Source: Draconibacterium orientale
Lineage (GTDB): Bacteria; Bacteroidota; Bacteroidia; Bacteroidales; Prolixibacteraceae
Assembly: GCF_000626635.1 (NCBI RefSeq)
Contig: NZ_CP007451.1
Coordinates: 4,136,501 to 4,200,500 of the forward strand
DNA length: 64,000 nucleotides
Direction: 5' to 3'
The notes beneath the pieces are model-generated. The model saw only the letters and a list, made by a program, of their open reading frames with translations. It had not been told where the DNA came from and did no database searches. The first letter of the stretch is position 1, and the number at the start of each line of letters is the position of its first letter. The position numbers and the translations under genes were made by a program. This document shows, one piece after another, positions 1 through 64,000 of this stretch.

Positions 1-320
1 GTTTTGCTGTACATTCACCGGTTCAAACCGAATTTTGCTGCGAAAAAGGATATATCGTTTTGCATCCGCGCTGGTTTACACCAACCGATTTAACGGTTTG
101 GAAAGATGGGGAAAAGCAACAGTTATTTCCAAACGAAACAAAAGAAGGTGCCGGTTATCAGTACGAAGCCAAACATGTTATGGAATGTTTGGATGCCGGA
201 TTGATTGAAAGCCCCAAAATGACCTGGAAAATGAGCGAGGATTTAATACAAACGCTTGACCGTGTTCGTATTGATGCAGGAATATTCTTTCCCGATCATG
301 ATAAGAAATTATTTTTCTGA
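1..320 (+). CDS. Gfo/Idh/MocA family oxidoreductase, C-terminal fragment
   Basis: This is the 3' end of a gene that starts before the window; the open frame runs from base 3 to the TGA at 318-320, giving about 105 residues. The final part (YQYEAKHVMECLDAG, then LIESPKMTW and LDRVRIDAGIFFP) resembles the C-terminal alpha/beta dimerisation domain of Gfo/Idh/MocA NAD(P)-dependent oxidoreductases, especially the dihydrodiol-dehydrogenase-like branch. The Rossmann domain is outside the window, so substrate cannot be judged. The TTG at 60 lies inside the domain and is not a believable start. Two complete members of the superfamily occur at 32886 and 36467, but those carry Tat signals and belong to another subgroup. 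Confidence 0.8.
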   Translation, partial: FAVHSPVQTEFCCEKGYIVLHPRWFTPTDLTVWKDGEKQQLFPNETKEGAGYQYEAKHVMECLDAGLIESPKMTWKMSEDLIQTLDRVRIDAGIFFPDHDKKLFF

Positions 321-410
321 AAGCTGTAGATTACGAATTTAAAACTTTACTTTCTGTATTTTTAATTAATGACTTAATCTTACACCGATTGGAATAGTGT
401 GTTTAATGAA

Positions 411-495
411 ATTTACATCATTCTGTGTAAATTGCAAACTGCTCTTTGCAATTGAAAACTAATAGGATTTATTTGTTAACTTTTGGTAAATAATT
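411..495. promoter_or_regulatory. possible operator region upstream of rex
   Basis: The AT-rich leader of rex contains two imperfect inverted repeats: an AATTTAC/GTAAATT pair around 412-433, and a TTTGTTAAC/GGTAAATAA pair around 472-492. Rex proteins usually bind palindromes of the TTGTGAA or TTGTTAA type and often repress their own gene. The second element shares the TTGTTAA half-site but its other half is degraded. This is a weak inference. Confidence 0.25.
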
Positions 496-559
496 GTAGA
501 GATATAATAAAGAAAAAATTCTCTAATGTTGAATTGTTGCTATATTTAACGTAAACTAA

Positions 560-1225
560 ATGACAAAAGCTACAAAAGTGATTGCAGTAAGAAAAAATAA
601 AAAGCAGGTTCCGGAACCAACTTTACGAAGGTTGCCGGGCTATTTATTTTTTCTTGAAAAAGTTCGGGAGAAAGGGGTGATGAATATTTCAGCACCATCA
701 ATTGGAAAAGAATTAAAGTGCGATCCTACACAAGTGGTGAAAGATTTGGCATTTACTGGTGTTAAAGGAAAACCCAGGGTAGGGTACAATACCTACGAAT
801 TGTGTCATGCGTTGGAAAAATTTCTGGGATTCAATCAGGTAAATGAAGCTTTTCTGGTTGGAGCCGGTAATTTAGGTTCTGCTTTAATGGCATATCAGGA
901 GAACCAAACGTTGGGGCTGAAAGTGATAGCTGCATTTGATGTAGATGAAAAAAAAATTGGGCAAAACATCGGAAATACTCCGGTTTTAGAATATAACAAG
1001 TTGTTCCACCTCTCGAACCGCTTAGACGTTGAGATTGCCATTTTAACCACACCCAATAATGTAGCACAGGAAGTAGCTGAAGATTTGGTGAACTGTGGAG
1101 TAAAAGCAATTTGGAATTTTACGCACGAAATATTGGATCTGCCCGATCATATAATAGTTCAAAATACTTCAATGAGTTCGTCCACCGCTGTTTTGTTGCA
1201 ACGCTTGAACGATTCAAAGAAATAA
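560..1225 (+). CDS. rex: Redox-sensing transcriptional repressor Rex
   Basis: The 221-residue product matches the Rex family in length and layout. Residues about 20-85 form the winged-helix DNA-binding domain (PEPTLRRLPGYLFFLE at the start, then SAPSIGKELKCDPTQVVKDL). Residues about 95-205 form a Rossmann domain with the NAD-binding motif GAGNLG at 101-106, followed by the family's typical TTPNNVAQEVAEDL and IWNF segments. Rex senses the NADH/NAD ratio in the cytoplasm and represses fermentation and respiration genes when NAD is high. The ATG at 560 is preceded by an AT-rich leader without a clear Shine-Dalgarno sequence, as is normal here. A small ORF follows 17 nt downstream and is probably co-transcribed. 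Identification is firm; the target genes are unknown. Confidence 0.95.
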   Translation: MTKATKVIAVRKNKKQVPEPTLRRLPGYLFFLEKVREKGVMNISAPSIGKELKCDPTQVVKDLAFTGVKGKPRVGYNTYELCHALEKFLGFNQVNEAFLVGAGNLGSALMAYQENQTLGLKVIAAFDVDEKKIGQNIGNTPVLEYNKLFHLSNRLDVEIAILTTPNNVAQEVAEDLVNCGVKAIWNFTHEILDLPDHIIVQNTSMSSSTAVLLQRLNDSKK

Positions 1226-1242
1226 CTCAAAAAAGCAAAAAA

Positions 1243-1443
1243 ATGAAAAAGGTTAATTTATTTTTTAGATGCGTAGCTGATAGAATAAAGAAAAAATTCT
1301 TTAAAGGCGAAAAAAATGACAATAGTCAGGCGTGTGTTGAGCTCCAAAATATGGAAGCTGAAAGTAAACTAACAGCTGATGAGATTTACCGCGAAGAGTA
1401 TGCTAAAAATTATTGTATAACAACCCGCTGGCAAACCGTTTAA
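1243..1443 (+). CDS. Small hypothetical protein downstream of rex
   Basis: This is a 66-residue ORF that starts with ATG 17 nt after the rex stop codon. The N-terminal third is basic and hydrophobic (MKKVNLFFRCVADRIKKKFF), and the rest is acidic and hydrophilic, ending in CITTRWQTV. The spacing suggests co-transcription with rex. I do not recognise the family, and no membrane segment or cofactor motif is clear. A longer reading of the same frame begins at 1111 inside rex, but that overlap is a shadow. It is a short unverified gene whose existence rests on position and on an intact start and stop. Confidence 0.5.
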   Translation: MKKVNLFFRCVADRIKKKFFKGEKNDNSQACVELQNMEAESKLTADEIYREEYAKNYCITTRWQTV

Positions 1444-1621
1444 TTGCTTTATACTGCTATTTCAACTGCATTTTGTTCCCTTTAACTGATTGTTAAGCGA
1501 GTGTAATTCACTGCACAGAATTTAAACCTGCGATTCTCAAAAACATGCAACGCTTGTAATAGCCGTGTTGTATTGGTTTAATTGTTACATTTGTTTTTCT
1601 GAAACAACTAAATTTAATACA

Positions 1622-2458
1622 ATGAACAAGTCAGCACTTACTTTTCTGCTACTACTTTTCTTTACCCTCTCGTTAACTGCGCAGGATGTAAAACGTCCTG
1701 ACCCTCAGCCGGCACCTGAAACCAATGAATCGTTTAAACTTGGAATGGCAGGTTATACTTTCGTACATTTCGATTTGCAAACCACATTGGAAACCATGAA
1801 ACGGTGCGATGTGCATTACCTCTGCATAAAGGATTTTCATTTACCGGTAAACAGTACTTCGGAAGAAATTGAGGCATTTCATAAAAAATGTGCTGAATAC
1901 GGTGTTACCGGTTATGCGGTTGGACCACTTTACATGAAAAGTAAAGAGGATATCGATAAGTATTTTGATTATGCCAAACGAGTGGGTGTTAACACGATTG
2001 TAGGTGTGCCCGATTACGCGTTGCTTCCCTACGTAAATGAAAAAGTAAAGGAAACCGGTTTGTATTTTGCCATTCATTTGCATGGCCCCGATATTGATGT
2101 GTATCCCGATGCTGATGATGTGTGGAAACATACCAAAGATCTTGATCCGCGCATTGGCATGTGTCTCGATATTGGTCACGATACGCGAAACGGAAAAGAT
2201 CCGGTTGCCGATTTGAAAAAATACCACTCCAGGGTTTTCGATATTCATTTAAAAGATGTAACCGGCCGAACAAAAGACGGTTATTCGGTAGAAGTTGGGC
2301 GAGGTATTATTGATTTTCCCGCTTTTGTAAATATGCTTCGTGAAGTGAATTATACCGGAGCTGTAAGTTTGGAACACGAACGAAATATGGATGATCCGTT
2401 TATGGGAATAGCAGAATCAATCGGTTATTTCAGAGCAATGATCGCCGCAACAAAATAA
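1622..2458 (+). CDS. Secreted sugar phosphate isomerase/epimerase-like TIM-barrel protein
   Basis: The 278-residue product starts at the ATG at 1622, which directly precedes a signal peptide (NKSALTFLLLLFFTLSLTAQ); the upstream TTG at 1565 adds an unlikely extension. The body is an AP-endonuclease-2 type (xylose isomerase-like) TIM barrel: a GYTFVHFDL strand near the start, the metal-site strands FAIHLHGPD, GMCLDIGHDTRNG and FDIHLKDVT, and GAVSLEHERN near the end. The His, Asp and Glu residues on these strands are the usual divalent-metal ligands. Secreted members usually sit beside Gfo/Idh/MocA oxidoreductases, and one ends at 320, so a role in isomerising an oxidised sugar is plausible. Substrate is unknown. 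Confidence 0.85.
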   Translation: MNKSALTFLLLLFFTLSLTAQDVKRPDPQPAPETNESFKLGMAGYTFVHFDLQTTLETMKRCDVHYLCIKDFHLPVNSTSEEIEAFHKKCAEYGVTGYAVGPLYMKSKEDIDKYFDYAKRVGVNTIVGVPDYALLPYVNEKVKETGLYFAIHLHGPDIDVYPDADDVWKHTKDLDPRIGMCLDIGHDTRNGKDPVADLKKYHSRVFDIHLKDVTGRTKDGYSVEVGRGIIDFPAFVNMLREVNYTGAVSLEHERNMDDPFMGIAESIGYFRAMIAATK

Positions 2459-2476
2459 ATTCAGCTAAATAAAGTG

Positions 2477-2512
2477 AAAAGAGTTTTCCATGCCTGGGGA
2501 ACTCTTTTTTTG
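2477..2512 (+). terminator. Rho-independent terminator after the TIM-barrel gene
   Basis: AAAGAGTTTTCC at 2478-2489 pairs with GGGGAACTCTTT at 2497-2508 across a short loop, and a run of T follows. It lies about 20 nt after the stop codon of the epimerase-like gene. Confidence 0.8.
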
Positions 2513-2605
2513 TTTGTTTATCCCGGATCATGTTCAACATAAATAAATTAGTATTCTCATTGATTTCCGGCTTATATCGCAGCTAATTTTATATTTTTGC
2601 TGCAA

Positions 2606-3346
2606 ATGAAGATTGGAGAGTTATACAGAAGAAATGTTTATGGAGTAATCGGTACGCTGGTATTTCATATTCTGTTATTTTCTGCGTTTTTGCTGGCCGA
2701 TGTAAACAGGAAAGGCATTGTAAAAGAAGAGGAAATTTTAATTGAATTTCCGGCGGAAATGCTCGAATCCGAAATTATTGAACCCGAAACTGCAGAAGAA
2801 GAAAGTACAGATCAACCCGATAACGAGCAAACTACCAATACTCGAACAAATGTTGCTTCAAACCGGTCGGCAACGGAAAATACCACAACTTCAACCGACG
2901 AGTTTTTCGACGATGACTATTTAAAAGAGGTGGAAGCCGCCAAACAACTCGTTTCAAATGTCAATAAAAATCTTGCAAAAGAAACAGTTGATTTAAGCGA
3001 TATTGAAATGCCGGTTGAAACAACTGAAGGCATGGATCGCGATTCGATAAAGAACGTAATTTATGCCGGTGAAAGTAATATCGTTTATTACCTCGAAAAT
3101 CGGTATCATTTGCGTTTGCCTGTTCCGGTTTACTTAAGTCAGGGTGGAGGAACAATAATTGTCGATATTGTGGTAAATCGTCAGGGCGAAGTTATTGAAG
3201 CCGAACCTCGCGACGATCGGTCAATCCGTGATAAGCAGTTGTTCGCCTACGCAAAAGAGGCTGCAACCCGAACTGTTTTTAACAGCGATAACTCAGCGCC
3301 GGCGCGCCAAAAAGGAACAATCCAATACACTTTCGTAGCACAGTAA
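2606..3346 (+). CDS. TonB-family energy transducer-like protein
   Basis: The ATG at 2606 gives 246 residues; a TTG three codons earlier is also open. Residues about 13-32 (YGVIGTLVFHILLFSAFLLA) form a single N-terminal membrane anchor. Then comes a long acidic, Thr/Asn-rich linker (about 45-150) and a C-terminal domain (about 165-246) with RLPVPVYLSQGGG, IIVDIVVNRQGEV and GTIQYTFVAQ, the pattern of a TonB C-terminal fold. Such proteins link the inner-membrane proton gradient to outer-membrane receptors. The linker is acidic rather than the Pro/Lys-rich linker of classical TonB, and no ExbB/ExbD genes are adjacent, so this could be an orphan TonB-like protein. It stands alone, followed by a candidate small RNA unit. 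Confidence 0.65.
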   Translation: MKIGELYRRNVYGVIGTLVFHILLFSAFLLADVNRKGIVKEEEILIEFPAEMLESEIIEPETAEEESTDQPDNEQTTNTRTNVASNRSATENTTTSTDEFFDDDYLKEVEAAKQLVSNVNKNLAKETVDLSDIEMPVETTEGMDRDSIKNVIYAGESNIVYYLENRYHLRLPVPVYLSQGGGTIIVDIVVNRQGEVIEAEPRDDRSIRDKQLFAYAKEAATRTVFNSDNSAPARQKGTIQYTFVAQ

Positions 3347-3394
3347 ATTCAATGTTAATTGTTGGCAGGTTTAACACCATTTAACATCTTTTTC

Positions 3395-3425
3395 TTGTTG
3401 AATTTGCGCCATGGCTTTATCTTTG
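3395..3425 (+). promoter_or_regulatory. Bacteroidota-type promoter for a short transcript
   Basis: A TTG at 3395-3397 is separated by 20 nt from TATCTTTG at 3418-3425, which fits the TAnnTTTG -7 element used by the primary sigma factor of this phylum. No ORF follows within 80 nt, but a terminator does, at 3480-3511. Confidence 0.55.
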
Positions 3426-3431
3426 CGGTAC

Positions 3432-3511
3432 GTTTATTTTCATAAGTTTAGGTTTAGTTAGGTTAGTTAGTTTAATGAGAAAAGGATGGGTTGTTGAACC
3501 CGTCCTTTTTG
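3432..3511 (+). ncRNA. Candidate short intergenic RNA
   Basis: About 80 nt lie between the predicted promoter (TATCTTTG at 3418-3425) and a strong hairpin with a T tail (3480-3511). The segment contains an iterated GTTTAG/GTTAG motif (3446-3472) and no ORF of note. The arrangement of promoter, short body and terminator is that of a small RNA gene. It could instead be a remnant of a leader or an attenuator. I do not recognise the family. Confidence 0.35.
3480..3511 (+). terminator. Rho-independent terminator
   Basis: AAAGGATGGGTT at 3481-3492 pairs with AACCCGTCCTTT at 3497-3508 (one G-T wobble) around a GTTG tetraloop, followed by T residues. It sits about 135 nt after the TonB-like gene and ends the candidate short RNA. 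Confidence 0.8.
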
Positions 3512-3667
3512 TTTTTATAAGCCCTCAGAACATTAAGTCCAAAAGTTTCTTCTTTTTTAATTTAATTTTTATCTTTATCAAATCTTGTAACCGCTTGTTA
3601 ATAAGCGAAATTACACGTTTGCCAGGCGGGCAGGTATTAAGTTGAGGATAGAATAATTTTAAAAACA

Positions 3668-3704
3668 GGGTTACCTTTTACCCAATAATCGAATAATATA
3701 TTAG
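3668..3704 (+). promoter_or_regulatory. Candidate ECF sigma autoregulated promoter
   Basis: GGGTTACCTTTT at 3668-3679, an 11-nt spacer and GAATA at 3691-3695, followed by TATATTAG at 3697-3704, lie immediately upstream of the sigma gene. The same 12-mer, the same spacer length and GAATA recur at 8783-8810 in front of the peptide operon, followed by TATTAG. This does not look like the TAnnTTTG housekeeping promoter. The spacing of about 15 nt between TTACC and GAATA fits an ECF -35/-10 pair. Recognition by the adjacent sigma factor is inferred. Confidence 0.6.
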
Positions 3705-3707
3705 AAG

Positions 3708-4295
3708 ATGATAAATTATACGGATGCGCAAATCCTGAAAGGAATCTTAAGGCACGATAATTTAATTTTGCAGTACATATACAAACAGTACTACTATAAA
3801 GTAAATTATTTCATTAAGAAAAACCAAGGAAGTGAGGACGATGCCAGTGACATTTTTCAGGAGGCTATTATCGTAATTTACAGGAAAATAAAAGAAAATG
3901 ATTTAATTTTCGAAAAGAGTTCTTTTCAAGGTTATTTGTTTTCAGTGTGTCGGTTTTTGTGGTTAAAGCAACTGGAGAAACGACGTATTGAGAAAGAAAA
4001 GCTGAACGATTCATTACCGTTCCAGGAGGATGTTTACGACGACAACCTGGTAGAATTGGTGGACAAAAACCAGAAATACGGATTATATCAGAAGCATTTC
4101 AAAACTTTGAGTACAGATTGTCAGAAGCTATTACAGATGTTTTTCGAAAAGGTTCCGCTAAAAGAAATTGCGAGAATCATGGGATACAAATCTGAAAAAT
4201 ATGCTAAAACAAGAAAGTATAAATGTAAAGAACTGTTGATAAAGCGCATAAAGCAAGATACAGAATTTAAAAAGATACTTGAAGATGACACCTAA
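3708..4295 (+). CDS. ECF-type RNA polymerase sigma factor
   Basis: The 195-residue product has the two ECF domains. Region 2 lies at about 20-95 (LQYIYKQYYYKVNYFIKK, then DASDIFQEAIIVIYRKI and GYLFSVCRFLWLKQLEKRR). Region 4 lies at about 130-185 (LSTDCQKLLQMFFEKVPLKEIA, then a helix-turn-helix around IMGYKSEKYAKTRKYKCKEL). The ATG at 3708 follows a presumed self-recognised promoter. The next gene begins inside the end of this one (11-nt overlap), so the two are translationally coupled, and the partner looks like an anti-sigma membrane protein. It probably directs RNA polymerase to its own operon and to the peptide genes at 8860-9335, which share the promoter motif. The family call is strong; the regulon is inference. 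Confidence 0.9.
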   Translation: MINYTDAQILKGILRHDNLILQYIYKQYYYKVNYFIKKNQGSEDDASDIFQEAIIVIYRKIKENDLIFEKSSFQGYLFSVCRFLWLKQLEKRRIEKEKLNDSLPFQEDVYDDNLVELVDKNQKYGLYQKHFKTLSTDCQKLLQMFFEKVPLKEIARIMGYKSEKYAKTRKYKCKELLIKRIKQDTEFKKILEDDT

Positions 4296-5787
4296 AGCAG
4301 AATTATTTGGACGCATTGAAGATTACTGTTTAGATCTTTTAAACAAACCAGAGAGAGAAGAATTTGAAAAAGAGTTAAAATTAAACCCGGAATTAAGAGA
4401 AGAAGTTGAACTTCAGATGAATATCCAGAATGCCATATTGGAGATGGATGTTCTTGATCTTAAGGGGAAACTCGAAAAAATTCAAACAAACAGTACAAAA
4501 AATGGCAAGTTAAATGGCTCTTTCGAGCTGTTAGACGATTTCAGCGAATTTGAAGAAGCCACCGCAGAGTTAACACCCGAAGAACTCATTGAAAGTTTCG
4601 AATCGCTCCCAAAAGTTCATGTGTATCAGCATGAGCGAACCAGCAACGAAAACATACACCATTATTACAAAGAGCAAAACGGCTCTGAGCAGGTTGTTGT
4701 TGAAGATGACCTGAATGGTTTTGATATGGAAGGTCTGGAAGGACTTGAAGAGGCTATTCTGGAAACAGACATTTTGAACTTGCGCGAAACATTGCAGCAG
4801 GTTGCAAAATCTGTTGAACCACAATACTCGGTTGAAGATATTGACGCCTATCTTGAAGGAGAAATGGGGGATGATATTTTGGCCGAATTTGAAGGAGAGT
4901 TGAGCCAAAATGAACTGTTGCAATCTGAAGTTAATTTGCACAAGGAGCTTGAAATGGCTGTTGCAGAAAACGATGTAATGGATCTGAGAAGTGAATTGCG
5001 AAATATCATGGAGTCTGAAACATCGTGGAATGTTAGTGAGCAAGCCATTGAAGACTTTATTGATGGAGTACTGGAAGAAAGTTTGTTAGAAGAATTCGGT
5101 GCCGAATTGAAAGAAAATACCGATCTGATGGCGGAAGTGGCACTTCGCGAGAACATAAACGCTGCCGTTTCGGAAATGGATATTATGGGCTTACGTCAGA
5201 AACTGAAAGACGCAAGAGACGAATCGGAGAAGAAAGAGGTGAAATCGATAATAATGCCTCGTATCGAGATCGGTTCTACCAAATTCTGGCGCAGCAGTGT
5301 AGCCGTTATTTTGGTGCTGGTTGGTTTACTTGGCGTTATGCGAATGAATACCAATACGCTTGACAATTCGTACGATAAGTACATTGAATCATCAACATGG
5401 GCATCTGAACGTTCGGTTGACAGCGATATGAGCATAATACAGCAAGCTCAAATGTACTATCAGCAGAATGAGTTCCAAAAAACTATCGACCTGTTAAATA
5501 ATGTAACGGTTAACGCTGATGAGCAATTTGTGCCACAGTTTTATAAAGGATTAAGCTATCAGAATTTGAATAAATACCCGAAAGCGGTTACCGAATATTC
5601 TAAAGTTATCGATCACGGCAATAACATGTTTATCGAGGAAGCCGAGTGGTATAAAGCACTTTGTTACCTGAAAATGAATAAAAGGGCAGAAGCTAAGAAA
5701 GAATTGCTGGCAGTTATTGATCGCAGAGGTCATTACCAAAAAGATGCCAAGGCAATTTTAAGAAAGCTGAAGTACTCTTTTAAATAA
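4285..5787 (+). CDS. Membrane protein with three anti-sigma-like repeats and periplasmic TPRs
   Basis: The ATG at 4285 (500 residues) lies within the last codons of the sigma gene. The cytoplasmic half contains three copies of an approximately 54-residue acidic helical module at about residues 10-63, 182-236 and 252-305, plus a partial copy at about 155-170. Each runs from an (I/D)xDxxL/(Y)L start through EF...L..N..L..EV.L to A..E.D.(M/L).LR..L. A membrane helix (SSVAVILVLVGLLGVM) follows at about 337-352. The periplasmic C-terminus has TPR-like repeats (MYYQQNEFQKTIDLLNNV, FYKGLSYQNLNKYPKAVTEY, ALCYLKMNKRAEAKKEL). Coupling to the sigma gene suggests a membrane anti-sigma factor with a protein-binding sensor outside. 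It could instead be a scaffold; no zinc-binding anti-sigma motif is seen. Confidence 0.7.
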   Translation: MTPKAELFGRIEDYCLDLLNKPEREEFEKELKLNPELREEVELQMNIQNAILEMDVLDLKGKLEKIQTNSTKNGKLNGSFELLDDFSEFEEATAELTPEELIESFESLPKVHVYQHERTSNENIHHYYKEQNGSEQVVVEDDLNGFDMEGLEGLEEAILETDILNLRETLQQVAKSVEPQYSVEDIDAYLEGEMGDDILAEFEGELSQNELLQSEVNLHKELEMAVAENDVMDLRSELRNIMESETSWNVSEQAIEDFIDGVLEESLLEEFGAELKENTDLMAEVALRENINAAVSEMDIMGLRQKLKDARDESEKKEVKSIIMPRIEIGSTKFWRSSVAVILVLVGLLGVMRMNTNTLDNSYDKYIESSTWASERSVDSDMSIIQQAQMYYQQNEFQKTIDLLNNVTVNADEQFVPQFYKGLSYQNLNKYPKAVTEYSKVIDHGNNMFIEEAEWYKALCYLKMNKRAEAKKELLAVIDRRGHYQKDAKAILRKLKYSFK

Positions 5788-5834
5788 TTGAAGAATCGTC
5801 CAATAGATTAATTCGAAAATAGATACACATTCAA

Positions 5835-8723
5835 TTAAGCCTGTCGGTTTCGACGGGCTTTTTTTATGCGAATTCCCTGATCAATAGAAAAGGCAATAAT
5901 CAGAAGAATAAGAATGGCAAAAAAGTAAAGATCGTAACTGGTATAAACCGGAGAATTATCGCCAATACATTTAAAACTCATCCAGTAATGCGGATGAGAA
6001 AGTCTTGAATTCGATTCTTCCAGGTATTTTAGTTTTGCCAGCCGAAGTGCTTCGTCTTTTGTTTTTCCTGCTTTTAAGTACTTATAAAAGGAGGTCATAA
6101 TTTTTGTGCCGGCCGCATCTTCAACTTCCCACAGCGACATAATTACCGATGGGCATCCGGCATACAAAAAACCTCGGGCCAAACTCATCAAACCTTCTCC
6201 CTTTTGTAGTTTTCCTACACCGGTGTTACATGCGCTAAGCACGGTCATGCTTGCATTTAAGTCAAGGTTGTAAATATCAGCCGTATTTAGCCAACCGTCA
6301 TTGTCCAATGTGGTTGAGTCGGCTATTTGGCTAAAAGCTAAACGAGAGTAGGCTGGTAACGAGTCGTTTATGTAGGCGTGCATTGCCAGGTGAAGAATGT
6401 CAAAATTGCCGCTCTTCTCTCTGAAATTTTGCTCGCTGGCATCTTTACTTCTAAAAATTGTCGTGTTAACTGATTTTGCAATTTCGTCAACTTCTTTTTG
6501 TACGCCCGGTAGCGGTGCCAGTTTATAGCTTGTGCCTGTCATTTTAAATTCTTCAGAATTGTATTCAGGAGCAAATGCCAGTGTATGGTTTCGAAGCTTT
6601 GGTTTTGAAGCTTTGTTTTTCAGGAAAATATTTACTGAATTGGCGTAATTAATATTTACATCTTTTACCAGGTAATTCAGTTCGTTAAAGCGTATGGTTT
6701 CGCTCGTGTCGGGTAATGTTTTTAGTAAGCCGTCGAATGAAATGTAATTTAGTTTACCATCAGGTATAATAGTCAGATGTTTTTCATGAAGATCGTTTTC
6801 AAAAGGAGCAATTAGTAAATTGTATAGATTGTGCGAAGAAATACAGTACTGTTTAGCATCTTCGTTGTGTGTAAACATGTAATCGGTTGATGACATAAAC
6901 CGAAAAGTTTCTTCTAAAGCTTGTATGTCAGAAGGACGAAGTGTCTTTTTGTGAAAATCAATCTTTTCGTTTGTAATAAAAAACGTGTACAACGAAGCAA
7001 GTGTGTCGGTTTCATTGCCATTGTTAATTTTTTCTGATGCTGGTTCAGCTAAAAAATACTCAACAATCGCTTCTTTTCTATCAACCTTATCTTGAATTTC
7101 ATTTAAACTGAGGGCAGAATTGGAATATTTTAACTGGTAATAATCGGGGTAGCTTTCTTCCATGTAACGATTCAATTCGTCTCGTTGACGTGATGCACTA
7201 AAAATCTTATCGTTATATTCTTCCAATAATGAACTATCCGGTTCATTGTAGCTTAATTCTTCGTATTGTAATTCGGAATAGTTGGCAATGGTATTGTTTA
7301 ATTTACGTTCCAGTTCCAACAGGCTATCAGGAATTAAACTATTTTCCTGAGCCAGTTCATTGGCAATTTTATCGAACAGCGCGCTACTTTTTAGCTGTTC
7401 TGAATTGTTAAAAGCAATGTAAAGGAACTCCTGATTTTTCGAGTAATTGTAGGCAAGATACGCGGTTTCAATAATTTTGCTAATGGTTTGGTATTGCAGG
7501 TTCGACAGCTGAATTTTGCTTTCATCGTTCGAAATTTCTTTTCTGGCCTGTTGGATAAGGTTGCTGGTATTATTATAAGAGCTTAGGGCATAATCAAGGT
7601 TTTTACTGAACTCCATGCCTTTATTTTCATTGTCAAGCAGAGCTATTTCATGGTAAACATCACCAATTACTTTTATCAGACCAATACAGTCTATTAGAGA
7701 ACGAGTTTGTCGGACTTTTATGTCAGAATATTCAGGATTAGTTTGTTCAACTTCCAAGGCAGCTAGTCCTTTTTTATAGGAATCTATTGATTTTATAAGA
7801 TTTTGTTTTTTCTCTCTTCGGAATCGGTTTATTTCCTGCGTATTTATAGCTCTATTTCGGTATATATTTCCTTCATATTCATAGTAATTGGAAAGTTCTC
7901 TTCCAAAATTTTGTTGATTTTGCAATATTTTATATGCTAGAGATAGGTTTTCAATTGCCTTTTCAAAGTTATTAATTGCAGAAAGAAATTCTGCGTAACT
8001 CATATAGGCATAGGCGAGGTCTAAACCTTTGCCATAATACCGTTGTGAGAATGATATAGCATGGTTGTAATGATAATCTGCTCTTTCGAATTGTTTAAGG
8101 TTGTAATAACTACCTCCCATAATATTATCAAAATATATTTGATTGGATGTATCTGCTGATGCATAACATTTTTTAGCAATCTCGATAACGGATTGGTAGT
8201 TCTTTGTAACAAACTCCACCTCTGCAATAGCATAATAAGAGTCTACTAGATTTGCTGTATTTATTGGAGTTTGTGAATTATAGAAATTAACTGCTTGATT
8301 ATAATATTTCAGGGCATTGGTATAATCCAATTTAGCTCTGTATGTATTTCCAATATTTATATAAAGGTTACCGAGCAAACCATAATTTAATGGCTCCCGA
8401 AGAAACATATTTTTCTCAGACAACATATAATTTTTCAATGCCTTTTCATTTTCTCCTAGATTTTTATAGCTGATTCCGATGGAATAATAGGCTGTTGCCA
8501 GATAATAATTTTCATTTCCGAAAATTTTTTTTCGATACTCGAGGTATTGTTTAAAAACTTCCAGTGCCTCGTTGTGTTTCCCATCACGAGTAAAAATCGC
8601 TCCTTCTCTTCGTAAGGCGTTGGAAATCTGAAGTAAGGAGTCGGTATTCAGTACTTGGCTAAGTAATATATTGGGTAGGAATAATAAGTAAAAAACGAAG
8701 CTTATTCTCTTTGCAATTGTCAT
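5835..8723 (-). CDS. TPR-repeat CHAT-domain protein (caspase-like protease), secreted and membrane anchored
   Basis: The product has 962 residues from the ATG at 8723, which starts a signal peptide (MTIAKRISFVFYLLFLPNILLS); the frame extends upstream only to a TTG at 8765. Residues about 25-450 are TPR repeats (for example YSIGISYKNLGENEKALKNY, YYNLKQFERADYHYNHA). The C-terminal CHAT domain (about 560-910) has the caspase-like dyad: His782 in LHLAMHAYIND and Cys832 in LSACNTGVGKLQKGEG, followed by SLARGFLYAGCPSVIMSLW. A membrane helix (about 932-948) and a basic tail (RIKKARRNRQA) end the protein, so the protease domain should face the periplasm. CHAT proteins are caspase/separase relatives. 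It runs towards the sigma/anti-sigma pair and away from the peptide genes. Substrate unknown; the peptides or the anti-sigma protein are candidates. Confidence 0.88.
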   Translation of the reverse strand: MTIAKRISFVFYLLFLPNILLSQVLNTDSLLQISNALRREGAIFTRDGKHNEALEVFKQYLEYRKKIFGNENYYLATAYYSIGISYKNLGENEKALKNYMLSEKNMFLREPLNYGLLGNLYINIGNTYRAKLDYTNALKYYNQAVNFYNSQTPINTANLVDSYYAIAEVEFVTKNYQSVIEIAKKCYASADTSNQIYFDNIMGGSYYNLKQFERADYHYNHAISFSQRYYGKGLDLAYAYMSYAEFLSAINNFEKAIENLSLAYKILQNQQNFGRELSNYYEYEGNIYRNRAINTQEINRFRREKKQNLIKSIDSYKKGLAALEVEQTNPEYSDIKVRQTRSLIDCIGLIKVIGDVYHEIALLDNENKGMEFSKNLDYALSSYNNTSNLIQQARKEISNDESKIQLSNLQYQTISKIIETAYLAYNYSKNQEFLYIAFNNSEQLKSSALFDKIANELAQENSLIPDSLLELERKLNNTIANYSELQYEELSYNEPDSSLLEEYNDKIFSASRQRDELNRYMEESYPDYYQLKYSNSALSLNEIQDKVDRKEAIVEYFLAEPASEKINNGNETDTLASLYTFFITNEKIDFHKKTLRPSDIQALEETFRFMSSTDYMFTHNEDAKQYCISSHNLYNLLIAPFENDLHEKHLTIIPDGKLNYISFDGLLKTLPDTSETIRFNELNYLVKDVNINYANSVNIFLKNKASKPKLRNHTLAFAPEYNSEEFKMTGTSYKLAPLPGVQKEVDEIAKSVNTTIFRSKDASEQNFREKSGNFDILHLAMHAYINDSLPAYSRLAFSQIADSTTLDNDGWLNTADIYNLDLNASMTVLSACNTGVGKLQKGEGLMSLARGFLYAGCPSVIMSLWEVEDAAGTKIMTSFYKYLKAGKTKDEALRLAKLKYLEESNSRLSHPHYWMSFKCIGDNSPVYTSYDLYFFAILILLIIAFSIDQGIRIKKARRNRQA

Positions 8724-8782
8724 CAGATGTTGTGATTTATACCACCAAAATAGAACTTTTTTCAATTTTTTTCAAAAAAGAG

Positions 8783-8816
8783 GGGTTACCTTTTTCTACT
8801 TATCAGAATATATTAG
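8783..8816 (+). promoter_or_regulatory. Candidate ECF-dependent promoter of the peptide operon
   Basis: GGGTTACCTTTT at 8783-8794, an 11-nt spacer and GAATA at 8806-8810 followed by TATTAG match the element at 3668-3704 upstream of the sigma gene in sequence and spacing. It lies 50 nt before the first peptide gene. The shared motif suggests that both units are transcribed by the same ECF sigma factor. Confidence 0.6.
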
Positions 8817-8859
8817 TGAATGTGTGTTTTAAAAGTTTAACGAATTAATTTATTATACG

Positions 8860-9006
8860 ATGAAAAGGGTACAGTTTGAATCAACAGAAAATACTTTCGA
8901 AGTTAAGGGTTTTGAAGTAATCAGCGAGCAAGCAATGAGCGAAGTTCGTGGTGGCGGAACTCCAAAATCAAGAGACAAAGACATTTTTGACTTTGAAGAA
9001 GAATAA
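8860..9006 (+). CDS. Double-glycine leader peptide, copy 1
   Basis: This is a 48-residue peptide gene, the first of three in tandem. Its C-terminal 18 residues, GGGTPKSRDKDIFDFEEE, are identical in all three copies, while the N-terminal 30 residues diverge (MKRVQFESTENTF...). The part before the cut point, VISEQAMSEVRGG, fits the double-glycine leader pattern: hydrophobic residues at -12, -7 and -4 and GG at -2/-1. Such leaders are cleaved by C39 peptidase transporters during export of bacteriocins, pheromones and modified peptides. The tail codons differ from copies 2 and 3 only at silent positions, which shows selection on the protein. No transporter or modifying enzyme is nearby. It is not homologous to a peptide I can name. 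Confidence 0.75.
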   Translation: MKRVQFESTENTFEVKGFEVISEQAMSEVRGGGTPKSRDKDIFDFEEE

Positions 9007-9036
9007 GAAAGTATTTAACTGGTAAGATTTAAAGAT

Positions 9037-9174
9037 ATGAAAGTTATAGCTGATTTTTTTATAGAAAGCAATAGAGGTTTTGATGTATTGACTGAAGAAG
9101 CGATGAACGAAGTTCGTGGTGGAGGAACGCCAAAATCAAGAGATAAAGATATTTTCGATTTTGAAGAAGAATAA
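9037..9174 (+). CDS. Double-glycine leader peptide, copy 2
   Basis: This 45-residue peptide gene begins 30 nt after copy 1. The leader (MKVIADFFIESNRGFDVL...) ends in LTEEAMNEVRGG, with Leu, Met and Val at -12, -7 and -4 before the double glycine. The mature part would be GTPKSRDKDIFDFEEE if cleavage follows the second glycine. The product is strongly acidic at its C-terminus (DFEEE) and has no cysteine, so lanthionine or disulfide chemistry is excluded. Ser, Thr, Lys and Asp side chains remain available for other modifications. Against copy 1 the 18 tail codons differ at six positions, all silent. It is probably co-transcribed from the 8783-8816 promoter. Confidence 0.75.
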   Translation: MKVIADFFIESNRGFDVLTEEAMNEVRGGGTPKSRDKDIFDFEEE

Positions 9175-9191
9175 GTCATAAAAACAGAACG

Positions 9192-9335
9192 ATGAAAGCT
9201 ATAACGATACAATCACAATACAATTTAGATAATTTCGGTTTTGATGTTCTTTCGCAAGAAGAACTAAATGAAGTTCGTGGGGGAGGAACACCAAAATCAA
9301 GAGATAAAGATATTTTCGATTTTGAAGAAGAATAG
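9192..9335 (+). CDS. Double-glycine leader peptide, copy 3
   Basis: This 47-residue peptide gene begins 17 nt after copy 2. Its leader (MKAITIQSQYNLDNFGFDVL...) ends in LSQEELNEVRGG, which again satisfies the -12, -7, -4 and GG pattern. The tail is identical in protein sequence to the other copies and nearly identical in DNA to copy 2 (two silent changes plus a different stop codon), so copies 2 and 3 arose by the more recent duplication. A terminator follows 34 nt downstream and closes the operon. As with the others, processing and function are inferred from the leader pattern; a role as exported signal, toxin or protease substrate remains open. Confidence 0.75.
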   Translation: MKAITIQSQYNLDNFGFDVLSQEELNEVRGGGTPKSRDKDIFDFEEE

Positions 9336-9368
9336 CCTATATACAGAACCAATTGAGTTGTTAGTACA

Positions 9369-9407
9369 GGGGTTAAAACACGGACGGTTTTACCCCTTTT
9401 TTTGTAC
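9369..9407 (+). terminator. Rho-independent terminator of the peptide operon
   Basis: GGGGTTAAAAC at 9369-9379 pairs with GTTTTACCCC at 9387-9396 (one bulged base) and is followed by seven or more T residues. It separates the peptide genes from the convergent methyltransferase gene. Confidence 0.8.
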
Positions 9408-10545
9408 TTACTTTTCCTTTCCCTCAAATAGCCGGTAATTATTAAATTTACATTTTAAAGCCCCGTTAAACAAATCGATTCGTTGTGCTGGTTTTAGTCC
9501 AACAAACTTTAAACTATCTATCGATGAGCTTAAAATCCAGGCACTGTTGCCGGCATATTGGTGTTTTAAGCGCTCACCAATCATTGCATAAAGACCATCG
9601 AGGTCATTTTCCTTCAACCTTTCTCCGTATGGAGGATTTGTAACGATGGTTGCATTATCTAAATCAATATCCAGGTTTTTAAAATCGGTACAGGCAAATT
9701 GTATTTTATTAAACACTAAGGCACGTCGTGCGTTAGTTTGTGCATTTAATAAATTACTTCCCGAAATATCCGATGCATAGATTTTATGTCTGAATTCTCT
9801 TTTCTCAACCGGTTCCGTAACTTTTTCCCAAAGCAAAGGGTCAAAATCGTTCCAAAGTTGAAAAGCAAACTCTTTTCTGAATTTAGCCGGAGGAATATTC
9901 TGAGCAATCATTGCGGCTTCAATAGGCAAGGTTCCTGATCCGCACATCGGGTCCATAAAATCCGAATTTCCAAGCCAACCTGAAATATAAATCATACCGG
10001 CAGCAAGTACTTCGTTTAAAGGTGCGTCGCCCTGTTTTACACGATAACCTCTTTTGTGTAACGATTCGCCCGAGCTGTCAATCGACAAAGTACAGTTATC
10101 CTGAAAAATATGAACATTTATAATAATATCCGGATTATCGGTGTCAACACTAGGACGTTTCCCGAAATTCTCACGAAAATAATCGGCAATGGCATCTTTC
10201 ACCTTAAGTGAGGCAAACATGGAGTTTCTGAACTCTCGTGAGTTTACAACAACACTGTTAATTACAAAATTCTGATCGACGTTAAAATAGTTTTGCCACT
10301 TTATTCTTTTGCATTTTAAGTAAAACTGATCGACGTTTTTTAAAATTGAAATGTTCAATTTCTTTTAAAATGCGCAAAGCTGCACGAAGGTTATAGTTTG
10401 ACTTATAGATGATTTCAAGGTCTCCGTCATAAAATACGGCACGTTTTCCGCGTCGTACGTTTTTACCGCCAATGCGCTTCACTTCTTTGGCCAAAACATC
10501 TTCCAGTCCGGAAAAGGTTTTTGCAATTAATTTATACTCTTTCAA
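9408..10545 (-). pseudogene. THUMP-domain class I RNA methyltransferase (RlmL/YpsC-like), frameshifted
   Basis: Two overlapping frames together encode one protein of about 378 residues. The N-terminal part (10545 to about 10340: MKEYKLIAKTFSGLEDVLAKEV...) starts a THUMP domain. The rest (about 10340 to 9408) completes THUMP and carries the methyltransferase: FMDPMCGSGTLPIEAAMIA as the AdoMet motif, YASDISGSNL, and the catalytic motif IVTNPPYGERL typical of N2-guanine methyltransferases of 23S rRNA. The frames join if one A is removed from the six-A run in the coding strand (plus strand 10336-10341), giving NFKNVDQFYLK. This is a real frameshift or a base-calling error. Because the downstream part looks fully conserved, error or very recent mutation is more likely than long decay. 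Confidence 0.85.
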
Positions 10546-10560
10546 TGATTTGATTTTTTT

Positions 10561-11487
10561 TTAAATACCTGCTCCGTCCATAAACGGAATATCTCTCGGG
10601 CGTTTTTGCACTACACGAGAATTGGCCGGAAGGTCGTTGGTTACCCACACATTACCTCCAATAACAGAGTTTTCGCCAATTGTTACGCGGCCCAGAATGG
10701 TTGCTCCTGCATATATAACTACGTTGTTTTCCAAAATCGGGTGACGTGGAATTCCTTTTATCGGGTTACCATCGTCGTCAAGTGGAAAACTTTTTGCTCC
10801 TAAGGTTACTCCCTGATATATTTTTACATGATCGCCAATAATACATGTCGATCCAATTACAACTCCAGTACCGTGGTCGATCGTGAAACTCTCGCCAATT
10901 TGAGCACGTGGATGGATATCTATTCCGGTTTCGCTGTGCGCCATTTCGGTAATAAAACGTGGAATAAGCGGAACGTCCAACTGTAACAATTTGTGGGCGA
11001 TTCGGTAGTTTGTAATTGCCCGGATTCCCGGATAGCTAAAAATAACTTCGCCAAAGTTTTTTGCTGCCGGGTCATTTAGAAACGTGGCCTCAACATCGGC
11101 TACTAATCTGCGCCTGATTTCGGGCAAAAACTCGATAAAAGCAACCGCTTTTTCCTGAGCACCTGTTCTGTGCTTTTCAACTCTTTGTTCCGACTCGTCG
11201 GTGCACTCAAAACACAGTCCGGCTAAAATCTCACGGGTAAGCATGTCAAGTAACTCATCAACATAAACTCCCATATAATGCGGAGTTATGGTGGTTTTTA
11301 ACGTGGTTGTTCCGAAATAGCCGGGGAAAAGAATCTCGCGAACCAGGTTGATAATTCGTTTCAATTGTTTATTTGATGGTAGCGGGTCTCCCATCAAATG
11401 TTTATGACAAACTAATTTGTACGATTCCGGGTTACTCAGTTTGCTTACTGTTTCTGAAATTATCTGGTCTACTGTATTATTTGTCAT
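10561..11487 (-). CDS. cysE: Serine O-acetyltransferase (EpsC/CysE type)
   Basis: The 308-residue product makes O-acetylserine from serine and acetyl-CoA, the first step of cysteine synthesis. Residues about 1-160 form the helical N-terminal domain, longer than in the short EpsC forms. Then comes a left-handed beta helix of hexapeptide repeats (IDIHPRAQIGESFTIDHGTG, VVIGSTCIIGDHVKIYQGVT, NNVVIYAGATILGRVTIGEN). The conserved HGTGVVIG and YQGVTLGAKSF segments carry the active-site and acetyl-CoA contacts, and DHGTG holds the catalytic His. The C-terminus (RVVQKRPRDIPFMDGAGI) lacks the usual Ile-ended tail motif of E. coli CysE. The gene lies 15 nt after the methyltransferase start on the same strand. 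No O-acetylserine lyase is in view. Confidence 0.9.
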   Translation of the reverse strand: MTNNTVDQIISETVSKLSNPESYKLVCHKHLMGDPLPSNKQLKRIINLVREILFPGYFGTTTLKTTITPHYMGVYVDELLDMLTREILAGLCFECTDESEQRVEKHRTGAQEKAVAFIEFLPEIRRRLVADVEATFLNDPAAKNFGEVIFSYPGIRAITNYRIAHKLLQLDVPLIPRFITEMAHSETGIDIHPRAQIGESFTIDHGTGVVIGSTCIIGDHVKIYQGVTLGAKSFPLDDDGNPIKGIPRHPILENNVVIYAGATILGRVTIGENSVIGGNVWVTNDLPANSRVVQKRPRDIPFMDGAGI

Positions 11488-11572
11488 ATTCTCGAATTAT
11501 ATTACAAAACTAATTACATTCATTTAAGAATTGTAACATATAACGTATAAAACAAGGTTCTTGTTGAAGGTT

Positions 11573-12097
11573 TTAATCTAAACTTGAGATGACCTTAATT
11601 ACTGCTTTTTTCCGCTCTTCGTAATTCCCCTTTATTATATGATAAGGGAAGTCGTAATTTTTCAGTTCCTGGATGTAAGTTTGCTGAAGTTTTTCGCGAT
11701 CAATTCCGCCGTTCTCGCGAACACTGTCCGGAACCCACGGCAAATCAATATCACATACTAAGAAAGTGTCTATATGGATTTCTTTTATCGCCTGTTCAAT
11801 CCAGGAAGGAACTTTGTCATATACAACATCCAGCCAGATTTTAGTAATCAGAAGCCAGGTATCTAAAATAATTAATGGGGGCTGCTGCAAAACCATTTCG
11901 TTGTATTGTTCAATTTGCTTTTTAGCAATCAGAATAACATCATCGTAGGTGTATGAGCGATGCAATTGTTCTACGTAACTTCTTGCAAATTCGGGTACGA
12001 AAGGTACATTATAATGCGTTGCCAATGCTTTGGCAAGTGTACTTTTCCCGGTTGATTCGGCTCCGGTAATGGCAATTATTTTAGTTTTTTGCTTCAA
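11573..12097 (-). CDS. NadR-like ribosylnicotinamide kinase domain protein
   Basis: This 174-residue P-loop protein has a Walker A motif at about 11-18 (GAESTGKST), a YVEQLHRSYTYDD stretch, and a Walker B-like strand (LIILDTWLLITKIWLD) as in the C-terminal kinase domain of NadR. DIDLPWVPDSVRENGG is a typical lid segment of the family. The enzyme should phosphorylate nicotinamide riboside to NMN in the cytoplasm, trapping it after import. It overlaps the upstream pnuC by 17 nt, which strongly supports the function. Unlike full-length NadR, it has no DNA-binding or NMN adenylyltransferase domain, so the final NAD step must be elsewhere. Confidence 0.85.
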   Translation of the reverse strand: MKQKTKIIAITGAESTGKSTLAKALATHYNVPFVPEFARSYVEQLHRSYTYDDVILIAKKQIEQYNEMVLQQPPLIILDTWLLITKIWLDVVYDKVPSWIEQAIKEIHIDTFLVCDIDLPWVPDSVRENGGIDREKLQQTYIQELKNYDFPYHIIKGNYEERKKAVIKVISSLD

Positions 12098-12686
12098 TAT
12101 TTTTCAGGTCTTTTCTCCACTCAATATAGCCCAGCAGAGCCATAACGGTGTAAACAATAAATAAAATTACGGTTGCCCACAAGCCTTTGTACACATACAG
12201 TCCTGCTGAAAACGCATCGATAAATATCCAAAGCAGCCAGTGTTCGATGTACTTTCGTGCAAGCATCCAGGTGGCAACAATACTTAGTGCTGTTGTAACT
12301 GAATCCATGTGCGGAACATCGGAATTGGTATAATTGCTTAATATAAAAAAGAGTAGGGCATAAAGGGCAATTGAAACCACTGTCAACTTCATCCACAATG
12401 CTTTGCGCGTGGTTTTAACAGCAACCTTCTTTTCGTTTTGTTTTTTACCCGTAAGCCAGAAATACCAGCCGTAAATACTAATAACGACGTAATAGGCCTG
12501 AAGGCCCATGTCGGCGTATAAGCGGGCATTAAAAAATACAAACACATAAAGAGCCGAGGTTAATAACCCGGTTGGCCACGTTAAAATGTGTTGTTTAATG
12601 GAAAAGAAAATGTAAACTAAACCAAGAATGGCTCCCAGTATTTCAATATAATTACCTAAGAGCCATTCCAAAACTATATCAGTCAT
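12081..12686 (-). CDS. pnuC: Nicotinamide riboside transporter PnuC
   Basis: The 201-residue integral membrane protein has about seven hydrophobic helices. The family signature segments are ILGAILGLVYIFFSIKQHILTWPTGLL at the start (the WPTG motif is diagnostic), YYVVISIYGWYFW in the middle and WIFIDAFSAGLYVYKGLWATVILF near the C-terminus. PnuC proteins carry nicotinamide riboside across the inner membrane by facilitated diffusion. The gene overlaps the downstream kinase gene by 17 nt, and metabolic trapping by that kinase would drive uptake. Some PnuC relatives carry riboflavin or thiamine; the kinase neighbour favours nicotinamide riboside. Confidence 0.9.
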   Translation of the reverse strand: MTDIVLEWLLGNYIEILGAILGLVYIFFSIKQHILTWPTGLLTSALYVFVFFNARLYADMGLQAYYVVISIYGWYFWLTGKKQNEKKVAVKTTRKALWMKLTVVSIALYALLFFILSNYTNSDVPHMDSVTTALSIVATWMLARKYIEHWLLWIFIDAFSAGLYVYKGLWATVILFIVYTVMALLGYIEWRKDLKNIEAKN

Positions 12687-12691
12687 AAAAT

Positions 12692-14335
12692 TTAATCAAC
12701 TGTATCAACTGTAACTAAGAGCGCTGCATATTTATCCTGGTTATCAAAAACCTCAAGAGCTTTTAAAATAGCATCGTCATCTTCGTTCAAAATTTTATAC
12801 ATGTCGTTTCTGGAGTACACATCGCGGGCAATCAAAGCTTTGAGTTCGCGCTTAAGCTCATCTTTAAGGTATGATAAACTTTCTTCGTCTTTCTCAATTC
12901 CTTCCTCAATACCAATGGCAACAATTTGCTCAATGTTCTCTTCCGTGATTTCGAATTTGTCATTGAACCTGTCAAAGTCAGGATATTGTTTGGCCATATC
13001 TTCACGATGAAGATCAACATAATCTAAAACAAAATTATAGGTAACCCGCTTTCTTCTCAGGTTATTAATGTAGGCATAATGCGAAGATGTGTCCATGGGT
13101 ACAAAAATATCAGGCATTACACCACCGCCACCATAAACATTACGGCCGTTAACCAGCGTTTTATGTTTTAATTCATCGTCAAAATGAATACTATCGGCAT
13201 TAAACATCTCACCGTTACTAATTCGGTTGGCATAATCTTTACGGTATTCGCTAATGCCTTCTTCATAAGGCTTCTGAATACATCTGCCACTTGGTGTGTA
13301 ATAGTGTGCCGTTGTTAAACGAATCATCGATCCGTCGTTCAGGAAGAATGGTTTTTGTACCAATCCTTTTCCAAACGAGCGACGGCCAATTATCACTCCA
13401 CGGTCCCAATCCTGAACAGCTCCCGAAACAATTTCGCTTGCAGAGGCCGAACCTTCGTTAACTAAAACAACCACTTTCCCGTCCTCAAACGAACCTTTTG
13501 CTGTAGCTTTGTAGTCTCTTTTCGGATCGTTTGTGCCATCCGTATAAACAATCAACTGGTCATCGGTTAAAAACTGGTCGGCTAACTCAATGGCCGACTT
13601 TAAGTAACCTCCGCCATTGTTTCGTAAATCAAGCACCAGGTTCTGGATTCCTTCTTGTTTTAAATCCGACATGGCTGATAAAAACTCTTCGGTTGTAGTT
13701 GCCGAGAATTTATTTAGTTTGATATAGCCGGTAGTCTCATCAAGCATGTAAGAAGCATCCAGACTATAAATTGGAATTTTGTCTCTTTCAATGGTAAATT
13801 CAAGTGGATTGGCTTCCCCTTTTCTGGCAATGGATAAGTCAACTTTGCTACCTTTTTCCCCACGTAACAAATCAAAAACATCCGAGTTTTTCAAGCCTAT
13901 TCCGGCAATGTTTTTACCGTCAACCTCAATTATCCGGTCGCCTGCAAGCAAGCCAACTTTTTCGGAAGGACCTTCGGCAATTACGGTAGTAACCATCAAG
14001 GTATCTTTATAAATGTTGAATGAAATCCCGATCCCCTCGAAGTTTCCTTTTAGCGGTTCGTTCATTTTATCCACTTCTTCTTTCGAAATATAGGTTGAGT
14101 GCGGATCAAGCTCCTCAAGCAAATGCACAATGGCTTTTTCTGTTAAGTCATTAACATCTGCAGAGTCAACATAGTAGCCATCTACCAGTCGCAGTAAACG
14201 GGCAAATTTTACCTGGTTTTCCTGCACCTCGTTTTGTGCTTGCGTGTAAACAGGGCCAATCAGGAATATTGCTAAAAATAAACCCAGACCAATTGTTTTA
14301 ATATGTTGAATTTTTGTTACAGCCATAATTCTCAT
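12692..14335 (-). CDS. C-terminal processing peptidase (S41 family, Prc/CtpA-like)
   Basis: The 547-residue product begins with a signal sequence (about residues 9-32), so it acts in the periplasm; a second ATG three codons in (14326) is an alternative start. Residues about 85-180 form a PDZ domain (GISFNIYKDTLMVTTVIAEG, VGLLAGDRIIEVDG). Residues about 195-365 form the S41 protease domain with LDLRNNGGGYL, catalytic Ser298 in EGSASASEIVSGA and general-base Lys323 in SFGKGLVQ. The C-terminal 150 residues are a helical extension common in Bacteroidota members. These proteases degrade or mature periplasmic proteins from their C-termini. The gene ends 6 nt before pnuC starts and has its own promoter at 14374-14403. 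Confidence 0.92.
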   Translation of the reverse strand: MRIMAVTKIQHIKTIGLGLFLAIFLIGPVYTQAQNEVQENQVKFARLLRLVDGYYVDSADVNDLTEKAIVHLLEELDPHSTYISKEEVDKMNEPLKGNFEGIGISFNIYKDTLMVTTVIAEGPSEKVGLLAGDRIIEVDGKNIAGIGLKNSDVFDLLRGEKGSKVDLSIARKGEANPLEFTIERDKIPIYSLDASYMLDETTGYIKLNKFSATTTEEFLSAMSDLKQEGIQNLVLDLRNNGGGYLKSAIELADQFLTDDQLIVYTDGTNDPKRDYKATAKGSFEDGKVVVLVNEGSASASEIVSGAVQDWDRGVIIGRRSFGKGLVQKPFFLNDGSMIRLTTAHYYTPSGRCIQKPYEEGISEYRKDYANRISNGEMFNADSIHFDDELKHKTLVNGRNVYGGGGVMPDIFVPMDTSSHYAYINNLRRKRVTYNFVLDYVDLHREDMAKQYPDFDRFNDKFEITEENIEQIVAIGIEEGIEKDEESLSYLKDELKRELKALIARDVYSRNDMYKILNEDDDAILKALEVFDNQDKYAALLVTVDTVD

Positions 14336-14373
14336 TTTTTAGTAATAACGAAACAATCACGCAATAAGTCTGC

Positions 14374-14403
14374 CAAATTTAATTTCGTTACATTGTGCAA
14401 CAA
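14374..14403 (-). promoter_or_regulatory. Bacteroidota-type promoter of the S41 protease gene
   Basis: On the minus strand, TTG (14403-14401), a 19-nt spacer and TAAATTTG (14381-14374) match the phylum consensus closely. The element abuts the guaA stop codon at 14404, so the protease gene has its own transcription start at about 14367. Confidence 0.65.
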
Positions 14404-15933
14404 CTATTCCCACTCAATTGTTGCAGGTGGCTTCGAACTGATATCGTAAACTACGCGGTTGATACCGCGAACTTTATTTATGATTTCGTTCGACATTTTT
14501 GCCATAAAATCGTAAGGAAGATGTACCCAGTCGGCAGTCATTCCATCAGTTGAAGTAACGGCGCGTAAGGCAACGGTATTTTCATAAGTACGTTCGTCGC
14601 CCATAACACCTACCGACTGAACCGGAAGTAACATTACGCCGGCCTGCCAAACTTCGTCGTACAGTCCCCAGTTTTTTAGCCCGTTAATAAAAATGGCATC
14701 AGCTTCCTGAAGCATACTAACTTTCTCGGGAGTTACATCGCCAAGAATACGAATTCCCAACCCCGGTCCCGGGAATGGATGACGGCCTAACAATTCTTTC
14801 TTAATGTTTAAAGCAGCACCTACACGACGTACTTCATCTTTAAACAAAAGTTTGAGTGGTTCAACCACTTTAAGCTTCATTTTCTCAGGAAGACCACCAA
14901 CATTGTGGTGCGATTTAATGGTTGCAGAAGGCCCGTTTACCGAAACCGATTCAATTACATCGGGATAAATGGTTCCTTGCGCCAACCATTTTACATCCTG
15001 TATTTTGTGTGCTTCTTCATCAAAAACTTCGATAAAGTTGCGACCGATAATTTTTCGTTTTTGTTCCGGATCAGTAACTCCGGCCAAATCGTCCCAGAAT
15101 TTTTTACGGGCATCAACGCCAATTACGTTCAATCCCATATCTTCGTACGAATGCAAAACATCTTCAAATTCGTTTTTACGAAGCAGGCCGTTGTCAACAA
15201 ATATGCAGGTAAGATTTTTTCCAATGGCTTTATTTAATAAAACGCCGGCAACCGACGAGTCAACACCGCCCGAAAGACCCAACACAACTTTGTCGTTGCC
15301 CAGTTGATCTTTTAATTCCTGAACCGTTGTTTCCACAAACGAATCAGGAGTCCAGTTTTGTTCGCACCCACAAATTGTGGTAACAAAATTCTGTAGCAAC
15401 TGCTTTCCTTCTGTGGTGTGGTAAACCTCGGGGTGGAATTGAATTGCCCAGGTTTTTTCGTCATCAACTTTATATGCTGCGTAGTTTACATCTTCGGTTG
15501 ATGCAATTACCTTATAATTTTTCGGAAGTTTTACAATGGTATCGCCATGCGACATCCAAACCTGCGAGTGCAGACTAATATTTTCAAACAGAATACTATC
15601 GTGATCGATAAATCCCAGATTTGCTCTTCCGTATTCGCGCGTATTCGATGGGGCCACTTCGCCACCATAAAAATGCGCCATGTACTGTGCTCCGTAACAT
15701 ACACCCAAAACCGGCAGTTTACCTTTAATTTCTGATAGATCAGGACGAGGTGCATTTTCGTCGCGAACCGAATACGGACTACCCGAAAGAATCACACCTT
15801 TTACACTTTCATCAATTTTCGGAAAGTGGTTAAAAGGATGAATTTCGCAATAAACATTTAGCTCGCGGACCTTGCGACCGATCAATTGTGTGTATTGAGA
15901 ACCAAAATCAAGGATTAAAATCTTTTCCTGCAT
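14404..15933 (-). CDS. guaA: GMP synthase (glutamine-hydrolysing)
   Basis: The 509-residue product converts XMP to GMP with glutamine and ATP. The N-terminal glutamine amidotransferase domain has catalytic Cys79 (VLGVCYGAQ) and the His168/Glu170 pair (FHPEV). The ATP pyrophosphatase domain has its P-loop SGGVDSS at 221-227. The C-terminal dimerisation domain includes [15 protein letters not shown] and ends in the typical [10 protein letters not shown]. Length and motifs are complete. A TAnnTTTG element (TACTTTTG on the minus strand, 15968-15961) lies 28 nt upstream. It is a monocistronic purine gene without an obvious riboswitch. Confidence 0.98.
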
Positions 15934-15960
15934 GAAAAACTTCTTTAGTTAATGAAAGCA

Positions 15961-15968
15961 CAAAAGTA
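15961..15968 (-). promoter_or_regulatory. -7 element of the guaA promoter
   Basis: TACTTTTG on the minus strand fits TAnnTTTG. The best TTG upstream is about 23 nt away, at the edge of the usual spacing. The predicted start of transcription is about 20 nt before the ATG. Confidence 0.45.
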
Positions 15969-16104
15969 CTAATAACGTGTCAAAATCTTTTCAAAAGTGA
16001 ATGAAATTAAGGCTCGTGTTAATATTAGGATTGTGTTTGCCTCAGAATATGTGAAATTAATTCCGAAACTATGCGTTAAGATTTAAGTGTTCTTTCAGAA
16101 TTAC

Positions 16105-16112
16105 TAAATTTG
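16105..16112 (+). promoter_or_regulatory. -7 element upstream of the LysM protein gene
   Basis: TAAATTTG at 16105-16112 matches TAnnTTTG and lies 25 nt before the ATG at 16138. No convincing -33 TTG is present at the right distance, so the assignment is tentative. Confidence 0.35.
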
Positions 16113-16137
16113 AGCGAATTTTTAAATCCACTTTTTA

Positions 16138-18561
16138 ATGAGAAGTTTTTTGCTGCTATGCATGGCGTTTTTACTGTTGTTACCAACCGAACAGGTTTTT
16201 GGGCAGAATTTTGCTCAAAACGAGGTGGTTATTTTTCAAGGCAAAAAGTTTGTTATGCACCAGGTGCGCACCGGCGAAACCGTTTATTCGCTTAGTAAGA
16301 AGTTTGGTGTATCGCAATCAGCGCTTGAGGAAAATAATCCGGGAATAGATAAAGGGTTAACAATAGGGCAGGTGCTAAAAATTCCTTATGTTGAAGGTAT
16401 TGAACTGCCGGATTCTAAAGCCGATCAGAAAGGAGATCCTTCTGGATTTACCAAATATAAAATCGAGTCGCGTAAAGAAACAGCTTATTCCATTGCTAAA
16501 AAGTTTGGAATAACGGTGGAGGAACTTTATGCCTACAACCCAACCGTTCGGAAATTTAAAAAGCGAACAGTATTGAATATTCCTTATTGGGAAAAAGAGA
16601 CAATTTCAGAGATCGACGATTTAGCTCCGAAAACCGAAACGGGCGTACAAACTATATTGCATCAGGTAATTTCGGGAGAAACCTTGTATTCGCTTGCCCG
16701 GAAATACGGAACAACCGAGCAGGAAATTCTTGCATTAAATCCCGATGCCAGGCAGCTAAAAACCGGAATGACCCTGAAAATAAAAACCGGCACTTTGGAG
16801 GGCAATGTAAATAAACCACAGCCAATGGAATATGCCGGTGATCGAAATTACATCGAACATATTATTGAATCGGGTGAAACAATGTGGGGGATAACCCGCA
16901 AATACAATGTATCGGAAGAGGAGCTAAAAGCAATAAACCCGATTTTGAATACCGGATTTCCGGCAGGAGCGGTAATTAAAATTCCACTTGCAGAAGCCAG
17001 CGAACCAATAGCCAAACCGGTAAACGAAGAAGCTTTTGAACAGCATTTGGTGGAAATAGGAGAGACTTTATATGGTTTGTCGGAACAATACAATGTTAGT
17101 ATCCCCGACATTATAAAATATAATCCGATACTCGATCGCCGGAATCTGGCGTACGGCGAAACCATTTTAATTCCTAAAAAACCGGAGGATGTTTTTGCCC
17201 GGCCGGAAAGTGACAATATCGTAATTGAAGACATTGATTCGGCTAAAATGCTCGAAGAATTTTATGCCGTGGAAATGCCGGTTGAAATTCCCGAGTCGTG
17301 TGTGCCTGATTTGTCGGGATCATTTTCGGGAAAAACATATAATGTTGCCTTGTTTTTGCCTTTTTATTACGAAGCGAATGATACACTGAACCGCGAAGAT
17401 ATAGTAATTGATTCAACAGCAATTTTTACAAGGGAAGAAACCGAAATTGCACAGGATACAACCATTGAACTGGAAGAGCGAAAAGAATTGTTTAAGCAGT
17501 TTTATGGCGGAAGTGAGAACTTCGTACAGTTTTACGAGGGTGTACTTTTAGCTGTTGATTCCTTGCAACGAATTGGTTTCGATGTAAAGCTCAATGTTTT
17601 TGACACACAGCGAAGCAAAGATTCGATACGCCAGTATTTTACTACTAACGAATTCTTTATGACTGATTTAATTATTGGGCCGATTTTCCCAAGTGTGCAA
17701 CAGGAAATTGCAGGCTACGCAGCGAAGAACCGGATTCCAATTGTTTCGCCACTGGCTTCGCAGGCCGCAATTACACAGTCGAATTCCAGTTACTTCCAGG
17801 TAAATCCTTCGCGCGATTACCTGACTCGTCAAACGGCAGAAATGGTGGCCGAAGAGCATTTTAACAGTAACTTCATTATCTTAAAAACATCCGATTATGC
17901 AGGTACCCCGGAAGGAGAACTGGTTGAATTGTTGCGCGAAAAATTCTTCAATTCAGGAATGTTAAGCAGTTTCGAGGGCGTTAACTTTACGATCTACGAT
18001 TTTGAAAACGAAGGAAGTTTCGGTTTGCGTCGAATTATGTCGAAAACCAAAGAAAATGTGGTTTACATTCCTTCTGAAAATGAGGGTGAGTTAAGTGTGG
18101 CCATTTCTAATTTAAACAACTTGTCTGACGAGTATTCGATTACGCTGATTGGTTCAAACCGTTATCCAAACTATTCGAGTATTCAGTTGGAGCAGTTTCA
18201 TAATCTGAAGCTGAAATACATTGCGCCATACTACACCGACTATGCGAATAAGCAAACCATTAATTTTGTTGAAAAATACAAGAACAATTTTGGAACAGAG
18301 CCTGATAATTTTAGTTTCCAGGGCTACGATGTAACGCTTTATTTTTTAACGGCATTAATTACTTATGGAAACGATTTTGCCGCTTGTCTGCCATACATGC
18401 ATACTTTCCAAATGCAGGGGAATTATCATTTCGGGCAATTAACGCAGTTTGGAGGCTATATGAACGAAGGGGTTTCTGTAATTTCATATACCCGCGATTA
18501 CGAGGTAAAACGTAAACGCATTAAGGGGCAGCCTCGTTTGGTTATGGCTTCCGACAATTAA
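16138..18561 (+). CDS. LysM-repeat protein with a periplasmic-binding-protein-like domain
   Basis: The 807-residue protein starts with a signal peptide (MRSFLLLCMAFLLLLPTEQVFG). Five LysM-like repeats follow within residues 35-340, each with an HxVxxGETxYxLxxKYxVS core (for example HQVRTGETVYSLSKKFGVS, HQVISGETLYSLARKYGTT, HIIESGETMWGITRKYNVS). LysM modules bind N-acetylglucosamine in peptidoglycan. The C-terminal half (about 395-805) resembles the type I periplasmic-binding fold of amino-acid ABC transport proteins (YNVALFLPFYYEAN, DLIIGPIFPS, NRIPIVSPLASQ). This domain order is common in Bacteroidota, where the protein is likely a cell-wall-associated factor rather than a transport receptor, as no permease is adjacent. 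Confidence 0.9.
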   Translation: MRSFLLLCMAFLLLLPTEQVFGQNFAQNEVVIFQGKKFVMHQVRTGETVYSLSKKFGVSQSALEENNPGIDKGLTIGQVLKIPYVEGIELPDSKADQKGDPSGFTKYKIESRKETAYSIAKKFGITVEELYAYNPTVRKFKKRTVLNIPYWEKETISEIDDLAPKTETGVQTILHQVISGETLYSLARKYGTTEQEILALNPDARQLKTGMTLKIKTGTLEGNVNKPQPMEYAGDRNYIEHIIESGETMWGITRKYNVSEEELKAINPILNTGFPAGAVIKIPLAEASEPIAKPVNEEAFEQHLVEIGETLYGLSEQYNVSIPDIIKYNPILDRRNLAYGETILIPKKPEDVFARPESDNIVIEDIDSAKMLEEFYAVEMPVEIPESCVPDLSGSFSGKTYNVALFLPFYYEANDTLNREDIVIDSTAIFTREETEIAQDTTIELEERKELFKQFYGGSENFVQFYEGVLLAVDSLQRIGFDVKLNVFDTQRSKDSIRQYFTTNEFFMTDLIIGPIFPSVQQEIAGYAAKNRIPIVSPLASQAAITQSNSSYFQVNPSRDYLTRQTAEMVAEEHFNSNFIILKTSDYAGTPEGELVELLREKFFNSGMLSSFEGVNFTIYDFENEGSFGLRRIMSKTKENVVYIPSENEGELSVAISNLNNLSDEYSITLIGSNRYPNYSSIQLEQFHNLKLKYIAPYYTDYANKQTINFVEKYKNNFGTEPDNFSFQGYDVTLYFLTALITYGNDFAACLPYMHTFQMQGNYHFGQLTQFGGYMNEGVSVISYTRDYEVKRKRIKGQPRLVMASDN

Positions 18562-18634
18562 TAGTTGGGGGTATTTTCCATAAACTGATACCTGAAAATA
18601 TTTTATCTTAACCAATCAATAAACTCAACTTAAA

Positions 18635-19168
18635 ATGGAAGATTTAACTGTTGGAACCAGGGTGGAACATCCGCGTTACGGAGAGGGTATTATTAGTAAA
18701 GACAACCTTACTGCCTACGAAATATTTTTTGAGCGGGGCGGTAAAATAGAAATTACAAAACGAAATACCGACCTTACTGTTTTGGAGGCCAATGAAACTG
18801 CACCAAAATCACAACTTTCAATTGGCGAAATAGAGAAGGTTTTAAGCTACGTATTAGATAAACATGCTGCACTGAATGAGGTGGTTCCTTTAGGCGAAAA
18901 ATGGGAAGGTGGAACAATGATACTTCAACCGGCCAATCCAGAGCTAAAACCAAAAGAAATTCCTGTTGAAACATTCTTTCACAAAATTGTAATGTTGCGC
19001 GACAGACTGCGTGTTTTGGAGCAAAATATCAACAGTAGCAAATCGCTCACCGACGAAGAAAAAGTAAATATCCAGCAATACATAACGCGTGCCTATGGTT
19101 CGCTAACAACTTTTAATGTGTTGTTTGCCGAAAAGGAGCATTATTTTGTTGGAGCAAAAACTAAATAA
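18635..19168 (+). CDS. Hypothetical protein with N-terminal Tudor/KOW-like motif
   Basis: The 177-residue cytoplasmic protein begins with VGTRVEHPRYGEGIISK, the small beta-barrel motif seen at the C-terminus of UvrD/PcrA helicases and in CarD-like proteins, where it binds RNA polymerase or nucleic acid. A helical C-terminal part follows (SIGEIEKVLSYVLDKHAALN, then KIVMLRDRLRVLEQNINSS and EEKVNIQQYITRAYGSLTTF). The gene starts 74 nt after the LysM gene and ends 2 nt before the esterase gene. A regulatory or RNA-polymerase-linked role is only a guess from the motif. No enzymatic residues are evident. Confidence 0.6.
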   Translation: MEDLTVGTRVEHPRYGEGIISKDNLTAYEIFFERGGKIEITKRNTDLTVLEANETAPKSQLSIGEIEKVLSYVLDKHAALNEVVPLGEKWEGGTMILQPANPELKPKEIPVETFFHKIVMLRDRLRVLEQNINSSKSLTDEEKVNIQQYITRAYGSLTTFNVLFAEKEHYFVGAKTK

Positions 19169-19170
19169 TT

Positions 19171-20073
19171 ATGAAGACAATCAACCTAATCCTTCTATTT
19201 TCATTACTAACCGGAATTACTATCGCACAAAATAAAACACTAAAAGTGTGGCCCAACGGCGCACCAAACGACAACGGAGTGACCGAGCCCGAAGAGAAAT
19301 ACGACGGTGTGCGCGTTCGAAATGTGTCGGAAGCGGAAATGTATGTTTACACTCCTGCAGCTGAAATTAATAGCGGTGCGGCCGTGGTAATTTGTCCGGG
19401 CGGAGGCTATTGGATTGAGGCAATGGACCACGAAGGATTTGATATTGCCCGTTTTCTTCAGGGTAAAGGAATTACCGGAATTGTACTAAAATACCGATTG
19501 CCTTACGGTAACCACGAAGTTCCGTCGAGCGATGTCCGGCAAGCCATTCGAATGGTGCGTGCAAATGCCAAAGAGTGGGGCATCAATCCTGAAAAAATTG
19601 GAATTGCGGGCTCTTCAGCCGGTGGTCACCTGGCTTCAACAGCCGGAACGGTTTTCGATTATGGAAATGCCGAAAGTGCGGACAAAATTGAACAGCAAAG
19701 TTGCCGGCCCGATTTTATGTTGTTACTCTATCCGGTAATTACCATGGATGAAACGTTTACGCACATGGGATCGCGCGAAAACCTGATTGGAAAAGGACAC
19801 GATAAAGAATTGATCCGGAAATATTCGAACGAGCTAAATGTGAGTGCTGAAACGCCACCAACTTTTCTGGTGCTGGCCGACGACGACACAGCTGTATTGC
19901 CAAAAAATTCGATTAGTTTTTATTCAAAACTGAAAGAATTTGACGTGCCAGCAGAGCTGCATATTTTTCAAAAAGGTGGTCACGGTTTTGGTATTCGGGA
20001 AAACGGTATTCCGGCAGATAACTGGCCAAATTTGTTTATCGACTGGCTAAAAGCAAGAGAAATAATAGAATAA
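19171..20073 (+). CDS. Secreted alpha/beta hydrolase (acetyl esterase/BD-FAE-like)
   Basis: The 300-residue product has a signal peptide (MKTINLILLFSLLTGITIAQ). The alpha/beta-hydrolase core has an oxyanion motif VICPGGGYW at about 73, a nucleophile elbow GIAGSSAGGHLAS with the catalytic serine at about 149, an acid in LADDDTAV and a histidine in KGGHGFG. This layout is typical of carbohydrate acetyl esterases and the bifunctional feruloyl/acetyl xylan esterase group, which remove acyl groups from plant polysaccharide in the periplasm. The gene follows the Tudor-like gene by 2 nt. Substrate is not determined; no polysaccharide-utilisation genes are adjacent. Confidence 0.85.
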   Translation: MKTINLILLFSLLTGITIAQNKTLKVWPNGAPNDNGVTEPEEKYDGVRVRNVSEAEMYVYTPAAEINSGAAVVICPGGGYWIEAMDHEGFDIARFLQGKGITGIVLKYRLPYGNHEVPSSDVRQAIRMVRANAKEWGINPEKIGIAGSSAGGHLASTAGTVFDYGNAESADKIEQQSCRPDFMLLLYPVITMDETFTHMGSRENLIGKGHDKELIRKYSNELNVSAETPPTFLVLADDDTAVLPKNSISFYSKLKEFDVPAELHIFQKGGHGFGIRENGIPADNWPNLFIDWLKAREIIE

Positions 20074-20148
20074 TGAATGTAGAATGACGATTAACGAGTT
20101 GGGAAGGAAAATCTAAAATCATTAATCATCATTCGCAAATCGAATTAA

Positions 20149-20684
20149 ATGAATACCCATCCTTTAAAAGTTTTAAAATATTGTCCGAAGTGTGGTTCTG
20201 CTGAGTTACACAAATCAGGCGACCGTTCGTTAAAATGCGCTGACTGTGGTTTTCATTTCTTTATTAACTCATCGGCAGCAGTAGCCGCTTTGGTAACCGA
20301 TGAATCAGGTAAATTAATGCTGGTAACGCGTGGCGTTGAACCCAATTACGGAAAGCTGGATTTGCCCGGCGGTTTTATCGACCCGTTGGAATCGGCAGAA
20401 GATGCCGTGCGTCGCGAACTGAAAGAAGAGCTGGGCTTGAAAGTAAAAACTTAAAATACCTGGAATCAGCACCAAACGAGTATGTGTTTTCTGCATTTAC
20501 CGTATTTACACTTGATATGGCATTTCAGGTTATCGCAGAATCGGTTGAGGACCTGAAACCGATGGACGATATACTGGCTTATAAATTCTATGCAGAAGAA
20601 GAACTGGATTACGATGATATTCCTGCACCTTCGATACGGAAATTTGTGAAAGACTATTTTCAAAGCACAAAGCATAAACAATGA
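20149..20684 (+). pseudogene. NUDIX hydrolase with zinc ribbon, frameshifted
   Basis: The reading frame begins at the ATG at 20149 with a zinc ribbon (YCPKCGSAELH, KCADCGF) and a full NUDIX box, GGFIDPLESAEDAVRRELK followed by EELGL. It stops at 20454 just after GLKVKT. The remainder continues in the next frame (LKYLESAPNEYVFSAFTVFT to KDYFQSTKHKQ, stop at 20684). Adding one A to the run near 20443-20448 would restore KNLKYLESAPNEYVF as in intact homologues. The restored protein of about 178 residues would hydrolyse a nucleoside diphosphate derivative, perhaps NADH. The stop codon overlaps the ATG of the aminopeptidase gene (ATGA), the usual sign of a once-coupled operon. Real mutation and base-calling error cannot be separated here. 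Confidence 0.8.
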
Positions 20685-22462
20685 AAACAGAAATAAAACA
20701 ACGACTAACGGCCTTACGCGCCGAAATGAAAAAGATTGGTGTTGATGCGTGGTACATCTCGGGTACCGATCCGCATTCGAGCGAATATTTACCCAAACGA
20801 TGGGAAACACGCGAATACATTTCGGGATTTACAGGCTCGTATGGTTTGGTGGCGGTAACGCTTGAAAAAGCAGCTTTATGGACCGATTCGCGTTATTTTT
20901 TACAGGCTGCCGACGAGCTGCAAGGTACCGGAATTGAGATGATGAAGATGCGCGTTGCAGATGCTGTATCGCCCGAAACGTGGCTAAGCCGGAATTTGCC
21001 AGCCGGAAGTAAAGTGGGGCTCGATGCAAAATCGTTAACTGTTGACGCATTCAGAAGTTTACAGAAAGGCTTTTTGAAAAAAGATATCGAGCTGGTGGAA
21101 ACACCGGATTTGCTGGAAGCGATTTGGGAAGATCGCCCCGCTGCTCCCGATGATAAAGTTTTTGAACTCGATGTAAAATACGCAGGAGTTGCACGACCTG
21201 AAAAGCAACAAAAAATTGCCGGTGAATTGGCTGGCGTTGGTGCCGGTGTTCATGTGGTTTCGATGTTAGATGAACTGGCGTGGCTGTACAATCTTCGAGG
21301 TTCGGATGTGCCTTACAACCCTGTTTTTACCGCTTTTGCCGTTATTGGAAAAAATGAAAGCATACTTTTTGTCGATCCCGAAAAAATTGATTCGGAGCTA
21401 AAATCGAAATTGGAAGCCGATGGTGTTACGTTGAAAGATTACACCACTTTTTACAGCTACCTGGCGGAAATTAAAGGAAAAACGATTTTCATCGATCCGT
21501 CAACATTAAATTTTGCAGCCTACAGTGCGCTTGCCGGCAAAAACGAAATTGTTGAAGGAACTTCATTGGTGGCCATTCAAAAGGCTATAAAAAATGAAAC
21601 CGAGCTGAAAGGTTTCAGAAATGCGATGAAAAAAGACGGTGTGGCACTGGTGGAGTGTTTACACTGGCTAAAAGATACGATTGGAAAAACAACGATAACA
21701 GATTACGAGTTTGGGAATAAGCTGGCCGAATTCAGAGCGAAACAAGAGGGATTTAAAGGCGAAAGTTTTCCGCCAATTGTAGGCTACAAAAGCCGCGGTG
21801 CGCTTGTTCACTTACATATTGGTGCCGATGATGCTTTGCCACTGGAAGCCGATGGTGCCGTGCTTTTTGATTCCGGCGGCCAGTACATCAACGGCACTAC
21901 CGATATTACCCGCACGGTTGCGCTGGGGCCGGTTTCCGATCAGTTTAAAACCGATTTTACGCTTACCCTGAAAGGAATGATTGGCTTAACGCAAGCCAAA
22001 TTTCCTTACGGTGTAAAAGGTTGTCACCTCGATATTCTGGCGCGTCAGGCATTGTGGGAAAACGGCATGAATTACGGCCACGGTACCGGTCATGGTGTTG
22101 GCCATTTTCTGAATGTACACGAAGGGCCTATGGCAATCCGGTTGGAATACAACGAAAACCTGATGCTGCCCGGTCAGGTACTTTCGAACGAACCTGCGTT
22201 TTACCGCGAGGGGCAATACGGACTTCGCACCGAAAACATGATGGTTTGTGTTGAGCGCGAAACCACTGAATTCGGGCGCTTCCTCGGTTTTGATACGCTT
22301 ACACTTTGCCCCATCGACACAACCTTGATAAAAGTAGATTTACTGACCGATAAAGAGCGAAAGTGGCTGAACGATTACCACCAATGGGTAAACGGTCAGC
22401 TAAAGCCACTACTTAATGATAAGTATCACAAATTTTTGGATGAGTTAACAGCCAAAATTTAA
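20681..22462 (+). CDS. Aminopeptidase P family protein (Xaa-Pro aminopeptidase)
   Basis: The 593-residue enzyme is of the long, three-domain type. Two creatinase-like N-terminal domains (about 1-310: YISGTDPHSSEYLPKRW, LDELAWLYNLRGSDVPYNPVF) precede the pita-bread metallopeptidase domain (about 315-530). Metal ligands are visible in LFDSGGQYINGTTDITRTV (two Asp), GHGTGHGVGHFLNVHEGP (His), NEPAFYREGQYG (Glu) and LRTENMM (Glu). It removes N-terminal residues before proline in the cytoplasm. The start codon overlaps the end of the NUDIX gene. The 3' end overlaps the convergent hybrid kinase gene by four bases. Confidence 0.93.
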   Translation: MKTEIKQRLTALRAEMKKIGVDAWYISGTDPHSSEYLPKRWETREYISGFTGSYGLVAVTLEKAALWTDSRYFLQAADELQGTGIEMMKMRVADAVSPETWLSRNLPAGSKVGLDAKSLTVDAFRSLQKGFLKKDIELVETPDLLEAIWEDRPAAPDDKVFELDVKYAGVARPEKQQKIAGELAGVGAGVHVVSMLDELAWLYNLRGSDVPYNPVFTAFAVIGKNESILFVDPEKIDSELKSKLEADGVTLKDYTTFYSYLAEIKGKTIFIDPSTLNFAAYSALAGKNEIVEGTSLVAIQKAIKNETELKGFRNAMKKDGVALVECLHWLKDTIGKTTITDYEFGNKLAEFRAKQEGFKGESFPPIVGYKSRGALVHLHIGADDALPLEADGAVLFDSGGQYINGTTDITRTVALGPVSDQFKTDFTLTLKGMIGLTQAKFPYGVKGCHLDILARQALWENGMNYGHGTGHGVGHFLNVHEGPMAIRLEYNENLMLPGQVLSNEPAFYREGQYGLRTENMMVCVERETTEFGRFLGFDTLTLCPIDTTLIKVDLLTDKERKWLNDYHQWVNGQLKPLLNDKYHKFLDELTAKI

Positions 22463-23640
22463 ATTGCTGCCGGTAAGGTGAAACTGAAGGTGCTGCCTTC
22501 GTTTTCCTTGCTGGTAACAGCTATTTCTCCGCCGTTTTTTTCCACAAATTCTTTACAAAGAAGAAGTCCTAATCCTGTTCCGCTTTCTTCCGATGTGCCA
22601 GCACGCTGCGTTTTGCTATTCAACTTGAACAAGTCATCTTTTGTTTTTTCATTCATGCCAATACCGTTGTCGGTAACGCTAAATTCATGATATTCGTTTT
22701 TTGTACAACCGGTAATCGTTATATTTCCCTGCGGATTGGTAAACTTTATGGCATTGGAAATAAGGTTTCGGAAAACGGTTGAGATCATGTTCTTATCGGC
22801 CTGACAAAGAACTTCATTGTTTATTTTATTCGTAATTGAGATCTGTTTCGTATCGACATGTTGTTTTAAAACCATAATATTTTCATTAACCAACTCTACC
22901 GGGTTAAATACTTCGGGATTAATTTGCAAACTTCCTATCTGCGAACGCGACCATTCCAACAGGTTTTGCAACAATGCGTAGGTGTTTTTCGAGGTATTGT
23001 GAATATCCTGAACAAACTCCAGTTTGTCTTCATTTTCAAATATTTCCCAGTTTTCGAGCATGGCATCCGATAAGCCTAATAGTGCATTAAAAGGGCTTTT
23101 CAGGTCGTGTGCAATAATGGAAAAGAACTTGTCTTTAGCGGCATTGGCTTCTCTTAATTCTTCAGTACGTTGGGCAACCTGCTCTTCTAACGACGCATTT
23201 AGCTCCAGTAATTTCTTATTCTGTTTACGAATTTTAATTTCCTGAATAAAACTTTTTACCGCCTCTTTTACGGTTAATACCAAATCGGCTTTATCCCAGG
23301 GTTTAGCGATGAAACGATAAAGCTGGGCATTGTTAATGGCGTTGCTAATTCCTTCGATACTGGCTTGTCCGGTAAGCAATATTTTTAGCGATTCAGGCGA
23401 AAGTTTGTGTATTTCCTTCAATAATTCGTCGCCTTTCATGCCTGGCATAATATAATCCGAAATAATTACCGGAACCTGCTGGCCTTCATCCATTAGTTCT
23501 TTAAAAAATTCCAGTGCATCTTCTCCGCTATCTGAAGTTTCAATATTATATTCTTCCCCAAATGTTGATTGAAGTTGTTCCTGTATCGCTTCCAGGATTA
23601 TTTCTTCATCGTCGACACAAATGATTGTTTGTTTTTGCAT
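22459..23640 (-). CDS. Response regulator-histidine kinase hybrid
   Basis: The 393-residue cytoplasmic protein has an N-terminal receiver domain (1-125) with the acidic pair CVDDEE, phospho-acceptor Asp in IISDYIMPGMKGDE at about residue 62, and Lys in IAKPWDK. A coiled coil (about 140-170) leads to a HisKA domain with the H-box FFSIIAHDLKSPFNALLGLS, then HATPase with N box RNLISNAIKFTN and G boxes VTDNGIGM and ESGTGLGLLLC. It has no membrane segment and no DNA-binding domain. It starts directly where the upstream response-regulator gene ends, so these genes form an operon with the PAS kinase. The receiver probably controls the attached kinase. Confidence 0.92.
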   Translation of the reverse strand: MQKQTIICVDDEEIILEAIQEQLQSTFGEEYNIETSDSGEDALEFFKELMDEGQQVPVIISDYIMPGMKGDELLKEIHKLSPESLKILLTGQASIEGISNAINNAQLYRFIAKPWDKADLVLTVKEAVKSFIQEIKIRKQNKKLLELNASLEEQVAQRTEELREANAAKDKFFSIIAHDLKSPFNALLGLSDAMLENWEIFENEDKLEFVQDIHNTSKNTYALLQNLLEWSRSQIGSLQINPEVFNPVELVNENIMVLKQHVDTKQISITNKINNEVLCQADKNMISTVFRNLISNAIKFTNPQGNITITGCTKNEYHEFSVTDNGIGMNEKTKDDLFKLNSKTQRAGTSEESGTGLGLLLCKEFVEKNGGEIAVTSKENEGSTFSFTLPAAI

Positions 23641-24048
23641 TTACTCCTGATTTTCAATTTTTGACAAACCTGTTTTTATTACTTTTTCTAAATCTTCAGC
23701 CGACCATGGTTTTGAAATATACGCATGCAATTCAGCATTTTTAATTGCATTGTTAATGGCTGCCTCATCAGCTTGGCCGGTTAACATTACCTTTACTATT
23801 TTTGGAAATTTTTTGTGGACTTCAATTAAAAATTCGTCGCCTTTTTTTCCCGGCATCAACCAGTCGGAAACAATTACCAGTACATCAACTTCTTCTTCTG
23901 TTAATTCTTCAATTACTTCCAGCCCCTCTTCAGCATTTTCGGCTGCTTCATACAAATATTCATCTCCAAAGATATTTTTTATCTGCTCGCCTAAGCTATC
24001 GAGAATTATGCTTTCATCGTCAACACAAACTATTGCCTTTTTCTTCAT
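23641..24048 (-). CDS. Stand-alone response regulator receiver protein
   Basis: This 135-residue single receiver domain has the acidic residues CVDDES, the phospho-acceptor Asp in IVSDWLMPGKKGDE at about 62, Thr in KVMLTGQADE and Lys in ISKPWSAED. There is no output domain. The LTGQA...NAIKNAELHAYISKPW pattern is shared with the receiver of the adjacent hybrid kinase, so the two probably arose by duplication. It lies between the PAS kinase and the hybrid kinase with gaps of 7 and 0 nt, which suggests that it relays phosphate between them. Confidence 0.92.
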   Translation of the reverse strand: MKKKAIVCVDDESIILDSLGEQIKNIFGDEYLYEAAENAEEGLEVIEELTEEEVDVLVIVSDWLMPGKKGDEFLIEVHKKFPKIVKVMLTGQADEAAINNAIKNAELHAYISKPWSAEDLEKVIKTGLSKIENQE

Positions 24049-24055
24049 AACTTAA

Positions 24056-25468
24056 TTAATTAACTGGTAATGTAACAGTAAAGGTGGTTCCTTCTCCTAC
24101 TTTGCTCTCGAACTCTAAATTACCACGGTGTTTTTCAATAATTTTTGATACAAGCTCAAGGCCGATTCCCGTGCCTTCTCCAGCCTTTTTGGTAGTAAAG
24201 AAAGGTTCAAATATTTTTTGCTGTATTTTTTCCGGAATTCCGCAACCGGTATCCGCAATCGAAACTTGAATACGTTCTCCCAGATTTTTTATTGTAATCG
24301 TTAGTTGCCCTTTGTTGTTCATTGCCTGAATTGCGTTGGAAACCAGGTTGTTCCACACTTGCACCAGCTCGTCCGGATAACAGCTAATTAAAGGAAGGTC
24401 ATCATCGTAATTCTGAATAACATCAATGCCTTGTTTTATGCGGTTATGATGCAGCGTAAGCACCATATCAATATTTTCTTTCAGGTTGCTCAACTCTTTT
24501 GCCATTCCCTGATCTTTATGGGTAAAACGTTTCAGAGCATATACAACTTTCGAGGCCTTTTCTACAGCCATTTTTATATTTTCAGCGTTTTTCCGCACCG
24601 AGTAAATGTCCCGAATCGATTTTAAAATGAATTCAGGATTATCCACTTTCAGCAATGCAATTATTTGATCTACTGTTTTGTAAAGATTCAGGTAAATCAC
24701 ATGGTCTGTCATCGTATACGTATCTTCAAAACCGGCATTATCCAGCTTTTCTTTTACCAGTTTTTTGTAGTAGCGTTTTTCTTTTGAGACCATCGGTGGC
24801 TTCTTTCGGTCGATCATGTTCATCACCTCAAGAAAAACCTTCAATTCATGTTCTGATAAACGGGTAAATAGAATGTATAGGTTCTCAATCGCCGCATCAA
24901 GCGATCTGGAGATATTGTCAATGGAAGCGTTAATGGCTCCAATCGGAGTGTTTATTTCGTGTGCAACACCGGCTATTAGATTTCCAAGCGCCCGCATTTT
25001 TTCTGACTGAACCAGTTGCGATTGGGTTTGTTTCAGGTCGGCAATGGTCGCTTCCAGTTCTTCGGTTTGTTGTTTTAATTTATCGTTTTGCTGGCGGATT
25101 GTTTTTTCGCGCTCAACGTGTCGGGTAACATCGTGGGCTACTCCTTCAATGGATATAAGTTCACCGGTTTCGTTATACAGAGGCGACTCGGTAATCGCCA
25201 GAACTTTTATTGATCCGTCTTTAGCAAATAATTCCAGATGAAAGGTATTTTGCTTTACCCCGGTTGCACTTTTTTTCTGCGTTTTTTTTGCCTTGTCATT
25301 CAACTTGCTGTCAGTCATGTGTTTTAAAAGACCAAGTTTTGCCTCTTCCACATCGTAACCCAAAATGGCTTTTACCGATGGGCTCATGTACAGATAATCA
25401 CCATCAATATTATGAGAATAAAAAAAATATTCGTTTTTCAGGCTTTCAATAAGCTGCTTGTATTTCAT
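24056..25468 (-). CDS. PAS-domain sensor histidine kinase
   Basis: The ATG at 25468 gives 470 residues; the frame is open upstream only to a TTG at 25522. A PAS/PAC domain occupies residues about 1-120 (KNEYFFYSHNIDGDYLYMSP, TESPLYNETGELISIEGVAHD). A coiled coil precedes the HisKA-like region with GNLIAGVAHEINTPIGAINAS. The catalytic domain has WNNLVSNAIQAM, VSIADTGCGIP and GEGTGIGLELVSKIIEKH. It has no membrane segment, so it senses a cytoplasmic signal, perhaps redox or a ligand in the PAS pocket. A helical insertion of about 100 residues separates the H-box region from the ATPase domain. As the first gene of the three-gene operon, it is the likely input kinase. Confidence 0.92.
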   Translation of the reverse strand: MKYKQLIESLKNEYFFYSHNIDGDYLYMSPSVKAILGYDVEEAKLGLLKHMTDSKLNDKAKKTQKKSATGVKQNTFHLELFAKDGSIKVLAITESPLYNETGELISIEGVAHDVTRHVEREKTIRQQNDKLKQQTEELEATIADLKQTQSQLVQSEKMRALGNLIAGVAHEINTPIGAINASIDNISRSLDAAIENLYILFTRLSEHELKVFLEVMNMIDRKKPPMVSKEKRYYKKLVKEKLDNAGFEDTYTMTDHVIYLNLYKTVDQIIALLKVDNPEFILKSIRDIYSVRKNAENIKMAVEKASKVVYALKRFTHKDQGMAKELSNLKENIDMVLTLHHNRIKQGIDVIQNYDDDLPLISCYPDELVQVWNNLVSNAIQAMNNKGQLTITIKNLGERIQVSIADTGCGIPEKIQQKIFEPFFTTKKAGEGTGIGLELVSKIIEKHRGNLEFESKVGEGTTFTVTLPVN

Positions 25469-25654
25469 TGTCCCTTTTGTTTTGTATAAGCGTCTCTCAA
25501 TTTTCGGATTTCCCTGTTTCAATAGTATTAAACCTACTTACGTTTGTAACGAGGAATTGTTTAAACGCAACAAAATAAAAACAATTGTAGGAAAATTGAA
25601 TATGGAAAAGCAAATTCAGCCCAAATTGTGAAGAATTTAAAGTATGTTGATCGT

Positions 25655-26983
25655 TCAGCTGTGTTTTTTTGGATTACGTCCGGCAAAAAGGAAAAGGCTG
25701 TTTACAAAATAACTGAGAATGACAATACCATTTCCCAGGCTCTGATAATTAGATAAAGTTAGCAGTTTGCCTGCCAGAGCTGTGACTCCGCCAAAAACAA
25801 TTGCCCAAATTACGTTTTTGTTGTTTACTTTAAACCCCAGCAATCCGCATAATACCGGCACTACAAATGCCCCCGAGAAAAAACTGAGCGCCAAAAGTAA
25901 AGCCTGAATTACCGAAGTGACATACAATGCGATGATCAAGCTTAAAATGCCAATTACAACAACCAGCCAACGGGTAAGCGGGAGTGCTTGTTTTTTCTCC
26001 AGGTTTCCGCTAAACAGCTCGCTTAAAATCATACTCGAAGTAAGCAACGTAGTATCGGCCGACGACATTACTGCCGAAAGCAGTGCCGCAATAAACAATC
26101 CGTAAGCCCAGTTGGGAAGCAGGTGCCCGGCAAATGCCATAATGCCTTCATTTTCTTTTCCGGAATAAACGCCTAAATAGGTTAGTGCAAATGAAACGGG
26201 GATTAATATTGACGCAACAATAATGATACTTCTTCGTGCAGTTTTTTCATTGCCGGCACAAAACAGGCGTGAGTAAATATCGGGGCCTACAATAAATGTT
26301 ACCGAATAAGTCATTAACAAAACGATCAGATCGACAACCGAGAATTTTGAATTGAACAGCGCTGAAAATTTTAGTGGCTCAACCTGCAAATGTTCCGGCG
26401 ATTGAATGGCAAAAAACAGCAGCGCCACCAATCCGCTAATGATTAATATGGCCTGAAAAGTGTCTGTTTTCAGAATACTTAACTGGCCGCCCAGCAAGGT
26501 GTAGGCAATAAAAACCAGTCCCGACAAAATCGCTGCATTCTGGTACGAAATGAAACCCAATCCCTGCAGAATTTGCGCCGCAGCAATAATTTGTGCCGCT
26601 ACAATTCCCAGCCAGGCTAACGGAATTATAATGGTAGAAAAACGTTCTGCTTTACGTCCAAAAAATTTTCCTAAAAGTTCTGGCAGTGTGTAATTCCCGT
26701 AGCGACTTACATATTTTGAAATGGGAGCCAGAATAAACAAGCCGATTGCTGCCGAAAACAAAAACCACAAGGCTGCCCAGCCTCTGCTTTGGCTTAACTC
26801 AATGGTGCCCATCAATGCCGAGCCGCCCAGAATGGTAGCTAGTAAACTACCTGAAACTGGTAATAATCCCGCTTTCTTTCCGGCGACATAATAATCCGAT
26901 GGATTTTTGATTCGAAATGCTGAATAAACGCCAATTGCAACAATAAAAACAAAATAAATAAGTATGGTTATTTCCGTTTGCAT
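25655..26983 (-). CDS. Sodium:solute symporter family protein
   Basis: The 442-residue membrane protein starts best at the ATG at 26983 (MQTEITILIYFVFIVAIGVYSAF); an in-frame ATG at 27061 would add 26 residues. It has about 13 hydrophobic helices and the SSS-family segments KNPSDYYVAGKKAGLLPVSGSLLATILGGSA and ALLSAVMSSADTTLLTSSMI (the latter contributes to the Na2 site). These transporters import solutes such as sugars, amino acids, pantothenate or carboxylates with sodium. No neighbour indicates the substrate; the next gene upstream is divergent. A hydrophobic C-terminus ends the protein without a regulatory domain. Confidence 0.9.
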   Translation of the reverse strand: MQTEITILIYFVFIVAIGVYSAFRIKNPSDYYVAGKKAGLLPVSGSLLATILGGSALMGTIELSQSRGWAALWFLFSAAIGLFILAPISKYVSRYGNYTLPELLGKFFGRKAERFSTIIIPLAWLGIVAAQIIAAAQILQGLGFISYQNAAILSGLVFIAYTLLGGQLSILKTDTFQAILIISGLVALLFFAIQSPEHLQVEPLKFSALFNSKFSVVDLIVLLMTYSVTFIVGPDIYSRLFCAGNEKTARRSIIIVASILIPVSFALTYLGVYSGKENEGIMAFAGHLLPNWAYGLFIAALLSAVMSSADTTLLTSSMILSELFSGNLEKKQALPLTRWLVVVIGILSLIIALYVTSVIQALLLALSFFSGAFVVPVLCGLLGFKVNNKNVIWAIVFGGVTALAGKLLTLSNYQSLGNGIVILSYFVNSLFLFAGRNPKKHS

Positions 26984-27160
26984 AATTAAGTTGACAAATA
27001 TCGGAATTAATGTTTCAATATTGTATTTTTGCTTGTCAATAAAATAGGAAAACGTATTCATTTTATTGATCCTGTGAACAGAGGCGGTAGTTGCCGAAAA
27101 GTGTTTACGGGGTTGAAGTGTTAATTAGGTTTCAATTAGTTTTGATTTATAACGCAATAA

Positions 27161-29122
27161 ATGGATTTGAATATCAGGAAATCACAACCCGGTGATTTTT
27201 ATTTCCTTGAAAAGCTGGAAAAAGAATCTTTCCCTCATTTTCAACAGAGTTCCCGTAAAAGTTTAAAACACAGTCTGGATAGTACATTTCAGGAAGTTCT
27301 GATTGTAGAAGCGAAAGAAGACCAAAAGGTAACTTCGGTAGGGGCGCTTACATTGTTTAAATACAAGCATGCACTGCGAATTTATTCGATCGCGGTGGTG
27401 GCAGAATACAGAAATGCCGGTTTGGGCACTTTCATGCTGAATTATGTGAAGAATAGGGCAATCGAAAATCATTATCAAAAAATATTGATTGAGGTTCAGT
27501 CTAAAAACAGCGAGCTCATCGAATGGTATAAAACGAAGGGGTTTAAGCAATCGCATACCTTAACGGATTATTACACGAGTGGGGAAGATGCCATAAAAAT
27601 GGAATGGAGTGTGGAGGCCGAAGAGGTTCGGAAAAAGACAACGAATATTATTGTAATCAACCAGCCGCACAAATGGACTTTTACCGATGTGAATGCTAAA
27701 GTTATTTCGGTAAAAGAGTACATCAGCAATCCGGTTTACCAGAACAGTACCGATATGCGGGTGTTTAACCTCTGCAGTTCGTACAAATACCAGAGTTACG
27801 GTTATTATGTGTCGTTGCTGGCGGCAGCCCGCGGGCACCGTGTAATTCCCAGTTCGGTTACTTTGCGCGACTTTAAAATGCTGAATGTTATCCATTCCAC
27901 ATCGTACGACATTGATGAACTGATAAACAAAGCGCTGCAAAAAGTTAAAGACGATAAATTTCAACTGAAAATTTATTTCGGGCAGACGGCCACCAAAGGA
28001 TTTAGCTCCATTGCCAACCGGCTTTACCTGTTGTTTGAAACGCCGCTTTTCGAGATTGAATTTGTAAAACAAGAGAAATGGATCATTAAGGGAATAAAAG
28101 TTCTCACTTTAAACAAGTTGCCTGAAAGCGAAATTGAGGTGATTTACGAATTTGCCCGTAAATATTTCAGCAAGCGGCGTTTTAACAAAACCACGCTCAT
28201 TAATTATAAATACGACATTGCCATTCTGATCGATCCTGAAGAGGAAACGCCACCATCGTGCAAACGGGCGCTTCAGAAGTTTAAAGCGGCGGCCAACCGA
28301 AAAGGATTGTATGCCGAGTTTATTACAAAAAACGATTTTGATAAGATCAACGAATTCGATGCACTGTTTATCCGCGAAACCACCAATGTAAACGACCATA
28401 CCTACGAATTTTCGCGAATGGCTTATGCCGAAGGGTTGGTGGTTATTGACGATCCGTGGTCGATATTGCGGTGCTCCAATAAAATATTTCAGAACGAGAT
28501 TTTCAGAAAACATAAAATCCTGACGCCGCAAACGGTTGTTTTCACCAAAAATATTTTTGAAAAGAAAGATCTTGACGATATGAATTTTCCGCTGGTGTTA
28601 AAACAACCCGACAGTGCATTTTCGCTGGGAATAACAAAAGTGGAAAATAAGGAAGAGGCTGCTGATGCCATCAATCAGCTGTTTAAAAAATCGGATATGA
28701 TTGTTTGCCAGGAGTTTCTTTATTCGGAATTCGACTGGAGAATTGGCGTGCTTGATAACCGGCCGCTTTTTGCCTGCAAATATTACATGTCGAAAGGGCA
28801 CTGGCAAATTTACAACTGGACGGGTGAAGCCGAAGAATATTCCGGCGATTCGGAAACAGTGAATATCGAAGATGTGCCCGAAGAAGTAATAAAAACAGCC
28901 TTAAAAGCGGCTGCTTTAATTGGCGACGGATTGTATGGCGTTGACCTGAAACTGGTAAACGATAAGGTTTATGTAGTTGAAGTGAACGATAATCCGAACA
29001 TCGATGTGGATATTGAGGATTACATTTTGAAGGATAAACTGTACGATCAGGTTATCGAATCGATTTATAACCGGATTGAAATTTTAAAAAATATCCAGAA
29101 GATAAATTTCCGAAATAAGTAA
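27161..29122 (+). CDS. GNAT acetyltransferase / RimK-like ATP-grasp ligase fusion
   Basis: The 653-residue cytoplasmic protein joins three domains. Residues about 1-150 are a GNAT N-acetyltransferase (SIAVVAEYRNAGLGTFMLNYV is the acetyl-CoA loop). Residues about 165-340 resemble the RimK-like ATP-grasp N-terminal (RLAN) domain (FNLCSSYKYQSYGYYVSLLA, HRVIPSSVTLRDF). Residues about 370-640 are an ATP-grasp ligase (VVIDDPWSILRCSNKIFQNE, FPLVLKQPDSAFSLGITKV, YGVDLKLVNDKVYVVEVNDNPN, holding the metal-binding Glu/Asn). The ligase would join an amino acid or similar amine to a carboxylate, and the GNAT could acetylate the product. The substrate is unknown. It is flanked by a divergent symporter and a prolyl oligopeptidase, suggesting amino-acid or peptide metabolism. 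Confidence 0.85.
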   Translation: MDLNIRKSQPGDFYFLEKLEKESFPHFQQSSRKSLKHSLDSTFQEVLIVEAKEDQKVTSVGALTLFKYKHALRIYSIAVVAEYRNAGLGTFMLNYVKNRAIENHYQKILIEVQSKNSELIEWYKTKGFKQSHTLTDYYTSGEDAIKMEWSVEAEEVRKKTTNIIVINQPHKWTFTDVNAKVISVKEYISNPVYQNSTDMRVFNLCSSYKYQSYGYYVSLLAAARGHRVIPSSVTLRDFKMLNVIHSTSYDIDELINKALQKVKDDKFQLKIYFGQTATKGFSSIANRLYLLFETPLFEIEFVKQEKWIIKGIKVLTLNKLPESEIEVIYEFARKYFSKRRFNKTTLINYKYDIAILIDPEEETPPSCKRALQKFKAAANRKGLYAEFITKNDFDKINEFDALFIRETTNVNDHTYEFSRMAYAEGLVVIDDPWSILRCSNKIFQNEIFRKHKILTPQTVVFTKNIFEKKDLDDMNFPLVLKQPDSAFSLGITKVENKEEAADAINQLFKKSDMIVCQEFLYSEFDWRIGVLDNRPLFACKYYMSKGHWQIYNWTGEAEEYSGDSETVNIEDVPEEVIKTALKAAALIGDGLYGVDLKLVNDKVYVVEVNDNPNIDVDIEDYILKDKLYDQVIESIYNRIEILKNIQKINFRNK

Positions 29123-29248
29123 AGGTCTTTTTCGGATGTAAGATTAATCATAATAGAATGAACTTTCATTTTGAAAGTTGGTTGTTTAGTTGTAATTTAA
29201 AAACTTCCTGAAAAAAATATTAATAATAATCACCTAATTACCAATAGC

Positions 29249-31354
29249 ATGAAGAAGTTAATTTATTTGGGTTTTATTTGCGTTCTATTTTTAGTGGCAT
29301 GTACTTCGAAAGAGAAGATTGAGCCACCTGTTGCAAAAAAGATAATGAAAGAACTTACGATACATGGTCATACGCGTGTTGACAATTATTACTGGTTAAA
29401 CGAACGCGAAAATCCTGAAGTAATCGCACATCTTGAAGCCGAAAATGCTTACAAAGATGCCATGATGAAACACACCGAACCGCTTCAGGAGAAATTGTTT
29501 GAGGAAATTAAGTCGAAAATTAAGCCGGAAAATGAGTCGGTACCCTACAAAAAAAATGGTTACTACTATTATTACAAGCAGTTACCGGGGAAAGAATACG
29601 ATGTAAACTGCCGCAAGAAGGGGAGTCTTGATGCCGAAGAAGAAGTGATGCTCGATGAAAACGTGCTGGCTGAAGGGCAGGATTTCTTTATGCTTGGCGG
29701 ATTGTCGGTAAGTCCCGATAATAAATTGATTGCCTACGGTGTTGATACCGTTAGCCGGAGAAAATACACCATTCATTTCAAGAACCTAGAAACCGGCGAA
29801 ACGTTGGAAGATGCCATTCCGTTAACCACCGGAAGTGCGGTTTGGGCCAATGATAACAAAACGGTTTATTATACTTTGAAAGACGATGTTACGCTGCGTT
29901 CAGAAAAAATTATGAAGCACGTAATTGGTACTCCTGTTGAAGATGATGTGGAGGTTTTTTACGAAGACGATGAAACTTTTTCGGTTTTTATCTTTAAAAC
30001 CAAATCGCAAAAATACCTGATCATCGGCAGCGAAAGTACACTGACTTCGGAATACCGGTTTTTGGATGCCAACAACCCGGAAGGAGAATTTAAAATTGTT
30101 CAGCCGCGCGAACGTGGACTGGAATATTCGGTAGATCATTTTGGTAACGATTTTTACATTCGCACCAATCTCGATGCCTTGAACTTCCGCTTAATGAAAA
30201 CACCGGTTACAGCTACTGAAAAAGAAAACTGGAGCGAGGTTATTCCGCATCGCAGCGATGTTTTCTTCGATAATTTCGAAATTTTAAAAGATTACCTGGT
30301 GCTTACCGAGCGTATCGAGGGCATTAACCAGCTTCGCGTTATTCCGTGGAATGGCGAAGAATATTTCATCGCTTTTGATGAGGAAGTTTACACGGTTAAT
30401 CCGAATGTGAATTTAGATTTTGATACCGATGTTTTCCGTTTTAGTTATACTTCGATGACCACACCGAATTCGATTTACGATTACAACCTGAAAACGAAGG
30501 AGCGCACCTTGTTAAAGCAGGATGAGGTGTTGGGTGGTTTTAACAAAAACGATTACGAAACCAAACGTATTTATGCAACTTCCGGCGACGGAACAAAAAT
30601 TCCAATGTCGATTGTATATAAAAAGGGCATGGTGAAAAATGGCGGTAATCCAACTTTGCTGTACGGTTATGGTTCATACGGATATACATACAATCCAGGC
30701 TTTTCGTTGGCGCGTTTGCCTTTGCTCGATCGTGGTTTTGTGTATGCAATTGCGCATGTTCGCGGAAGCCAGATCAATGGGCGCCAGTGGTACGAAGACG
30801 GTAAATTGCTGAAAAAGATGAACACTTTTACCGATTTTAACGACTGTGCACAATTCCTGATCGATGACGGATATACCAGCTCCGAAAAATTATTTGCTAT
30901 GGGCGGAAGCGCCGGCGGATTGTTAATGGGAGCCTGTATAAATCTTCGCCCCGATTTGTACAAAGGTGTTATTGCCGCGGTTCCTTTTGTTGATGTGGTA
31001 ACTACCATGCTCGACGAAACTATTCCGCTTACTACAAGCGAATTCGACGAATGGGGAAATCCAAAAAACGAAAAATACTACCATTATATGCTTTCGTATT
31101 CGCCCTACGACAATGTGGAAGCCAAAGATTATCCGGCCTTGCTGGTTACAACCGGACTGCACGATTCGCAGGTACAGTATTGGGAACCCGCCAAATGGGT
31201 AGCCAAATTGCGCGAATTGAAAACCGATGATAATCCGCTCTTATTTCATATTAATATGGATTACGGGCACGGTGGCGCCTCAGGTCGCTTCGAGTGGATA
31301 AAAGAAACGGCACTGGAATATGCATTTATTTTCGACCAGATCGGAATAGAATAA
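29249..31354 (+). CDS. S9 family peptidase (oligopeptidase B/prolyl oligopeptidase-like), lipoprotein
   Basis: The 701-residue protein begins with a lipoprotein signal (FICVLFLVAC, Cys at about 18), so it is anchored to an envelope membrane. Residues about 60-420 form a seven-bladed propeller that limits substrate size. The C-terminal alpha/beta-hydrolase domain has the nucleophile serine in FAMGGSAGGLLMGA (about residue 555), Asp in TGLHDSQVQYWEP and His in DYGHGGASGR, the S9A order. The YGSYG motif lies at about 472. It cleaves short peptides, after basic residues in oligopeptidase B or after proline in POP. The oligopeptidase B-like overall layout does not fix specificity. A terminator follows 18 nt after the stop. 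Confidence 0.92.
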   Translation: MKKLIYLGFICVLFLVACTSKEKIEPPVAKKIMKELTIHGHTRVDNYYWLNERENPEVIAHLEAENAYKDAMMKHTEPLQEKLFEEIKSKIKPENESVPYKKNGYYYYYKQLPGKEYDVNCRKKGSLDAEEEVMLDENVLAEGQDFFMLGGLSVSPDNKLIAYGVDTVSRRKYTIHFKNLETGETLEDAIPLTTGSAVWANDNKTVYYTLKDDVTLRSEKIMKHVIGTPVEDDVEVFYEDDETFSVFIFKTKSQKYLIIGSESTLTSEYRFLDANNPEGEFKIVQPRERGLEYSVDHFGNDFYIRTNLDALNFRLMKTPVTATEKENWSEVIPHRSDVFFDNFEILKDYLVLTERIEGINQLRVIPWNGEEYFIAFDEEVYTVNPNVNLDFDTDVFRFSYTSMTTPNSIYDYNLKTKERTLLKQDEVLGGFNKNDYETKRIYATSGDGTKIPMSIVYKKGMVKNGGNPTLLYGYGSYGYTYNPGFSLARLPLLDRGFVYAIAHVRGSQINGRQWYEDGKLLKKMNTFTDFNDCAQFLIDDGYTSSEKLFAMGGSAGGLLMGACINLRPDLYKGVIAAVPFVDVVTTMLDETIPLTTSEFDEWGNPKNEKYYHYMLSYSPYDNVEAKDYPALLVTTGLHDSQVQYWEPAKWVAKLRELKTDDNPLLFHINMDYGHGGASGRFEWIKETALEYAFIFDQIGIE

Positions 31355-31371
31355 TAGAGCTGATAAAATGT

Positions 31372-31408
31372 AAAAAAGCCTCGATATTAATTTATCGGGG
31401 CTTTTTTA
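31372..31408 (+). terminator. Rho-independent terminator after the S9 peptidase gene
   Basis: AAAAAAGCCTCGATA at 31372-31386 pairs with TATCGGGGCTTTTTT at 31393-31407 with one G-T wobble; the loop is short and T residues follow. Confidence 0.85.
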
Positions 31409-31445
31409 TTCCTTCCAGATTATCTTGAATTTTAAAGCAATCGCA

Positions 31446-31474
31446 TTGCCAACTCTAAAAATTGATTAAATTTG
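31446..31474 (+). promoter_or_regulatory. Bacteroidota-type promoter upstream of the DUF1080 gene
   Basis: TTG at 31446-31448, an 18-nt spacer and TAAATTTG at 31467-31474 match the phylum consensus. The GTG start of the next gene is at 31536, leaving a leader of about 55 nt. Confidence 0.6.
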
Positions 31475-31535
31475 CTGGTGTCGTGTTCGTACACGACTAC
31501 TATAATAAACCAATTTAAACGTAAATCTAATACAA

Positions 31536-32882
31536 GTGAAAAACTTCATTTCTATTTTATTCTTTACTATCTTTTCAATTTTTGTAACCAATGCAAGTGT
31601 TCAGCAAGGCTGGGAGAATCTATTCAATGGCAAAAATCTCGACGGATGGATACAGCGTAATGGCAACGCAAAATTCGACGTGGTTGATGGTGTTATTGTT
31701 GGAACTACGGTTGCCGGTACGCCAAACTCTTTTTTATGTACTGAAAAAAATTACAGCGACTTTATTTTCGAAGTGGAACTTTTGGTGGAGCCCGATATGA
31801 ATTCGGGTATTCAGTTCAGAAGTTTAAGCTCGCCGGAATATAACAACGGGAGAGTACATGGTTATCAATGCGAAGTCGATCCCTCGGAACGTGCCTGGAG
31901 TGGTGGTATTTACGATGAGGCACGGCGCGGCTGGTTGTATCCGCTCGACTTAAATCCCGATGCCCGGAAAGCCCTCAAAATGGGACAGTGGAACAAGTAT
32001 CGCATTGAATGTATTGGAAACTCAATTCGTACATGGGTAAACGATATTCCGGTTGCTCATGTTATCGACGATATGACTTCCGAAGGTTTTATCGCACTTC
32101 AGGTACACGCAATCGGGAACAATAAAGAAAAGGAAGGCGAGCAAATAAAATGGCGTAATATTCGCATAAAGACCGAAAACCTGGAGCCTGATTTTTATTC
32201 TGATATTCACGTGGAAAACCTTGTTGCCAATAACTTGAATATTGTAGAAAAGAAACAAGGCTTTCATCTCTTATTTGATGGACAATCAACCGAATGCTGG
32301 AAAAATGAAAAAACCGGAGAATTTCCGGAGAAAGGGTGGCAGGTAAAAGATGGCATCTTAAGTGTATTATCGAGCCGTCAGGATTCCAGCCAAAAAGGAG
32401 GTGATATTATAACCAAAGAAATGTTTGGCCCTTTCGAATTTAAATTTGATTTTATGTACACCGAAGGAGCTAACAGCGGAATAAAATACGGCCTTGGTAA
32501 TAACGGACCGGGCATCGGATTGGAATATCAGATTTTGGATGATGAGAAACATCATGATGCTAAAAAGGGTGCAGTGGGCAACCGTACCATGTCGTCGTTG
32601 TACGACCTGATACCATCGGGTAAGGAAAAACGATTTACAAAAGGTCCCAACGAATGGAATCGCGGTCGTATCGTTGTTTTTCCCGACGGAAAAGTACAAC
32701 ATTGGTTAAACGGAAGAAAAGTAGTTGAATATACCCGTGGCGATAATATTTATAAAGCGCTTGTTGCACGCAGTAAATATGCCAATTATGAAGGTTTTGG
32801 AATGGCCGAAAAAAGCCCCATCCTTCTACAGGATCACAACGACACGGTTCACTTTAGAAGTTTAAAAATACGAAATTTATAA
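31536..32882 (+). CDS. Secreted DUF1080 (3-keto-disaccharide hydrolase-like) protein, two domains
   Basis: The 448-residue product starts with GTG at 31536 ahead of a signal peptide (KNFISILFFTIFSIFVTNAS); no upstream ATG is usable. Two jelly-roll DUF1080 domains follow, at about 25-205 (WENLFNGKNLDGWIQRNG, NSGIQFRS) and 235-448 (FHLLFDGQSTECWKNEKTG, ANSGIKYGLGNNGPGIGLEY, FTKGPNEWNRGRIVV). The family is now linked to hydrolysis or lyase cleavage of 3-keto-glycosides made by Gfo/Idh oxidoreductases. The next gene, 3 nt downstream, is such an oxidoreductase, so a joint oxidise-then-cleave role in the periplasm is plausible. Substrate unknown. Confidence 0.88.
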   Translation: MKNFISILFFTIFSIFVTNASVQQGWENLFNGKNLDGWIQRNGNAKFDVVDGVIVGTTVAGTPNSFLCTEKNYSDFIFEVELLVEPDMNSGIQFRSLSSPEYNNGRVHGYQCEVDPSERAWSGGIYDEARRGWLYPLDLNPDARKALKMGQWNKYRIECIGNSIRTWVNDIPVAHVIDDMTSEGFIALQVHAIGNNKEKEGEQIKWRNIRIKTENLEPDFYSDIHVENLVANNLNIVEKKQGFHLLFDGQSTECWKNEKTGEFPEKGWQVKDGILSVLSSRQDSSQKGGDIITKEMFGPFEFKFDFMYTEGANSGIKYGLGNNGPGIGLEYQILDDEKHHDAKKGAVGNRTMSSLYDLIPSGKEKRFTKGPNEWNRGRIVVFPDGKVQHWLNGRKVVEYTRGDNIYKALVARSKYANYEGFGMAEKSPILLQDHNDTVHFRSLKIRNL

Positions 32883-32885
32883 CCT

Positions 32886-34229
32886 ATGACTAACAGAAGA
32901 GATTTTCTAAAAAAAGTGTCGGCAGGTGCCGCCGGTGTTGCAGTTGGTGGAACTGCCATGGGCATGTCGGCAAAAAGTTACAGCAAAATTTTAGGTGCCA
33001 ACGATAAACTGAATGTTGCCATTATGGGGCTGGGCCGCCGTTTGGGGGCTTATTACGAACCAATTGCTGAAAAAGAAAGCAATGTGGAGTTAAAATACCT
33101 GTGCGATGTTATGGAGCACCAACGAAAACGTGCTGCCGAAAACTTCTCGAAACACATCGATTATCAACCAAAGCTGGAGAACGATTTCCGAAAAATTCTG
33201 GATGACAAGGATGTAGATTGTATTATAAACGCTACTCCCGATCACTGGCATACTCCCGGTTCGGTTATGGCCATGCAGGCCGGAAAACATGTTTATGTTG
33301 AAAAGCCCTGCAGCCACAATATGGCCGAAAATGAGATGATCGTTAAAGCAGCTGAAAAATATAATAAAGTTGTTCAGATGGGGAACCAGCAGCGTTCGTC
33401 GGATCATACCATCGAAATTATTAAGGAAATACATAACGGAATAATTGGAGTTCCGTACCGGGCAGTGGCTTTTTATGTAAACCAAAGAGGCGAAGTGCCG
33501 GTACAGAAAAAAGCAGCAGTTCCAAACGGCCTGGATTGGGAAATCTGGCAAGGACCGGCAATTCATCGCGAGTACACCGAAGAAACCTGGGATTATAACT
33601 GGCACTGGTACGGCTGGAATTACGGAACCGGCGAAACCGGAAACAATGCAACACACGAGCTGGATGTGGCGCGTTGGGCATTACAGGTGGGCTTGCCAAA
33701 TAATGTACATGTTGAAGCCGGTAAACGGCACTTTTTTAACGACGGTTGGGAAATGTACGACACCATGGATGCTACTTTCCTGTTTGTCGGCGATAAAGTA
33801 ATTAAATGGGATGGCCGCAGCCGATCGGGTCACGACACATACGGAATGGGAGGCCGCGGAACAATTATTTACGGTAGCGAAGGAACCGTTTTTGTCGATC
33901 GTGGAAAGTATATTCTTTACGATCGCGGTGGAAAAATTGTAAAAGACAGCGTTTCGGCTTCGCAGGAAGCCGGTACAGCACTTGGCGGTGGCGGCGATAC
34001 ATCAACCAGGCACGTTCAAAACTGGTTTGGGGTAATTCGCGGTAAAGGAACACTGAATTCGCACATTATGGAAGGTGCCATTAGCCAAACAATGGTACAT
34101 TATTCAAATGTGGCTTACCGTATCGGACACGGTTTCGATATTTGCGATAAAACCGGAATTATGTACGACCGCGATGCCATGAAATTGTGGGGCAGGGATT
34201 ACGATCAAAATTGGGAACCAAAACTATAG
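32886..34229 (+). CDS. Tat-exported Gfo/Idh/MocA family oxidoreductase
   Basis: The 447-residue product has a twin-arginine signal (NRRDFLKKVSAGAAGVAVGG), implying export of the folded, cofactor-loaded enzyme. The Rossmann domain starts with VAIMGLGRRLG at about 45-55. The second domain carries TPDHWHTPGSVMAMQAGKHV and YVEKPCSHNMAENE (EKP being the catalytic-site signature), then GNQQRSSDHT and NNATHELDVARWAL. It is probably an NAD(P)-dependent sugar or cyclitol dehydrogenase; with the DUF1080 neighbour, oxidation of a glycoside at C3 is a good guess. The start is 3 nt after the DUF1080 stop and a terminator follows, so these two genes form an operon. Confidence 0.92.
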   Translation: MTNRRDFLKKVSAGAAGVAVGGTAMGMSAKSYSKILGANDKLNVAIMGLGRRLGAYYEPIAEKESNVELKYLCDVMEHQRKRAAENFSKHIDYQPKLENDFRKILDDKDVDCIINATPDHWHTPGSVMAMQAGKHVYVEKPCSHNMAENEMIVKAAEKYNKVVQMGNQQRSSDHTIEIIKEIHNGIIGVPYRAVAFYVNQRGEVPVQKKAAVPNGLDWEIWQGPAIHREYTEETWDYNWHWYGWNYGTGETGNNATHELDVARWALQVGLPNNVHVEAGKRHFFNDGWEMYDTMDATFLFVGDKVIKWDGRSRSGHDTYGMGGRGTIIYGSEGTVFVDRGKYILYDRGGKIVKDSVSASQEAGTALGGGGDTSTRHVQNWFGVIRGKGTLNSHIMEGAISQTMVHYSNVAYRIGHGFDICDKTGIMYDRDAMKLWGRDYDQNWEPKL

Positions 34230-34243
34230 AATATAACAAAATT

Positions 34244-34273
34244 GAAAAGGCGGGGATTTCCCTGCCTTTTTTC
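34244..34273 (+). terminator. Rho-independent terminator after the first Gfo/Idh gene
   Basis: AAAAGGCGGGG at 34245-34255 pairs with CCCTGCCTTTT at 34260-34270, and further T residues follow. It closes the DUF1080-oxidoreductase operon. Confidence 0.8.
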
Positions 34274-34397
34274 TTTCTTTCAGGTTAAAAAGAAGGAATA
34301 TAAATTAGCTAAAGTGCCGGATTTGTTCGCACGAAGATCACTAATTTTGGCTTACTTTTTTAATTTAGTGCTCAACTGAAACAATAAAACTTTTTGA

Positions 34398-35333
34398 ATG
34401 ACAGAACCTGCTATTTTTAGTGATACTTTTCTGGCCTTTGGCAGCCATTGCGACGTAGTGCTCCCAAATCTTGAGGCCGATACCGCAAAAAAAATATTTC
34501 AACAAATAAAAGCCGAAATGGAGCAGCTGGAAAGTACCATCAGCCGCTTTAGTTTATTGTCTGACATTCATGAGCTGAATCAGGCCGGAAAAGGCGTGTG
34601 GATGGATGTTTCCGGCGAGTTGTGGGAAATCATCACCATTGCCAGCGATTTTAACCAGATGAGCCAGGGCGCTTTCGATGTAAGCCTGTTTCCGCTGCAA
34701 TCGCTTTGGGTTGAAAAGGAAACTCTTGATGAAAACGAACTCCGGGAAGCACGACAAAAATGTGGTTTCGATAAAATAGAACTCGACATTGATAATAAAC
34801 GACTTCGTTTTAAAGAAGAAGGTGTTGAGTTGGATTTTGGTGCCATCGAAAAAGGATATGCTCTTGATTTGATTAAACCGCTTTTGATCGAATTGGGTGC
34901 TCACGATGCTATTGTCAGTTTTGAGGAAGATGTGGTTTTGGCACTCGGAAACCATCCGGCTGGTACAGAGTGGCCACTGGGAATCAGAAACCAGCAGCAG
35001 CCCAACGAGTTTGTGCATGTTTTCGAAGTATCAGGACAAACGGTTTATTCCACCGGAACTGTTTATATACGCGATGACGGCGAGGGAATGAAAACCCGCA
35101 AGATTATCAGTCCGGCAACCGGCCTTCCTGTTCAAGGAAAACGAACCGTTTCGGTAAAGGCCGACTCCGCAACTATGGCAGCTTTTATTGCCAATATCTG
35201 GCTTATCCTACCCGAAAACGATAAAGTCATTATCTCCAACCAACTCAGTAATATTGAAATTCTGGAAGTTGAATATACCGAAGATGATGTTAAAACAACA
35301 ACAACGATAATAGAAAAGGAGGATCCGTCATGA
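34398..35333 (+). CDS. ApbE-like FAD:protein FMN transferase, divergent
   Basis: The 311-residue protein shows the ApbE fold: LESTISRFSLLSDIHELNQAG near the start, FDVSLFPLQSLW, DFGAIEKGYALDLI at about 150 and STGTVYIRDDGEG to SPATGLPVQGKRTVSV near 215-250. ApbE enzymes attach FMN to Thr or Ser of target flavoproteins. Here there is no signal peptide or lipobox, and key positions look altered: the usual HHIIDP is RKIISP, and the ADALSTA-type metal site reads ADSATMAA. It may use another substrate or be inactive. The stop overlaps the start of the next gene (ATGA), so the two are coupled. Confidence 0.72.
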   Translation: MTEPAIFSDTFLAFGSHCDVVLPNLEADTAKKIFQQIKAEMEQLESTISRFSLLSDIHELNQAGKGVWMDVSGELWEIITIASDFNQMSQGAFDVSLFPLQSLWVEKETLDENELREARQKCGFDKIELDIDNKRLRFKEEGVELDFGAIEKGYALDLIKPLLIELGAHDAIVSFEEDVVLALGNHPAGTEWPLGIRNQQQPNEFVHVFEVSGQTVYSTGTVYIRDDGEGMKTRKIISPATGLPVQGKRTVSVKADSATMAAFIANIWLILPENDKVIISNQLSNIEILEVEYTEDDVKTTTTIIEKEDPS

Positions 35334-36253
35334 AAAGATCTTTCATACTATCGCTACTCTTTGTGCTGCTCACCAATGGTTTGGTGTGGGGGCAATTGAC
35401 CATGAAAAAGCAGCAGGATGGAATTAAAATCGTTGATGGTTCTTCAAACGTGTTGTTTTACCAAATGAGTCCCTTGAATAAGGATGGGGCTTACGAGCGC
35501 TGTAACTATATTCATCCGCTTTGGGGATTAAACGGCAAAATTCTTACCGAAGATTTTCCTGCCGATCATTTGCATCACCGTGGTATTTTTTGGGCCTGGC
35601 ACCAGGTTTGGATTGGCGATAAGCGCATTGGCGATCCCTGGGAAATAAAAGATTTTGATCAGGAAATTACCGAAATCGAATTTGTGAAAGATCCGGATGA
35701 AACCGTGTGGCTGAAAAGCGAAGTGCTTTGGTTGTCCGACAAGTGGAAAGTTAATGGCATCAAAAAGCCGTATATTCAGGAGAATGTTGCTATTCATATA
35801 CACAAAAGCAATTTAAAATACCGAAGAATTGATTTTGAAATCAGCCTGCTGGCACTGGAAGAAAATTTACGCATTGGCGGCTCGGATGATGAAAAAGGTT
35901 ATGGCGGTTTTTCTGTTCGTATGATTTTACCCGATGATGTTCAGTTTTCAGGAAAAAATGGAAGCATAAAACCTCAGGAAACGGCCGTTGAGTCGCAGGG
36001 ATTTGTGAACATCTCCGGATCGCTCGGAAAGGGAAATTCCAAGGCCGGAATTGTAATGCTCGATAACAAGGAAAATCCCGGTTATCCGCAAAATCTCATT
36101 CTGCGCGAAAAAAACAGCATGCAGAATATAGCCTGGCCGGGTGCTGAACCGGTTGCACTATCTACAACAGAACCATTGGTTTTAAAGTATTCGCTTATTG
36201 TTTATTCAGGCAAAATGAATGCAAAAAAAATTGCAAAGTTGATTGACGAATAA
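35330..36253 (+). CDS. Secreted PmoA-family (DUF6807-like) protein
   Basis: The 307-residue product has a signal peptide (SFILSLLFVLLTNGLVWG). A conserved histidine-rich segment, FPADHLHHRGIFWAWHQVW at about 75-93, and a later KYSLIVYSGKMNAKKIAKL segment are typical of the family annotated as methane-oxygenase PmoA-like or DUF6807. It is not a methane monooxygenase; members are found in carbohydrate catabolic loci beside Gfo/Idh proteins. The His cluster may bind metal. The gene is coupled to the ApbE-like gene by an ATGA overlap and lies 213 nt before another Gfo/Idh gene. No reaction can be assigned. Confidence 0.75.
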   Translation: MKRSFILSLLFVLLTNGLVWGQLTMKKQQDGIKIVDGSSNVLFYQMSPLNKDGAYERCNYIHPLWGLNGKILTEDFPADHLHHRGIFWAWHQVWIGDKRIGDPWEIKDFDQEITEIEFVKDPDETVWLKSEVLWLSDKWKVNGIKKPYIQENVAIHIHKSNLKYRRIDFEISLLALEENLRIGGSDDEKGYGGFSVRMILPDDVQFSGKNGSIKPQETAVESQGFVNISGSLGKGNSKAGIVMLDNKENPGYPQNLILREKNSMQNIAWPGAEPVALSTTEPLVLKYSLIVYSGKMNAKKIAKLIDE

Positions 36254-36295
36254 AAAAAAATTGGATGTCCGCAATTGGTCACAACCAGCACGTCA

Positions 36296-36314
36296 CCCTG
36301 AACTTGTTTCAGGG
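36296..36314. repeat. Short palindromic intergenic repeat
   Basis: CCCTGAA at 36296-36302 and TTCAGGG at 36308-36314 form a perfect 7-bp inverted repeat with a five-base loop. The CCCTGAACTTGTTTCAGGG element is of the kind scattered between genes in many bacterial genomes. It lies in the 213-nt gap before the second Gfo/Idh gene. Confidence 0.6.
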
Positions 36315-36466
36315 TCTTTCTTGCAAATAGTTGATTATTAGATGCGAGAGATGCTGAATCCGTCAGCTGATGGACAGCATGACTTGCTAAATAATAATTA
36401 TGACATAGAACGGATAATCAATTAAAATAATAACAACTACAGAAAACATAAGATTTTGATACAATA

Positions 36467-37777
36467 ATGACAGATAGAAGAGAATTTATAAAACATTCGG
36501 CAATAGCCACAGCGGCAGTTGGCGTTGCTCCGGGGCTTCTAAATGCTTGTGCATCGCCAGCCGAGCAGGTAAATGTGGCGCTTATCGGCTGTCGTTCGAT
36601 GGGATTTAATAATCTGAAAAGCTTTTTGCGCGAGGAAAACAATGTAGCCTGTGTGGCGCTGTGCGATGTCGACAGTAATGTGCTGGAGAAAAGAGCTGCT
36701 GAAGTGGAAAAAATGACGGGTAAACGACCGCTAACTTACGCCGATTTCAGAGATGTATTGGATAATAAAGATGTGCAGGCTGTAATAATTGGTACACCCG
36801 ACCACTGGCATGCCATAATGATGATGATGGCAATGGATGCCGGCAAACATGTTTATGTGGAAAAACCAATGGGCCACAGCATTGAAGAATGTAATGCCAT
36901 GGTAGCTGCCCAGGCCAAACATCCTGAGCTATATTGCCAGGTGGGCATGTGGCAACGGAGCTCGAAACATTGGTTCGAAGCATCAGAAATGGTGAAATCA
37001 GGAATATTGGGCGAAGTTCATTTGGTAAAAGCATGGATTTATAAAGGCTACGATACGGCCTATCCGGTAATGGAAGATTCCGTAGCACCAGATTATGTTG
37101 ATTACGATATGTGGCTGGGGCCGGCACCCCAACGCCCGTTTAATATGAATCGTTTTCATTATAATTTCCGCTGGTGGTGGGATTATGCAGGCGGTGCCAT
37201 GACTGATTGGGGTGTTCACCTGCTCGATTTTGCGTTATATGCAATGGACGCCGGTATGCCTATGTCGATTTCTCCGGGCGGCGGTATTTTTTACCACAAG
37301 CCGGGAGCCATTGAAACACCCGATATTCAGCAGGCCATTTATCAGTACCCTAAACATACTATGATTTGGGAATGTGGCTTAAATCCGGGAATCGGCCCTT
37401 ACCAAAAAGCGCATGGAGTGGCTTTTGTTGGCGAAAAAGGAACCCTGGTAGTTACCCGAAGTGGCTACGAAATTTTACCCGACCATAGCAACGAACTGAA
37501 AGGTCCGTTTTTTGAAGCGAAAGCCCAAAAAGCATATGGCGATGGCCTTGACGAGCACGTACAAAACCTGCTGTCGTGCATTCGAAAAGGTGGTACCTTA
37601 AATGCTCCGGTTGAAGTGGGCGCGAAAACGGCTATCGTTTCCGAGATGGGAAATATGGCTTATCGGGTGGGGCAACGCATTCACTGGAATAATGATTCGC
37701 AGTTGTTTAACGAAGCGGCTGCCAACGATCTTATGAAACTGAACTACAATAAAAACTGGCAGTTGCCAAACGTGTAG
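36467..37777 (+). CDS. Second Tat-exported Gfo/Idh/MocA family oxidoreductase
   Basis: The 436-residue product has a twin-arginine signal (DRREFIKHSAIATAAVGVAP) that ends in LLNAC, so it may be a Tat lipoprotein. The Rossmann motif VALIGCRSMG is at about 37-46. The catalytic region has GTPDHWHAIMMMMAMDAG and YVEKPMGHSIEECN, followed by QVGMWQRSSKHW and MTDWGVHLLDFAL. It is related to the 32886 gene but clearly divergent, which suggests a different sugar substrate or the reverse step. It belongs with the ApbE-like and PmoA-like genes in one region, although the 213-nt gap suggests separate transcription. A terminator follows. Confidence 0.92.
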   Translation: MTDRREFIKHSAIATAAVGVAPGLLNACASPAEQVNVALIGCRSMGFNNLKSFLREENNVACVALCDVDSNVLEKRAAEVEKMTGKRPLTYADFRDVLDNKDVQAVIIGTPDHWHAIMMMMAMDAGKHVYVEKPMGHSIEECNAMVAAQAKHPELYCQVGMWQRSSKHWFEASEMVKSGILGEVHLVKAWIYKGYDTAYPVMEDSVAPDYVDYDMWLGPAPQRPFNMNRFHYNFRWWWDYAGGAMTDWGVHLLDFALYAMDAGMPMSISPGGGIFYHKPGAIETPDIQQAIYQYPKHTMIWECGLNPGIGPYQKAHGVAFVGEKGTLVVTRSGYEILPDHSNELKGPFFEAKAQKAYGDGLDEHVQNLLSCIRKGGTLNAPVEVGAKTAIVSEMGNMAYRVGQRIHWNNDSQLFNEAAANDLMKLNYNKNWQLPNV

Positions 37778-37802
37778 TCAATCTTTAAAAATTAGGATAG
37801 TG

Positions 37803-37833
37803 AAAACGGGAGGTTATGGCTTCCCGTTTTTGC
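37803..37833 (+). terminator. Rho-independent terminator after the second Gfo/Idh gene
   Basis: AAAACGGGA at 37803-37811 pairs with TCCCGTTTT at 37822-37830 across a ten-base loop, followed by T. Confidence 0.8.
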
Positions 37834-37997
37834 GTACCATCAGGTTCTTATAAATATTCTTATACCGATGATGAAAAACATTGAGCCATTGGTTCGCTGA
37901 CTCCCAATGCCTGTGTTTTTTTATATCGGCATTATACCAATCTGAAAATAGTTAAAAATAGCCTAAACATTTTCAGAATTGGTATTATTTTAGGGAA

Positions 37998-39128
37998 ATG
38001 AAGAAGATCGTAATCGCGCCCGACAAGTTTAAAGGATCGTTAAGCGGAATTGAATTTTGTAATGCCGTTGAGCGTGGCATTAAAAAACAAATCGAAAATG
38101 TTACGATTGTGAAGTTGCCATTGGCCGATGGAGGCGACGGAACGGTTGATGCCCTGAAATTTTATACCGGCGGAAAGTTGATAGCTGCTGCGGTACACGA
38201 TCCCTTACTACGGCCCATACAGGCCAGGTATTTGTATGCCGAAAACGAAATGCTGGCTTTTATCGAAATGGCCGAAGCTTCAGGAGTTCGCTTATTGAAG
38301 AACAACGAGCTAAATCCGTTGGAAACTTCCACCTACGGAACCGGCGAGTTGATACTGGATGCCATAAATCGTGGGGCTAAACATATTCTGTTGGGAATTG
38401 GCGGAAGCGCAACCAACGATGCCGGAATGGGAATGGCATGTGCACTTGGCTTTCGTTTTTTTGATGCTGAAAACAATTTATTGGAGGGGAGAGGGAAGGA
38501 TTTAAACCGCCTGACGACTATCGATACTTCAATGGTAAATACGGAGCTCAGGAATATAAAATTTGAAGTGGCCTGCGATGTGGATAATCCCTTGTTTGGA
38601 CCCAAAGGTGCCGCACCTGTTTATGCGCCGCAAAAAGGCGCCACAAAAAGGGTAGTGGAAGAGCTGGATGCCGGCCTTAGAAATTTTAACGAAAAAGTGG
38701 AAACACAATTTGGTAAGAACCTGCAAAATATTGCCGGTGCCGGCGCTGCCGGAGGACTGGGTGCCGGCTGCGTATTGTTTCTGAATGCAGAGTTAAAATC
38801 GGGAACTGAGCTGATAAAATCAATTGCCAATTTTGATGAACAGGTAAAAGATGCCGACTGGATTGTTACCGGCGAAGGCAAATTTGATGAGCAAACATTT
38901 TCAGGAAAAGTAATTAAAGGAGTGCTCGATTCAAGAACAAACCAGCAACTGGCTGTGTTTTGCGGATTAAGTGAATTAACTGCAGAACAAATAGCAGCGC
39001 ATAAAATCGATTATCTGGCTGAAATAATACAACAGGCCAGTGGTGTTGAGGATTCAATAAAAAATGCAGGAAAATACCTGGAAGAAGCCGCCGCACAGTT
39101 TGCTGCAAACGGTATAGTATCTAAATAA
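37998..39128 (+). CDS. Glycerate kinase
   Basis: The 376-residue enzyme is of the GlxK/GarK class (glycerate kinase type 1). The signatures are VIAPDKFKGSLSG at the N-terminus, LPLADGGDGTVDAL at about 42-55, LGIGGSATNDAGMGMACALG at about 135 and AGAAGGLGAGCVLFL at about 250. TGEGKFDEQTFSGKV at about 295 closes the active site. It phosphorylates D-glycerate to 2- or 3-phosphoglycerate in the cytoplasm. It lies downstream of the sugar-oxidation cluster, but glycerate formation by those enzymes is not shown. A 220-nt leader with no clear promoter precedes it. Confidence 0.93.
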   Translation: MKKIVIAPDKFKGSLSGIEFCNAVERGIKKQIENVTIVKLPLADGGDGTVDALKFYTGGKLIAAAVHDPLLRPIQARYLYAENEMLAFIEMAEASGVRLLKNNELNPLETSTYGTGELILDAINRGAKHILLGIGGSATNDAGMGMACALGFRFFDAENNLLEGRGKDLNRLTTIDTSMVNTELRNIKFEVACDVDNPLFGPKGAAPVYAPQKGATKRVVEELDAGLRNFNEKVETQFGKNLQNIAGAGAAGGLGAGCVLFLNAELKSGTELIKSIANFDEQVKDADWIVTGEGKFDEQTFSGKVIKGVLDSRTNQQLAVFCGLSELTAEQIAAHKIDYLAEIIQQASGVEDSIKNAGKYLEEAAAQFAANGIVSK

Positions 39129-39195
39129 TTTTCGGGGAATTAATGATTGCCTGAATGATTTCGGTGTTAAAGGTAACTTGTAAGTTGTAGGGGCG

Positions 39196-39234
39196 GAGTT
39201 GGCGCACCAATGAACCCCGCCCTGCAATATGTGC
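39196..39234. repeat. GC-rich dispersed repeat, copy A
   Basis: The element GAGTTGGCGCACCAATGA followed by ACCCCGCCCTGCAATATG is about 75 percent identical, by eye, to 39943-39982. Together with flanking GGGGCGG it can fold: GGGCGG pairs with CCGCCC, and TTGG with CCAA around a CGCA loop. On the minus strand it follows the stop codon of the monooxygenase-like gene. Confidence 0.5.
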
Positions 39235-39266
39235 CATGTAAGCTGCCGGCTTTTTTCAATTTGTAT

Positions 39267-39685
39267 TTATTGCCCAATTTTTTTAAATATTTTTGGCATT
39301 GTTTGTTCGTCTATTGCACTCATGTCAATAAGTTCCAACGATTTTACCATTTTTAAAGTTGTCGTTTTATAATGCTTGAAATGAGGTGTTTGCAAATGGT
39401 TTTCGTAGGCTTTTTTGTCGGTATAAATTTCCAATATCCTGATTTCATTTGGATTTTCTTTTTGGAACATTGGATAAATAGAAATTACACCTGGTTCCAA
39501 TTCAACTGAAGCCCTCGCTTCTTCTTTTAGGATGGATAAATATTCGTTAAGATACTCCGGTTCTATTTCTATTTCCGATATTCTGATCATCATTTTATCC
39601 ATATTAATATTTTCTTTTTTTGATTTTCCTGAGCAGAGCAGTTAAAAGTTAACGCAATCAATAAAGTCAAATAAATTAATCTCAT
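39267..39685 (-). pseudogene. Antibiotic biosynthesis monooxygenase (ABM)-like protein, frameshifted at the signal peptide
   Basis: The conserved domain (39602 to 39267, 111 residues from MDKMMIRISEIEIEPEYL) is a ferredoxin-like ABM/quinol monooxygenase domain, with LEPGVISIYPMFQKENP and PHFKHYKTTTLKMVKSLEL. Homologues are usually secreted. Here a signal peptide with a lipobox-like end (MRLIYLTLLIALTFNCSAQ, starting at 39685) lies just upstream in another frame. Adding one A to the seven-A run (plus strand 39615-39621) joins the two as SAQENQKKENINMDK. As written, the domain would be made without export. It may be a base-calling error. The gene lies between two related GC-rich repeats. Confidence 0.7.
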
Positions 39686-40043
39686 ATTATCTGTTTTTTT
39701 AGTTATACCATATTAGTATTTTAATTTTAGTTTCAGCATTATGTCGGTCTGTTCATCATCTCCCAGTTTAAAGAAATGTCTGTCGGGTTTTGATCCAAAT
39801 TGAAAATATCGGTTTCATTTTTAAAGGTTAAAGTTATTTGGTTCCTTTTTTTATGTTTATTTATAACGGTTGGTACATGTTGTTGGAGCGGGTTTCGAAG
39901 AACTATTCTGTGCGCGTGGACGGAACGATGTTGCGAGAGCCGCAGTTGGCACACCACCACACCCCGCTATGCAATATGGCACTTTGTTGGCAAATTGTTA
40001 TTTTTTTTTACAACTCAATTGGGCGCTATTTTTAATGAATAAA
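39686..40043. other. Gene-free interval with repeat copy B
   Basis: About 360 nt without a supportable gene. Short frames here overlap the GC-rich repeat at 39943-39982 and its flanks (ATAACGGTTGGTACATGTTG around 39865 on one side, TTTGTTGGCAAATTGTTA around 39985 on the other). The segment looks like a degenerate dispersed element rather than coding sequence. Confidence 0.4.
39943..39982. repeat. GC-rich dispersed repeat, copy B
   Basis: CAGTTGGCACACCACCAC followed by ACCCCGCTATGCAATATG matches the copy at 39196-39234 in the same orientation. On the minus strand it lies just after the interrupted secreted-protein gene. The two direct copies bracket the monooxygenase-like gene. Confidence 0.5.
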
Positions 40044-40700
40044 TCATTCCAAAGCAAATTTATAAGTCGAACCACCAAAGGCAATAACAACCATTATTTT
40101 CCCATCGGCATTTACTATTTCGTTGTATATCTCACTTTGTGACCAATCGTAGTATCCATATTTTATTTGGTTCTTTACACCCATTGCCCCAGTTGTTAAT
40201 TCTTTGTATCCAGTTAACGTAACTGTGCCGTCTAAAAAAGATGCCGAACTTAAGTTCGCCTCTATTTTTTTACCTTCTGATGTTTTAATTTAAATAATTC
40301 CATTTTTAACACCTATCATACTTGCTTTAATGTCTTTATATTCATAAAGTTTAAATCGAATGGAGCCGTTAGTATTTTTGACAGTCTCGATTGATTTTTT
40401 AGCGTATTTTAAAGTAGTCTGAATTTGTTTTTCTGTATATCCATATTCGTTCAGTTGCTGTTTCAAATAATCTTTATATTCATCTAAGCTTTTAAATTCT
40501 GGCATTTTTTCTAAAATTGAATGCACATGTAAAGGAGAATCATTAGTTGCTGAATTTGAAAAAGTACCTATCGAAACATTTCTTTGAACTTCACCAATTT
40601 TATCGCCAAATTCATCCACTAAATCAGTCTTTTCGAAAAGAGATTGAGCATAAGTAATATTTATAAATAATAGAAAGGAAAGTGTTGTTAATATTTTCAT
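40044..40700 (-). pseudogene. Secreted hypothetical protein interrupted by an in-frame stop codon
   Basis: From the ATG at 40700 the frame encodes a signal peptide (MKILTTLSFLLFINITYAQ) and about 117 further residues, then hits TAA at 40290-40292 after MIGVKNGII. The same frame stays open for 81 more codons to a TGA at 40044-40046 (IKTSEGKKIEANLSSASFLD, then LTGYKELTTGAMGVKNQIKY and so on to KFALE). The downstream part has normal composition and no frame change, so a single C-to-T or G-to-T change of a CAA or GAA codon explains the stop. The restored protein would have 218 residues. I do not recognise the family. It may be a young pseudogene, a sequencing error or, less likely, a read-through site. 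Confidence 0.65.
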
Positions 40701-40944
40701 AATTATCTTGTTTTTATACTGTCTGCTAAACTTGCTTGTTACACCCCAATACGATAATTGTTATCAGGTTTAGGCGTACAATATCCAATTTTGTAAATGC
40801 TATTTTCTTTTGTTATTTTCAGATGTGTATTCACGCATATCGGTTTTTAGTACACTAAAACTAATCATATTTTTTATGTTTCAGGCAACAAATACATGAA
40901 AACACTTCATCACAACTAATAGGATTAAAATAACCGGCAATTTG
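40701..40944. other. Gene-free leader region of the interrupted gene
   Basis: The interval between the interrupted gene and the tandem repeat array contains a perfect GATAA-TTG-TTATC inverted repeat at 40753-40765. I see no ORF or RNA gene in it. Confidence 0.35.
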
Positions 40945-41212
40945 TTTCTTCGGAAAACCGGAAGGCAAAATCCGGCCCCGATTTATACTTCCGAAAAACC
41001 GGAGATGAAAAACAAGCTCCAGTTTTTGCTTCCGAAAAACCGGAGATAAAAATGAGCTCCCAATTTAATACTCCGAAAAACTGGAGGGCAAAATCCGGCA
41101 CCGATTTATACTTCCAAAAAATCGGAGATAAAAAACAAGCTCCAGTTTTTGCCTCCGAAAAACCGGAGACAAAAATTAGCTTCCAATTCAGAACTCCGAA
41201 AAACCGGAGAAC
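40945..41212. repeat. Nested tandem repeat array of hairpin units
   Basis: Seven units with a period of about 41 nt each carry a core of the form CTTCCGAAAAACCGGAG, which can fold as CTCCG-AAAAAC-CGGAG. The tails between cores come in three types in the order A, B, C, A, B, C (for example GCAAAATCCGGC-, CAAGCTCCAGTTTTTG and GAGCTCCCAATTTAATA), so the real period is about 123 nt, present twice with a partial third copy. The tail CCAGTTTTTG is an inverted copy of CAAAAACTGG. It reads open on the minus strand because 123 is a multiple of three, but this is probably not a gene. The spacers are not unique, so it is not a CRISPR array. Confidence 0.8.
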
Positions 41213-41364
41213 AGAAACAATAAAGCTTTTCGCCATTCTTGCAGATTTAAAGTGGCGGAAATTTTAGCGAATCTTTCCGGATAATTTTATGTTATCTGTT
41301 GACTTTCTGAAAAAATGACCTTAACTTGTATTTCTAATTTTAATCACCAATAAAATATTTAATC

Positions 41365-42099
41365 ATGAAAAAGGTTATTTTCTCCTATTACACACTTGCT
41401 GCATTAACTGCATTGGCACAAAAAATCATTAATCTTTTAAACGCTAAACTTCCTGAAAACGCAATGGTAATTGCCCTGCTTAACCGTTTTCAGCCGCAGA
41501 TTGAAACAGCTCTGCAGGCTATTGGAAGCTCAAGGAAAACACCGCTTACCCAAATTGTAACAGCTGCCGATTTGCGCCGCGATGATACATTCCGTTCGTT
41601 GCGCGACACGATTAAAGCCGGGTTGCGCCGCCAAAACGAAGCGTATCGTAGCGCTTGCGAAGCACTTTGGCTCGAGTTTGAAAAAAACAACCTGGAGCTG
41701 TATTACCTCGCCCGCGATAAACAAACTGCCGCTACTGAGAGTTTGTTGGCTGACCTGCGCAAACCTAAAAACGCCCCGCACCTGGCAACTACTAATACTA
41801 CCGAATGGGTAACAGAACTGGATAACGATAATCAGGCATATGTAGCAGCAGCTACACAACGCAGTGCTGCCCGCTCGGCCGACGATACCTTGCAAGATGC
41901 CGAGGCCTTAAAGGACCTGAAAACATCGCTCGAACTGCTGGAAAATATACTAAACACCATGCAGGCCATGCAGGAACCACAAAATATCGACGAGGTGGTG
42001 GCCGAAGTGTCGCAATACATCGCCGAAGCCAATGCCGCTGCCAAACAAAGTCAAAGCAACAGCAGCAACGACGAGAACGATAACGACGACACGGAATAA
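41365..42099 (+). CDS. DUF6261 family protein
   Basis: The 244-residue cytoplasmic protein is rich in Ala, Leu, Gln and Glu and almost entirely helical. It begins MKKVIFSYYTLAALTALAQK and includes SSRKTPLTQIVTAADLRRDD and a central RDTIKAGLRRQNEAYRSACE, ending in a low-complexity acidic tail (QSNSSNDENDNDDTE). It fits the uncharacterised DUF6261 family, common in Bacteroidota and often multicopy. The codon usage is more GC-rich than its surroundings. It lies between the tandem repeat array and REP-like palindromes, as if in an accessory region. No function can be assigned. Confidence 0.7.
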   Translation: MKKVIFSYYTLAALTALAQKIINLLNAKLPENAMVIALLNRFQPQIETALQAIGSSRKTPLTQIVTAADLRRDDTFRSLRDTIKAGLRRQNEAYRSACEALWLEFEKNNLELYYLARDKQTAATESLLADLRKPKNAPHLATTNTTEWVTELDNDNQAYVAAATQRSAARSADDTLQDAEALKDLKTSLELLENILNTMQAMQEPQNIDEVVAEVSQYIAEANAAAKQSQSNSSNDENDNDDTE

Positions 42100-42147
42100 A
42101 CATCAATCCAAAAGAAACTCTCGGTCGATAGGTTAAATTTTGGTTTT

Positions 42148-42183
42148 ACCGGCCTGCCCTTTCTGGGGTGGGCCGGTTTTTTG
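42148..42183 (+). terminator. Rho-independent terminator after the DUF6261 gene
   Basis: ACCGGCCTGCCC at 42148-42159 pairs with GGGTGGGCCGGT at 42166-42177 with one internal mismatch; six T residues follow. Confidence 0.8.
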
Positions 42184-42325
42184 TAGATGCCGGCAGCATC
42201 ACATGTTTATAGCATAATACGAATGAAAAATATCCGACTCCGGTGGGAGTCGCACCATGCCCCGTCAATTAATTTTCTATAAATAGTTGAATCCTCCGGA
42301 TTCGATCAATACCCCCTGGTAAGAG

Positions 42326-42339
42326 CTCCCGTCAGGGAG
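42326..42339. repeat. REP-like palindrome
   Basis: CTCCC-GTCA-GGGAG forms a perfect five-pair hairpin. A related sequence (CTCCCGTCAGCTGAGAGG) recurs at 42589-42606. Confidence 0.55.
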
Positions 42340-42519
42340 AGGGGTTGAGAATAAAAATCTCATTATACCAATTGTACTTTATTTTGCCGCATGGCAATAA
42401 GAAAGTTTACAATGGTAAATGCCGATAATACAACAAAGGAGAAGACTGAACGAAGTGAAAGTATGCGACATTTTGTTGTTAAATCGGTATTAATTGCTTT
42501 ACCCTTTTGTCTGTCGACA

Positions 42520-42613
42520 TTTCCCCTCACGAGGGGAAACCGTTTTGATGAAAAGTCTGTTAACAACCGGCTCCCCTGGCGAGGGGAGCTCCCGTCAGCT
42601 GAGAGGTAGGGGG
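42520..42613. repeat. REP-like palindrome cluster
   Basis: Three palindromic units occur in 94 nt: TTTCCCCTC-AC-GAGGGGAAA at 42520-42539 (perfect nine-pair stem), CTCCCC-TGGCGA-GGGGAG at 42571-42588, and an imperfect CTCCCGTCAGCTGAGAGG at 42589-42606 followed by GGGGG. A similar CCCCCTCGAGGGGG core with a GGGGG follower is inside the PepSY gene at 57902. Confidence 0.65.
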
Positions 42614-42639
42614 TCTTCCCATTTTGGCGGGGCATTTGT

Positions 42640-44437
42640 CTATCGCACCTCAGTAAGTGCGTCAACCCTTACCGCCGGAAGTTTAAAATAAAACAGCGAG
42701 CCGGCACCTTTTTCGCCGGTACTTTCAACACCCACTTTACCGCCCAGCTTTTCGATAATACGTTTTACAATCGATAGCCCAAGTCCGTAACCGCCGGCTT
42801 TATCGGGTTGGCAGTCGTGTATGTTTCCGGAATATTTTCGTGTGCTGATCTTCAGGAATTCCATCGCCATTGTCTTTCACCCAGTATTTCACCATTCCTT
42901 GTCCGCTAAGTTCGCAGCCCACTTTTATATGTGGCGGAGCACCTCCGTATTTCATCGCATTCGATAACAGGTTTATCCAGATTTCCTCAATCCACGGCGC
43001 ATAAGCCTGTGCATCAATCCAATTGTTTTCCAGTTCAATGGTGGCTTTGCAATCGGCAACCATATCGGCAATCTGTGCCATTGCGGCAGCATAAACTTGC
43101 TGCATTTCAATGGGGGCGATTTTAACATCCTCGTGTCCGGCAGTGGCCATTTTCAGCAATTCGTTGGTTACGCTTATGGTTTTAGCCGACGATTCTTTAA
43201 TTACCGCCGAAAACTCCTTAATCGCATCCATATCGCCTTCTTCAATTGCTCCTAAAATAATATCGCTTGACGAATAAATTACGCCTAACGAGTTTTTCAG
43301 ATCGTGCGCCAGCGTGTGGGCATACGCATCCAAATCGTCGATTAGCTTTTCGTTTCGTTTATTCTGTAACTTTAGCTGTTCGTTCTTTTTGGTAAGCTCA
43401 ATTTCCGCCAGTCGGCTTGACGAAACATCGCTTAAAACCATCAGCTTTCCGCTAAGTTTTCCCCGCTGGTCGTAAAGTGCAGTAATCCTTACCTGGTAAT
43501 AAAATGTTTGGTTATTGTGCTTCAATTCAAAGTCGGTAAACCGATCTTCATTTGCCTGAAGCAACTCAATAATAGCAGGGAATTGTTGAAACGTATTCAT
43601 AAAGTTGGAATGAATGCATGTCTTTTTATTCAACCCAAACGTTTTTATCAGGGCCGGATTGGCTTCTTCAATAATCCCGTTGGTATTGATTACCAAAACC
43701 CCTTCATTCATGGTGCCCAGCAGTTTCTCGCGGGCCAGCGGAATCAGCTCAAATATTTTGTAGCGGAATATCCCAAATGCAATAATCAGCCCGGTTAAAA
43801 CAAACGAAACGGTGGTCCAGTCGAAACCCGGAACCGGATTAATATTGAAAATATACATCAGGTTGGCAATTACCGGAATAAGCGAGGCAATGATGAGTAT
43901 TCGGATTTGTTTTTTGTAAAAACTGGTAAAGGTCGAAATTGAGCTAACCAGGTTAAAAATCCCCCAGGCAATTAGTGTAAACGCATACATATCAAAAATC
44001 CAAAACCAAATGCCGTGTTTGTAATACAGCATATTGGTGCTGCTGTCTAAAGTGTAATCTTTCCAGATAAGCCCGTGTTTGTTGTTGGTAAATACCAGAA
44101 TTAGCGTTATTATCGGAATAATAAGCGAAAGAAGAATACTCTGTTTATTTACCAAACTAAATTTCTGACTAAAAGCGGTGGTGAAAAAGAAATAGGTAAG
44201 CGGGATAAACACGATGCCCAGATACGACATTTGCGAGAAGAAAACTTTTTCTTCAAAAACAGGAGTACCAAACTCAAGGGCGTAACTAAATGCCCAGATG
44301 GTAACAAAAAACTCCAGTAAAATAAGGAAGCGAACCTCAGCGGCTTTTCTGAACTTCCATAAAAGTAAACATGTGCCAATGGCAGTAAAAGCAGTTATTA
44401 ATTGAATAAGACTGTTACTCGGTAAAAAATCTATCAT
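42640..44437 (-). pseudogene. 7TM-type sensor histidine kinase, frameshifted near its C-terminus
   Basis: From the ATG at 44437 the frame encodes a histidine-kinase 7TM sensor (about 1-215, seven hydrophobic helices), a PAS domain (about 225-345, EGVLVINTNGIIEEANPALI), a HisKA domain with DAYAHTLAHDLKNSLGVIYS and an HATPase domain with NLLSNAMKYGG and [17 protein letters not shown]. It then goes out of frame after HTRLPTR (stop at 42800). The rest, [20 protein letters not shown] to the end at 42640, lies in the next frame. Removing one C near 42810-42811 restores [18 protein letters not shown]. Without the repair, the last G box is lost and the kinase could not work. Confidence 0.85.
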
Positions 44438-44481
44438 AGTAAGGGTCTGTTGCTATTTTTTCAAAATTAATCATTAAACCG

Positions 44482-44507
44482 AATACTTAGGCATCCTGCT
44501 AAGTATT
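44482..44507. repeat. Perfect 9-bp inverted repeat between divergent genes
   Basis: AATACTTAG at 44482-44490 and CTAAGTATT at 44499-44507 with an eight-base loop lie 45 nt upstream of the 7TM kinase gene. No T tract follows, so it may be an operator rather than a terminator. Confidence 0.5.
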
Positions 44508-44724
44508 GTTGGAACCGGGATTTTACAATTGGCAATAAATGATTACTACAATCCTTCACTGTTTTACTTGCTAAAAAAAGATCTGGCTTTACGTCAGCAC
44601 TCCGTAATAGCACAATAATTGTTTCCTGTTATTAAGTCAAATGACAATTCAACCATCAAAATGTTTTAAATCCTTGTTTTTTTTCCGGCGTTTTATTCTC
44701 TTTAACGCATTAAAATATTTTAAG

Positions 44725-46872
44725 ATGATGAAGAAAAGTTTGTTGCTGGTATTACTTGTTTTTAGTTTGTTTCAGCTTTCGGCCAAAGAAGGAATGTGGA
44801 TTCCTATTCTGCTGGAAAAATACAACCTGGCAGAAATGCAGGAAATGGGGTTTAAACTGAGTGCCGATGATATTTACGATGTAAACCACTCGAGCATGAA
44901 AGATGCAGTGGTAATTTTTGGCGGAGGATGTACCGGAGAACTGATATCGGATGAAGGACTGCTGATTACCAATCACCATTGCGGATACCGCCAGATTCAA
45001 TCGCACAGCACCGTAGAACACGATTACCTTACCAATGGTTTTTGGGCCATGAGCCGCGATGAAGAATTGCCCAACGAACGCTTAACGGTAAGTTTTCTGG
45101 AGTACATGAAAGATGTTACCGACAGTGTATTGGCCGGAACCGAAAATATGGATGGCGAAGCAGCAGACAAAAAAATAAAGGAAAATACCGACCGCATTAT
45201 TAAAGAAGCCCGTAACGACGGGAAATTTACCGCTTCGGTAAAGCCGCTTTTTTATGGCAACCAGTATTTCCTGTATGTTTACAAAGTATATAAAGATGTG
45301 CGTTTGGTGGGGGCGCCACCATCGGCCATTGGCAAGTTTGGCGGCGATACCGACAACTGGATGTGGCCGCGCCATACCGGCGATTTTTCGCTGTTCCGTA
45401 TTTATGCCGATAAGAACAACGAACCGGCAGAGTATTCGCCCGACAATGTGCCTTTTAAACCAAAAAAATCGTTCCCCGTTTCGATGAAGGGTATTCAGCC
45501 CGGCGATTTTACAATGGTTTTTGGTAACCCGGGAACTACCATGCAATACTGGCCACACCAGGCAGTTGATGTAACCATGAACCAACGCGATCCGGATCGT
45601 ATTATGCTGCGCGATAAAAAACTGGATATTATTGGAAGCGATATGGAATCGGATCCGAAAATTCGTATTCAGTATGCTGCAAAATATGCAGGTATCAGTA
45701 ATGCGTGGAAAAAATGGCAGGGCGAAATTAAAGGGTTAAAACGCCTCGATGCCATTAATAAAAAGCGGGACTACGAAGAAGAATTCAAAAAATGGGCACA
45801 GCAAAACAATACCTGGGAAAATAAATACAAACCGGTGTTTGATGCTTTCGATGTGCTGTATGCCGACTATTCAACCTACATAAAAGCTTACGATTATTAC
45901 CGCGAAATTGTGATGAGCGGAGTAGAGGTGTTTAAAGGCGCACGCACCATCAACTCTATAATCAATAACATTGAGAACGACCAGGATGAAAGAGCCGAAA
46001 GCATGCGTTCGGCCATGCTTAAAGGGCTGCCCGGCTTTTACAAAGATTTTAACCAACCAACCGACGAAGCTTTGTTTGCCACGCTTATGCCCGAGCTGAT
46101 TAATGGCCTCGATGCCTCGTTTTTACCTGCTGAAGTGGTGGAGACAATTAGAAACCTCGATCAGGAAAAACTGGTGAAAAAAGTCTATCAGAAATCGATA
46201 CTTACCGATCGGAAAAAGCTGGAAGATCTGCTGGAAAATGGTTCGGAAAAACAATTGTTAAAGTTGCGCAAAGATCCGCTTATTTCTATGTTCAACCAAC
46301 TGAACTTTATTTACGAAAAGGATATTATGCCGGAGGTTCGGAAAATCAGTAAATCAATCGACGATAACATGAAGGTTTACATGGCCGGATTGATGGAAAT
46401 GAAAAAAGGACAGGCTTTTTACCCCGATGCCAACCTTACGTTGCGTGTTGCCTACGGACAAGTGGAAGGTTACGAGCCCAAAGACGGTGTGAAATACAAG
46501 TACTATACAACGCTTACGGGGATTATGGAAAAAGACAATCCGGAGATCTACGACTACGATGTGCCTGATCGCTTAAAAGAACTTTACCACGCAAAAGATT
46601 TCGGACAATACGAAGTAAACGGCGATGTGCCGGTTTGTTTTACAGCCTCAAATCATACTACCGGTGGTAACTCGGGCAGTCCGGTTGTAAATGGTAACGG
46701 CGAGTTGATCGGGGTAAATTTCGATCGTTGCTGGGAAGGGACAATGAGCGACATTATGTTTGATCCGGAGCGCTGTCGCAATATCTCGCTCGATATTCGT
46801 TATGCCCTTTTTATTATCGATAAATTTGCAGGAGCCGGTTATTTATTGGAGGAGATGGAGATTGTGAAGTAA
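44725..46872 (+). CDS. S46 family dipeptidyl-peptidase (DPP7/DPP11 type)
   Basis: The ATG at 44725 or 44728 gives about 715 residues beginning with a signal peptide (MKKSLLLVLLVFSLFQLSA); the upstream frame to 44641 is not needed. The chymotrypsin-like catalytic residues are His in LLITNHHCGYRQ, Asp in FGGDTDNWMWPRHTGDF, and Ser in TTGGNSGSPVVNG near the C-terminus. The fold is split by a large helical domain, as in the family. S46 enzymes remove dipeptides from oligopeptides in the periplasm. The pocket motif here is NFDRCWEG; an Arg at that position marks acidic-specific DPP11, whereas Gly marks DPP7, so Asp/Glu specificity is likely (from memory of the family). Confidence 0.92.
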   Translation: MMKKSLLLVLLVFSLFQLSAKEGMWIPILLEKYNLAEMQEMGFKLSADDIYDVNHSSMKDAVVIFGGGCTGELISDEGLLITNHHCGYRQIQSHSTVEHDYLTNGFWAMSRDEELPNERLTVSFLEYMKDVTDSVLAGTENMDGEAADKKIKENTDRIIKEARNDGKFTASVKPLFYGNQYFLYVYKVYKDVRLVGAPPSAIGKFGGDTDNWMWPRHTGDFSLFRIYADKNNEPAEYSPDNVPFKPKKSFPVSMKGIQPGDFTMVFGNPGTTMQYWPHQAVDVTMNQRDPDRIMLRDKKLDIIGSDMESDPKIRIQYAAKYAGISNAWKKWQGEIKGLKRLDAINKKRDYEEEFKKWAQQNNTWENKYKPVFDAFDVLYADYSTYIKAYDYYREIVMSGVEVFKGARTINSIINNIENDQDERAESMRSAMLKGLPGFYKDFNQPTDEALFATLMPELINGLDASFLPAEVVETIRNLDQEKLVKKVYQKSILTDRKKLEDLLENGSEKQLLKLRKDPLISMFNQLNFIYEKDIMPEVRKISKSIDDNMKVYMAGLMEMKKGQAFYPDANLTLRVAYGQVEGYEPKDGVKYKYYTTLTGIMEKDNPEIYDYDVPDRLKELYHAKDFGQYEVNGDVPVCFTASNHTTGGNSGSPVVNGNGELIGVNFDRCWEGTMSDIMFDPERCRNISLDIRYALFIIDKFAGAGYLLEEMEIVK

Positions 46873-46995
46873 ATTCAAACAGGTAAATTTTACGGTTAAG
46901 GCTAATCGGTTTTATTTAACTAAAACACAATTAAAATTATAGTCTGGTATCGATTTTTAATCTTTTTTGAAGGCAATATCAGCCCTTTTAACCTA

Positions 46996-47023
46996 TTGAC
47001 TTTTAAAAATTACAATATTTTTG
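46996..47023 (+). promoter_or_regulatory. Bacteroidota-type promoter of the propeller kinase gene
   Basis: TTG at 46996-46998, a 17-nt spacer and TATTTTTG at 47016-47023 match the phylum consensus. The leader to the ATG at 47111 would be about 80 nt. Confidence 0.55.
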
Positions 47024-47110
47024 TAGTTAACTGAAGTGAACATCAATAGTAATTCTCTATTTATTCGGGAAGGGATAAGAATTATCGGGATGTTTTAAAG
47101 GGCTTTTTTT

Positions 47111-50100
47111 ATGTATTACCGAAACCAGCTGACTTTTAAATTGTTTAAGAGTATGGTTTTTATGATAAAATCGATTAAAAAAAAATATTGGGTTAAATCT
47201 CTCTTACTGTTTTGTACAATCATTATTTCTGTTGTTTCATTTGCCGAAACCATCGATTTAATTTATGCAGATCCGATTCCTGATAAAGAATTTAAAAGTA
47301 AAAACAGTACATGTATTGTTCAGGATGATAAAGGATTTGTTTGGATTGGAACCAACGACGGACTTTATTGCTTAAGGGGCGACAATTTGGCGCGATACCT
47401 CTCAGGAGGTAATGATAGCACAAGTTTATACGATAACCGTATTCAGGATTTGTTTGTCGATAAGTCAGGAAAGCTTTGGATTATATCCATAGATGGCTTA
47501 TGTACGTACAACCCGTGTTTCGATAACTTTAACCGTATTATCAGCTCGTTTGAATTGGGTGATGGCGAATTTCGTCAAATTTCAGCTATACAACAGGATC
47601 AGACGAACAATATTTATATCTCTGTTACCAATTCAATTTACCGAATCGATAAGGAGCAAAATACACTCGAGCTTGTTTTCCACAATCCCGATTTCTGGAT
47701 AACTGACTTTCTTTTCGATGAAAACAATAATATATGGATTTCATCGAATAACGGAGGATTGACCTATTTTGACATCACTGAACGCACATCGGAAAGATTT
47801 CTTTCAGATGCCACAGATAAAACGAGCCTGAGCAATAATCATATCTTTGATATTTCTTTAGTAGATAATTCAAAACTCTGGATTGCAACTTATGGTGGTG
47901 GTGTTAATTTACTGGATACTAAAACCCGGGAAATTAAAAGATATACCACTGGGGATAATTATTCTGATTATGTGGTTTTCATCTATGCCGATCGCAATAA
48001 TACTATTTGGATTTGTGATTTAAAAGGTATGCGGAGATACGATAAAGAATCAGATACTTTTGTGCGGATACAAAGCGTTAATACCGCCGGAGACCTTGTT
48101 AAAGAATTTCCTTCCCGGGTGCTTCAGGACAAGCAGGGGAATTACTGGACCGTTAATAGCCCCGGTGGTATTGGTTTAAGATATCAATCGAAAGGAATAA
48201 GCATATATGATGAAAATCCGGGGAAATTCTGGCATACGATTAATAACAATACTTTGACAATTGCTTTTAATGATAATAACGTTTGTTGGATTGGAAATGC
48301 GAATGATGGTATTGATGTTTTTGATTTTAAAAACAAACGTCACCGGGTTTATCATTCTGACCTGAATGATCCCGGGAGTTTGGGACGAGGCGCAGTTTGC
48401 TGCTTATATAACGACAGCCAAAACAGAATGTGGGTGGGGACCAACCTCGGAGGCCTGCAGTGTTACGACCCGGTGAACGACAAGTTTATTACTTATGTGC
48501 ATGATCCGCAGGATTCATTGTCGATTTCGAATAACGATATCAGGGGAATACAGGAGGATGCTGATGGTAATTTCTGGGTGATTACGCACGGAAAAGGAAT
48601 TGATTATTTTAATTATAAGGAACAAAAATTTTATAATTACAACGTTGCAGAAAACGGATTATCGAATGACTGGCCTTTTCAGCTATTGCTTGATTCGGAT
48701 GAAAATCTTTGGGTAGCATCGCCCAGTGGTGTGAGTGTATTGAAAAAAGGTGAAAAGAAATTCACATGCTATTATCATGTGCCGGAATATTCGTATACCA
48801 TTCCCAGCGATTATATAAATTGTTTGTTTCAGGATTCAAAAAAACGAATCTGGATTGGCACATTCTCGGGATTGTGCAGATACATACCTGATGGTGATAA
48901 TTTTCATCGGGTTGATCCCGGATTTCCTGCGCATAACATTTGTTCTGTTGAAGAAGACCGGAACGGAAATTTGTGGGTTAGTTCGGTTACCGGAATTACA
49001 GGTTTTAATCCTGAAACAGAACAATTAATTGTCAACCTTGATGAAGCTGACGGACTTCCCTCTGGAATATTTAAAGCCGGAAGTAGTGCAAAAAGTGCAA
49101 ATAACGTGCTGTTTTTTGGAGGCGATAAGGGAATAGCGAGTTTTAATCCTGAAAAACTAAAACTAAATACCGGGGTGCCGGATGTATTTATCAGTGGAAT
49201 TTTTCTTCAGAATAAGAAAGTTGAAAAATTCGGGCCAGATGAAATTCTTCCAAAGAGCCCGCTTTGTGCCGACAATATTAATTTAAAATACAACCAAAAT
49301 TCCGTTGGTTTTGAATATACTTCCACCAACTATGTCGATCATGCCAATAATAAGTATAAATACAAACTTGAAGGTATTGATGAAGACTGGATTGAAACGA
49401 ATCATTCGCATGTAAACTATAATTACCTGCCACACGGTAAATATGTGTTCAGGGTTATTGCGGCAAATAACGATGGAATATGGAACAACACAGGAGCATC
49501 GATGAAAGTAATTATTCAACCTCCTTTATGGTTGGAATGGTGGTTTATTGCAAGCTTTATCGTATTTCTTGGATTGCTGGTTGTTGTAATTTTCAGATAC
49601 CGGGTTGCTAAACTTAAAGCAGAAAAAGAAAAGCTGGAAACCCTGGTAGAAGAAAGAACCAAAGTTTTAAACGATAAAAACCGTTTACTTGAGCTCCAGA
49701 AGGAGAAACTCCATGTACGAAATTCGTTGCTAAAACAACAAAAACAGCAAATTGAAACCCAGGCAAATAAAATTACCGAGGTGGCTGAAAACCTCTCGTT
49801 GTTAAATGCTGAACTTACAACCGCGAATACTACAAAAGACAAGCTTTTCTCCATAATTGCACACGATCTCATCAATCCGTTTAATGCAATTTTAGGTTTC
49901 TCGGAAGTGTTAAATAAAGGATACAAAAACATGGATGAAGAGAATCGGGTGGAGATAATAAAGCATATACACGAGTCGTCGCGCAACGCATTTGATTTGC
50001 TGAACAGCTTGTTACACTGGGCCCGAAGTCAGGACAAAAAAATTGAGTTTAACCCGGAGAATTTAACTATTGCTGAAATCTTTTCAAATGTAATGGTTGA

Positions 50101-50521
50101 AGTTTCGGCAACGGCATTAAAAAAGCAGATAAATGTTGAAAGCAAACTCGAGAATAAGGATCTGGCAATATATTTCGACAGGAATATTATCCGGCTTATT
50201 TTGCGAAACCTGTTGATGAATGCCATAAAATTTAGCAACAACGAAAGTAGTATATTTATTAATGCGGTTCAAACAGAGGCGGATACAGTGCTGTTCTCTG
50301 TAAAAGACTTTGGTGTGGGAATGAACGCTGATTATGCATCAACTATTTTCAGTGACGACATGAATATTGATGTGACAGTAGGCACAAATGGCGAGAAAGG
50401 TGTTGGCCTCGGACTATCGTTATGCAAAGAGTTTGTAACCAGCCATAACGGTAAAATCTGGGTGGAAAGCGAACCTGGAAAAGGCAGTACCTTCTTTTTC
50501 ACTATTCCGGGGAAACAGTAA
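47111..50521 (+). CDS. Two-component beta-propeller sensor histidine kinase
   Basis: The 1136-residue protein begins with a signal/anchor (about 28-46; start at 47111, with 47162 an alternative). Residues about 60-690 form two seven-bladed propellers made of Reg_prop repeats (FVWIGTNDGLYCL, RMWVGTNLGGLQCY, RIWIGTFSGLCRY). A Y_Y_Y domain (about 715-785) is followed by a membrane helix (WWFIASFIVFLGLLVVVIF), a long coiled coil, HisKA with FSIIAHDLINPFNAILGFSE, and HATPase with LRNLLMNAIKFSN and GEKGVGLGLSLC. The periplasmic propeller probably binds a carbohydrate or other ligand. Unlike typical hybrid (HTCS) regulators it has no receiver or AraC domain, and no response regulator is adjacent. 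Confidence 0.92.
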   Translation: MYYRNQLTFKLFKSMVFMIKSIKKKYWVKSLLLFCTIIISVVSFAETIDLIYADPIPDKEFKSKNSTCIVQDDKGFVWIGTNDGLYCLRGDNLARYLSGGNDSTSLYDNRIQDLFVDKSGKLWIISIDGLCTYNPCFDNFNRIISSFELGDGEFRQISAIQQDQTNNIYISVTNSIYRIDKEQNTLELVFHNPDFWITDFLFDENNNIWISSNNGGLTYFDITERTSERFLSDATDKTSLSNNHIFDISLVDNSKLWIATYGGGVNLLDTKTREIKRYTTGDNYSDYVVFIYADRNNTIWICDLKGMRRYDKESDTFVRIQSVNTAGDLVKEFPSRVLQDKQGNYWTVNSPGGIGLRYQSKGISIYDENPGKFWHTINNNTLTIAFNDNNVCWIGNANDGIDVFDFKNKRHRVYHSDLNDPGSLGRGAVCCLYNDSQNRMWVGTNLGGLQCYDPVNDKFITYVHDPQDSLSISNNDIRGIQEDADGNFWVITHGKGIDYFNYKEQKFYNYNVAENGLSNDWPFQLLLDSDENLWVASPSGVSVLKKGEKKFTCYYHVPEYSYTIPSDYINCLFQDSKKRIWIGTFSGLCRYIPDGDNFHRVDPGFPAHNICSVEEDRNGNLWVSSVTGITGFNPETEQLIVNLDEADGLPSGIFKAGSSAKSANNVLFFGGDKGIASFNPEKLKLNTGVPDVFISGIFLQNKKVEKFGPDEILPKSPLCADNINLKYNQNSVGFEYTSTNYVDHANNKYKYKLEGIDEDWIETNHSHVNYNYLPHGKYVFRVIAANNDGIWNNTGASMKVIIQPPLWLEWWFIASFIVFLGLLVVVIFRYRVAKLKAEKEKLETLVEERTKVLNDKNRLLELQKEKLHVRNSLLKQQKQQIETQANKITEVAENLSLLNAELTTANTTKDKLFSIIAHDLINPFNAILGFSEVLNKGYKNMDEENRVEIIKHIHESSRNAFDLLNSLLHWARSQDKKIEFNPENLTIAEIFSNVMVEVSATALKKQINVESKLENKDLAIYFDRNIIRLILRNLLMNAIKFSNNESSIFINAVQTEADTVLFSVKDFGVGMNADYASTIFSDDMNIDVTVGTNGEKGVGLGLSLCKEFVTSHNGKIWVESEPGKGSTFFFTIPGKQ

Positions 50522-50549
50522 AATTCAAGCTCACAATTCCTGTCTGCAA

Positions 50550-51527
50550 TTAATTACCAAAAACGTAAATAATGGAAAGTTGTTGCTGTTGATCGAGTGT
50601 ATCCCAATCAACAACATGCATCGACAGGTTGAATTTTCCCTTTATTTTTTCGTGATTAATAAAATACCAGATGAAATCGGTGCGCCAGTAATCATCGGCC
50701 TGGTAGTAGGGATCGCCATACATAAACTTATGTCCGCCGCCCATATTCAGCACCGATTTTATTCCAAGGTTTTTGTAACTACCGGCTAACTCTGCAAACA
50801 GTGTGGTCGAAACATCATAACCATCAGTTATACCACGTTCACGGTAAGTTGAGTTCAGAATTCCTGCCTTAAAGTGTCCTTGCATGGCTGAATTTTCCGT
50901 GGTGCGAATACCTCCCTGCAGTGCAAATCCCATAAAATCTTCAATATGTAACGGCGGATCGTTATTCAGCGTGTGGGCATTATGAAACATCAAGAGGTAA
51001 TTCTGAAAAAACAGGTTTTTATGGAAGATCTCGCCCGAGAATCCGGCCATAAACTGTTCGCGTTGTGTTTCGGTTTGGCGGCCAACCCAGTCAACAAAAC
51101 CATTCTGATGGCCCCAGTTCCAGCTGATTTTTCCATACAGTCCTTCAATATTCGGTCGGTAGTACTGTAAAGTATCAGTTAGCATAGCCAGCGGAAAATC
51201 AATTTTATCGCGGCGCGGAAAGGCTCCAAACGCAAATTCTTTGCCTTCACCCTCAAACTGGTAATACAAGGTTAATTTTGGTTTTTGTGCATCCAAATCG
51301 CTGCCAAACTCCAGCAAGTGGCTCAATCCTCCGCGTAATTGATGGTTGTCGATATTAACACCCACTTCAAAGGCACCGCGGCTGCCCATAATGGTTTGCG
51401 GATAGGCATAAGGCTGCGAAAATTCGCGGTTATCGCCAATGCCTTCAAATAATAATTGGTATTTAAATTCCTGTGCGTGGGCTAAAAATCCCATTAATGT
51501 CAGTAGTGCGAGTAGCGTTTTTTTCAT
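50550..51527 (-). CDS. Predicted outer-membrane beta-barrel protein
   Basis: The 325-residue product has a signal peptide (MKKTLLALLTLMGFLAHA). The mature part alternates hydrophobic and polar residues with many aromatic girdle residues (KPKLTLYYQFEGEGKEF, LYGKISWNWGHQ, KFNLSMHVVDWD) and ends in LSIIYVFGN, as expected of an outer-membrane barrel of about 14-16 strands. I do not recognise the family and no transport function can be given. It lies tail-to-tail with the propeller kinase gene and is preceded by the stress-protein gene in the same direction, with a simple-sequence region between. Confidence 0.7.
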   Translation of the reverse strand: MKKTLLALLTLMGFLAHAQEFKYQLLFEGIGDNREFSQPYAYPQTIMGSRGAFEVGVNIDNHQLRGGLSHLLEFGSDLDAQKPKLTLYYQFEGEGKEFAFGAFPRRDKIDFPLAMLTDTLQYYRPNIEGLYGKISWNWGHQNGFVDWVGRQTETQREQFMAGFSGEIFHKNLFFQNYLLMFHNAHTLNNDPPLHIEDFMGFALQGGIRTTENSAMQGHFKAGILNSTYRERGITDGYDVSTTLFAELAGSYKNLGIKSVLNMGGGHKFMYGDPYYQADDYWRTDFIWYFINHEKIKGKFNLSMHVVDWDTLDQQQQLSIIYVFGN

Positions 51528-51587
51528 GCTGAAATGTTTGTTTGCGAATGTAATAAAACCTTTATCAAATGGTAAATTGCAAAACTG

Positions 51588-51630
51588 TAAAATTGAATAA
51601 TTGTTAAACTGCTAAATTGTTAAATTGAGA
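51588..51630. repeat. Imperfect AT-rich tandem repeat
   Basis: Short units of the form AAATTG/TAAATTGTTAAATTG are repeated in the gap between the stress-protein and barrel genes. It is low-complexity sequence with no visible signal. Confidence 0.45.
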
Positions 51631-51656
51631 CTGGAAACTGTGACTGCGAGCTGATT

Positions 51657-52469
51657 TTAGTCGCACAAAATATAGTTGTCTTTGCGTGGATTAATAACCA
51701 ATACCGGCAATTTTCCTGCTGCTTTTATCACCTTTCTTTCGGGCAAGCCAATCAGCAAATCCAGTGGAGTAATATTCGAACTGCCCAAAATTACCAGCAA
51801 GTTACAATCCGACGCCAGAGCCAGCTCCAGTGCTTCAAAAACATTGCGTAAACTCGATCGGCTTCCTTTAAAACGTTTGTGCACGATCTTGAATTTTTCG
51901 TACAGTCTCCGTGTCATTTCCGTATTTTTCATCACATTTTGTTTGGCTTCCTGTGTTTTGTCGTTTGCCGAGATGGTAACGATCTGCGCAGCATTAAACC
52001 GGCCGAAATAAGAGCACCAGAGCGAACTGTCACTAATTTCTTTACGCAGGTCAATAGGTTGCAGCAGATGGTTGTAATCCATAATTTTCGACTCGGGATG
52101 AACGAACAAAAATGGTATTGAAGTTTCGGTAAGTGCCGTTGAATAGTTTTTTAAATTAAGCGAGTTTAATACCATTATTATCGCTTCATAATCTTCGGCA
52201 AGCAAATCGGGAAGTTGTGTCTGACTTTCGGATAACAAAAGTGTGGAAATTTTTTGTGTTGGTACTTCCTGTTTTACAATAGCCGCATAATTCTGCAGTT
52301 TTTGCTTAAACGCTTGGTGTTGCTTTTTTTGTTTTAACTGGTAATTATAAAGTAAACAAAGCTCTTTTTTGAAAATAGCTGCCAGTTTCAATCCATGAAC
52401 GATTAGTCCCTGGTCCGAATCTTTTAGCTCGGTAACCACAACTATTTTCTGCTCTTTGCTATTGGTCAT
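51657..52469 (-). CDS. Universal stress protein family
   Basis: The 270-residue cytoplasmic protein resembles tandem UspA domains. The N-terminal domain starts with KIVVVTELKDSDQGLIVHGLKL; the second begins near YNHLLQPIDLRKEISDSSLW. The final ALELALASDCNLLVILGSSN and GLPERKVIKAAGKLPVLVIN are the canonical nucleotide-binding and C-terminal strands. USPs often bind ATP and act under starvation or stress. The gene is divergent to the ADP-forming acyl-CoA synthetase gene (114 nt between starts), and USP genes often accompany energy-metabolism genes. The role is not specified further. Confidence 0.82.
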   Translation of the reverse strand: MTNSKEQKIVVVTELKDSDQGLIVHGLKLAAIFKKELCLLYNYQLKQKKQHQAFKQKLQNYAAIVKQEVPTQKISTLLLSESQTQLPDLLAEDYEAIIMVLNSLNLKNYSTALTETSIPFLFVHPESKIMDYNHLLQPIDLRKEISDSSLWCSYFGRFNAAQIVTISANDKTQEAKQNVMKNTEMTRRLYEKFKIVHKRFKGSRSSLRNVFEALELALASDCNLLVILGSSNITPLDLLIGLPERKVIKAAGKLPVLVINPRKDNYILCD

Positions 52470-52582
52470 AGACGTTTTTCAGGTAAAAATAAGGTTTTAA
52501 GCCATGCTTTTATTTGATGTTGAAAAAAATCAGGAAAGGTTAACATGGATTTACCTACTTTTATGCTGCTAAAGCACGAACT

Positions 52583-54640
52583 ATGATTAACGAAAAATTG
52601 CTCAGGCCCAACAGTATTGTAGTTGTTGGGGCGTCGAATAATATTGCAAAGCCCGGTGGAAAGATCATTAAAAACCTGTTGGATCATCATTTTGCCGGCG
52701 ATCTGTTTGCTATCAATCCCAACGAATCAAAAATTCAGGGAATTCCGGCCTTCCCCGATGTGGCGGAGCTCCCGGAGGTAGATTTGGCTATTTTGGCCAT
52801 TCCTGCAAAATATTGTTTGCAAACCATTACCGATCTGGCAGAGCAAAATAACACCAAAGCTTTTATCATTGTTTCGGCCGGATTTGGCGAAACCAGTGAA
52901 GCCGGCAAAGAAATCGAGCAGCAAATTGTAAAAGTGGTAGAGGAGCACGACGCTTGTTTAATCGGGCCAAACTGTATTGGTGTGATGACACCCTGGCATG
53001 CCAGTGTTTTTACAACGCCTATTCCGGAGCTTACTTCCGAAGGTTGCGATTTTATTTCCGGATCGGGAGCTACCGCTGTATTTATTATGGAATCGGGAAT
53101 CCCGAAAGGCTTACGTTTTGCCAGTGTTTTCTCGGTGGGGAACAGCGCACAAATTGGAGTTGAAGATGTTTTGGCTTACCTCGATGAGCACTACATTGAT
53201 GGTGAAAGCCCGCGCGTAAAGTTGCTTTATATCGAGAATATTAACGATCCGGATAAGTTGCTTTATCATGCTACTTCATTGATAAAAAAAGGTTGCCGCA
53301 TTGCTGCCATAAAAGCCGGAAGTTCGTCGGCCGGAAGTCGTGCAGCATCGTCGCATACCGGGGCGCTTACCAGTTCCGATGCCGCGGTGGAAGCACTGTT
53401 CCGTAAAGCCGGAATTGTGCGTTGCTATGGCCGTGAGGAGCTAACAACAGTTGCCAGCGTGTTTATGTGCAAAGAACTTCAGGGAGATAAGCTGGCGATT
53501 ATCACACACGCAGGAGGCCCGGGAGTAATGCTTACCGATGCCCTGGAAGATGGTGGATTAAAAATACCTGAGATCGCCGAATCGGATGCAAAAACAGCTT
53601 TACTGCAAAAGTTATTTCCCGGATCGTCGGTAGAAAATCCCATCGATTTTCTGGCGACAGGAACCGCTGAACAATTGGGGCACATAATCGATGCCTGCGA
53701 GAATGATTTCGAAGTTAACGGAATGGCCGTGATTTTTGGAAGCCCCGGATTATTCCCGATTGGCGATGTTTACGATGTGCTTTCCGAAAAAATGAAGGTT
53801 TGTAAAAAACCGATTTATCCGATTCTGCCATCCATTATAAATGTAAAAGATGAGGTTGCCCATTTTTTGTCGCGGGGAAATGTAAACTTCCCCGACGAAG
53901 TGTTGCTGGGGCGTGCACTAACAAAAGTTATGAATACGCCACAGCCCGTTGCCGAAACAGAAGATGCACAGGAGGTTGATCCGGAGGCGGTTAAAGCTGT
54001 AATTGCCGAAACTGAAAATGGTTACCAGCCGCCGGAAGTAATTCATAAACTGTTTGATTTGGCAGGCATTCCGCGGGTAAAAGAGATGGTGGCCAAATCA
54101 GAATCGGAAGCAGTATTGGCGGCAATGAACATTGGTTTTCCGGTGGTGATGAAAGTAGTTGGCCCGGTGCACAAAACCGAGGTTGGCGGCGTAATACTGA
54201 ATGTGCGGAATGTTACCCAGGTACGCAAAGAGTTTCATCACCTGTTTCAGATTGAAGGAACAGAAGGCGTTTTAATTGCCCAGATGGCTGCTGGTAATGA
54301 ACTGTTTTTGGGAGCTACCTACGAAGAAACCTTTGGGCACGTTGTTTTGTGCGGAATGGGTGGTATTTACGTGGAGGTGATGAAAGATGTGGCTTCGGGT
54401 CTGGCGCCGTTAACACACAGCGAAGCACGCTCGATGGTTTCCAGTCTGAAATCGTATAAAATACTAAAAGGTTTTCGTAAACAGGAAGGTGTAAACATCG
54501 ATAAGTATGTGGATATTATTGTGCGCTTGTCGTGGTTACTGCGTTTTGCCACCGAGATAAAAGAAATTGATATTAATCCGTTGTTGGGTAACGAACAGGA
54601 AATCTTGGCTGTTGACGCCCGAATCCGGATAGAACATTAA
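52583..54640 (+). CDS. Acetate/acyl-CoA ligase (ADP-forming), fused alpha-beta
   Basis: The 685-residue product combines both subunits of NDP-forming acyl-CoA synthetase. Residues about 1-130 are a CoA-binding Rossmann domain (SIVVVGASNNIAKPGGKIIK). Residues about 145-460 are the ligase domains, including the phospho-histidine loop SSAGSRAASSHTGALTSSDA at about 250. Residues about 470-685 are an ATP-grasp domain (GFPVVMKVVGPVHKTEVGG, LCGMGGIYVEVMKDV, EIKEIDINPLLGNE). It converts acyl-CoA, ADP and phosphate to acid and ATP by a reversible reaction in the cytoplasm, an energy-conserving last step of fermentation. It would fit with the arylacetyl-CoA made by IorAB at 58894, though the genes are separate. 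Confidence 0.93.
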   Translation: MINEKLLRPNSIVVVGASNNIAKPGGKIIKNLLDHHFAGDLFAINPNESKIQGIPAFPDVAELPEVDLAILAIPAKYCLQTITDLAEQNNTKAFIIVSAGFGETSEAGKEIEQQIVKVVEEHDACLIGPNCIGVMTPWHASVFTTPIPELTSEGCDFISGSGATAVFIMESGIPKGLRFASVFSVGNSAQIGVEDVLAYLDEHYIDGESPRVKLLYIENINDPDKLLYHATSLIKKGCRIAAIKAGSSSAGSRAASSHTGALTSSDAAVEALFRKAGIVRCYGREELTTVASVFMCKELQGDKLAIITHAGGPGVMLTDALEDGGLKIPEIAESDAKTALLQKLFPGSSVENPIDFLATGTAEQLGHIIDACENDFEVNGMAVIFGSPGLFPIGDVYDVLSEKMKVCKKPIYPILPSIINVKDEVAHFLSRGNVNFPDEVLLGRALTKVMNTPQPVAETEDAQEVDPEAVKAVIAETENGYQPPEVIHKLFDLAGIPRVKEMVAKSESEAVLAAMNIGFPVVMKVVGPVHKTEVGGVILNVRNVTQVRKEFHHLFQIEGTEGVLIAQMAAGNELFLGATYEETFGHVVLCGMGGIYVEVMKDVASGLAPLTHSEARSMVSSLKSYKILKGFRKQEGVNIDKYVDIIVRLSWLLRFATEIKEIDINPLLGNEQEILAVDARIRIEH

Positions 54641-54664
54641 AAAAACGGCTGTAATGAACAAAAA

Positions 54665-54706
54665 GTCACGAAGATTAAGACTCAAAATTTTAGTGTTCTT
54701 CGTGAC
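54665..54706. repeat. Palindromic intergenic repeat
   Basis: GTCACGAAGA at 54665-54674 and TCTTCGTGAC at 54697-54706 are a perfect 10-bp inverted repeat. The sequence (CACGAAGATTAAGACTC and so on) resembles a dispersed intergenic repeat common in Bacteroidota. The open frame across it is not a gene. Confidence 0.65.
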
Positions 54707-54834
54707 CTGGTGGTCTAAAAAGCTTATCAAAGTGGCTGGTAACGTCATTTTGTCGGTCAATTTTATTCGAATGCAGAAGTTCAGCGCACAAATTGGTCAG
54801 ATATTTCTAATTTGGCGTATTCAAAACACGGAAT

Positions 54835-56079
54835 ATGCTTAAACATGTGGCTTTAAACGGCGATGATCTGGCGATGGATTCGGCATTTATGAAACAACTT
54901 TTGAAAGGGGAGTGCTCAGAGCATTTCCCCGAACTAACAGGAAAAAGGGGGGTGTTGTTTTCAAATACAACGCTGGCGAAGTTTATCGAGGAAGAATTCA
55001 GACACGATAATTTCGAGCTGACCAGAAGCTTTGGGCGCAGCATACGTACCTTGTCAAGCGGAGAGCAAAAAAAGGCGCTGCTGGAAGTTCTGATGGCCAA
55101 ACAACCCGATTTTATTATTCTCGACAATCCTTTTGATGCGCTGGATGTGGCTTCGGTAAAGCAGTTAAAAGTGCGCCTGGAAAGTATTGCCAACGAAATG
55201 ACAGTGATACAGGTGTTTAAACGAAAATCGGACCTGTTGCCGTTTATTAAACATGCCATGCGTGTGGATAAGGGTAAGGTGGTTTTTGCCGATGGAATAG
55301 AACAATACCTTAAAAAGTTTGAGCCGGAAAAGGAGATACACTTTTCTGTAGAAATTCCGGGGCCTTTACACGAGCAAAATTTGAGCTACAATGAGTTGAT
55401 AAAGCTAAGTGATGTTTCGGTTAGATACCGGGAACGACAAATCCTGAATAATATCAACTGGACGATTAAACCCGGAGAATTTTGGCAATTAAAGGGCCCC
55501 AACGGATCGGGGAAAACCACCATTTTAACCATGATAAGCGGCGATAATCCAAAAGCTTTCGGGCAGAACATTGAATTGTTTGGCCGCCGAAAAGGAACAG
55601 GCGAAAGTGTTTGGGAGATCAAACAGAAGATCGGGTATTTTACACCATCGATGATGGAGCTGTTTAAACGCCGCCACACCGCCGAACAAATGGTGATTTC
55701 CGGTTTTCACGATTCAATTGGATTGTACCACCGGCCGAGCGAAATACAAAAACATGTAGCCAACGAGTGGCTAAAAGTGCTGGGACTGGCCGACAAGGGT
55801 AACCGGGCTTTTGTCGATCTTTCGCAGGTGCATCGCCGAATGGTGCTGATTGCCCGTGCCATGATTAAACATCCGCCACTGCTGATTCTCGACGAGCCAT
55901 CAACCGGACTGGACGATAAAAGTGCAGCACTGCTTTCGGCACTAATCAATAAAATTGCGGCAGAAAGCCAAACAGCAATTCTTTATGTTTCGCACCGTAC
56001 AGAGCCTGATTTAAAACCCGCGTTTGTTTTTGAGCTGAAACCGGGAGAAAACGGTTCGGTGGGAGAGGTGGTGGGTTAA
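54835..56079 (+). CDS. Twin ABC ATPase (ModF-like), asymmetric
   Basis: The 414-residue protein has two ABC ATPase domains and no membrane part. Domain 1 (about 1-165) has a canonical signature (RTLSSGEQKKALLEVL) and Walker B (FIILDNPFDALD), but no Walker A motif. Domain 2 (about 180-410) has a full Walker A (LKGPNGSGKTTILTMISG) and Walker B (LLILDEPSTGLD), but its signature is degraded to VDLSQVHRRMVLIARAM. A single competent ATP site would form between Walker A of domain 2 and the signature of domain 1. This architecture resembles ModF (PhrA). It may regulate or power an unknown partner. No permease gene is adjacent. Confidence 0.85.
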   Translation: MLKHVALNGDDLAMDSAFMKQLLKGECSEHFPELTGKRGVLFSNTTLAKFIEEEFRHDNFELTRSFGRSIRTLSSGEQKKALLEVLMAKQPDFIILDNPFDALDVASVKQLKVRLESIANEMTVIQVFKRKSDLLPFIKHAMRVDKGKVVFADGIEQYLKKFEPEKEIHFSVEIPGPLHEQNLSYNELIKLSDVSVRYRERQILNNINWTIKPGEFWQLKGPNGSGKTTILTMISGDNPKAFGQNIELFGRRKGTGESVWEIKQKIGYFTPSMMELFKRRHTAEQMVISGFHDSIGLYHRPSEIQKHVANEWLKVLGLADKGNRAFVDLSQVHRRMVLIARAMIKHPPLLILDEPSTGLDDKSAALLSALINKIAAESQTAILYVSHRTEPDLKPAFVFELKPGENGSVGEVVG

Positions 56080-56150
56080 AGAAAGTTCTTGTGCTTGATG
56101 GAACTTTTTGCGATTTTGAAAATCACGGGCCCATCGGGAGTTTTAAGAAC

Positions 56151-56939
56151 TTAGCTTTTTTTTGCAATAAGCGAATACACCAATGGAAATTTATTCTCCA
56201 GCCCTTTAATTTTATATTTCCCTTTTTCAACCTCAACTAAATTTTCGAGGCAATCGTAGGGCGAATAGTTGTATTCTTTAAAGTGGGTAAGCGTAAGGCC
56301 TGCTTTTATCAGCGAATCGATTACCGTGCTCAGGCCGTGGTTCCAGCACACCGACTTTGCCTTAATTGGCGCATCTTTATTGGTATAGGTGCCTTCCAGT
56401 TCTTCAACAATTGCTTCCGATTCCATGTAGTCGAACTCCACCCGTTTAAAATCGTAGCTAAACATCCAAACAATCGGATGAAACTCAACAAAAACCAATT
56501 GTCCTCCGGGTTTTAAGAAATGCTCAATAAGGTTTGCCCACTTTTTCATAGTGGGAAGCCAGCCAATAACGCCGTACGAGGTATAAACGATGTCAAATTT
56601 TTCATCCAGCACTTCGGGCAATTTGTAAACATCGCATTGAATAAACCGTGTATCGGTACCGACCTGTTTATTTAACTGCCGGGCTTTTTCAATGGCTTTT
56701 CCCGAAAAATCAACTCCGGTTGCCAATGCACCGTGTCGTGCCAGCGAAATGGTATCCTGCCCAAAATGGCATTGCAGGTGCAGGATGCTTTTCCCTTCGA
56801 TATTTCCCAGTAATCCAAGTTCAATTGAATTTAATGAATCCTTTCCTTTTACAAAGGTATCCACATCGTAAAACTCCGATTTAAAATGAATGTCGGTTTT
56901 CTCGTCCCACAATTTTTTATTGATGTTGATGTAATCCAT
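56151..56939 (-). CDS. Class I SAM-dependent methyltransferase
   Basis: The 262-residue product has the AdoMet-binding motif KSILHLQCHFGQDTISLAR at about 50-68, the acidic second motif GVDFSGKAIEKAR and motif III FDIVYTSYGVIGWLP at about 115. The fold is the standard Rossmann type of metal-free small-molecule methyltransferases. The HLQCHFGQD sequence is typical of a Bacteroidota subgroup of unknown substrate. It lies 71 nt from the end of the ABC ATPase gene and convergent to it. No signal peptide is present, so it is cytoplasmic. The reaction is not known. Confidence 0.82.
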   Translation of the reverse strand: MDYININKKLWDEKTDIHFKSEFYDVDTFVKGKDSLNSIELGLLGNIEGKSILHLQCHFGQDTISLARHGALATGVDFSGKAIEKARQLNKQVGTDTRFIQCDVYKLPEVLDEKFDIVYTSYGVIGWLPTMKKWANLIEHFLKPGGQLVFVEFHPIVWMFSYDFKRVEFDYMESEAIVEELEGTYTNKDAPIKAKSVCWNHGLSTVIDSLIKAGLTLTHFKEYNYSPYDCLENLVEVEKGKYKIKGLENKFPLVYSLIAKKS

Positions 56940-57003
56940 AATACGTCAAATTTTATAGAAGGCTAATATAACCAGAAATTATAAGCCTGTGGATAAGGAC
57001 ATG

Positions 57004-57028
57004 CTGGATACTGGATACTGGATACTGG
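57004..57028. repeat. Short tandem repeat of CTGGATA
   Basis: The 7-nt unit CTGGATA occurs three times and part of a fourth in the gap between the methyltransferase and PepSY genes. It is of the kind scattered in intergenic regions. Confidence 0.6.
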
Positions 57029-57032
57029 TCAC

Positions 57033-58683
57033 TCAAAAATTGTAACGATTCTCCTGGTTGCTATCTTTTTTTACCCGTTTTTTCCGAAACGTCATCCTCC
57101 ACAGGAAAAATCCGCTGATGATTACCAGCATAAAGCAAATACCCGCCAGTGGCACAAACAAAATATAGAAACTACCCACCAGATGTTCAAAGATGCGGCC
57201 TGTATGAATTTCAAGCGCCAAATTCCATAACGACATGGGCGATGCTCTACGCATTTCATCGGGCATGGCAACCATGGTTGCGGGGTGGTTTTGTTCATTT
57301 AGCGCTATGGCTCCCCTGCTATAGTCGAACCACCAGGCATTGTCGCCCAGCTGTGCAAAACCGGCAACATTATTGGCCCCAATGGGGCGTGCCATTCCTT
57401 CGGGGCGGAGGTAAGGTTTACCGGTAAACAAGTCGGCTGTTCTGCCGTTATTCGAATTCCAGATAAACATACCGCTGAATGATCCTACTAACAAATGATT
57501 GTTGTCAATTGCTTCCAGTACATTGCAGCCCATAACACTTACCGGTGGCTGAGCTGGTGCCGGAACGAGTTTTTCGCTCAGGTATTCGTCGGCAAAGTAA
57601 AACCCGTCGGCAGTGGAAAAAATGTAACGTCGGTTGGCAGCATCCCAGTGAATGCGTCGTAGTTTATCGAACCACGGATTTGGACTGTCGAGGTGCGTAC
57701 CGGGAATTATACCTACCTGCTTATTGGCAATTGCAATTAAAAAAGGCGGCCGCAGGTGCATCCCCGAAAAAGTGTTGATGAGCAGAAACAAGGCAAAAAC
57801 ATAACCCACAACATTGTGCCAGTTCAAGGTTTTGCTTTTTTGTCCTCACCAACCTCTCAACCGATACAGTTTCATTTTTAGAAATCTTCTGATTTCGCTT
57901 ACCCCCTCGAGGGGGCAGGGGGTGATTGGGTTTTTCTGTTCGCGACTGAATTTTCTTCTTCCTGCGTTTTATCCATTGCGGAAAGATAAAATGCAGCAGT
58001 CCGGTTACTGAAAGCAGAATGGTTACCAGCCCCAGTAAATCGACAAACAGTTTTCCTGCCAAACCAAAAAGTTCTCCGCTGTGTAATTCCCAAAAGGTAT
58101 TAAATAATCCCGCTTTTCGCTGGTAGTTTACCGGCTCCGGTAATTGTATTTTTCTGAAGTTTTGCCCATCGGTACTTTCCAGCAAATAATGCCGCGTAAG
58201 CACCAGCAATTTATTGTCTTTTATTTCCAGGTCGGCAATGCGTTCTTTATTTACCGGAATTTCCTGTTTTTGCCAGAAGCCGCCTGTTTTGCTTCGTTTG
58301 TATAAGCCCAGTTGTGTTCCGGCAAATAGCTCATTATTAAACTGAATGATGGAATATATCTTCCGGTTGTCTATTCCTTTCGGAAATCCCTGGTTAAAAT
58401 CTTCCAACTTTTGAACATCGTTATCAGTCTTCCAAACGCCGATATTTCCATAAATTAAATGGGTTTTTTCCAGCTGAACAGAACCACGAACCGCTGCCAG
58501 GTTCCAGTTTTTGTACTTGTAATTTTGGGGTAGTAAGTTTCTGGAAACATCAAAACCGGAAAATAGTTGCCGGTGGTTCATTACAATTCCTGATGTTGCA
58601 AAGAGAATGGCAATGAAAGCAATAATTATTGCCGGCCATTTATGTAGTTTTTTAAATGTCTTTATCCAATTTTTTCGGGCCAT
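57033..58683 (-). pseudogene. PepSY-associated TM protein, frameshifted, with a REP-like insertion
   Basis: The gene begins at the ATG at 58683 (MARKNWIKTFKKLHKWPAII), with a membrane helix, periplasmic propeller-like sequences (KIYSIIQFNNELFAGTQLGL) and a second helix set (LFVDLLGLVTILLSVTGLLHF). It then runs into an unusual segment, PNHPLPPRGGKRNQKISKNE, and leaves frame after RTKK. The remainder (LNWHNVVGYVFALFLLINTF to 57033) follows in the next frame with another periplasmic domain and terminal helix. Deleting one A of six (plus 57836-57841) would join them as TKSKTLNWHNVVG. The extra segment covers a CCCCCTCGAGGGGG palindrome. PepSY-TM proteins are linked to iron-siderophore uptake. Confidence 0.75.
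57902..57915. repeat. REP-like palindrome inside the PepSY gene
   Basis: CCCCCTCGAGGGGG is a perfect 14-nt palindrome. It is followed by CAGGGGG, like the units at 42520-42613. It falls within a coding region and adds a hydrophilic linker of about 30 residues between a membrane helix and the following domain. Confidence 0.65.
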
Positions 58684-58722
58684 GCGGTAGTTTTTGTTGC
58701 GCAAATATGTTTAACATTTGTA

Positions 58723-58740
58723 ATTTGTTTTGTAACAAAT
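58723..58740. promoter_or_regulatory. Inverted repeat upstream of the PepSY gene
   Basis: ATTTGTT at 58723-58729 and AACAAAT at 58734-58740 form a perfect 7-bp inverted repeat with a four-base spacer, 40 nt before the PepSY start. It could be a repressor operator. Regulation is unknown. Confidence 0.4.
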
Positions 58741-58840
58741 GGTACAAACGAGGGGGAATGGCAGAGTGCCGTTTTGCAGATTAAAATTAACGTGCCGGCT
58801 AATTTATATTGATTATAAGGACAAAACATGACAATCCTAA

Positions 58841-58870
58841 TTGCATAAAAACCTCAAATTAATACTTTTG
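58841..58870 (+). promoter_or_regulatory. Bacteroidota-type promoter of iorAB
   Basis: TTG at 58841-58843, a 19-nt spacer and TACTTTTG at 58863-58870 match the consensus closely. The ATG of iorA is 23 nt downstream, so the leader is short. Confidence 0.7.
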
Positions 58871-58893
58871 TTGACTTCGTAAAATAAACCAAA

Positions 58894-60513
58894 ATGCAAA
58901 AAAATCTATTTTTAGGAGTCGAAGCCATTGGTCAGGGAGCTATTGATGGTGGAATATCAGGGGTTTATGCCTATCCCGGAACTCCTTCAACCGAAATAAC
59001 CGAGTTTATTCAGGAGAATGAACTTGCCATCGAAAAAGGTATTCGCAGCAAGTGGTCGGCCAACGAAAAAACAGCTTACGAAGCTGCTTTGGGTATGTCG
59101 TACGCCGGCAAACGTACCATGGTTTGTATGAAACATGTAGGTTTAAATGTAGCTGCCGATGCATTCATTAACTCTGCAATTACCGGAATAAACGGTGGGT
59201 TGATCATTACTGTTGCCGACGATCCGTCGATGCACTCGTCGCAAAACGAGCAGGATTCCCGTTTCTACGGCAAGTTTGCCATGATACCCATTCTGGAGCC
59301 CAGCAACCAGCAGGAAGCTTACGACATGGTTCGCGAAGGATTTGAGCTGTCTGAAAAACTGGAAGTTCCGGTAATGGTGCGTATTACAACCCGTTTGGCG
59401 CATTCGCGTGCCGGAGTAATTCGCAGTGAGGTGCTGGCCGAGAACGATATGGTTTTACCAACTGATCCAAGTCAGTTTGTCTTGCTGCCGGCCATTGCCC
59501 GAAGAAGATACAAAGGTTTGCTTGAAAAACAGGAGCTGTTTGAGAAGACCGCTAAAAAATCGAAATACAACGAATACATCAAAGGCGAAGACAAAAGCTT
59601 TGGAATTATTGCCTGTGGTATTGCATACAATTACCTGAAGGAAAATTATCCGAAAGACGACTGTTCTTATACCATACTGAAACTTTCGCAATACCCGGTT
59701 CCGCAGAAGTTTTTGGATAAAATGGCCAAACGTTGCGAAGAGGTGTTGGTGTTGGAAGAAGGTTATCCGGTTGTTGAAGAGCATGTTAAGGCAGCCTTTA
59801 AAAAGGATGTTCAGGTATCGGGCCGATTAAGTGGTGCTTTGCCACGCGATGGGGAATTGAATGCCGACCTGGTTGCAAAAGCATTGGGAAAAGAAACACA
59901 ACTTGGAGCCGATGTTCCTGAACTGGTGGTCAATCGTCCGCCGGCACTGTGCCAGGGATGCGGCCATCAGGATATGTACAAAGCATTAAATGAAGCGCTT
60001 GATAAATACACTAAAGGACGCGTATTTTCCGATATCGGTTGTTATACGCTGGGTGCTTTGCCGCCGTACAAAAGTATTTACTCGTGTGTTGACATGGGCG
60101 CTTCGGTAACCATGGCAAAAGGGGCTGCCGATGCCGGATTAATACCGGCTGTGGCGGTTATTGGCGATTCAACTTTCACGCACTCGGGAATTACCGGTTT
60201 GTTGGATGCTGTTAACGATGAGGCAAATATTGTAGTGGTTATTTCCGATAACGAATCGGTGTCGATGACCGGAGGACAGGATTCTTCGGCACTCGGAAAA
60301 ATTGAAAGCATTTGTGCCGGAGTTGGTGTTGATCCAAACCATATTCGCGTGTTAACACCGCTGAAAAAATACCACGAACTAATGGTGCAGACTTTCGAAG
60401 AAGAAATTGCTTACGGAGGTGTTTCAGTAATTGTTTTCCGCAGAGAGTGTATTCAGGCAGCGGCAAAACGATTGCGCAAGGAGAAGAAAATGAAAGATAA
60501 TCCCAATAAATAA
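58894..60513 (+). CDS. iorA: Indolepyruvate:ferredoxin oxidoreductase, alpha subunit
   Basis: The 539-residue subunit carries the thiamine-diphosphate enzyme that oxidises aryl pyruvates (from Trp, Phe, Tyr) to arylacetyl-CoA with ferredoxin. The N-terminal pyrimidine-binding region starts FLGVEAIGQGAIDGGISGVY, with AYPGTPSTEITEF. The ThDP-binding domain has PALCQGCGHQDMYKALNEAL, SDIGCYTLGALPP, MGASVTMAKGAADAG and GDSTFTHSGITGLLDAV. Typical IorA proteins end with a 4Fe-4S ferredoxin domain. This one stops after IVFRRECIQAAAKRLRKEKK without a Cys cluster, so electrons must reach ferredoxin through another protein. iorB follows 6 nt later in the same operon. Confidence 0.95.
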   Translation: MQKNLFLGVEAIGQGAIDGGISGVYAYPGTPSTEITEFIQENELAIEKGIRSKWSANEKTAYEAALGMSYAGKRTMVCMKHVGLNVAADAFINSAITGINGGLIITVADDPSMHSSQNEQDSRFYGKFAMIPILEPSNQQEAYDMVREGFELSEKLEVPVMVRITTRLAHSRAGVIRSEVLAENDMVLPTDPSQFVLLPAIARRRYKGLLEKQELFEKTAKKSKYNEYIKGEDKSFGIIACGIAYNYLKENYPKDDCSYTILKLSQYPVPQKFLDKMAKRCEEVLVLEEGYPVVEEHVKAAFKKDVQVSGRLSGALPRDGELNADLVAKALGKETQLGADVPELVVNRPPALCQGCGHQDMYKALNEALDKYTKGRVFSDIGCYTLGALPPYKSIYSCVDMGASVTMAKGAADAGLIPAVAVIGDSTFTHSGITGLLDAVNDEANIVVVISDNESVSMTGGQDSSALGKIESICAGVGVDPNHIRVLTPLKKYHELMVQTFEEEIAYGGVSVIVFRRECIQAAAKRLRKEKKMKDNPNK

Positions 60514-60519
60514 GTAGAA

Positions 60520-61101
60520 ATGAAAACAGATATTATATTAGCCGGAGTTGGCGGACAGGGAATTCTTTCCATTGCATCCATTATTGGAGATGCAGCTATT
60601 AACGAGAATTTGTTTTTAAAACAGGCCGAAACGCACGGAATGAGCCAGCGCGGTGGGGCAGTGCAGTCGCACCTGCGTATTTCCGACAGCGAAATTGCTG
60701 CCGATTTGATCCCGATGGGAAAAGCCGATTTGATTTTGTCGGTGGAACCGATGGAAGCCTTGCGTTACCTGCCATTTCTTTCGCCCGAAGGTTATGTGGT
60801 AACCAACACCACGCCTTTTATCAACATCCCGAATTACCCGGATGTGGAGGCTGTTTTGGCAGAAATAAAAAAACAACCACGTTTTGTGGCTATCGACGCC
60901 GATAAAATTGCGGCTGAAATTGGTAACAAACGCGCATCGAATGTGGTAATGCTCGGGGCAGCTACTCCTTTCCTGAATATTGAGCCGGAAAAAATTGAAG
61001 CCGGAATTGCACATATTTTCAGTAGAAAAGGTGAAGCCGTAGTAGAAATGAACCGAAAAGCTTTTAAAGCCGGTTTGGATTTTGCAATGGCAAACAAATA
61101 G
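60520..61101 (+). CDS. iorB: Indolepyruvate:ferredoxin oxidoreductase, beta subunit
   Basis: The 193-residue subunit belongs to the gamma-domain family of 2-oxoacid:ferredoxin oxidoreductases. The N-terminal motif DIILAGVGGQGILSIASIIG and the segment ETHGMSQRGGAVQSHLRIS are diagnostic. The remaining fold includes ADLILSVEPMEALRYLPFL and TNTTPFINIPNYPD. It pairs with IorA and binds part of the CoA pathway. The 6-nt gap to iorA and the terminator after it show a two-gene operon. The neighbouring paaK, about 2.2 kb downstream, extends the same pathway. Identification is secure. Confidence 0.95.
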   Translation: MKTDIILAGVGGQGILSIASIIGDAAINENLFLKQAETHGMSQRGGAVQSHLRISDSEIAADLIPMGKADLILSVEPMEALRYLPFLSPEGYVVTNTTPFINIPNYPDVEAVLAEIKKQPRFVAIDADKIAAEIGNKRASNVVMLGAATPFLNIEPEKIEAGIAHIFSRKGEAVVEMNRKAFKAGLDFAMANK

Positions 61102-61123
61102 AATATTCATAACCATCAATAAC

Positions 61124-61162
61124 AAACCCATTCCTGACTTTAGTTCGAGAATGGGTTTTTTT
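61124..61162 (+). terminator. Rho-independent terminator after iorAB
   Basis: AAACCCATTC at 61124-61133 pairs with GAATGGGTTT at 61149-61158 around a 15-nt loop, and a run of T follows. Confidence 0.85.
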
Positions 61163-61204
61163 ATGAATAATACTTGTTCGTGTCTTTTTATTCATGTTAA
61201 CTAA

Positions 61205-61754
61205 CTCCGGCATTTATGCCGGAGGAAAAAGAATAGAGAAAGAATGGGGCTTTAGCCCTTAATCTTATGGAAACCATATTAATCCATGAATTCTTTGAAT
61301 TCTTCATCCCACGATTTTATGGAATGATGCTTTTCCTGGTTTTTTATGTATTCACGAACAGAATTGATTTGAGATTCACTGACCGATACTGCAAAATATT
61401 CATCCGACCATTCGAATTTCCCGGGACACAAATTATTTTTATTAATCCAAAATGACGATTCGCCTTTTAGTAGTTGAATTGATTTTGAAAGCTTTTGGTC
61501 AGCATTTAATGATAAAATACAATGGATATGTTCTTGGTGCCCGTTAATAAAATCAAGGTAAATCCCTTTTTCTTTGGCGTTTGCTTTAATGTGGTTAATA
61601 ATGACATCTTTGTTTGTTTGGTTCAAAAAAGGAATTCTTTTTTTTGTTCCCCAAACGCAATGTATCCAGATTCTTATGTAGGCCATAATTTGGATGGTTG
61701 AGGGCTAAAGCCCGGGTTAAAAGTTGTGGTCAATCCCCGACATAAATGTCGGGG
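61205..61754. mobile_element. REP-associated transposase unit with paired palindromes
   Basis: The transposase gene at 61279-61686 is framed on both sides by palindromes. The left pair is CTCCGGCATTTATGCCGGAG (61205-61224) and GGGCTTTAGCCC (61247-61258). The right pair is GGGCTAAAGCCC (61702-61713) and CCCCGACATAAATGTCGGGG (61735-61754). The outer palindromes share a CATTTATG or CATAAATG core and the inner ones share GGGCT..AGCCC, so the arrangement is a near mirror image, as in REP/BIME elements carried by RAYT transposases. No target-site duplication was looked for beyond this. Confidence 0.75.
61279..61686 (-). CDS. REP-associated tyrosine transposase / IS200-like
   Basis: The 135-residue Y1 transposase has the HUH-like core: the histidine motif in DFINGHQEHIHCILSL (usually HVHLL), an ALSKSIQLLKGESSFW-type helix, and the likely catalytic tyrosine in VREYIKNQEKHH. 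It starts MAYIRIWIHCVWGTKKRIPF, which is characteristic of the IS200-like/RAYT clade. It is shorter than free IS200 transposases by only a few residues. The flanking palindromes suggest a domesticated REP-mobilising gene rather than an active insertion sequence. It cuts single-stranded DNA at hairpins. The gene appears intact. Confidence 0.9.
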   Translation of the reverse strand: MAYIRIWIHCVWGTKKRIPFLNQTNKDVIINHIKANAKEKGIYLDFINGHQEHIHCILSLNADQKLSKSIQLLKGESSFWINKNNLCPGKFEWSDEYFAVSVSESQINSVREYIKNQEKHHSIKSWDEEFKEFMD

Positions 61755-61897
61755 TTAGTCAAAATTAAGTCTTTTATGCTCGAATACCAATTCTATTAAA
61801 CCAATGGCAATAAAGACTTGGTGAATGATAGCTTTTTTATGTGTAGTTTGAAATCAAAATAAATAAGCCCTTTTTATATTCAAATTGTAAGTACAAC

Positions 61898-61928
61898 CTT
61901 GGGCAGGGCTGTAAAATTGCTAATTTTG
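61898..61928 (+). promoter_or_regulatory. Bacteroidota-type promoter of the porin gene
   Basis: TTG at 61898-61900, a 20-nt spacer and TAATTTTG at 61921-61928 match the consensus. The ATG is at 62058, leaving a leader of about 120 nt that contains a hairpin at 61984-62013. Confidence 0.65.
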
Positions 61929-61983
61929 AGCCTTGTGTTTAAGAGTGCTACATATTATTTCTTATTAGATTACTTCTGTTATT

Positions 61984-62013
61984 ACCCGAAGGGCTGATTC
62001 GCTGACTTCGGGT
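61984..62013 (+). promoter_or_regulatory. Hairpin in the leader of the porin gene
   Basis: ACCCGAAG at 61984-61991 and CTTCGGGT at 62006-62013 form a perfect 8-bp stem with a 14-nt loop, 44 nt before the ATG. No T tract follows, so it may affect mRNA stability or be a relic of a repeat. The rest of the 61755-62057 gap has no gene. Confidence 0.5.
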
Positions 62014-62057
62014 GTACAATCATTTTTCAATCAACAAAAACAACAACCATTTTCATA

Positions 62058-63347
62058 ATGAAAAAATATTTATCACTAACGGCTATTTTGTGTCTGATTG
62101 CCATTTTTGTCACGGCACAGGACAACAACAAAGTTTCGGCAAAAAAATCATCGATCGAACTTTACGGTTTTATCCGAAGCGAGTTTTATTACGATTCGTA
62201 CAAAGGAATTAACGCCGCGCAGGACAATTTTTATCTTTTCCCGAGTTACAAGGGACTGGATGCTGAAGGGAAGCACATCAATCAGCAAGGAATTGGTGGT
62301 TTTACCGCTATGGCAACCCGTTTTGGTTTTAACATCACCGGCCCTGAAATTTTAGGGGCGAAAACATCAGCCAATTTCGAAACCGATTTTTCCGGAATTG
62401 TAAGCGAGTACCCGGAGGTGTTGCGTTTGCGAAAGGCATATGTAAAACTCGATTGGGAAAAATCATCGTTACTCATCGGACAAACCTGGCATCCCTTATG
62501 GAATGGCAGCGGTGCCTTTTTTCCGCAGGTTGGTGGGTTGAATACCGGTAGTCCTTACAATCCGTTTAACCGTTCGCCACAAATCGATTTCGATTATAAA
62601 TTGGGTGCTAAAACCTCGCTCTCGTTAACAGCGCTTTACGAGCAACAATATTGTTCGGCCGGATTTTACGATGTGCCGAATACCAACAGCAAGAACCTGG
62701 CAAAACGAAATGCCGGAATTCCGGAGTTGGTGGCCGGTTTATATTTCAACGATAATGGTATGAGTTTGGGAATTGCTGGTCAGTTTAATGCTATAAAACC
62801 CATCGATGTTACTGAAGGAGCCGCCGGAAAATTTCAGAGCGATGAGCTGAATACCAGTTATGCAGTAATGAGTTACGCAGGTTACAAAAAAGATAAGTGG
62901 TTCTTTTTGGTAAAAGAAATGGTGGGCCAGAACCTGTCGAATATGCTGATGATCGGTGGTTACGGTGTAAAAACATACGATGAAAGAACAGGTGGAATGA
63001 CCTACTCCAATTATACCACGTCATCAACTTTTGTGAATGTGGTTTACGGAACCCAAAATCAACTAGGCCTGTTTGCCGGGTTAACAACTAATTTCGGTAC
63101 AAAAGATGCCTTATACAATTTCGATGGGGCAGCAAAAACAAAAGGATTAATGCCTACCATGAAACAGGCCTGGCGTATTGCGCCGCATTATGCGTATAAC
63201 TACAAAAACCTTCGTTTTGTGGCGGAATACGAAATCGATTCGGCCGATTACGGAACCGGAACTTTCGATTTCTCAGACGGACTTTACGATGATACTGTAA
63301 ACGCCACCAATCATCGGATTCTGTTCATGCTGACCTATAATTTTTAG
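62058..63347 (+). CDS. Outer-membrane porin-like protein (DcaP-like)
   Basis: The 429-residue product begins with a signal peptide (MKKYLSLTAILCLIAIFVTA). A short acidic/hydrophilic segment leads to the barrel, starting IELYGFIRSEFYYDSYKG, the pattern of DcaP-type trimeric porins (GFIR.. start, SPQIDFDYKLG strand). Long loops contain WHPLWNGSGAFFPQVGGL and SPYNPFNRSPQ, and the last strand ends ILFMLTYNF. Such porins pass small carboxylates or peptides into the periplasm; position between iorAB and paaK suggests uptake or release of aromatic acids, but this is inference. It ends 3 nt before the paaK start codon, so the two are probably co-transcribed. Confidence 0.8.
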   Translation: MKKYLSLTAILCLIAIFVTAQDNNKVSAKKSSIELYGFIRSEFYYDSYKGINAAQDNFYLFPSYKGLDAEGKHINQQGIGGFTAMATRFGFNITGPEILGAKTSANFETDFSGIVSEYPEVLRLRKAYVKLDWEKSSLLIGQTWHPLWNGSGAFFPQVGGLNTGSPYNPFNRSPQIDFDYKLGAKTSLSLTALYEQQYCSAGFYDVPNTNSKNLAKRNAGIPELVAGLYFNDNGMSLGIAGQFNAIKPIDVTEGAAGKFQSDELNTSYAVMSYAGYKKDKWFFLVKEMVGQNLSNMLMIGGYGVKTYDERTGGMTYSNYTTSSTFVNVVYGTQNQLGLFAGLTTNFGTKDALYNFDGAAKTKGLMPTMKQAWRIAPHYAYNYKNLRFVAEYEIDSADYGTGTFDFSDGLYDDTVNATNHRILFMLTYNF

Positions 63348-63350
63348 CGT

Positions 63351-64000
63351 ATGGCAATAGAATTCTGGCAGGAGGAGTTTGAGACTCTGGGGAAGAAAGA
63401 TTTGCAGAAACTGCAGGTCGATCGATTGAATAAAACAATAGAGAGTGCTTGCAGGTCGCCTTTTTATGGCAATTTGTATAGCAAAAAAAATATAAAACCG
63501 GGAGCAATAAAGGCGATATCGCAGATTGCGGAATTGCCGTTTACCACCAAGCAGGATTTACGCGAAAATTTTCCGTACGGCTTTTTAAGTTTGCCGAAAA
63601 AGGATATCATCCGTTTGCACAGTTCGAGTGGTACCACCGGAAATCCAACCGTAATTTTTCATAACCGCCACGACCTGAAATCGTGGGCAAACCTGATGGC
63701 ACGCTCGCTGTTTTGTGCGGGCATTCGCGATACCGATGTTTTTCAGAATATATGCGGTTACGGATTGTTTACCGGCGGATTGGGTTTTCAGTACGGCATT
63801 GAAACATTAGGTGCACTAAGTATTCCTGCCGGTGCTGGCAACAGCCTGCGCCAAATAAAACTGATGCGCGATTACGGAACAACAGCAGCACATGCCATTC
63901 CCAGTTATTTGGGGCGTTTGTACGAAGTTTTCGAAGCTGAAGGTTTGGATCCGAAAAGAGATACACAGCTAAAAACGCTGGTAATTGGTGCCGAGCCACA
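63351..64000 (+). CDS. paaK: Phenylacetate-CoA ligase, 5' part
   Basis: The gene starts at the ATG at 63351, 3 nt after the porin stop, and runs off the window at 64000 (about 216 residues seen of an expected 430). The N-terminus (FWQEEFETLGKKDLQKLQ, SPFYGNLYSK, ELPFTTKQDLRENFPYG) and the ATP-binding P-loop RLHSSSGTTGNPTVIF at about 85-100 are typical of PaaK. The following YGLFTGGLGFQYGIETLGAL also fits. It activates phenylacetate or related aryl acids to CoA thioesters in the cytoplasm. With iorAB upstream it links aromatic amino-acid fermentation to acyl-CoA intermediates. The C-terminal half is not visible. Confidence 0.92.
   Translation, partial: MAIEFWQEEFETLGKKDLQKLQVDRLNKTIESACRSPFYGNLYSKKNIKPGAIKAISQIAELPFTTKQDLRENFPYGFLSLPKKDIIRLHSSSGTTGNPTVIFHNRHDLKSWANLMARSLFCAGIRDTDVFQNICGYGLFTGGLGFQYGIETLGALSIPAGAGNSLRQIKLMRDYGTTAAHAIPSYLGRLYEVFEAEGLDPKRDTQLKTLVIGAEP

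What the first reader, a model, noticed from the sequence alone, without database searches (positions are those of the whole stretch)
3668..9407. Candidate new system: ECF sigma factor, anti-sigma-like TPR protein, periplasmic CHAT protease and three identical-tail double-glycine peptides
Seen: adjacent genes for an ECF sigma factor and an overlapping membrane protein with three repeated modules, a convergent CHAT protease with TPRs, and three tandem peptide genes, with a shared promoter motif before the sigma gene and the peptides. Known: CHAT proteins are caspase relatives and double-glycine leaders mark exported peptides. Inferred: the sigma factor turns on both itself and the peptides, and a protease/TPR surface in the periplasm may sense or process a peptide or the membrane partner. 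No transporter, radical-SAM enzyme or known immunity gene is nearby. I am not aware of a description of this combination.
Basis: partly seen in the sequence, partly recalled or inferred. Interest (0 to 1): 0.87.

Follow-up and report, generated by a model that had tools for sequence, protein, structure and literature searches.

The report
Peptide-linked caspase-like sigma-factor switch
A bacterium of the genus Draconibacterium carries a compact gene switch in which a caspase-like protease, a membrane-held transcription factor and small exported peptides with species-specific tails appear to form one circuit, which would be an unusual way for bacteria to sense their own peptides.

Summary
The window (genus Draconibacterium, Bacteroidota) holds an ECF sigma gene overlapping a membrane anti-sigma-like TPR gene, a convergent, predicted periplasmic TPR-CHAT gene, and three double-glycine peptide genes divergent from it. 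The promoter GGGTTACCTTTT-N11-GAATA precedes the sigma gene and the peptides; its exact form occurs nowhere else in the 5.13-Mb genome. The cassette is conserved: 57 peptide matches in 27 of 61 genomes, 55 within 1 kb of CHAT, two on separate contigs. New: (1) a C39-ABC/HlyD exporter lies elsewhere in this genome, but its orthologue is within 1.6 kb of CHAT in 7 of 17 genomes checked; (2) peptide tails are alike inside a genome and differ between genomes, by selection on the protein rather than gene conversion; (3) the anti-sigma protein has a near-invariant Arg-Ser/Gly/Ala just outside the membrane; (4) other families carry a T9SS-type secreted protein instead. Best model: CHAT is the site-1 protease that frees the sigma factor, and the exported peptide feeds back on it. 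Linkage and promoter sharing are shown within the family; cleavage and signalling are inferred. Nearest known logic: Craspase.

The parts
3668..3695 (+). predicted ECF promoter of the sigma/anti-sigma operon, GGGTTACCTTTT-N11-GAATA
3708..4295 (+). ECF sigma factor (SIG), 195 aa
   Evidence: TIGR02937 50.7 bits (cut-off 42.9); PF04542 25.7 bits (cut-off 24)
4285..5787 (+). ANT: membrane anti-sigma-like protein, 500 aa; repeated N-terminal modules, TM 334-352, periplasmic linker with R376-S377, C-terminal TPRs
   Evidence: (NF052375 anti-sigma partial match, E=4.9e-6, below cut-off)
5410..5415 (+). codons of R376-S377 of ANT, the candidate site-1 cleavage bond (inferred)
   Evidence: alignment of 75 ANT proteins; numbering; bases
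5835..8765 (-). TPR-CHAT protease-like protein (ATG at 8723): N-terminal hydrophobic stretch, TPRs, CHAT domain with invariant H792, H796 and C846 (numbered from the TTG at 8765), C-terminal TM
8783..8810 (+). predicted ECF promoter of the peptide operon, GGGTTACCTTTT-N11-GAATA
8860..9006 (+). double-glycine peptide 1, 48 aa
9037..9174 (+). double-glycine peptide 2, 45 aa
9192..9335 (+). double-glycine peptide 3, 47 aa

Best explanation
A self-contained envelope signalling circuit. ANT holds the ECF sigma factor at the inner membrane. The periplasmic, membrane-anchored TPR-CHAT protein is the site-1 protease: when activated it cuts ANT in the linker just outside the membrane (most likely at the conserved Arg-Ser/Gly/Ala bond, R376-S377 here), further proteolysis frees the sigma factor, and the sigma factor transcribes its own operon and the peptide genes. 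The peptides are exported by the C39-ABC/HlyD exporter, which removes the leader at the double glycine, and the species-specific tail feeds back on the same circuit through the TPR surface of CHAT: a positive, pheromone-like loop. Shown here by sequence: the conserved cassette, the shared promoter, the exporter linkage in relatives, the species-private tails, the intact predicted active-site residues. Inferred: sigma-ANT binding, cleavage of ANT by CHAT, recognition of the tail by CHAT, the positive sign of the loop.
For: Exact promoter at both operons and nowhere else in the genome; motif at both in 28 of 32 family loci; a shared but changed motif in L196 (26 of 30 bases) and L197 (25 of 30), above the maxima of 30 shuffles each (24 and 19). 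Predicted catalytic H, H and C invariant in 69 of 69 aligned CHATs. ANT: Arg at one linker column in 71 of 75, followed by S, G or A in 70 of those 71 (no control set without CHAT). Exporter orthologue (59% identity or more) in 16 of 16 peptide genomes tested; within 1.6 kb of CHAT in 7 of 17 genomes and within 10 kb in 11 of 17; peptide, exporter and an HlyD-like frame collinear in L170, L172, L174, L176, L196 and, with one frame between, L197. Tails, 44 peptides of 15 genomes: paralogues in one genome differ by 0.23 nonsynonymous and 2.51 synonymous codons per pair (43 pairs), the same copy between genomes by 2.05 and 1.94 (301 pairs); permutation 10 observed against a mean of 82.6, 0 of 5000 as low. 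The 27 genomes with a peptide match all have CHAT. The TPR half of CHAT evolves faster than the CHAT domain.
Against: No experiment. Outside the family the shared promoter is weakly supported: the strict motif is at both places in 4 of 31 loci (L170, L172, L176, L201). Craspase CHAT proteases cut non-conserved bonds (A|S, L|D, M|K; PMC11106740, abstract and opening text read), so a conserved Arg need not be a CHAT site. Tail divergence correlates with divergence along the whole of CHAT, ANT and SIG, not with one TPR region. In other families the peptide is replaced by a T9SS-type secreted protein, so peptide sensing is not the only role of the core. Four genus genomes with a CHAT match have no peptide match by the profile (G015, G021, G028, G035; all but G021 and G015 under 80% complete, and L063 of G021 has a divergent peptide). 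A C39-ABC/HlyD exporter would normally put the peptide outside the outer membrane, so a periplasmic receptor needs a return route. Both structure predictions were of low confidence.
Confidence: 0.45

Rival explanations
1. Peptides as output only. CHAT, ANT and sigma sense some other envelope cue; the exported peptides are the effector (an antagonistic, matrix or surface peptide) and do not feed back.
For: The peptides lie under the sigma-type promoter and, in relatives, beside a dedicated exporter. Several copies raise dosage (three matches in 15 of the 27 genomes; four in L180).
Against: The peptides are short, acidic and without Cys, unlike typical bacteriocins (recalled); no immunity gene was recognised by eye in the eight loci listed. 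Tails kept alike within a genome but changed between genomes suggest one specific partner in the same cell or species.
Confidence: 0.3
2. Export surveillance. CHAT is a DegS-like sensor: it is activated by its cognate exported polypeptide when that accumulates in the periplasm (double-glycine peptide in one subtype, T9SS cargo in the other), and the sigma response matches supply to export capacity.
For: In both subtypes the gene next to CHAT encodes an exported polypeptide: peptide with C39 exporter, or a protein with a T9SS C-terminal sorting domain (PF18962 over cut-off in both proteins tested; 78 of 78 pairs of the 13 proteins alike). No return through the outer membrane is needed.
Against: In this genome the exact promoter stands only before the sigma operon and the peptides, so the response makes more substrate and no exporter; that is positive, not homeostatic, logic. 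Whether the sigma motif precedes the T9SS-type gene was not tested on its own strand.
Confidence: 0.17
3. CHAT as peptide-maturation protease. CHAT cuts the peptide tail (for example at the conserved SRDKD) rather than ANT.
For: The genus tails carry a conserved Arg, as the ANT linker does; CHAT lies divergently beside the peptides.
Against: Tails of other families can lack Arg (L170, L172, L174, L180) while the ANT Arg is kept; CHAT is kept in loci where a secreted protein replaces the peptide.
Confidence: 0.06
4. Chance neighbours with no common function.
For: None found beyond the shortness of the peptides.
Against: Conserved linkage and promoters.
Confidence: 0.01

Closest known systems
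Craspase / type III-E CASP (Csx29 TPR-CHAT, Csx30, CASP-sigma)
   Same: TPR-CHAT protease, an inhibitor protein of an ECF sigma factor, and an ECF sigma factor encoded together; CHAT cleavage of the inhibitor changes transcription (PMC10028731: passages found and the Discussion read).
   Different: Csx29 acts with Cas7-11 and is RNA-activated. Here CHAT is predicted periplasmic and anchored, the inhibitor is a membrane protein, no CRISPR-like array lies in window 1-20000, and double-glycine peptides with an exporter are part of it.
Regulated proteolysis of membrane anti-sigma factors by site-1 and site-2 proteases (RseA/DegS type; named in the Craspase paper)
   Same: Membrane anti-sigma protein with a candidate cleavage bond in the linker just outside the membrane.
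   Different: The candidate site-1 protease is a CHAT (caspase-like) protein, not DegS; the anti-sigma protein has TPRs and, in this family, several N-terminal modules.
Double-glycine peptide pheromones of streptococci (review PMC7595303, start of abstract seen in the listing)
   Same: Conserved leader, variable tail, C39-ABC export; in streptococci a peptide circuit can lead to an alternative sigma factor (recalled).
   Different: Gram-negative; no two-component receptor in the window cassette; the candidate receptor is a TPR-CHAT protein.
Class II bacteriocins and TIGR04149 double-glycine precursors of Bacteroidota
   Same: The leader resembles the double-glycine motif (PF10439 E=0.012-0.037; TIGR04149 13 bits for one peptide).
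   Different: All below the curated cut-offs; no Cys; no modification enzyme recognised by eye in L170, L172, L174, L176, L196, L197; acidic tail.

Membership tests
ECF sigma factor | match to the ECF sigma-70 superfamily model over its cut-off | tested here: met
   TIGR02937 50.7 bits, cut-off 42.9; PF04542 25.7 bits, cut-off 24
membrane anti-sigma factor | cytoplasmic sigma-binding domain, one TM, gene coupled to the sigma gene | tested here: inconclusive
   gene overlap, one TM, partial NF052375 match of 26.7 bits against a cut-off of 100; binding not testable
CHAT family (PF12770) | CHAT domain over cut-off with its His and Cys residues | tested here: met
   195 bits, cut-off 24; H792, H796, C846 invariant in 69 of 69; that these are the catalytic ones is recalled
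CHAT family (PF12770) | proteolytic activity | not testable with these tools
   needs an enzyme assay
Craspase / type III-E CRISPR | CRISPR array at the locus | tested here: not met
   direct repeats of window 1-20000: three families, two of them the peptides and the ANT modules, none array-like
Craspase / type III-E CRISPR | Cas7-11, csx30 and csx31 beside the TPR-CHAT gene | tested here: inconclusive
   no PADLOC match at E<=0.1 for the six proteins scanned (whether that library holds csx30 was not checked); neighbouring genes were only read by eye
double-glycine exported peptide | leader ending in GG cut by a C39 exporter | tested here: inconclusive
   leader of the right form but models below cut-off; orthologous C39-ABC exporter beside the peptides in relatives; cleavage not testable
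TIGR04149 rSAM-modified precursor | score over the model's cut-off of 25 bits | tested here: not met
   13 bits for one peptide, no listing for the other two
autoinducing peptide (pheromone) system | secreted peptide changes transcription of its own gene in the producer | not testable with these tools
   promoter layout and tail evolution are compatible

The most novel reading that the evidence does not exclude
A peptide-pheromone circuit of Bacteroidota in which the receptor is itself a caspase-like protease: the exported, species-private tail binds the TPR domain of a periplasmic CHAT protease, which then cuts the anti-sigma protein at a conserved Arg-Ser/Gly/Ala bond and releases the sigma factor that makes more peptide. 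The same protease-sigma core has been re-used in sister families with a T9SS-secreted protein as the partner.
Probability: 0.33. Interest if true: 0.92.

Novelty: new variant of a known kind. Interest (0 to 1): 0.78.

Why it matters
It gives a natural setting without a CRISPR array in which a TPR-CHAT protein, an anti-sigma-like protein and an ECF sigma factor occur together in many families of one order, and so makes testable what bacterial CHAT proteins do outside CRISPR. If the peptide is the ligand, it is a density- or kin-sensing mechanism in a phylum where the paper searches made here listed no described circuit of this kind (open-access papers only, listings capped at 20 of 73 and 15 of 33). 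The two-site regulon and a synthetic 16-residue tail make the main claim a simple reporter experiment.

Tried and rejected
Structure predictions of CHAT and ANT from three-sequence alignments had mean pLDDT 48.8 and 35.9; they were not used and no fold search was made. PDB sequence searches gave TPR proteins and, for the CHAT domain alone, two weak unrelated hits (E 0.2 and 0.86). The three-mismatch promoter search was uninformative: 71 and 73 matches against 103 and 112 for the reversed control. Test of tail/receptor co-evolution: tail distance correlates with every part of CHAT, ANT and SIG after control for one flanking protein, so it points to no receptor region. Fisher tests of exporter presence (16 of 16 peptide genomes against 1 of 13 T9SS-type genomes at 59% identity or more, p=2.5e-7; counting G158 at 47%, 2 of 13, p=2.3e-6) are not independent: on the CHAT tree the two states need one change and give one independent pair, so I rely on physical linkage. 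The between-locus totals mix tails of different register and were not used.

Promoters, results against: (best 30-base match between the two upstream regions) beat all 30 shuffles in 7 of 23 loci only (L169, L172, L196, L197, L201, L071, L077) and not in 16, the window among them (20, shuffle maximum 21); two loci (L070, L072) had no SIG. In one search the strict motif is at both places in 27 of 32 family loci but in 4 of 31 order-level loci (L170, L172, L176, L201), with 12 of 31 before SIG and 4 of 31 on the far side of CHAT; L167 and L169, whose peptide is on CHAT's strand, show it at both by inspection, and L174 a looser form. In L180, L183, L185, L192, L198, L204 no shared promoter was shown.

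Rows dropped: the tail pattern kept 55 peptides of 26 loci (L063 and others of other form left out); one search used 44 peptides of the 15 genomes with two or more, of which L050 and L051 are nearly identical; one search used 75 ANT proteins with a TM, so the best ANT hits of L185 and L204 (no TM) are out; the four without Arg in the column (L167, L169, L179, L199) have Arg-Gly one column away. The 40 order-level loci were taken mostly from the top of the sigma list, so their make-up is not a random sample. The sigma scan of the phylum found 3 of 392, this genome and two of the same class.
Full report
What is there. The window lies in a 5.13-Mb genome. Two loci found by their peptides are named as uncultured Draconibacterium in their record titles; their contigs have the lengths of G005:C37 and G036:C10 (52,037 and 146,448 bases), and the tool places G005 and G036 in the window's genus, so the genus is Draconibacterium (Prolixibacteraceae). 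ANT begins inside the sigma gene; CHAT is convergent with ANT; the peptides are divergent from CHAT.

Topology. A hydropathy scan gives ANT one TM at 334-352 and CHAT an N-terminal hydrophobic stretch plus a TM near its C-terminus; 70 of 73 CHAT reading frames show the C-terminal TM (not L064, L068 and the fragment L181). So ANT should have its N-terminal modules in the cytoplasm and its TPRs in the periplasm, and CHAT should lie in the periplasm, anchored at its C-terminus (prediction).

Promoter. GGGTTACCTTTT-N11-GAATA stands before SIG (3668) and before peptide 1 (8783). In this genome GTTACCTTTT-N9-13-GAATA has two matches, these two; the reversed control has none. With one mismatch allowed in the longer pattern, 34 of 61 genomes have a match, 33 of them among the 37 of the genus, against three matches of the control in all. 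Of 32 Prolixibacteraceae loci with both regions, the motif is before both genes in 27 by script and in L059 by inspection; L069, L073 and L074 have it on the peptide side only, L076 on neither. Other families are less clear: 4 of 31 loci by the strict motif, L167 and L169 by inspection. L196 and L197 carry a different motif, but the same one before SIG and before the peptide (26 and 25 identical bases of 30; shuffle maxima 24 and 19). That covariation is the best sign that one sigma factor reads both.

Conservation of the cassette. CHAT homologues occur in 62 of 101 relatives (E<=1e-30). Of the 40 loci fetched around them, 35 have a SIG hit and 37 an ANT hit. A profile of the three peptides finds 57 matches in 27 of 61 genomes, all 27 in the genus; 55 lie within 614 bases of CHAT and two on other contigs. 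All 27 have CHAT. The six genus genomes without CHAT there (G011, G014, G018, G022, G023, G025) have no peptide match; four with CHAT have none either (G015, G021, G028, G035). A scan of the genome collection for these tails gave two loci, both beside CHAT. SIG homologues (E<=1e-25) occur in 94 of 294 genomes of the order; of 40 such loci read, mostly the best-scoring, 33 hold a CHAT hit within the fetched stretch, and six of the other seven have CHAT elsewhere in the genome (the seventh, L166, was not tested).

Two subtypes. Of those 40 loci, 15 have double-glycine peptides next to CHAT (L167, L169, L170, L172, L174, L176, L180, L183, L185, L192, L196, L197, L198, L201, L204) and 12 have instead a secreted protein of about 400-440 aa upstream of CHAT on its strand (L173, L175, L177, L187-L191, L194, L195, L202, L203); 13 have neither, no CHAT, or are cut off. 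With L078 the 13 secreted proteins are all alike (78 of 78 pairs); the two tested carry a T9SS sorting domain. On the CHAT tree the subtypes are largely separate, with L167 and L169 on the other side.

Exporter. This genome has two C39-ABC exporters. One has another double-glycine peptide near it (L135); the other, at G000:C1:3036143, stands with an HlyD gene and no detected peptide. Its orthologue (59% identity or more) is in 16 of 16 peptide-subtype genomes tested, this one included, and in 1 of 13 T9SS-subtype genomes, with a second at 47%. It lies 331-1518 bases from CHAT in seven genomes (G082, G189, G275, G128, G240, G150, and G230, where no peptide was found) and within 10 kb in 11 of 17; in four it is on another contig, in two far away, this genome included. 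Peptide, exporter and an HlyD-like frame (recognised by eye in relatives) are collinear in L170, L172, L174, L176 and L196, and in L197 with one frame between; no modification enzyme was recognised there, though L199 has a possible radical-SAM-like frame. So 'no transporter nearby' is probably a local loss of linkage.

Tails. For the 12-codon tail core of 44 peptides in 15 genomes, paralogues within a genome differ by 0.23 nonsynonymous and 2.51 synonymous codons per pair (43 pairs), the same copy between genomes by 2.05 and 1.94 (301 pairs). Shuffling genome labels within each copy gives a mean of 82.6 nonsynonymous paralogue differences (minimum 54) against 10 observed, 0 of 5000 as low, while synonymous differences are not reduced (108 against 100.5). 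So likeness of the tails within a genome is kept by selection on the peptide, not by recent gene conversion. That is what a ligand with one cognate partner would show; it does not identify the partner. The last 17 leader residues go the other way: 0.70 identical for the same copy between genomes, 0.59 between copies of one genome.

CHAT and ANT. The two His and the Cys expected of CHAT proteases are invariant in 69 of 69. The TPR half diverges faster than the CHAT domain within the genus (for example L047: 55-59% over residues 1-240, 90-98% over 801-960). In ANT the linker outside the membrane is poorly conserved but for an aromatic pair and an Arg followed by S, G or A (71 of 75; 70 of those 71). 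That is a plausible scissile bond, Arg being a common P1 residue in caspase-clan proteases (recalled), but no set of such proteins without CHAT was compared. Against it, Craspases cut non-conserved bonds (PMC11106740, abstract and opening text).

Mechanism. I judge most likely that CHAT is the site-1 protease for ANT and that the exported peptide feeds back on it. The nearest worked example is Csx29-Csx30-CASP-sigma, where a TPR-CHAT protease cleaves an inhibitor of an ECF sigma factor, with sigma motifs in its own locus (PMC10028731, passages and Discussion). The present system is predicted to sit in the envelope, has no CRISPR array in window 1-20000, and adds peptides and exporter. The main rivals are peptides as output only, and surveillance of export; the T9SS subtype favours a wider role than peptide sensing.

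Literature. Seven searches of open-access papers showed no description of this combination in the listings I saw; one search listed the Craspase papers. One eLife paper (PMC8195603, passages only) describes caspase-domain, ECF sigma and TPR genes together in other neighbourhoods, with other partners. Subscription papers and preprints were not searchable.

Noticed in passing
L116, L117, L119, L126, L127, L130: The sigma-type motif also stands convergent to the 3' end of an argS-like gene (identified by eye) in six genus genomes and is followed by a hairpin-like stretch and a T run: a small RNA, or only the terminator of that gene.
   Followed up: partly
L120, L121, L122, L125, L129, L131, L132: Motif upstream of a conserved orphan protein of 120-133 aa (with LPTAFPAHYYGMPNG or close) that in L121, L122, L131 and L132 precedes a ~920-aa gene; a possible further regulon member.
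   Followed up: no
L114:3181 (G000:C1:2166680): One-mismatch site GGGTTACTTTTT-N11-GAATA, a form that recurs in many genus genomes; a terminator-like hairpin follows within about 100 bases, before a secreted-protein gene.
   Followed up: partly
L171, L175, L177, L180, L185, L188, L191, L192: A soluble, possibly histidine-kinase-like frame recurs near CHAT or the peptides in order-level loci; judged by eye from N-terminal sequences, clearest in L180 and L185.
   Followed up: no
window 2597-3343 +: A gene of unknown family upstream of SIG keeps its place in most genus loci and several family loci; no Pfam match over cut-off.
   Followed up: no
L135:8659-8859 and L135:4378-6564 (G000:C1, about 1.36 Mb): A second C39 exporter with a different double-glycine peptide-like frame near it in the same genome.
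   Followed up: no
L075:11084-12349 (orientation): In one family member four peptides end in GTVIAPGGTILQ or close variants, a tail unlike the rest.
   Followed up: no
L180:3540-4458: Four tandem peptides with nearly the same C-terminal tail, the largest set seen.
   Followed up: no
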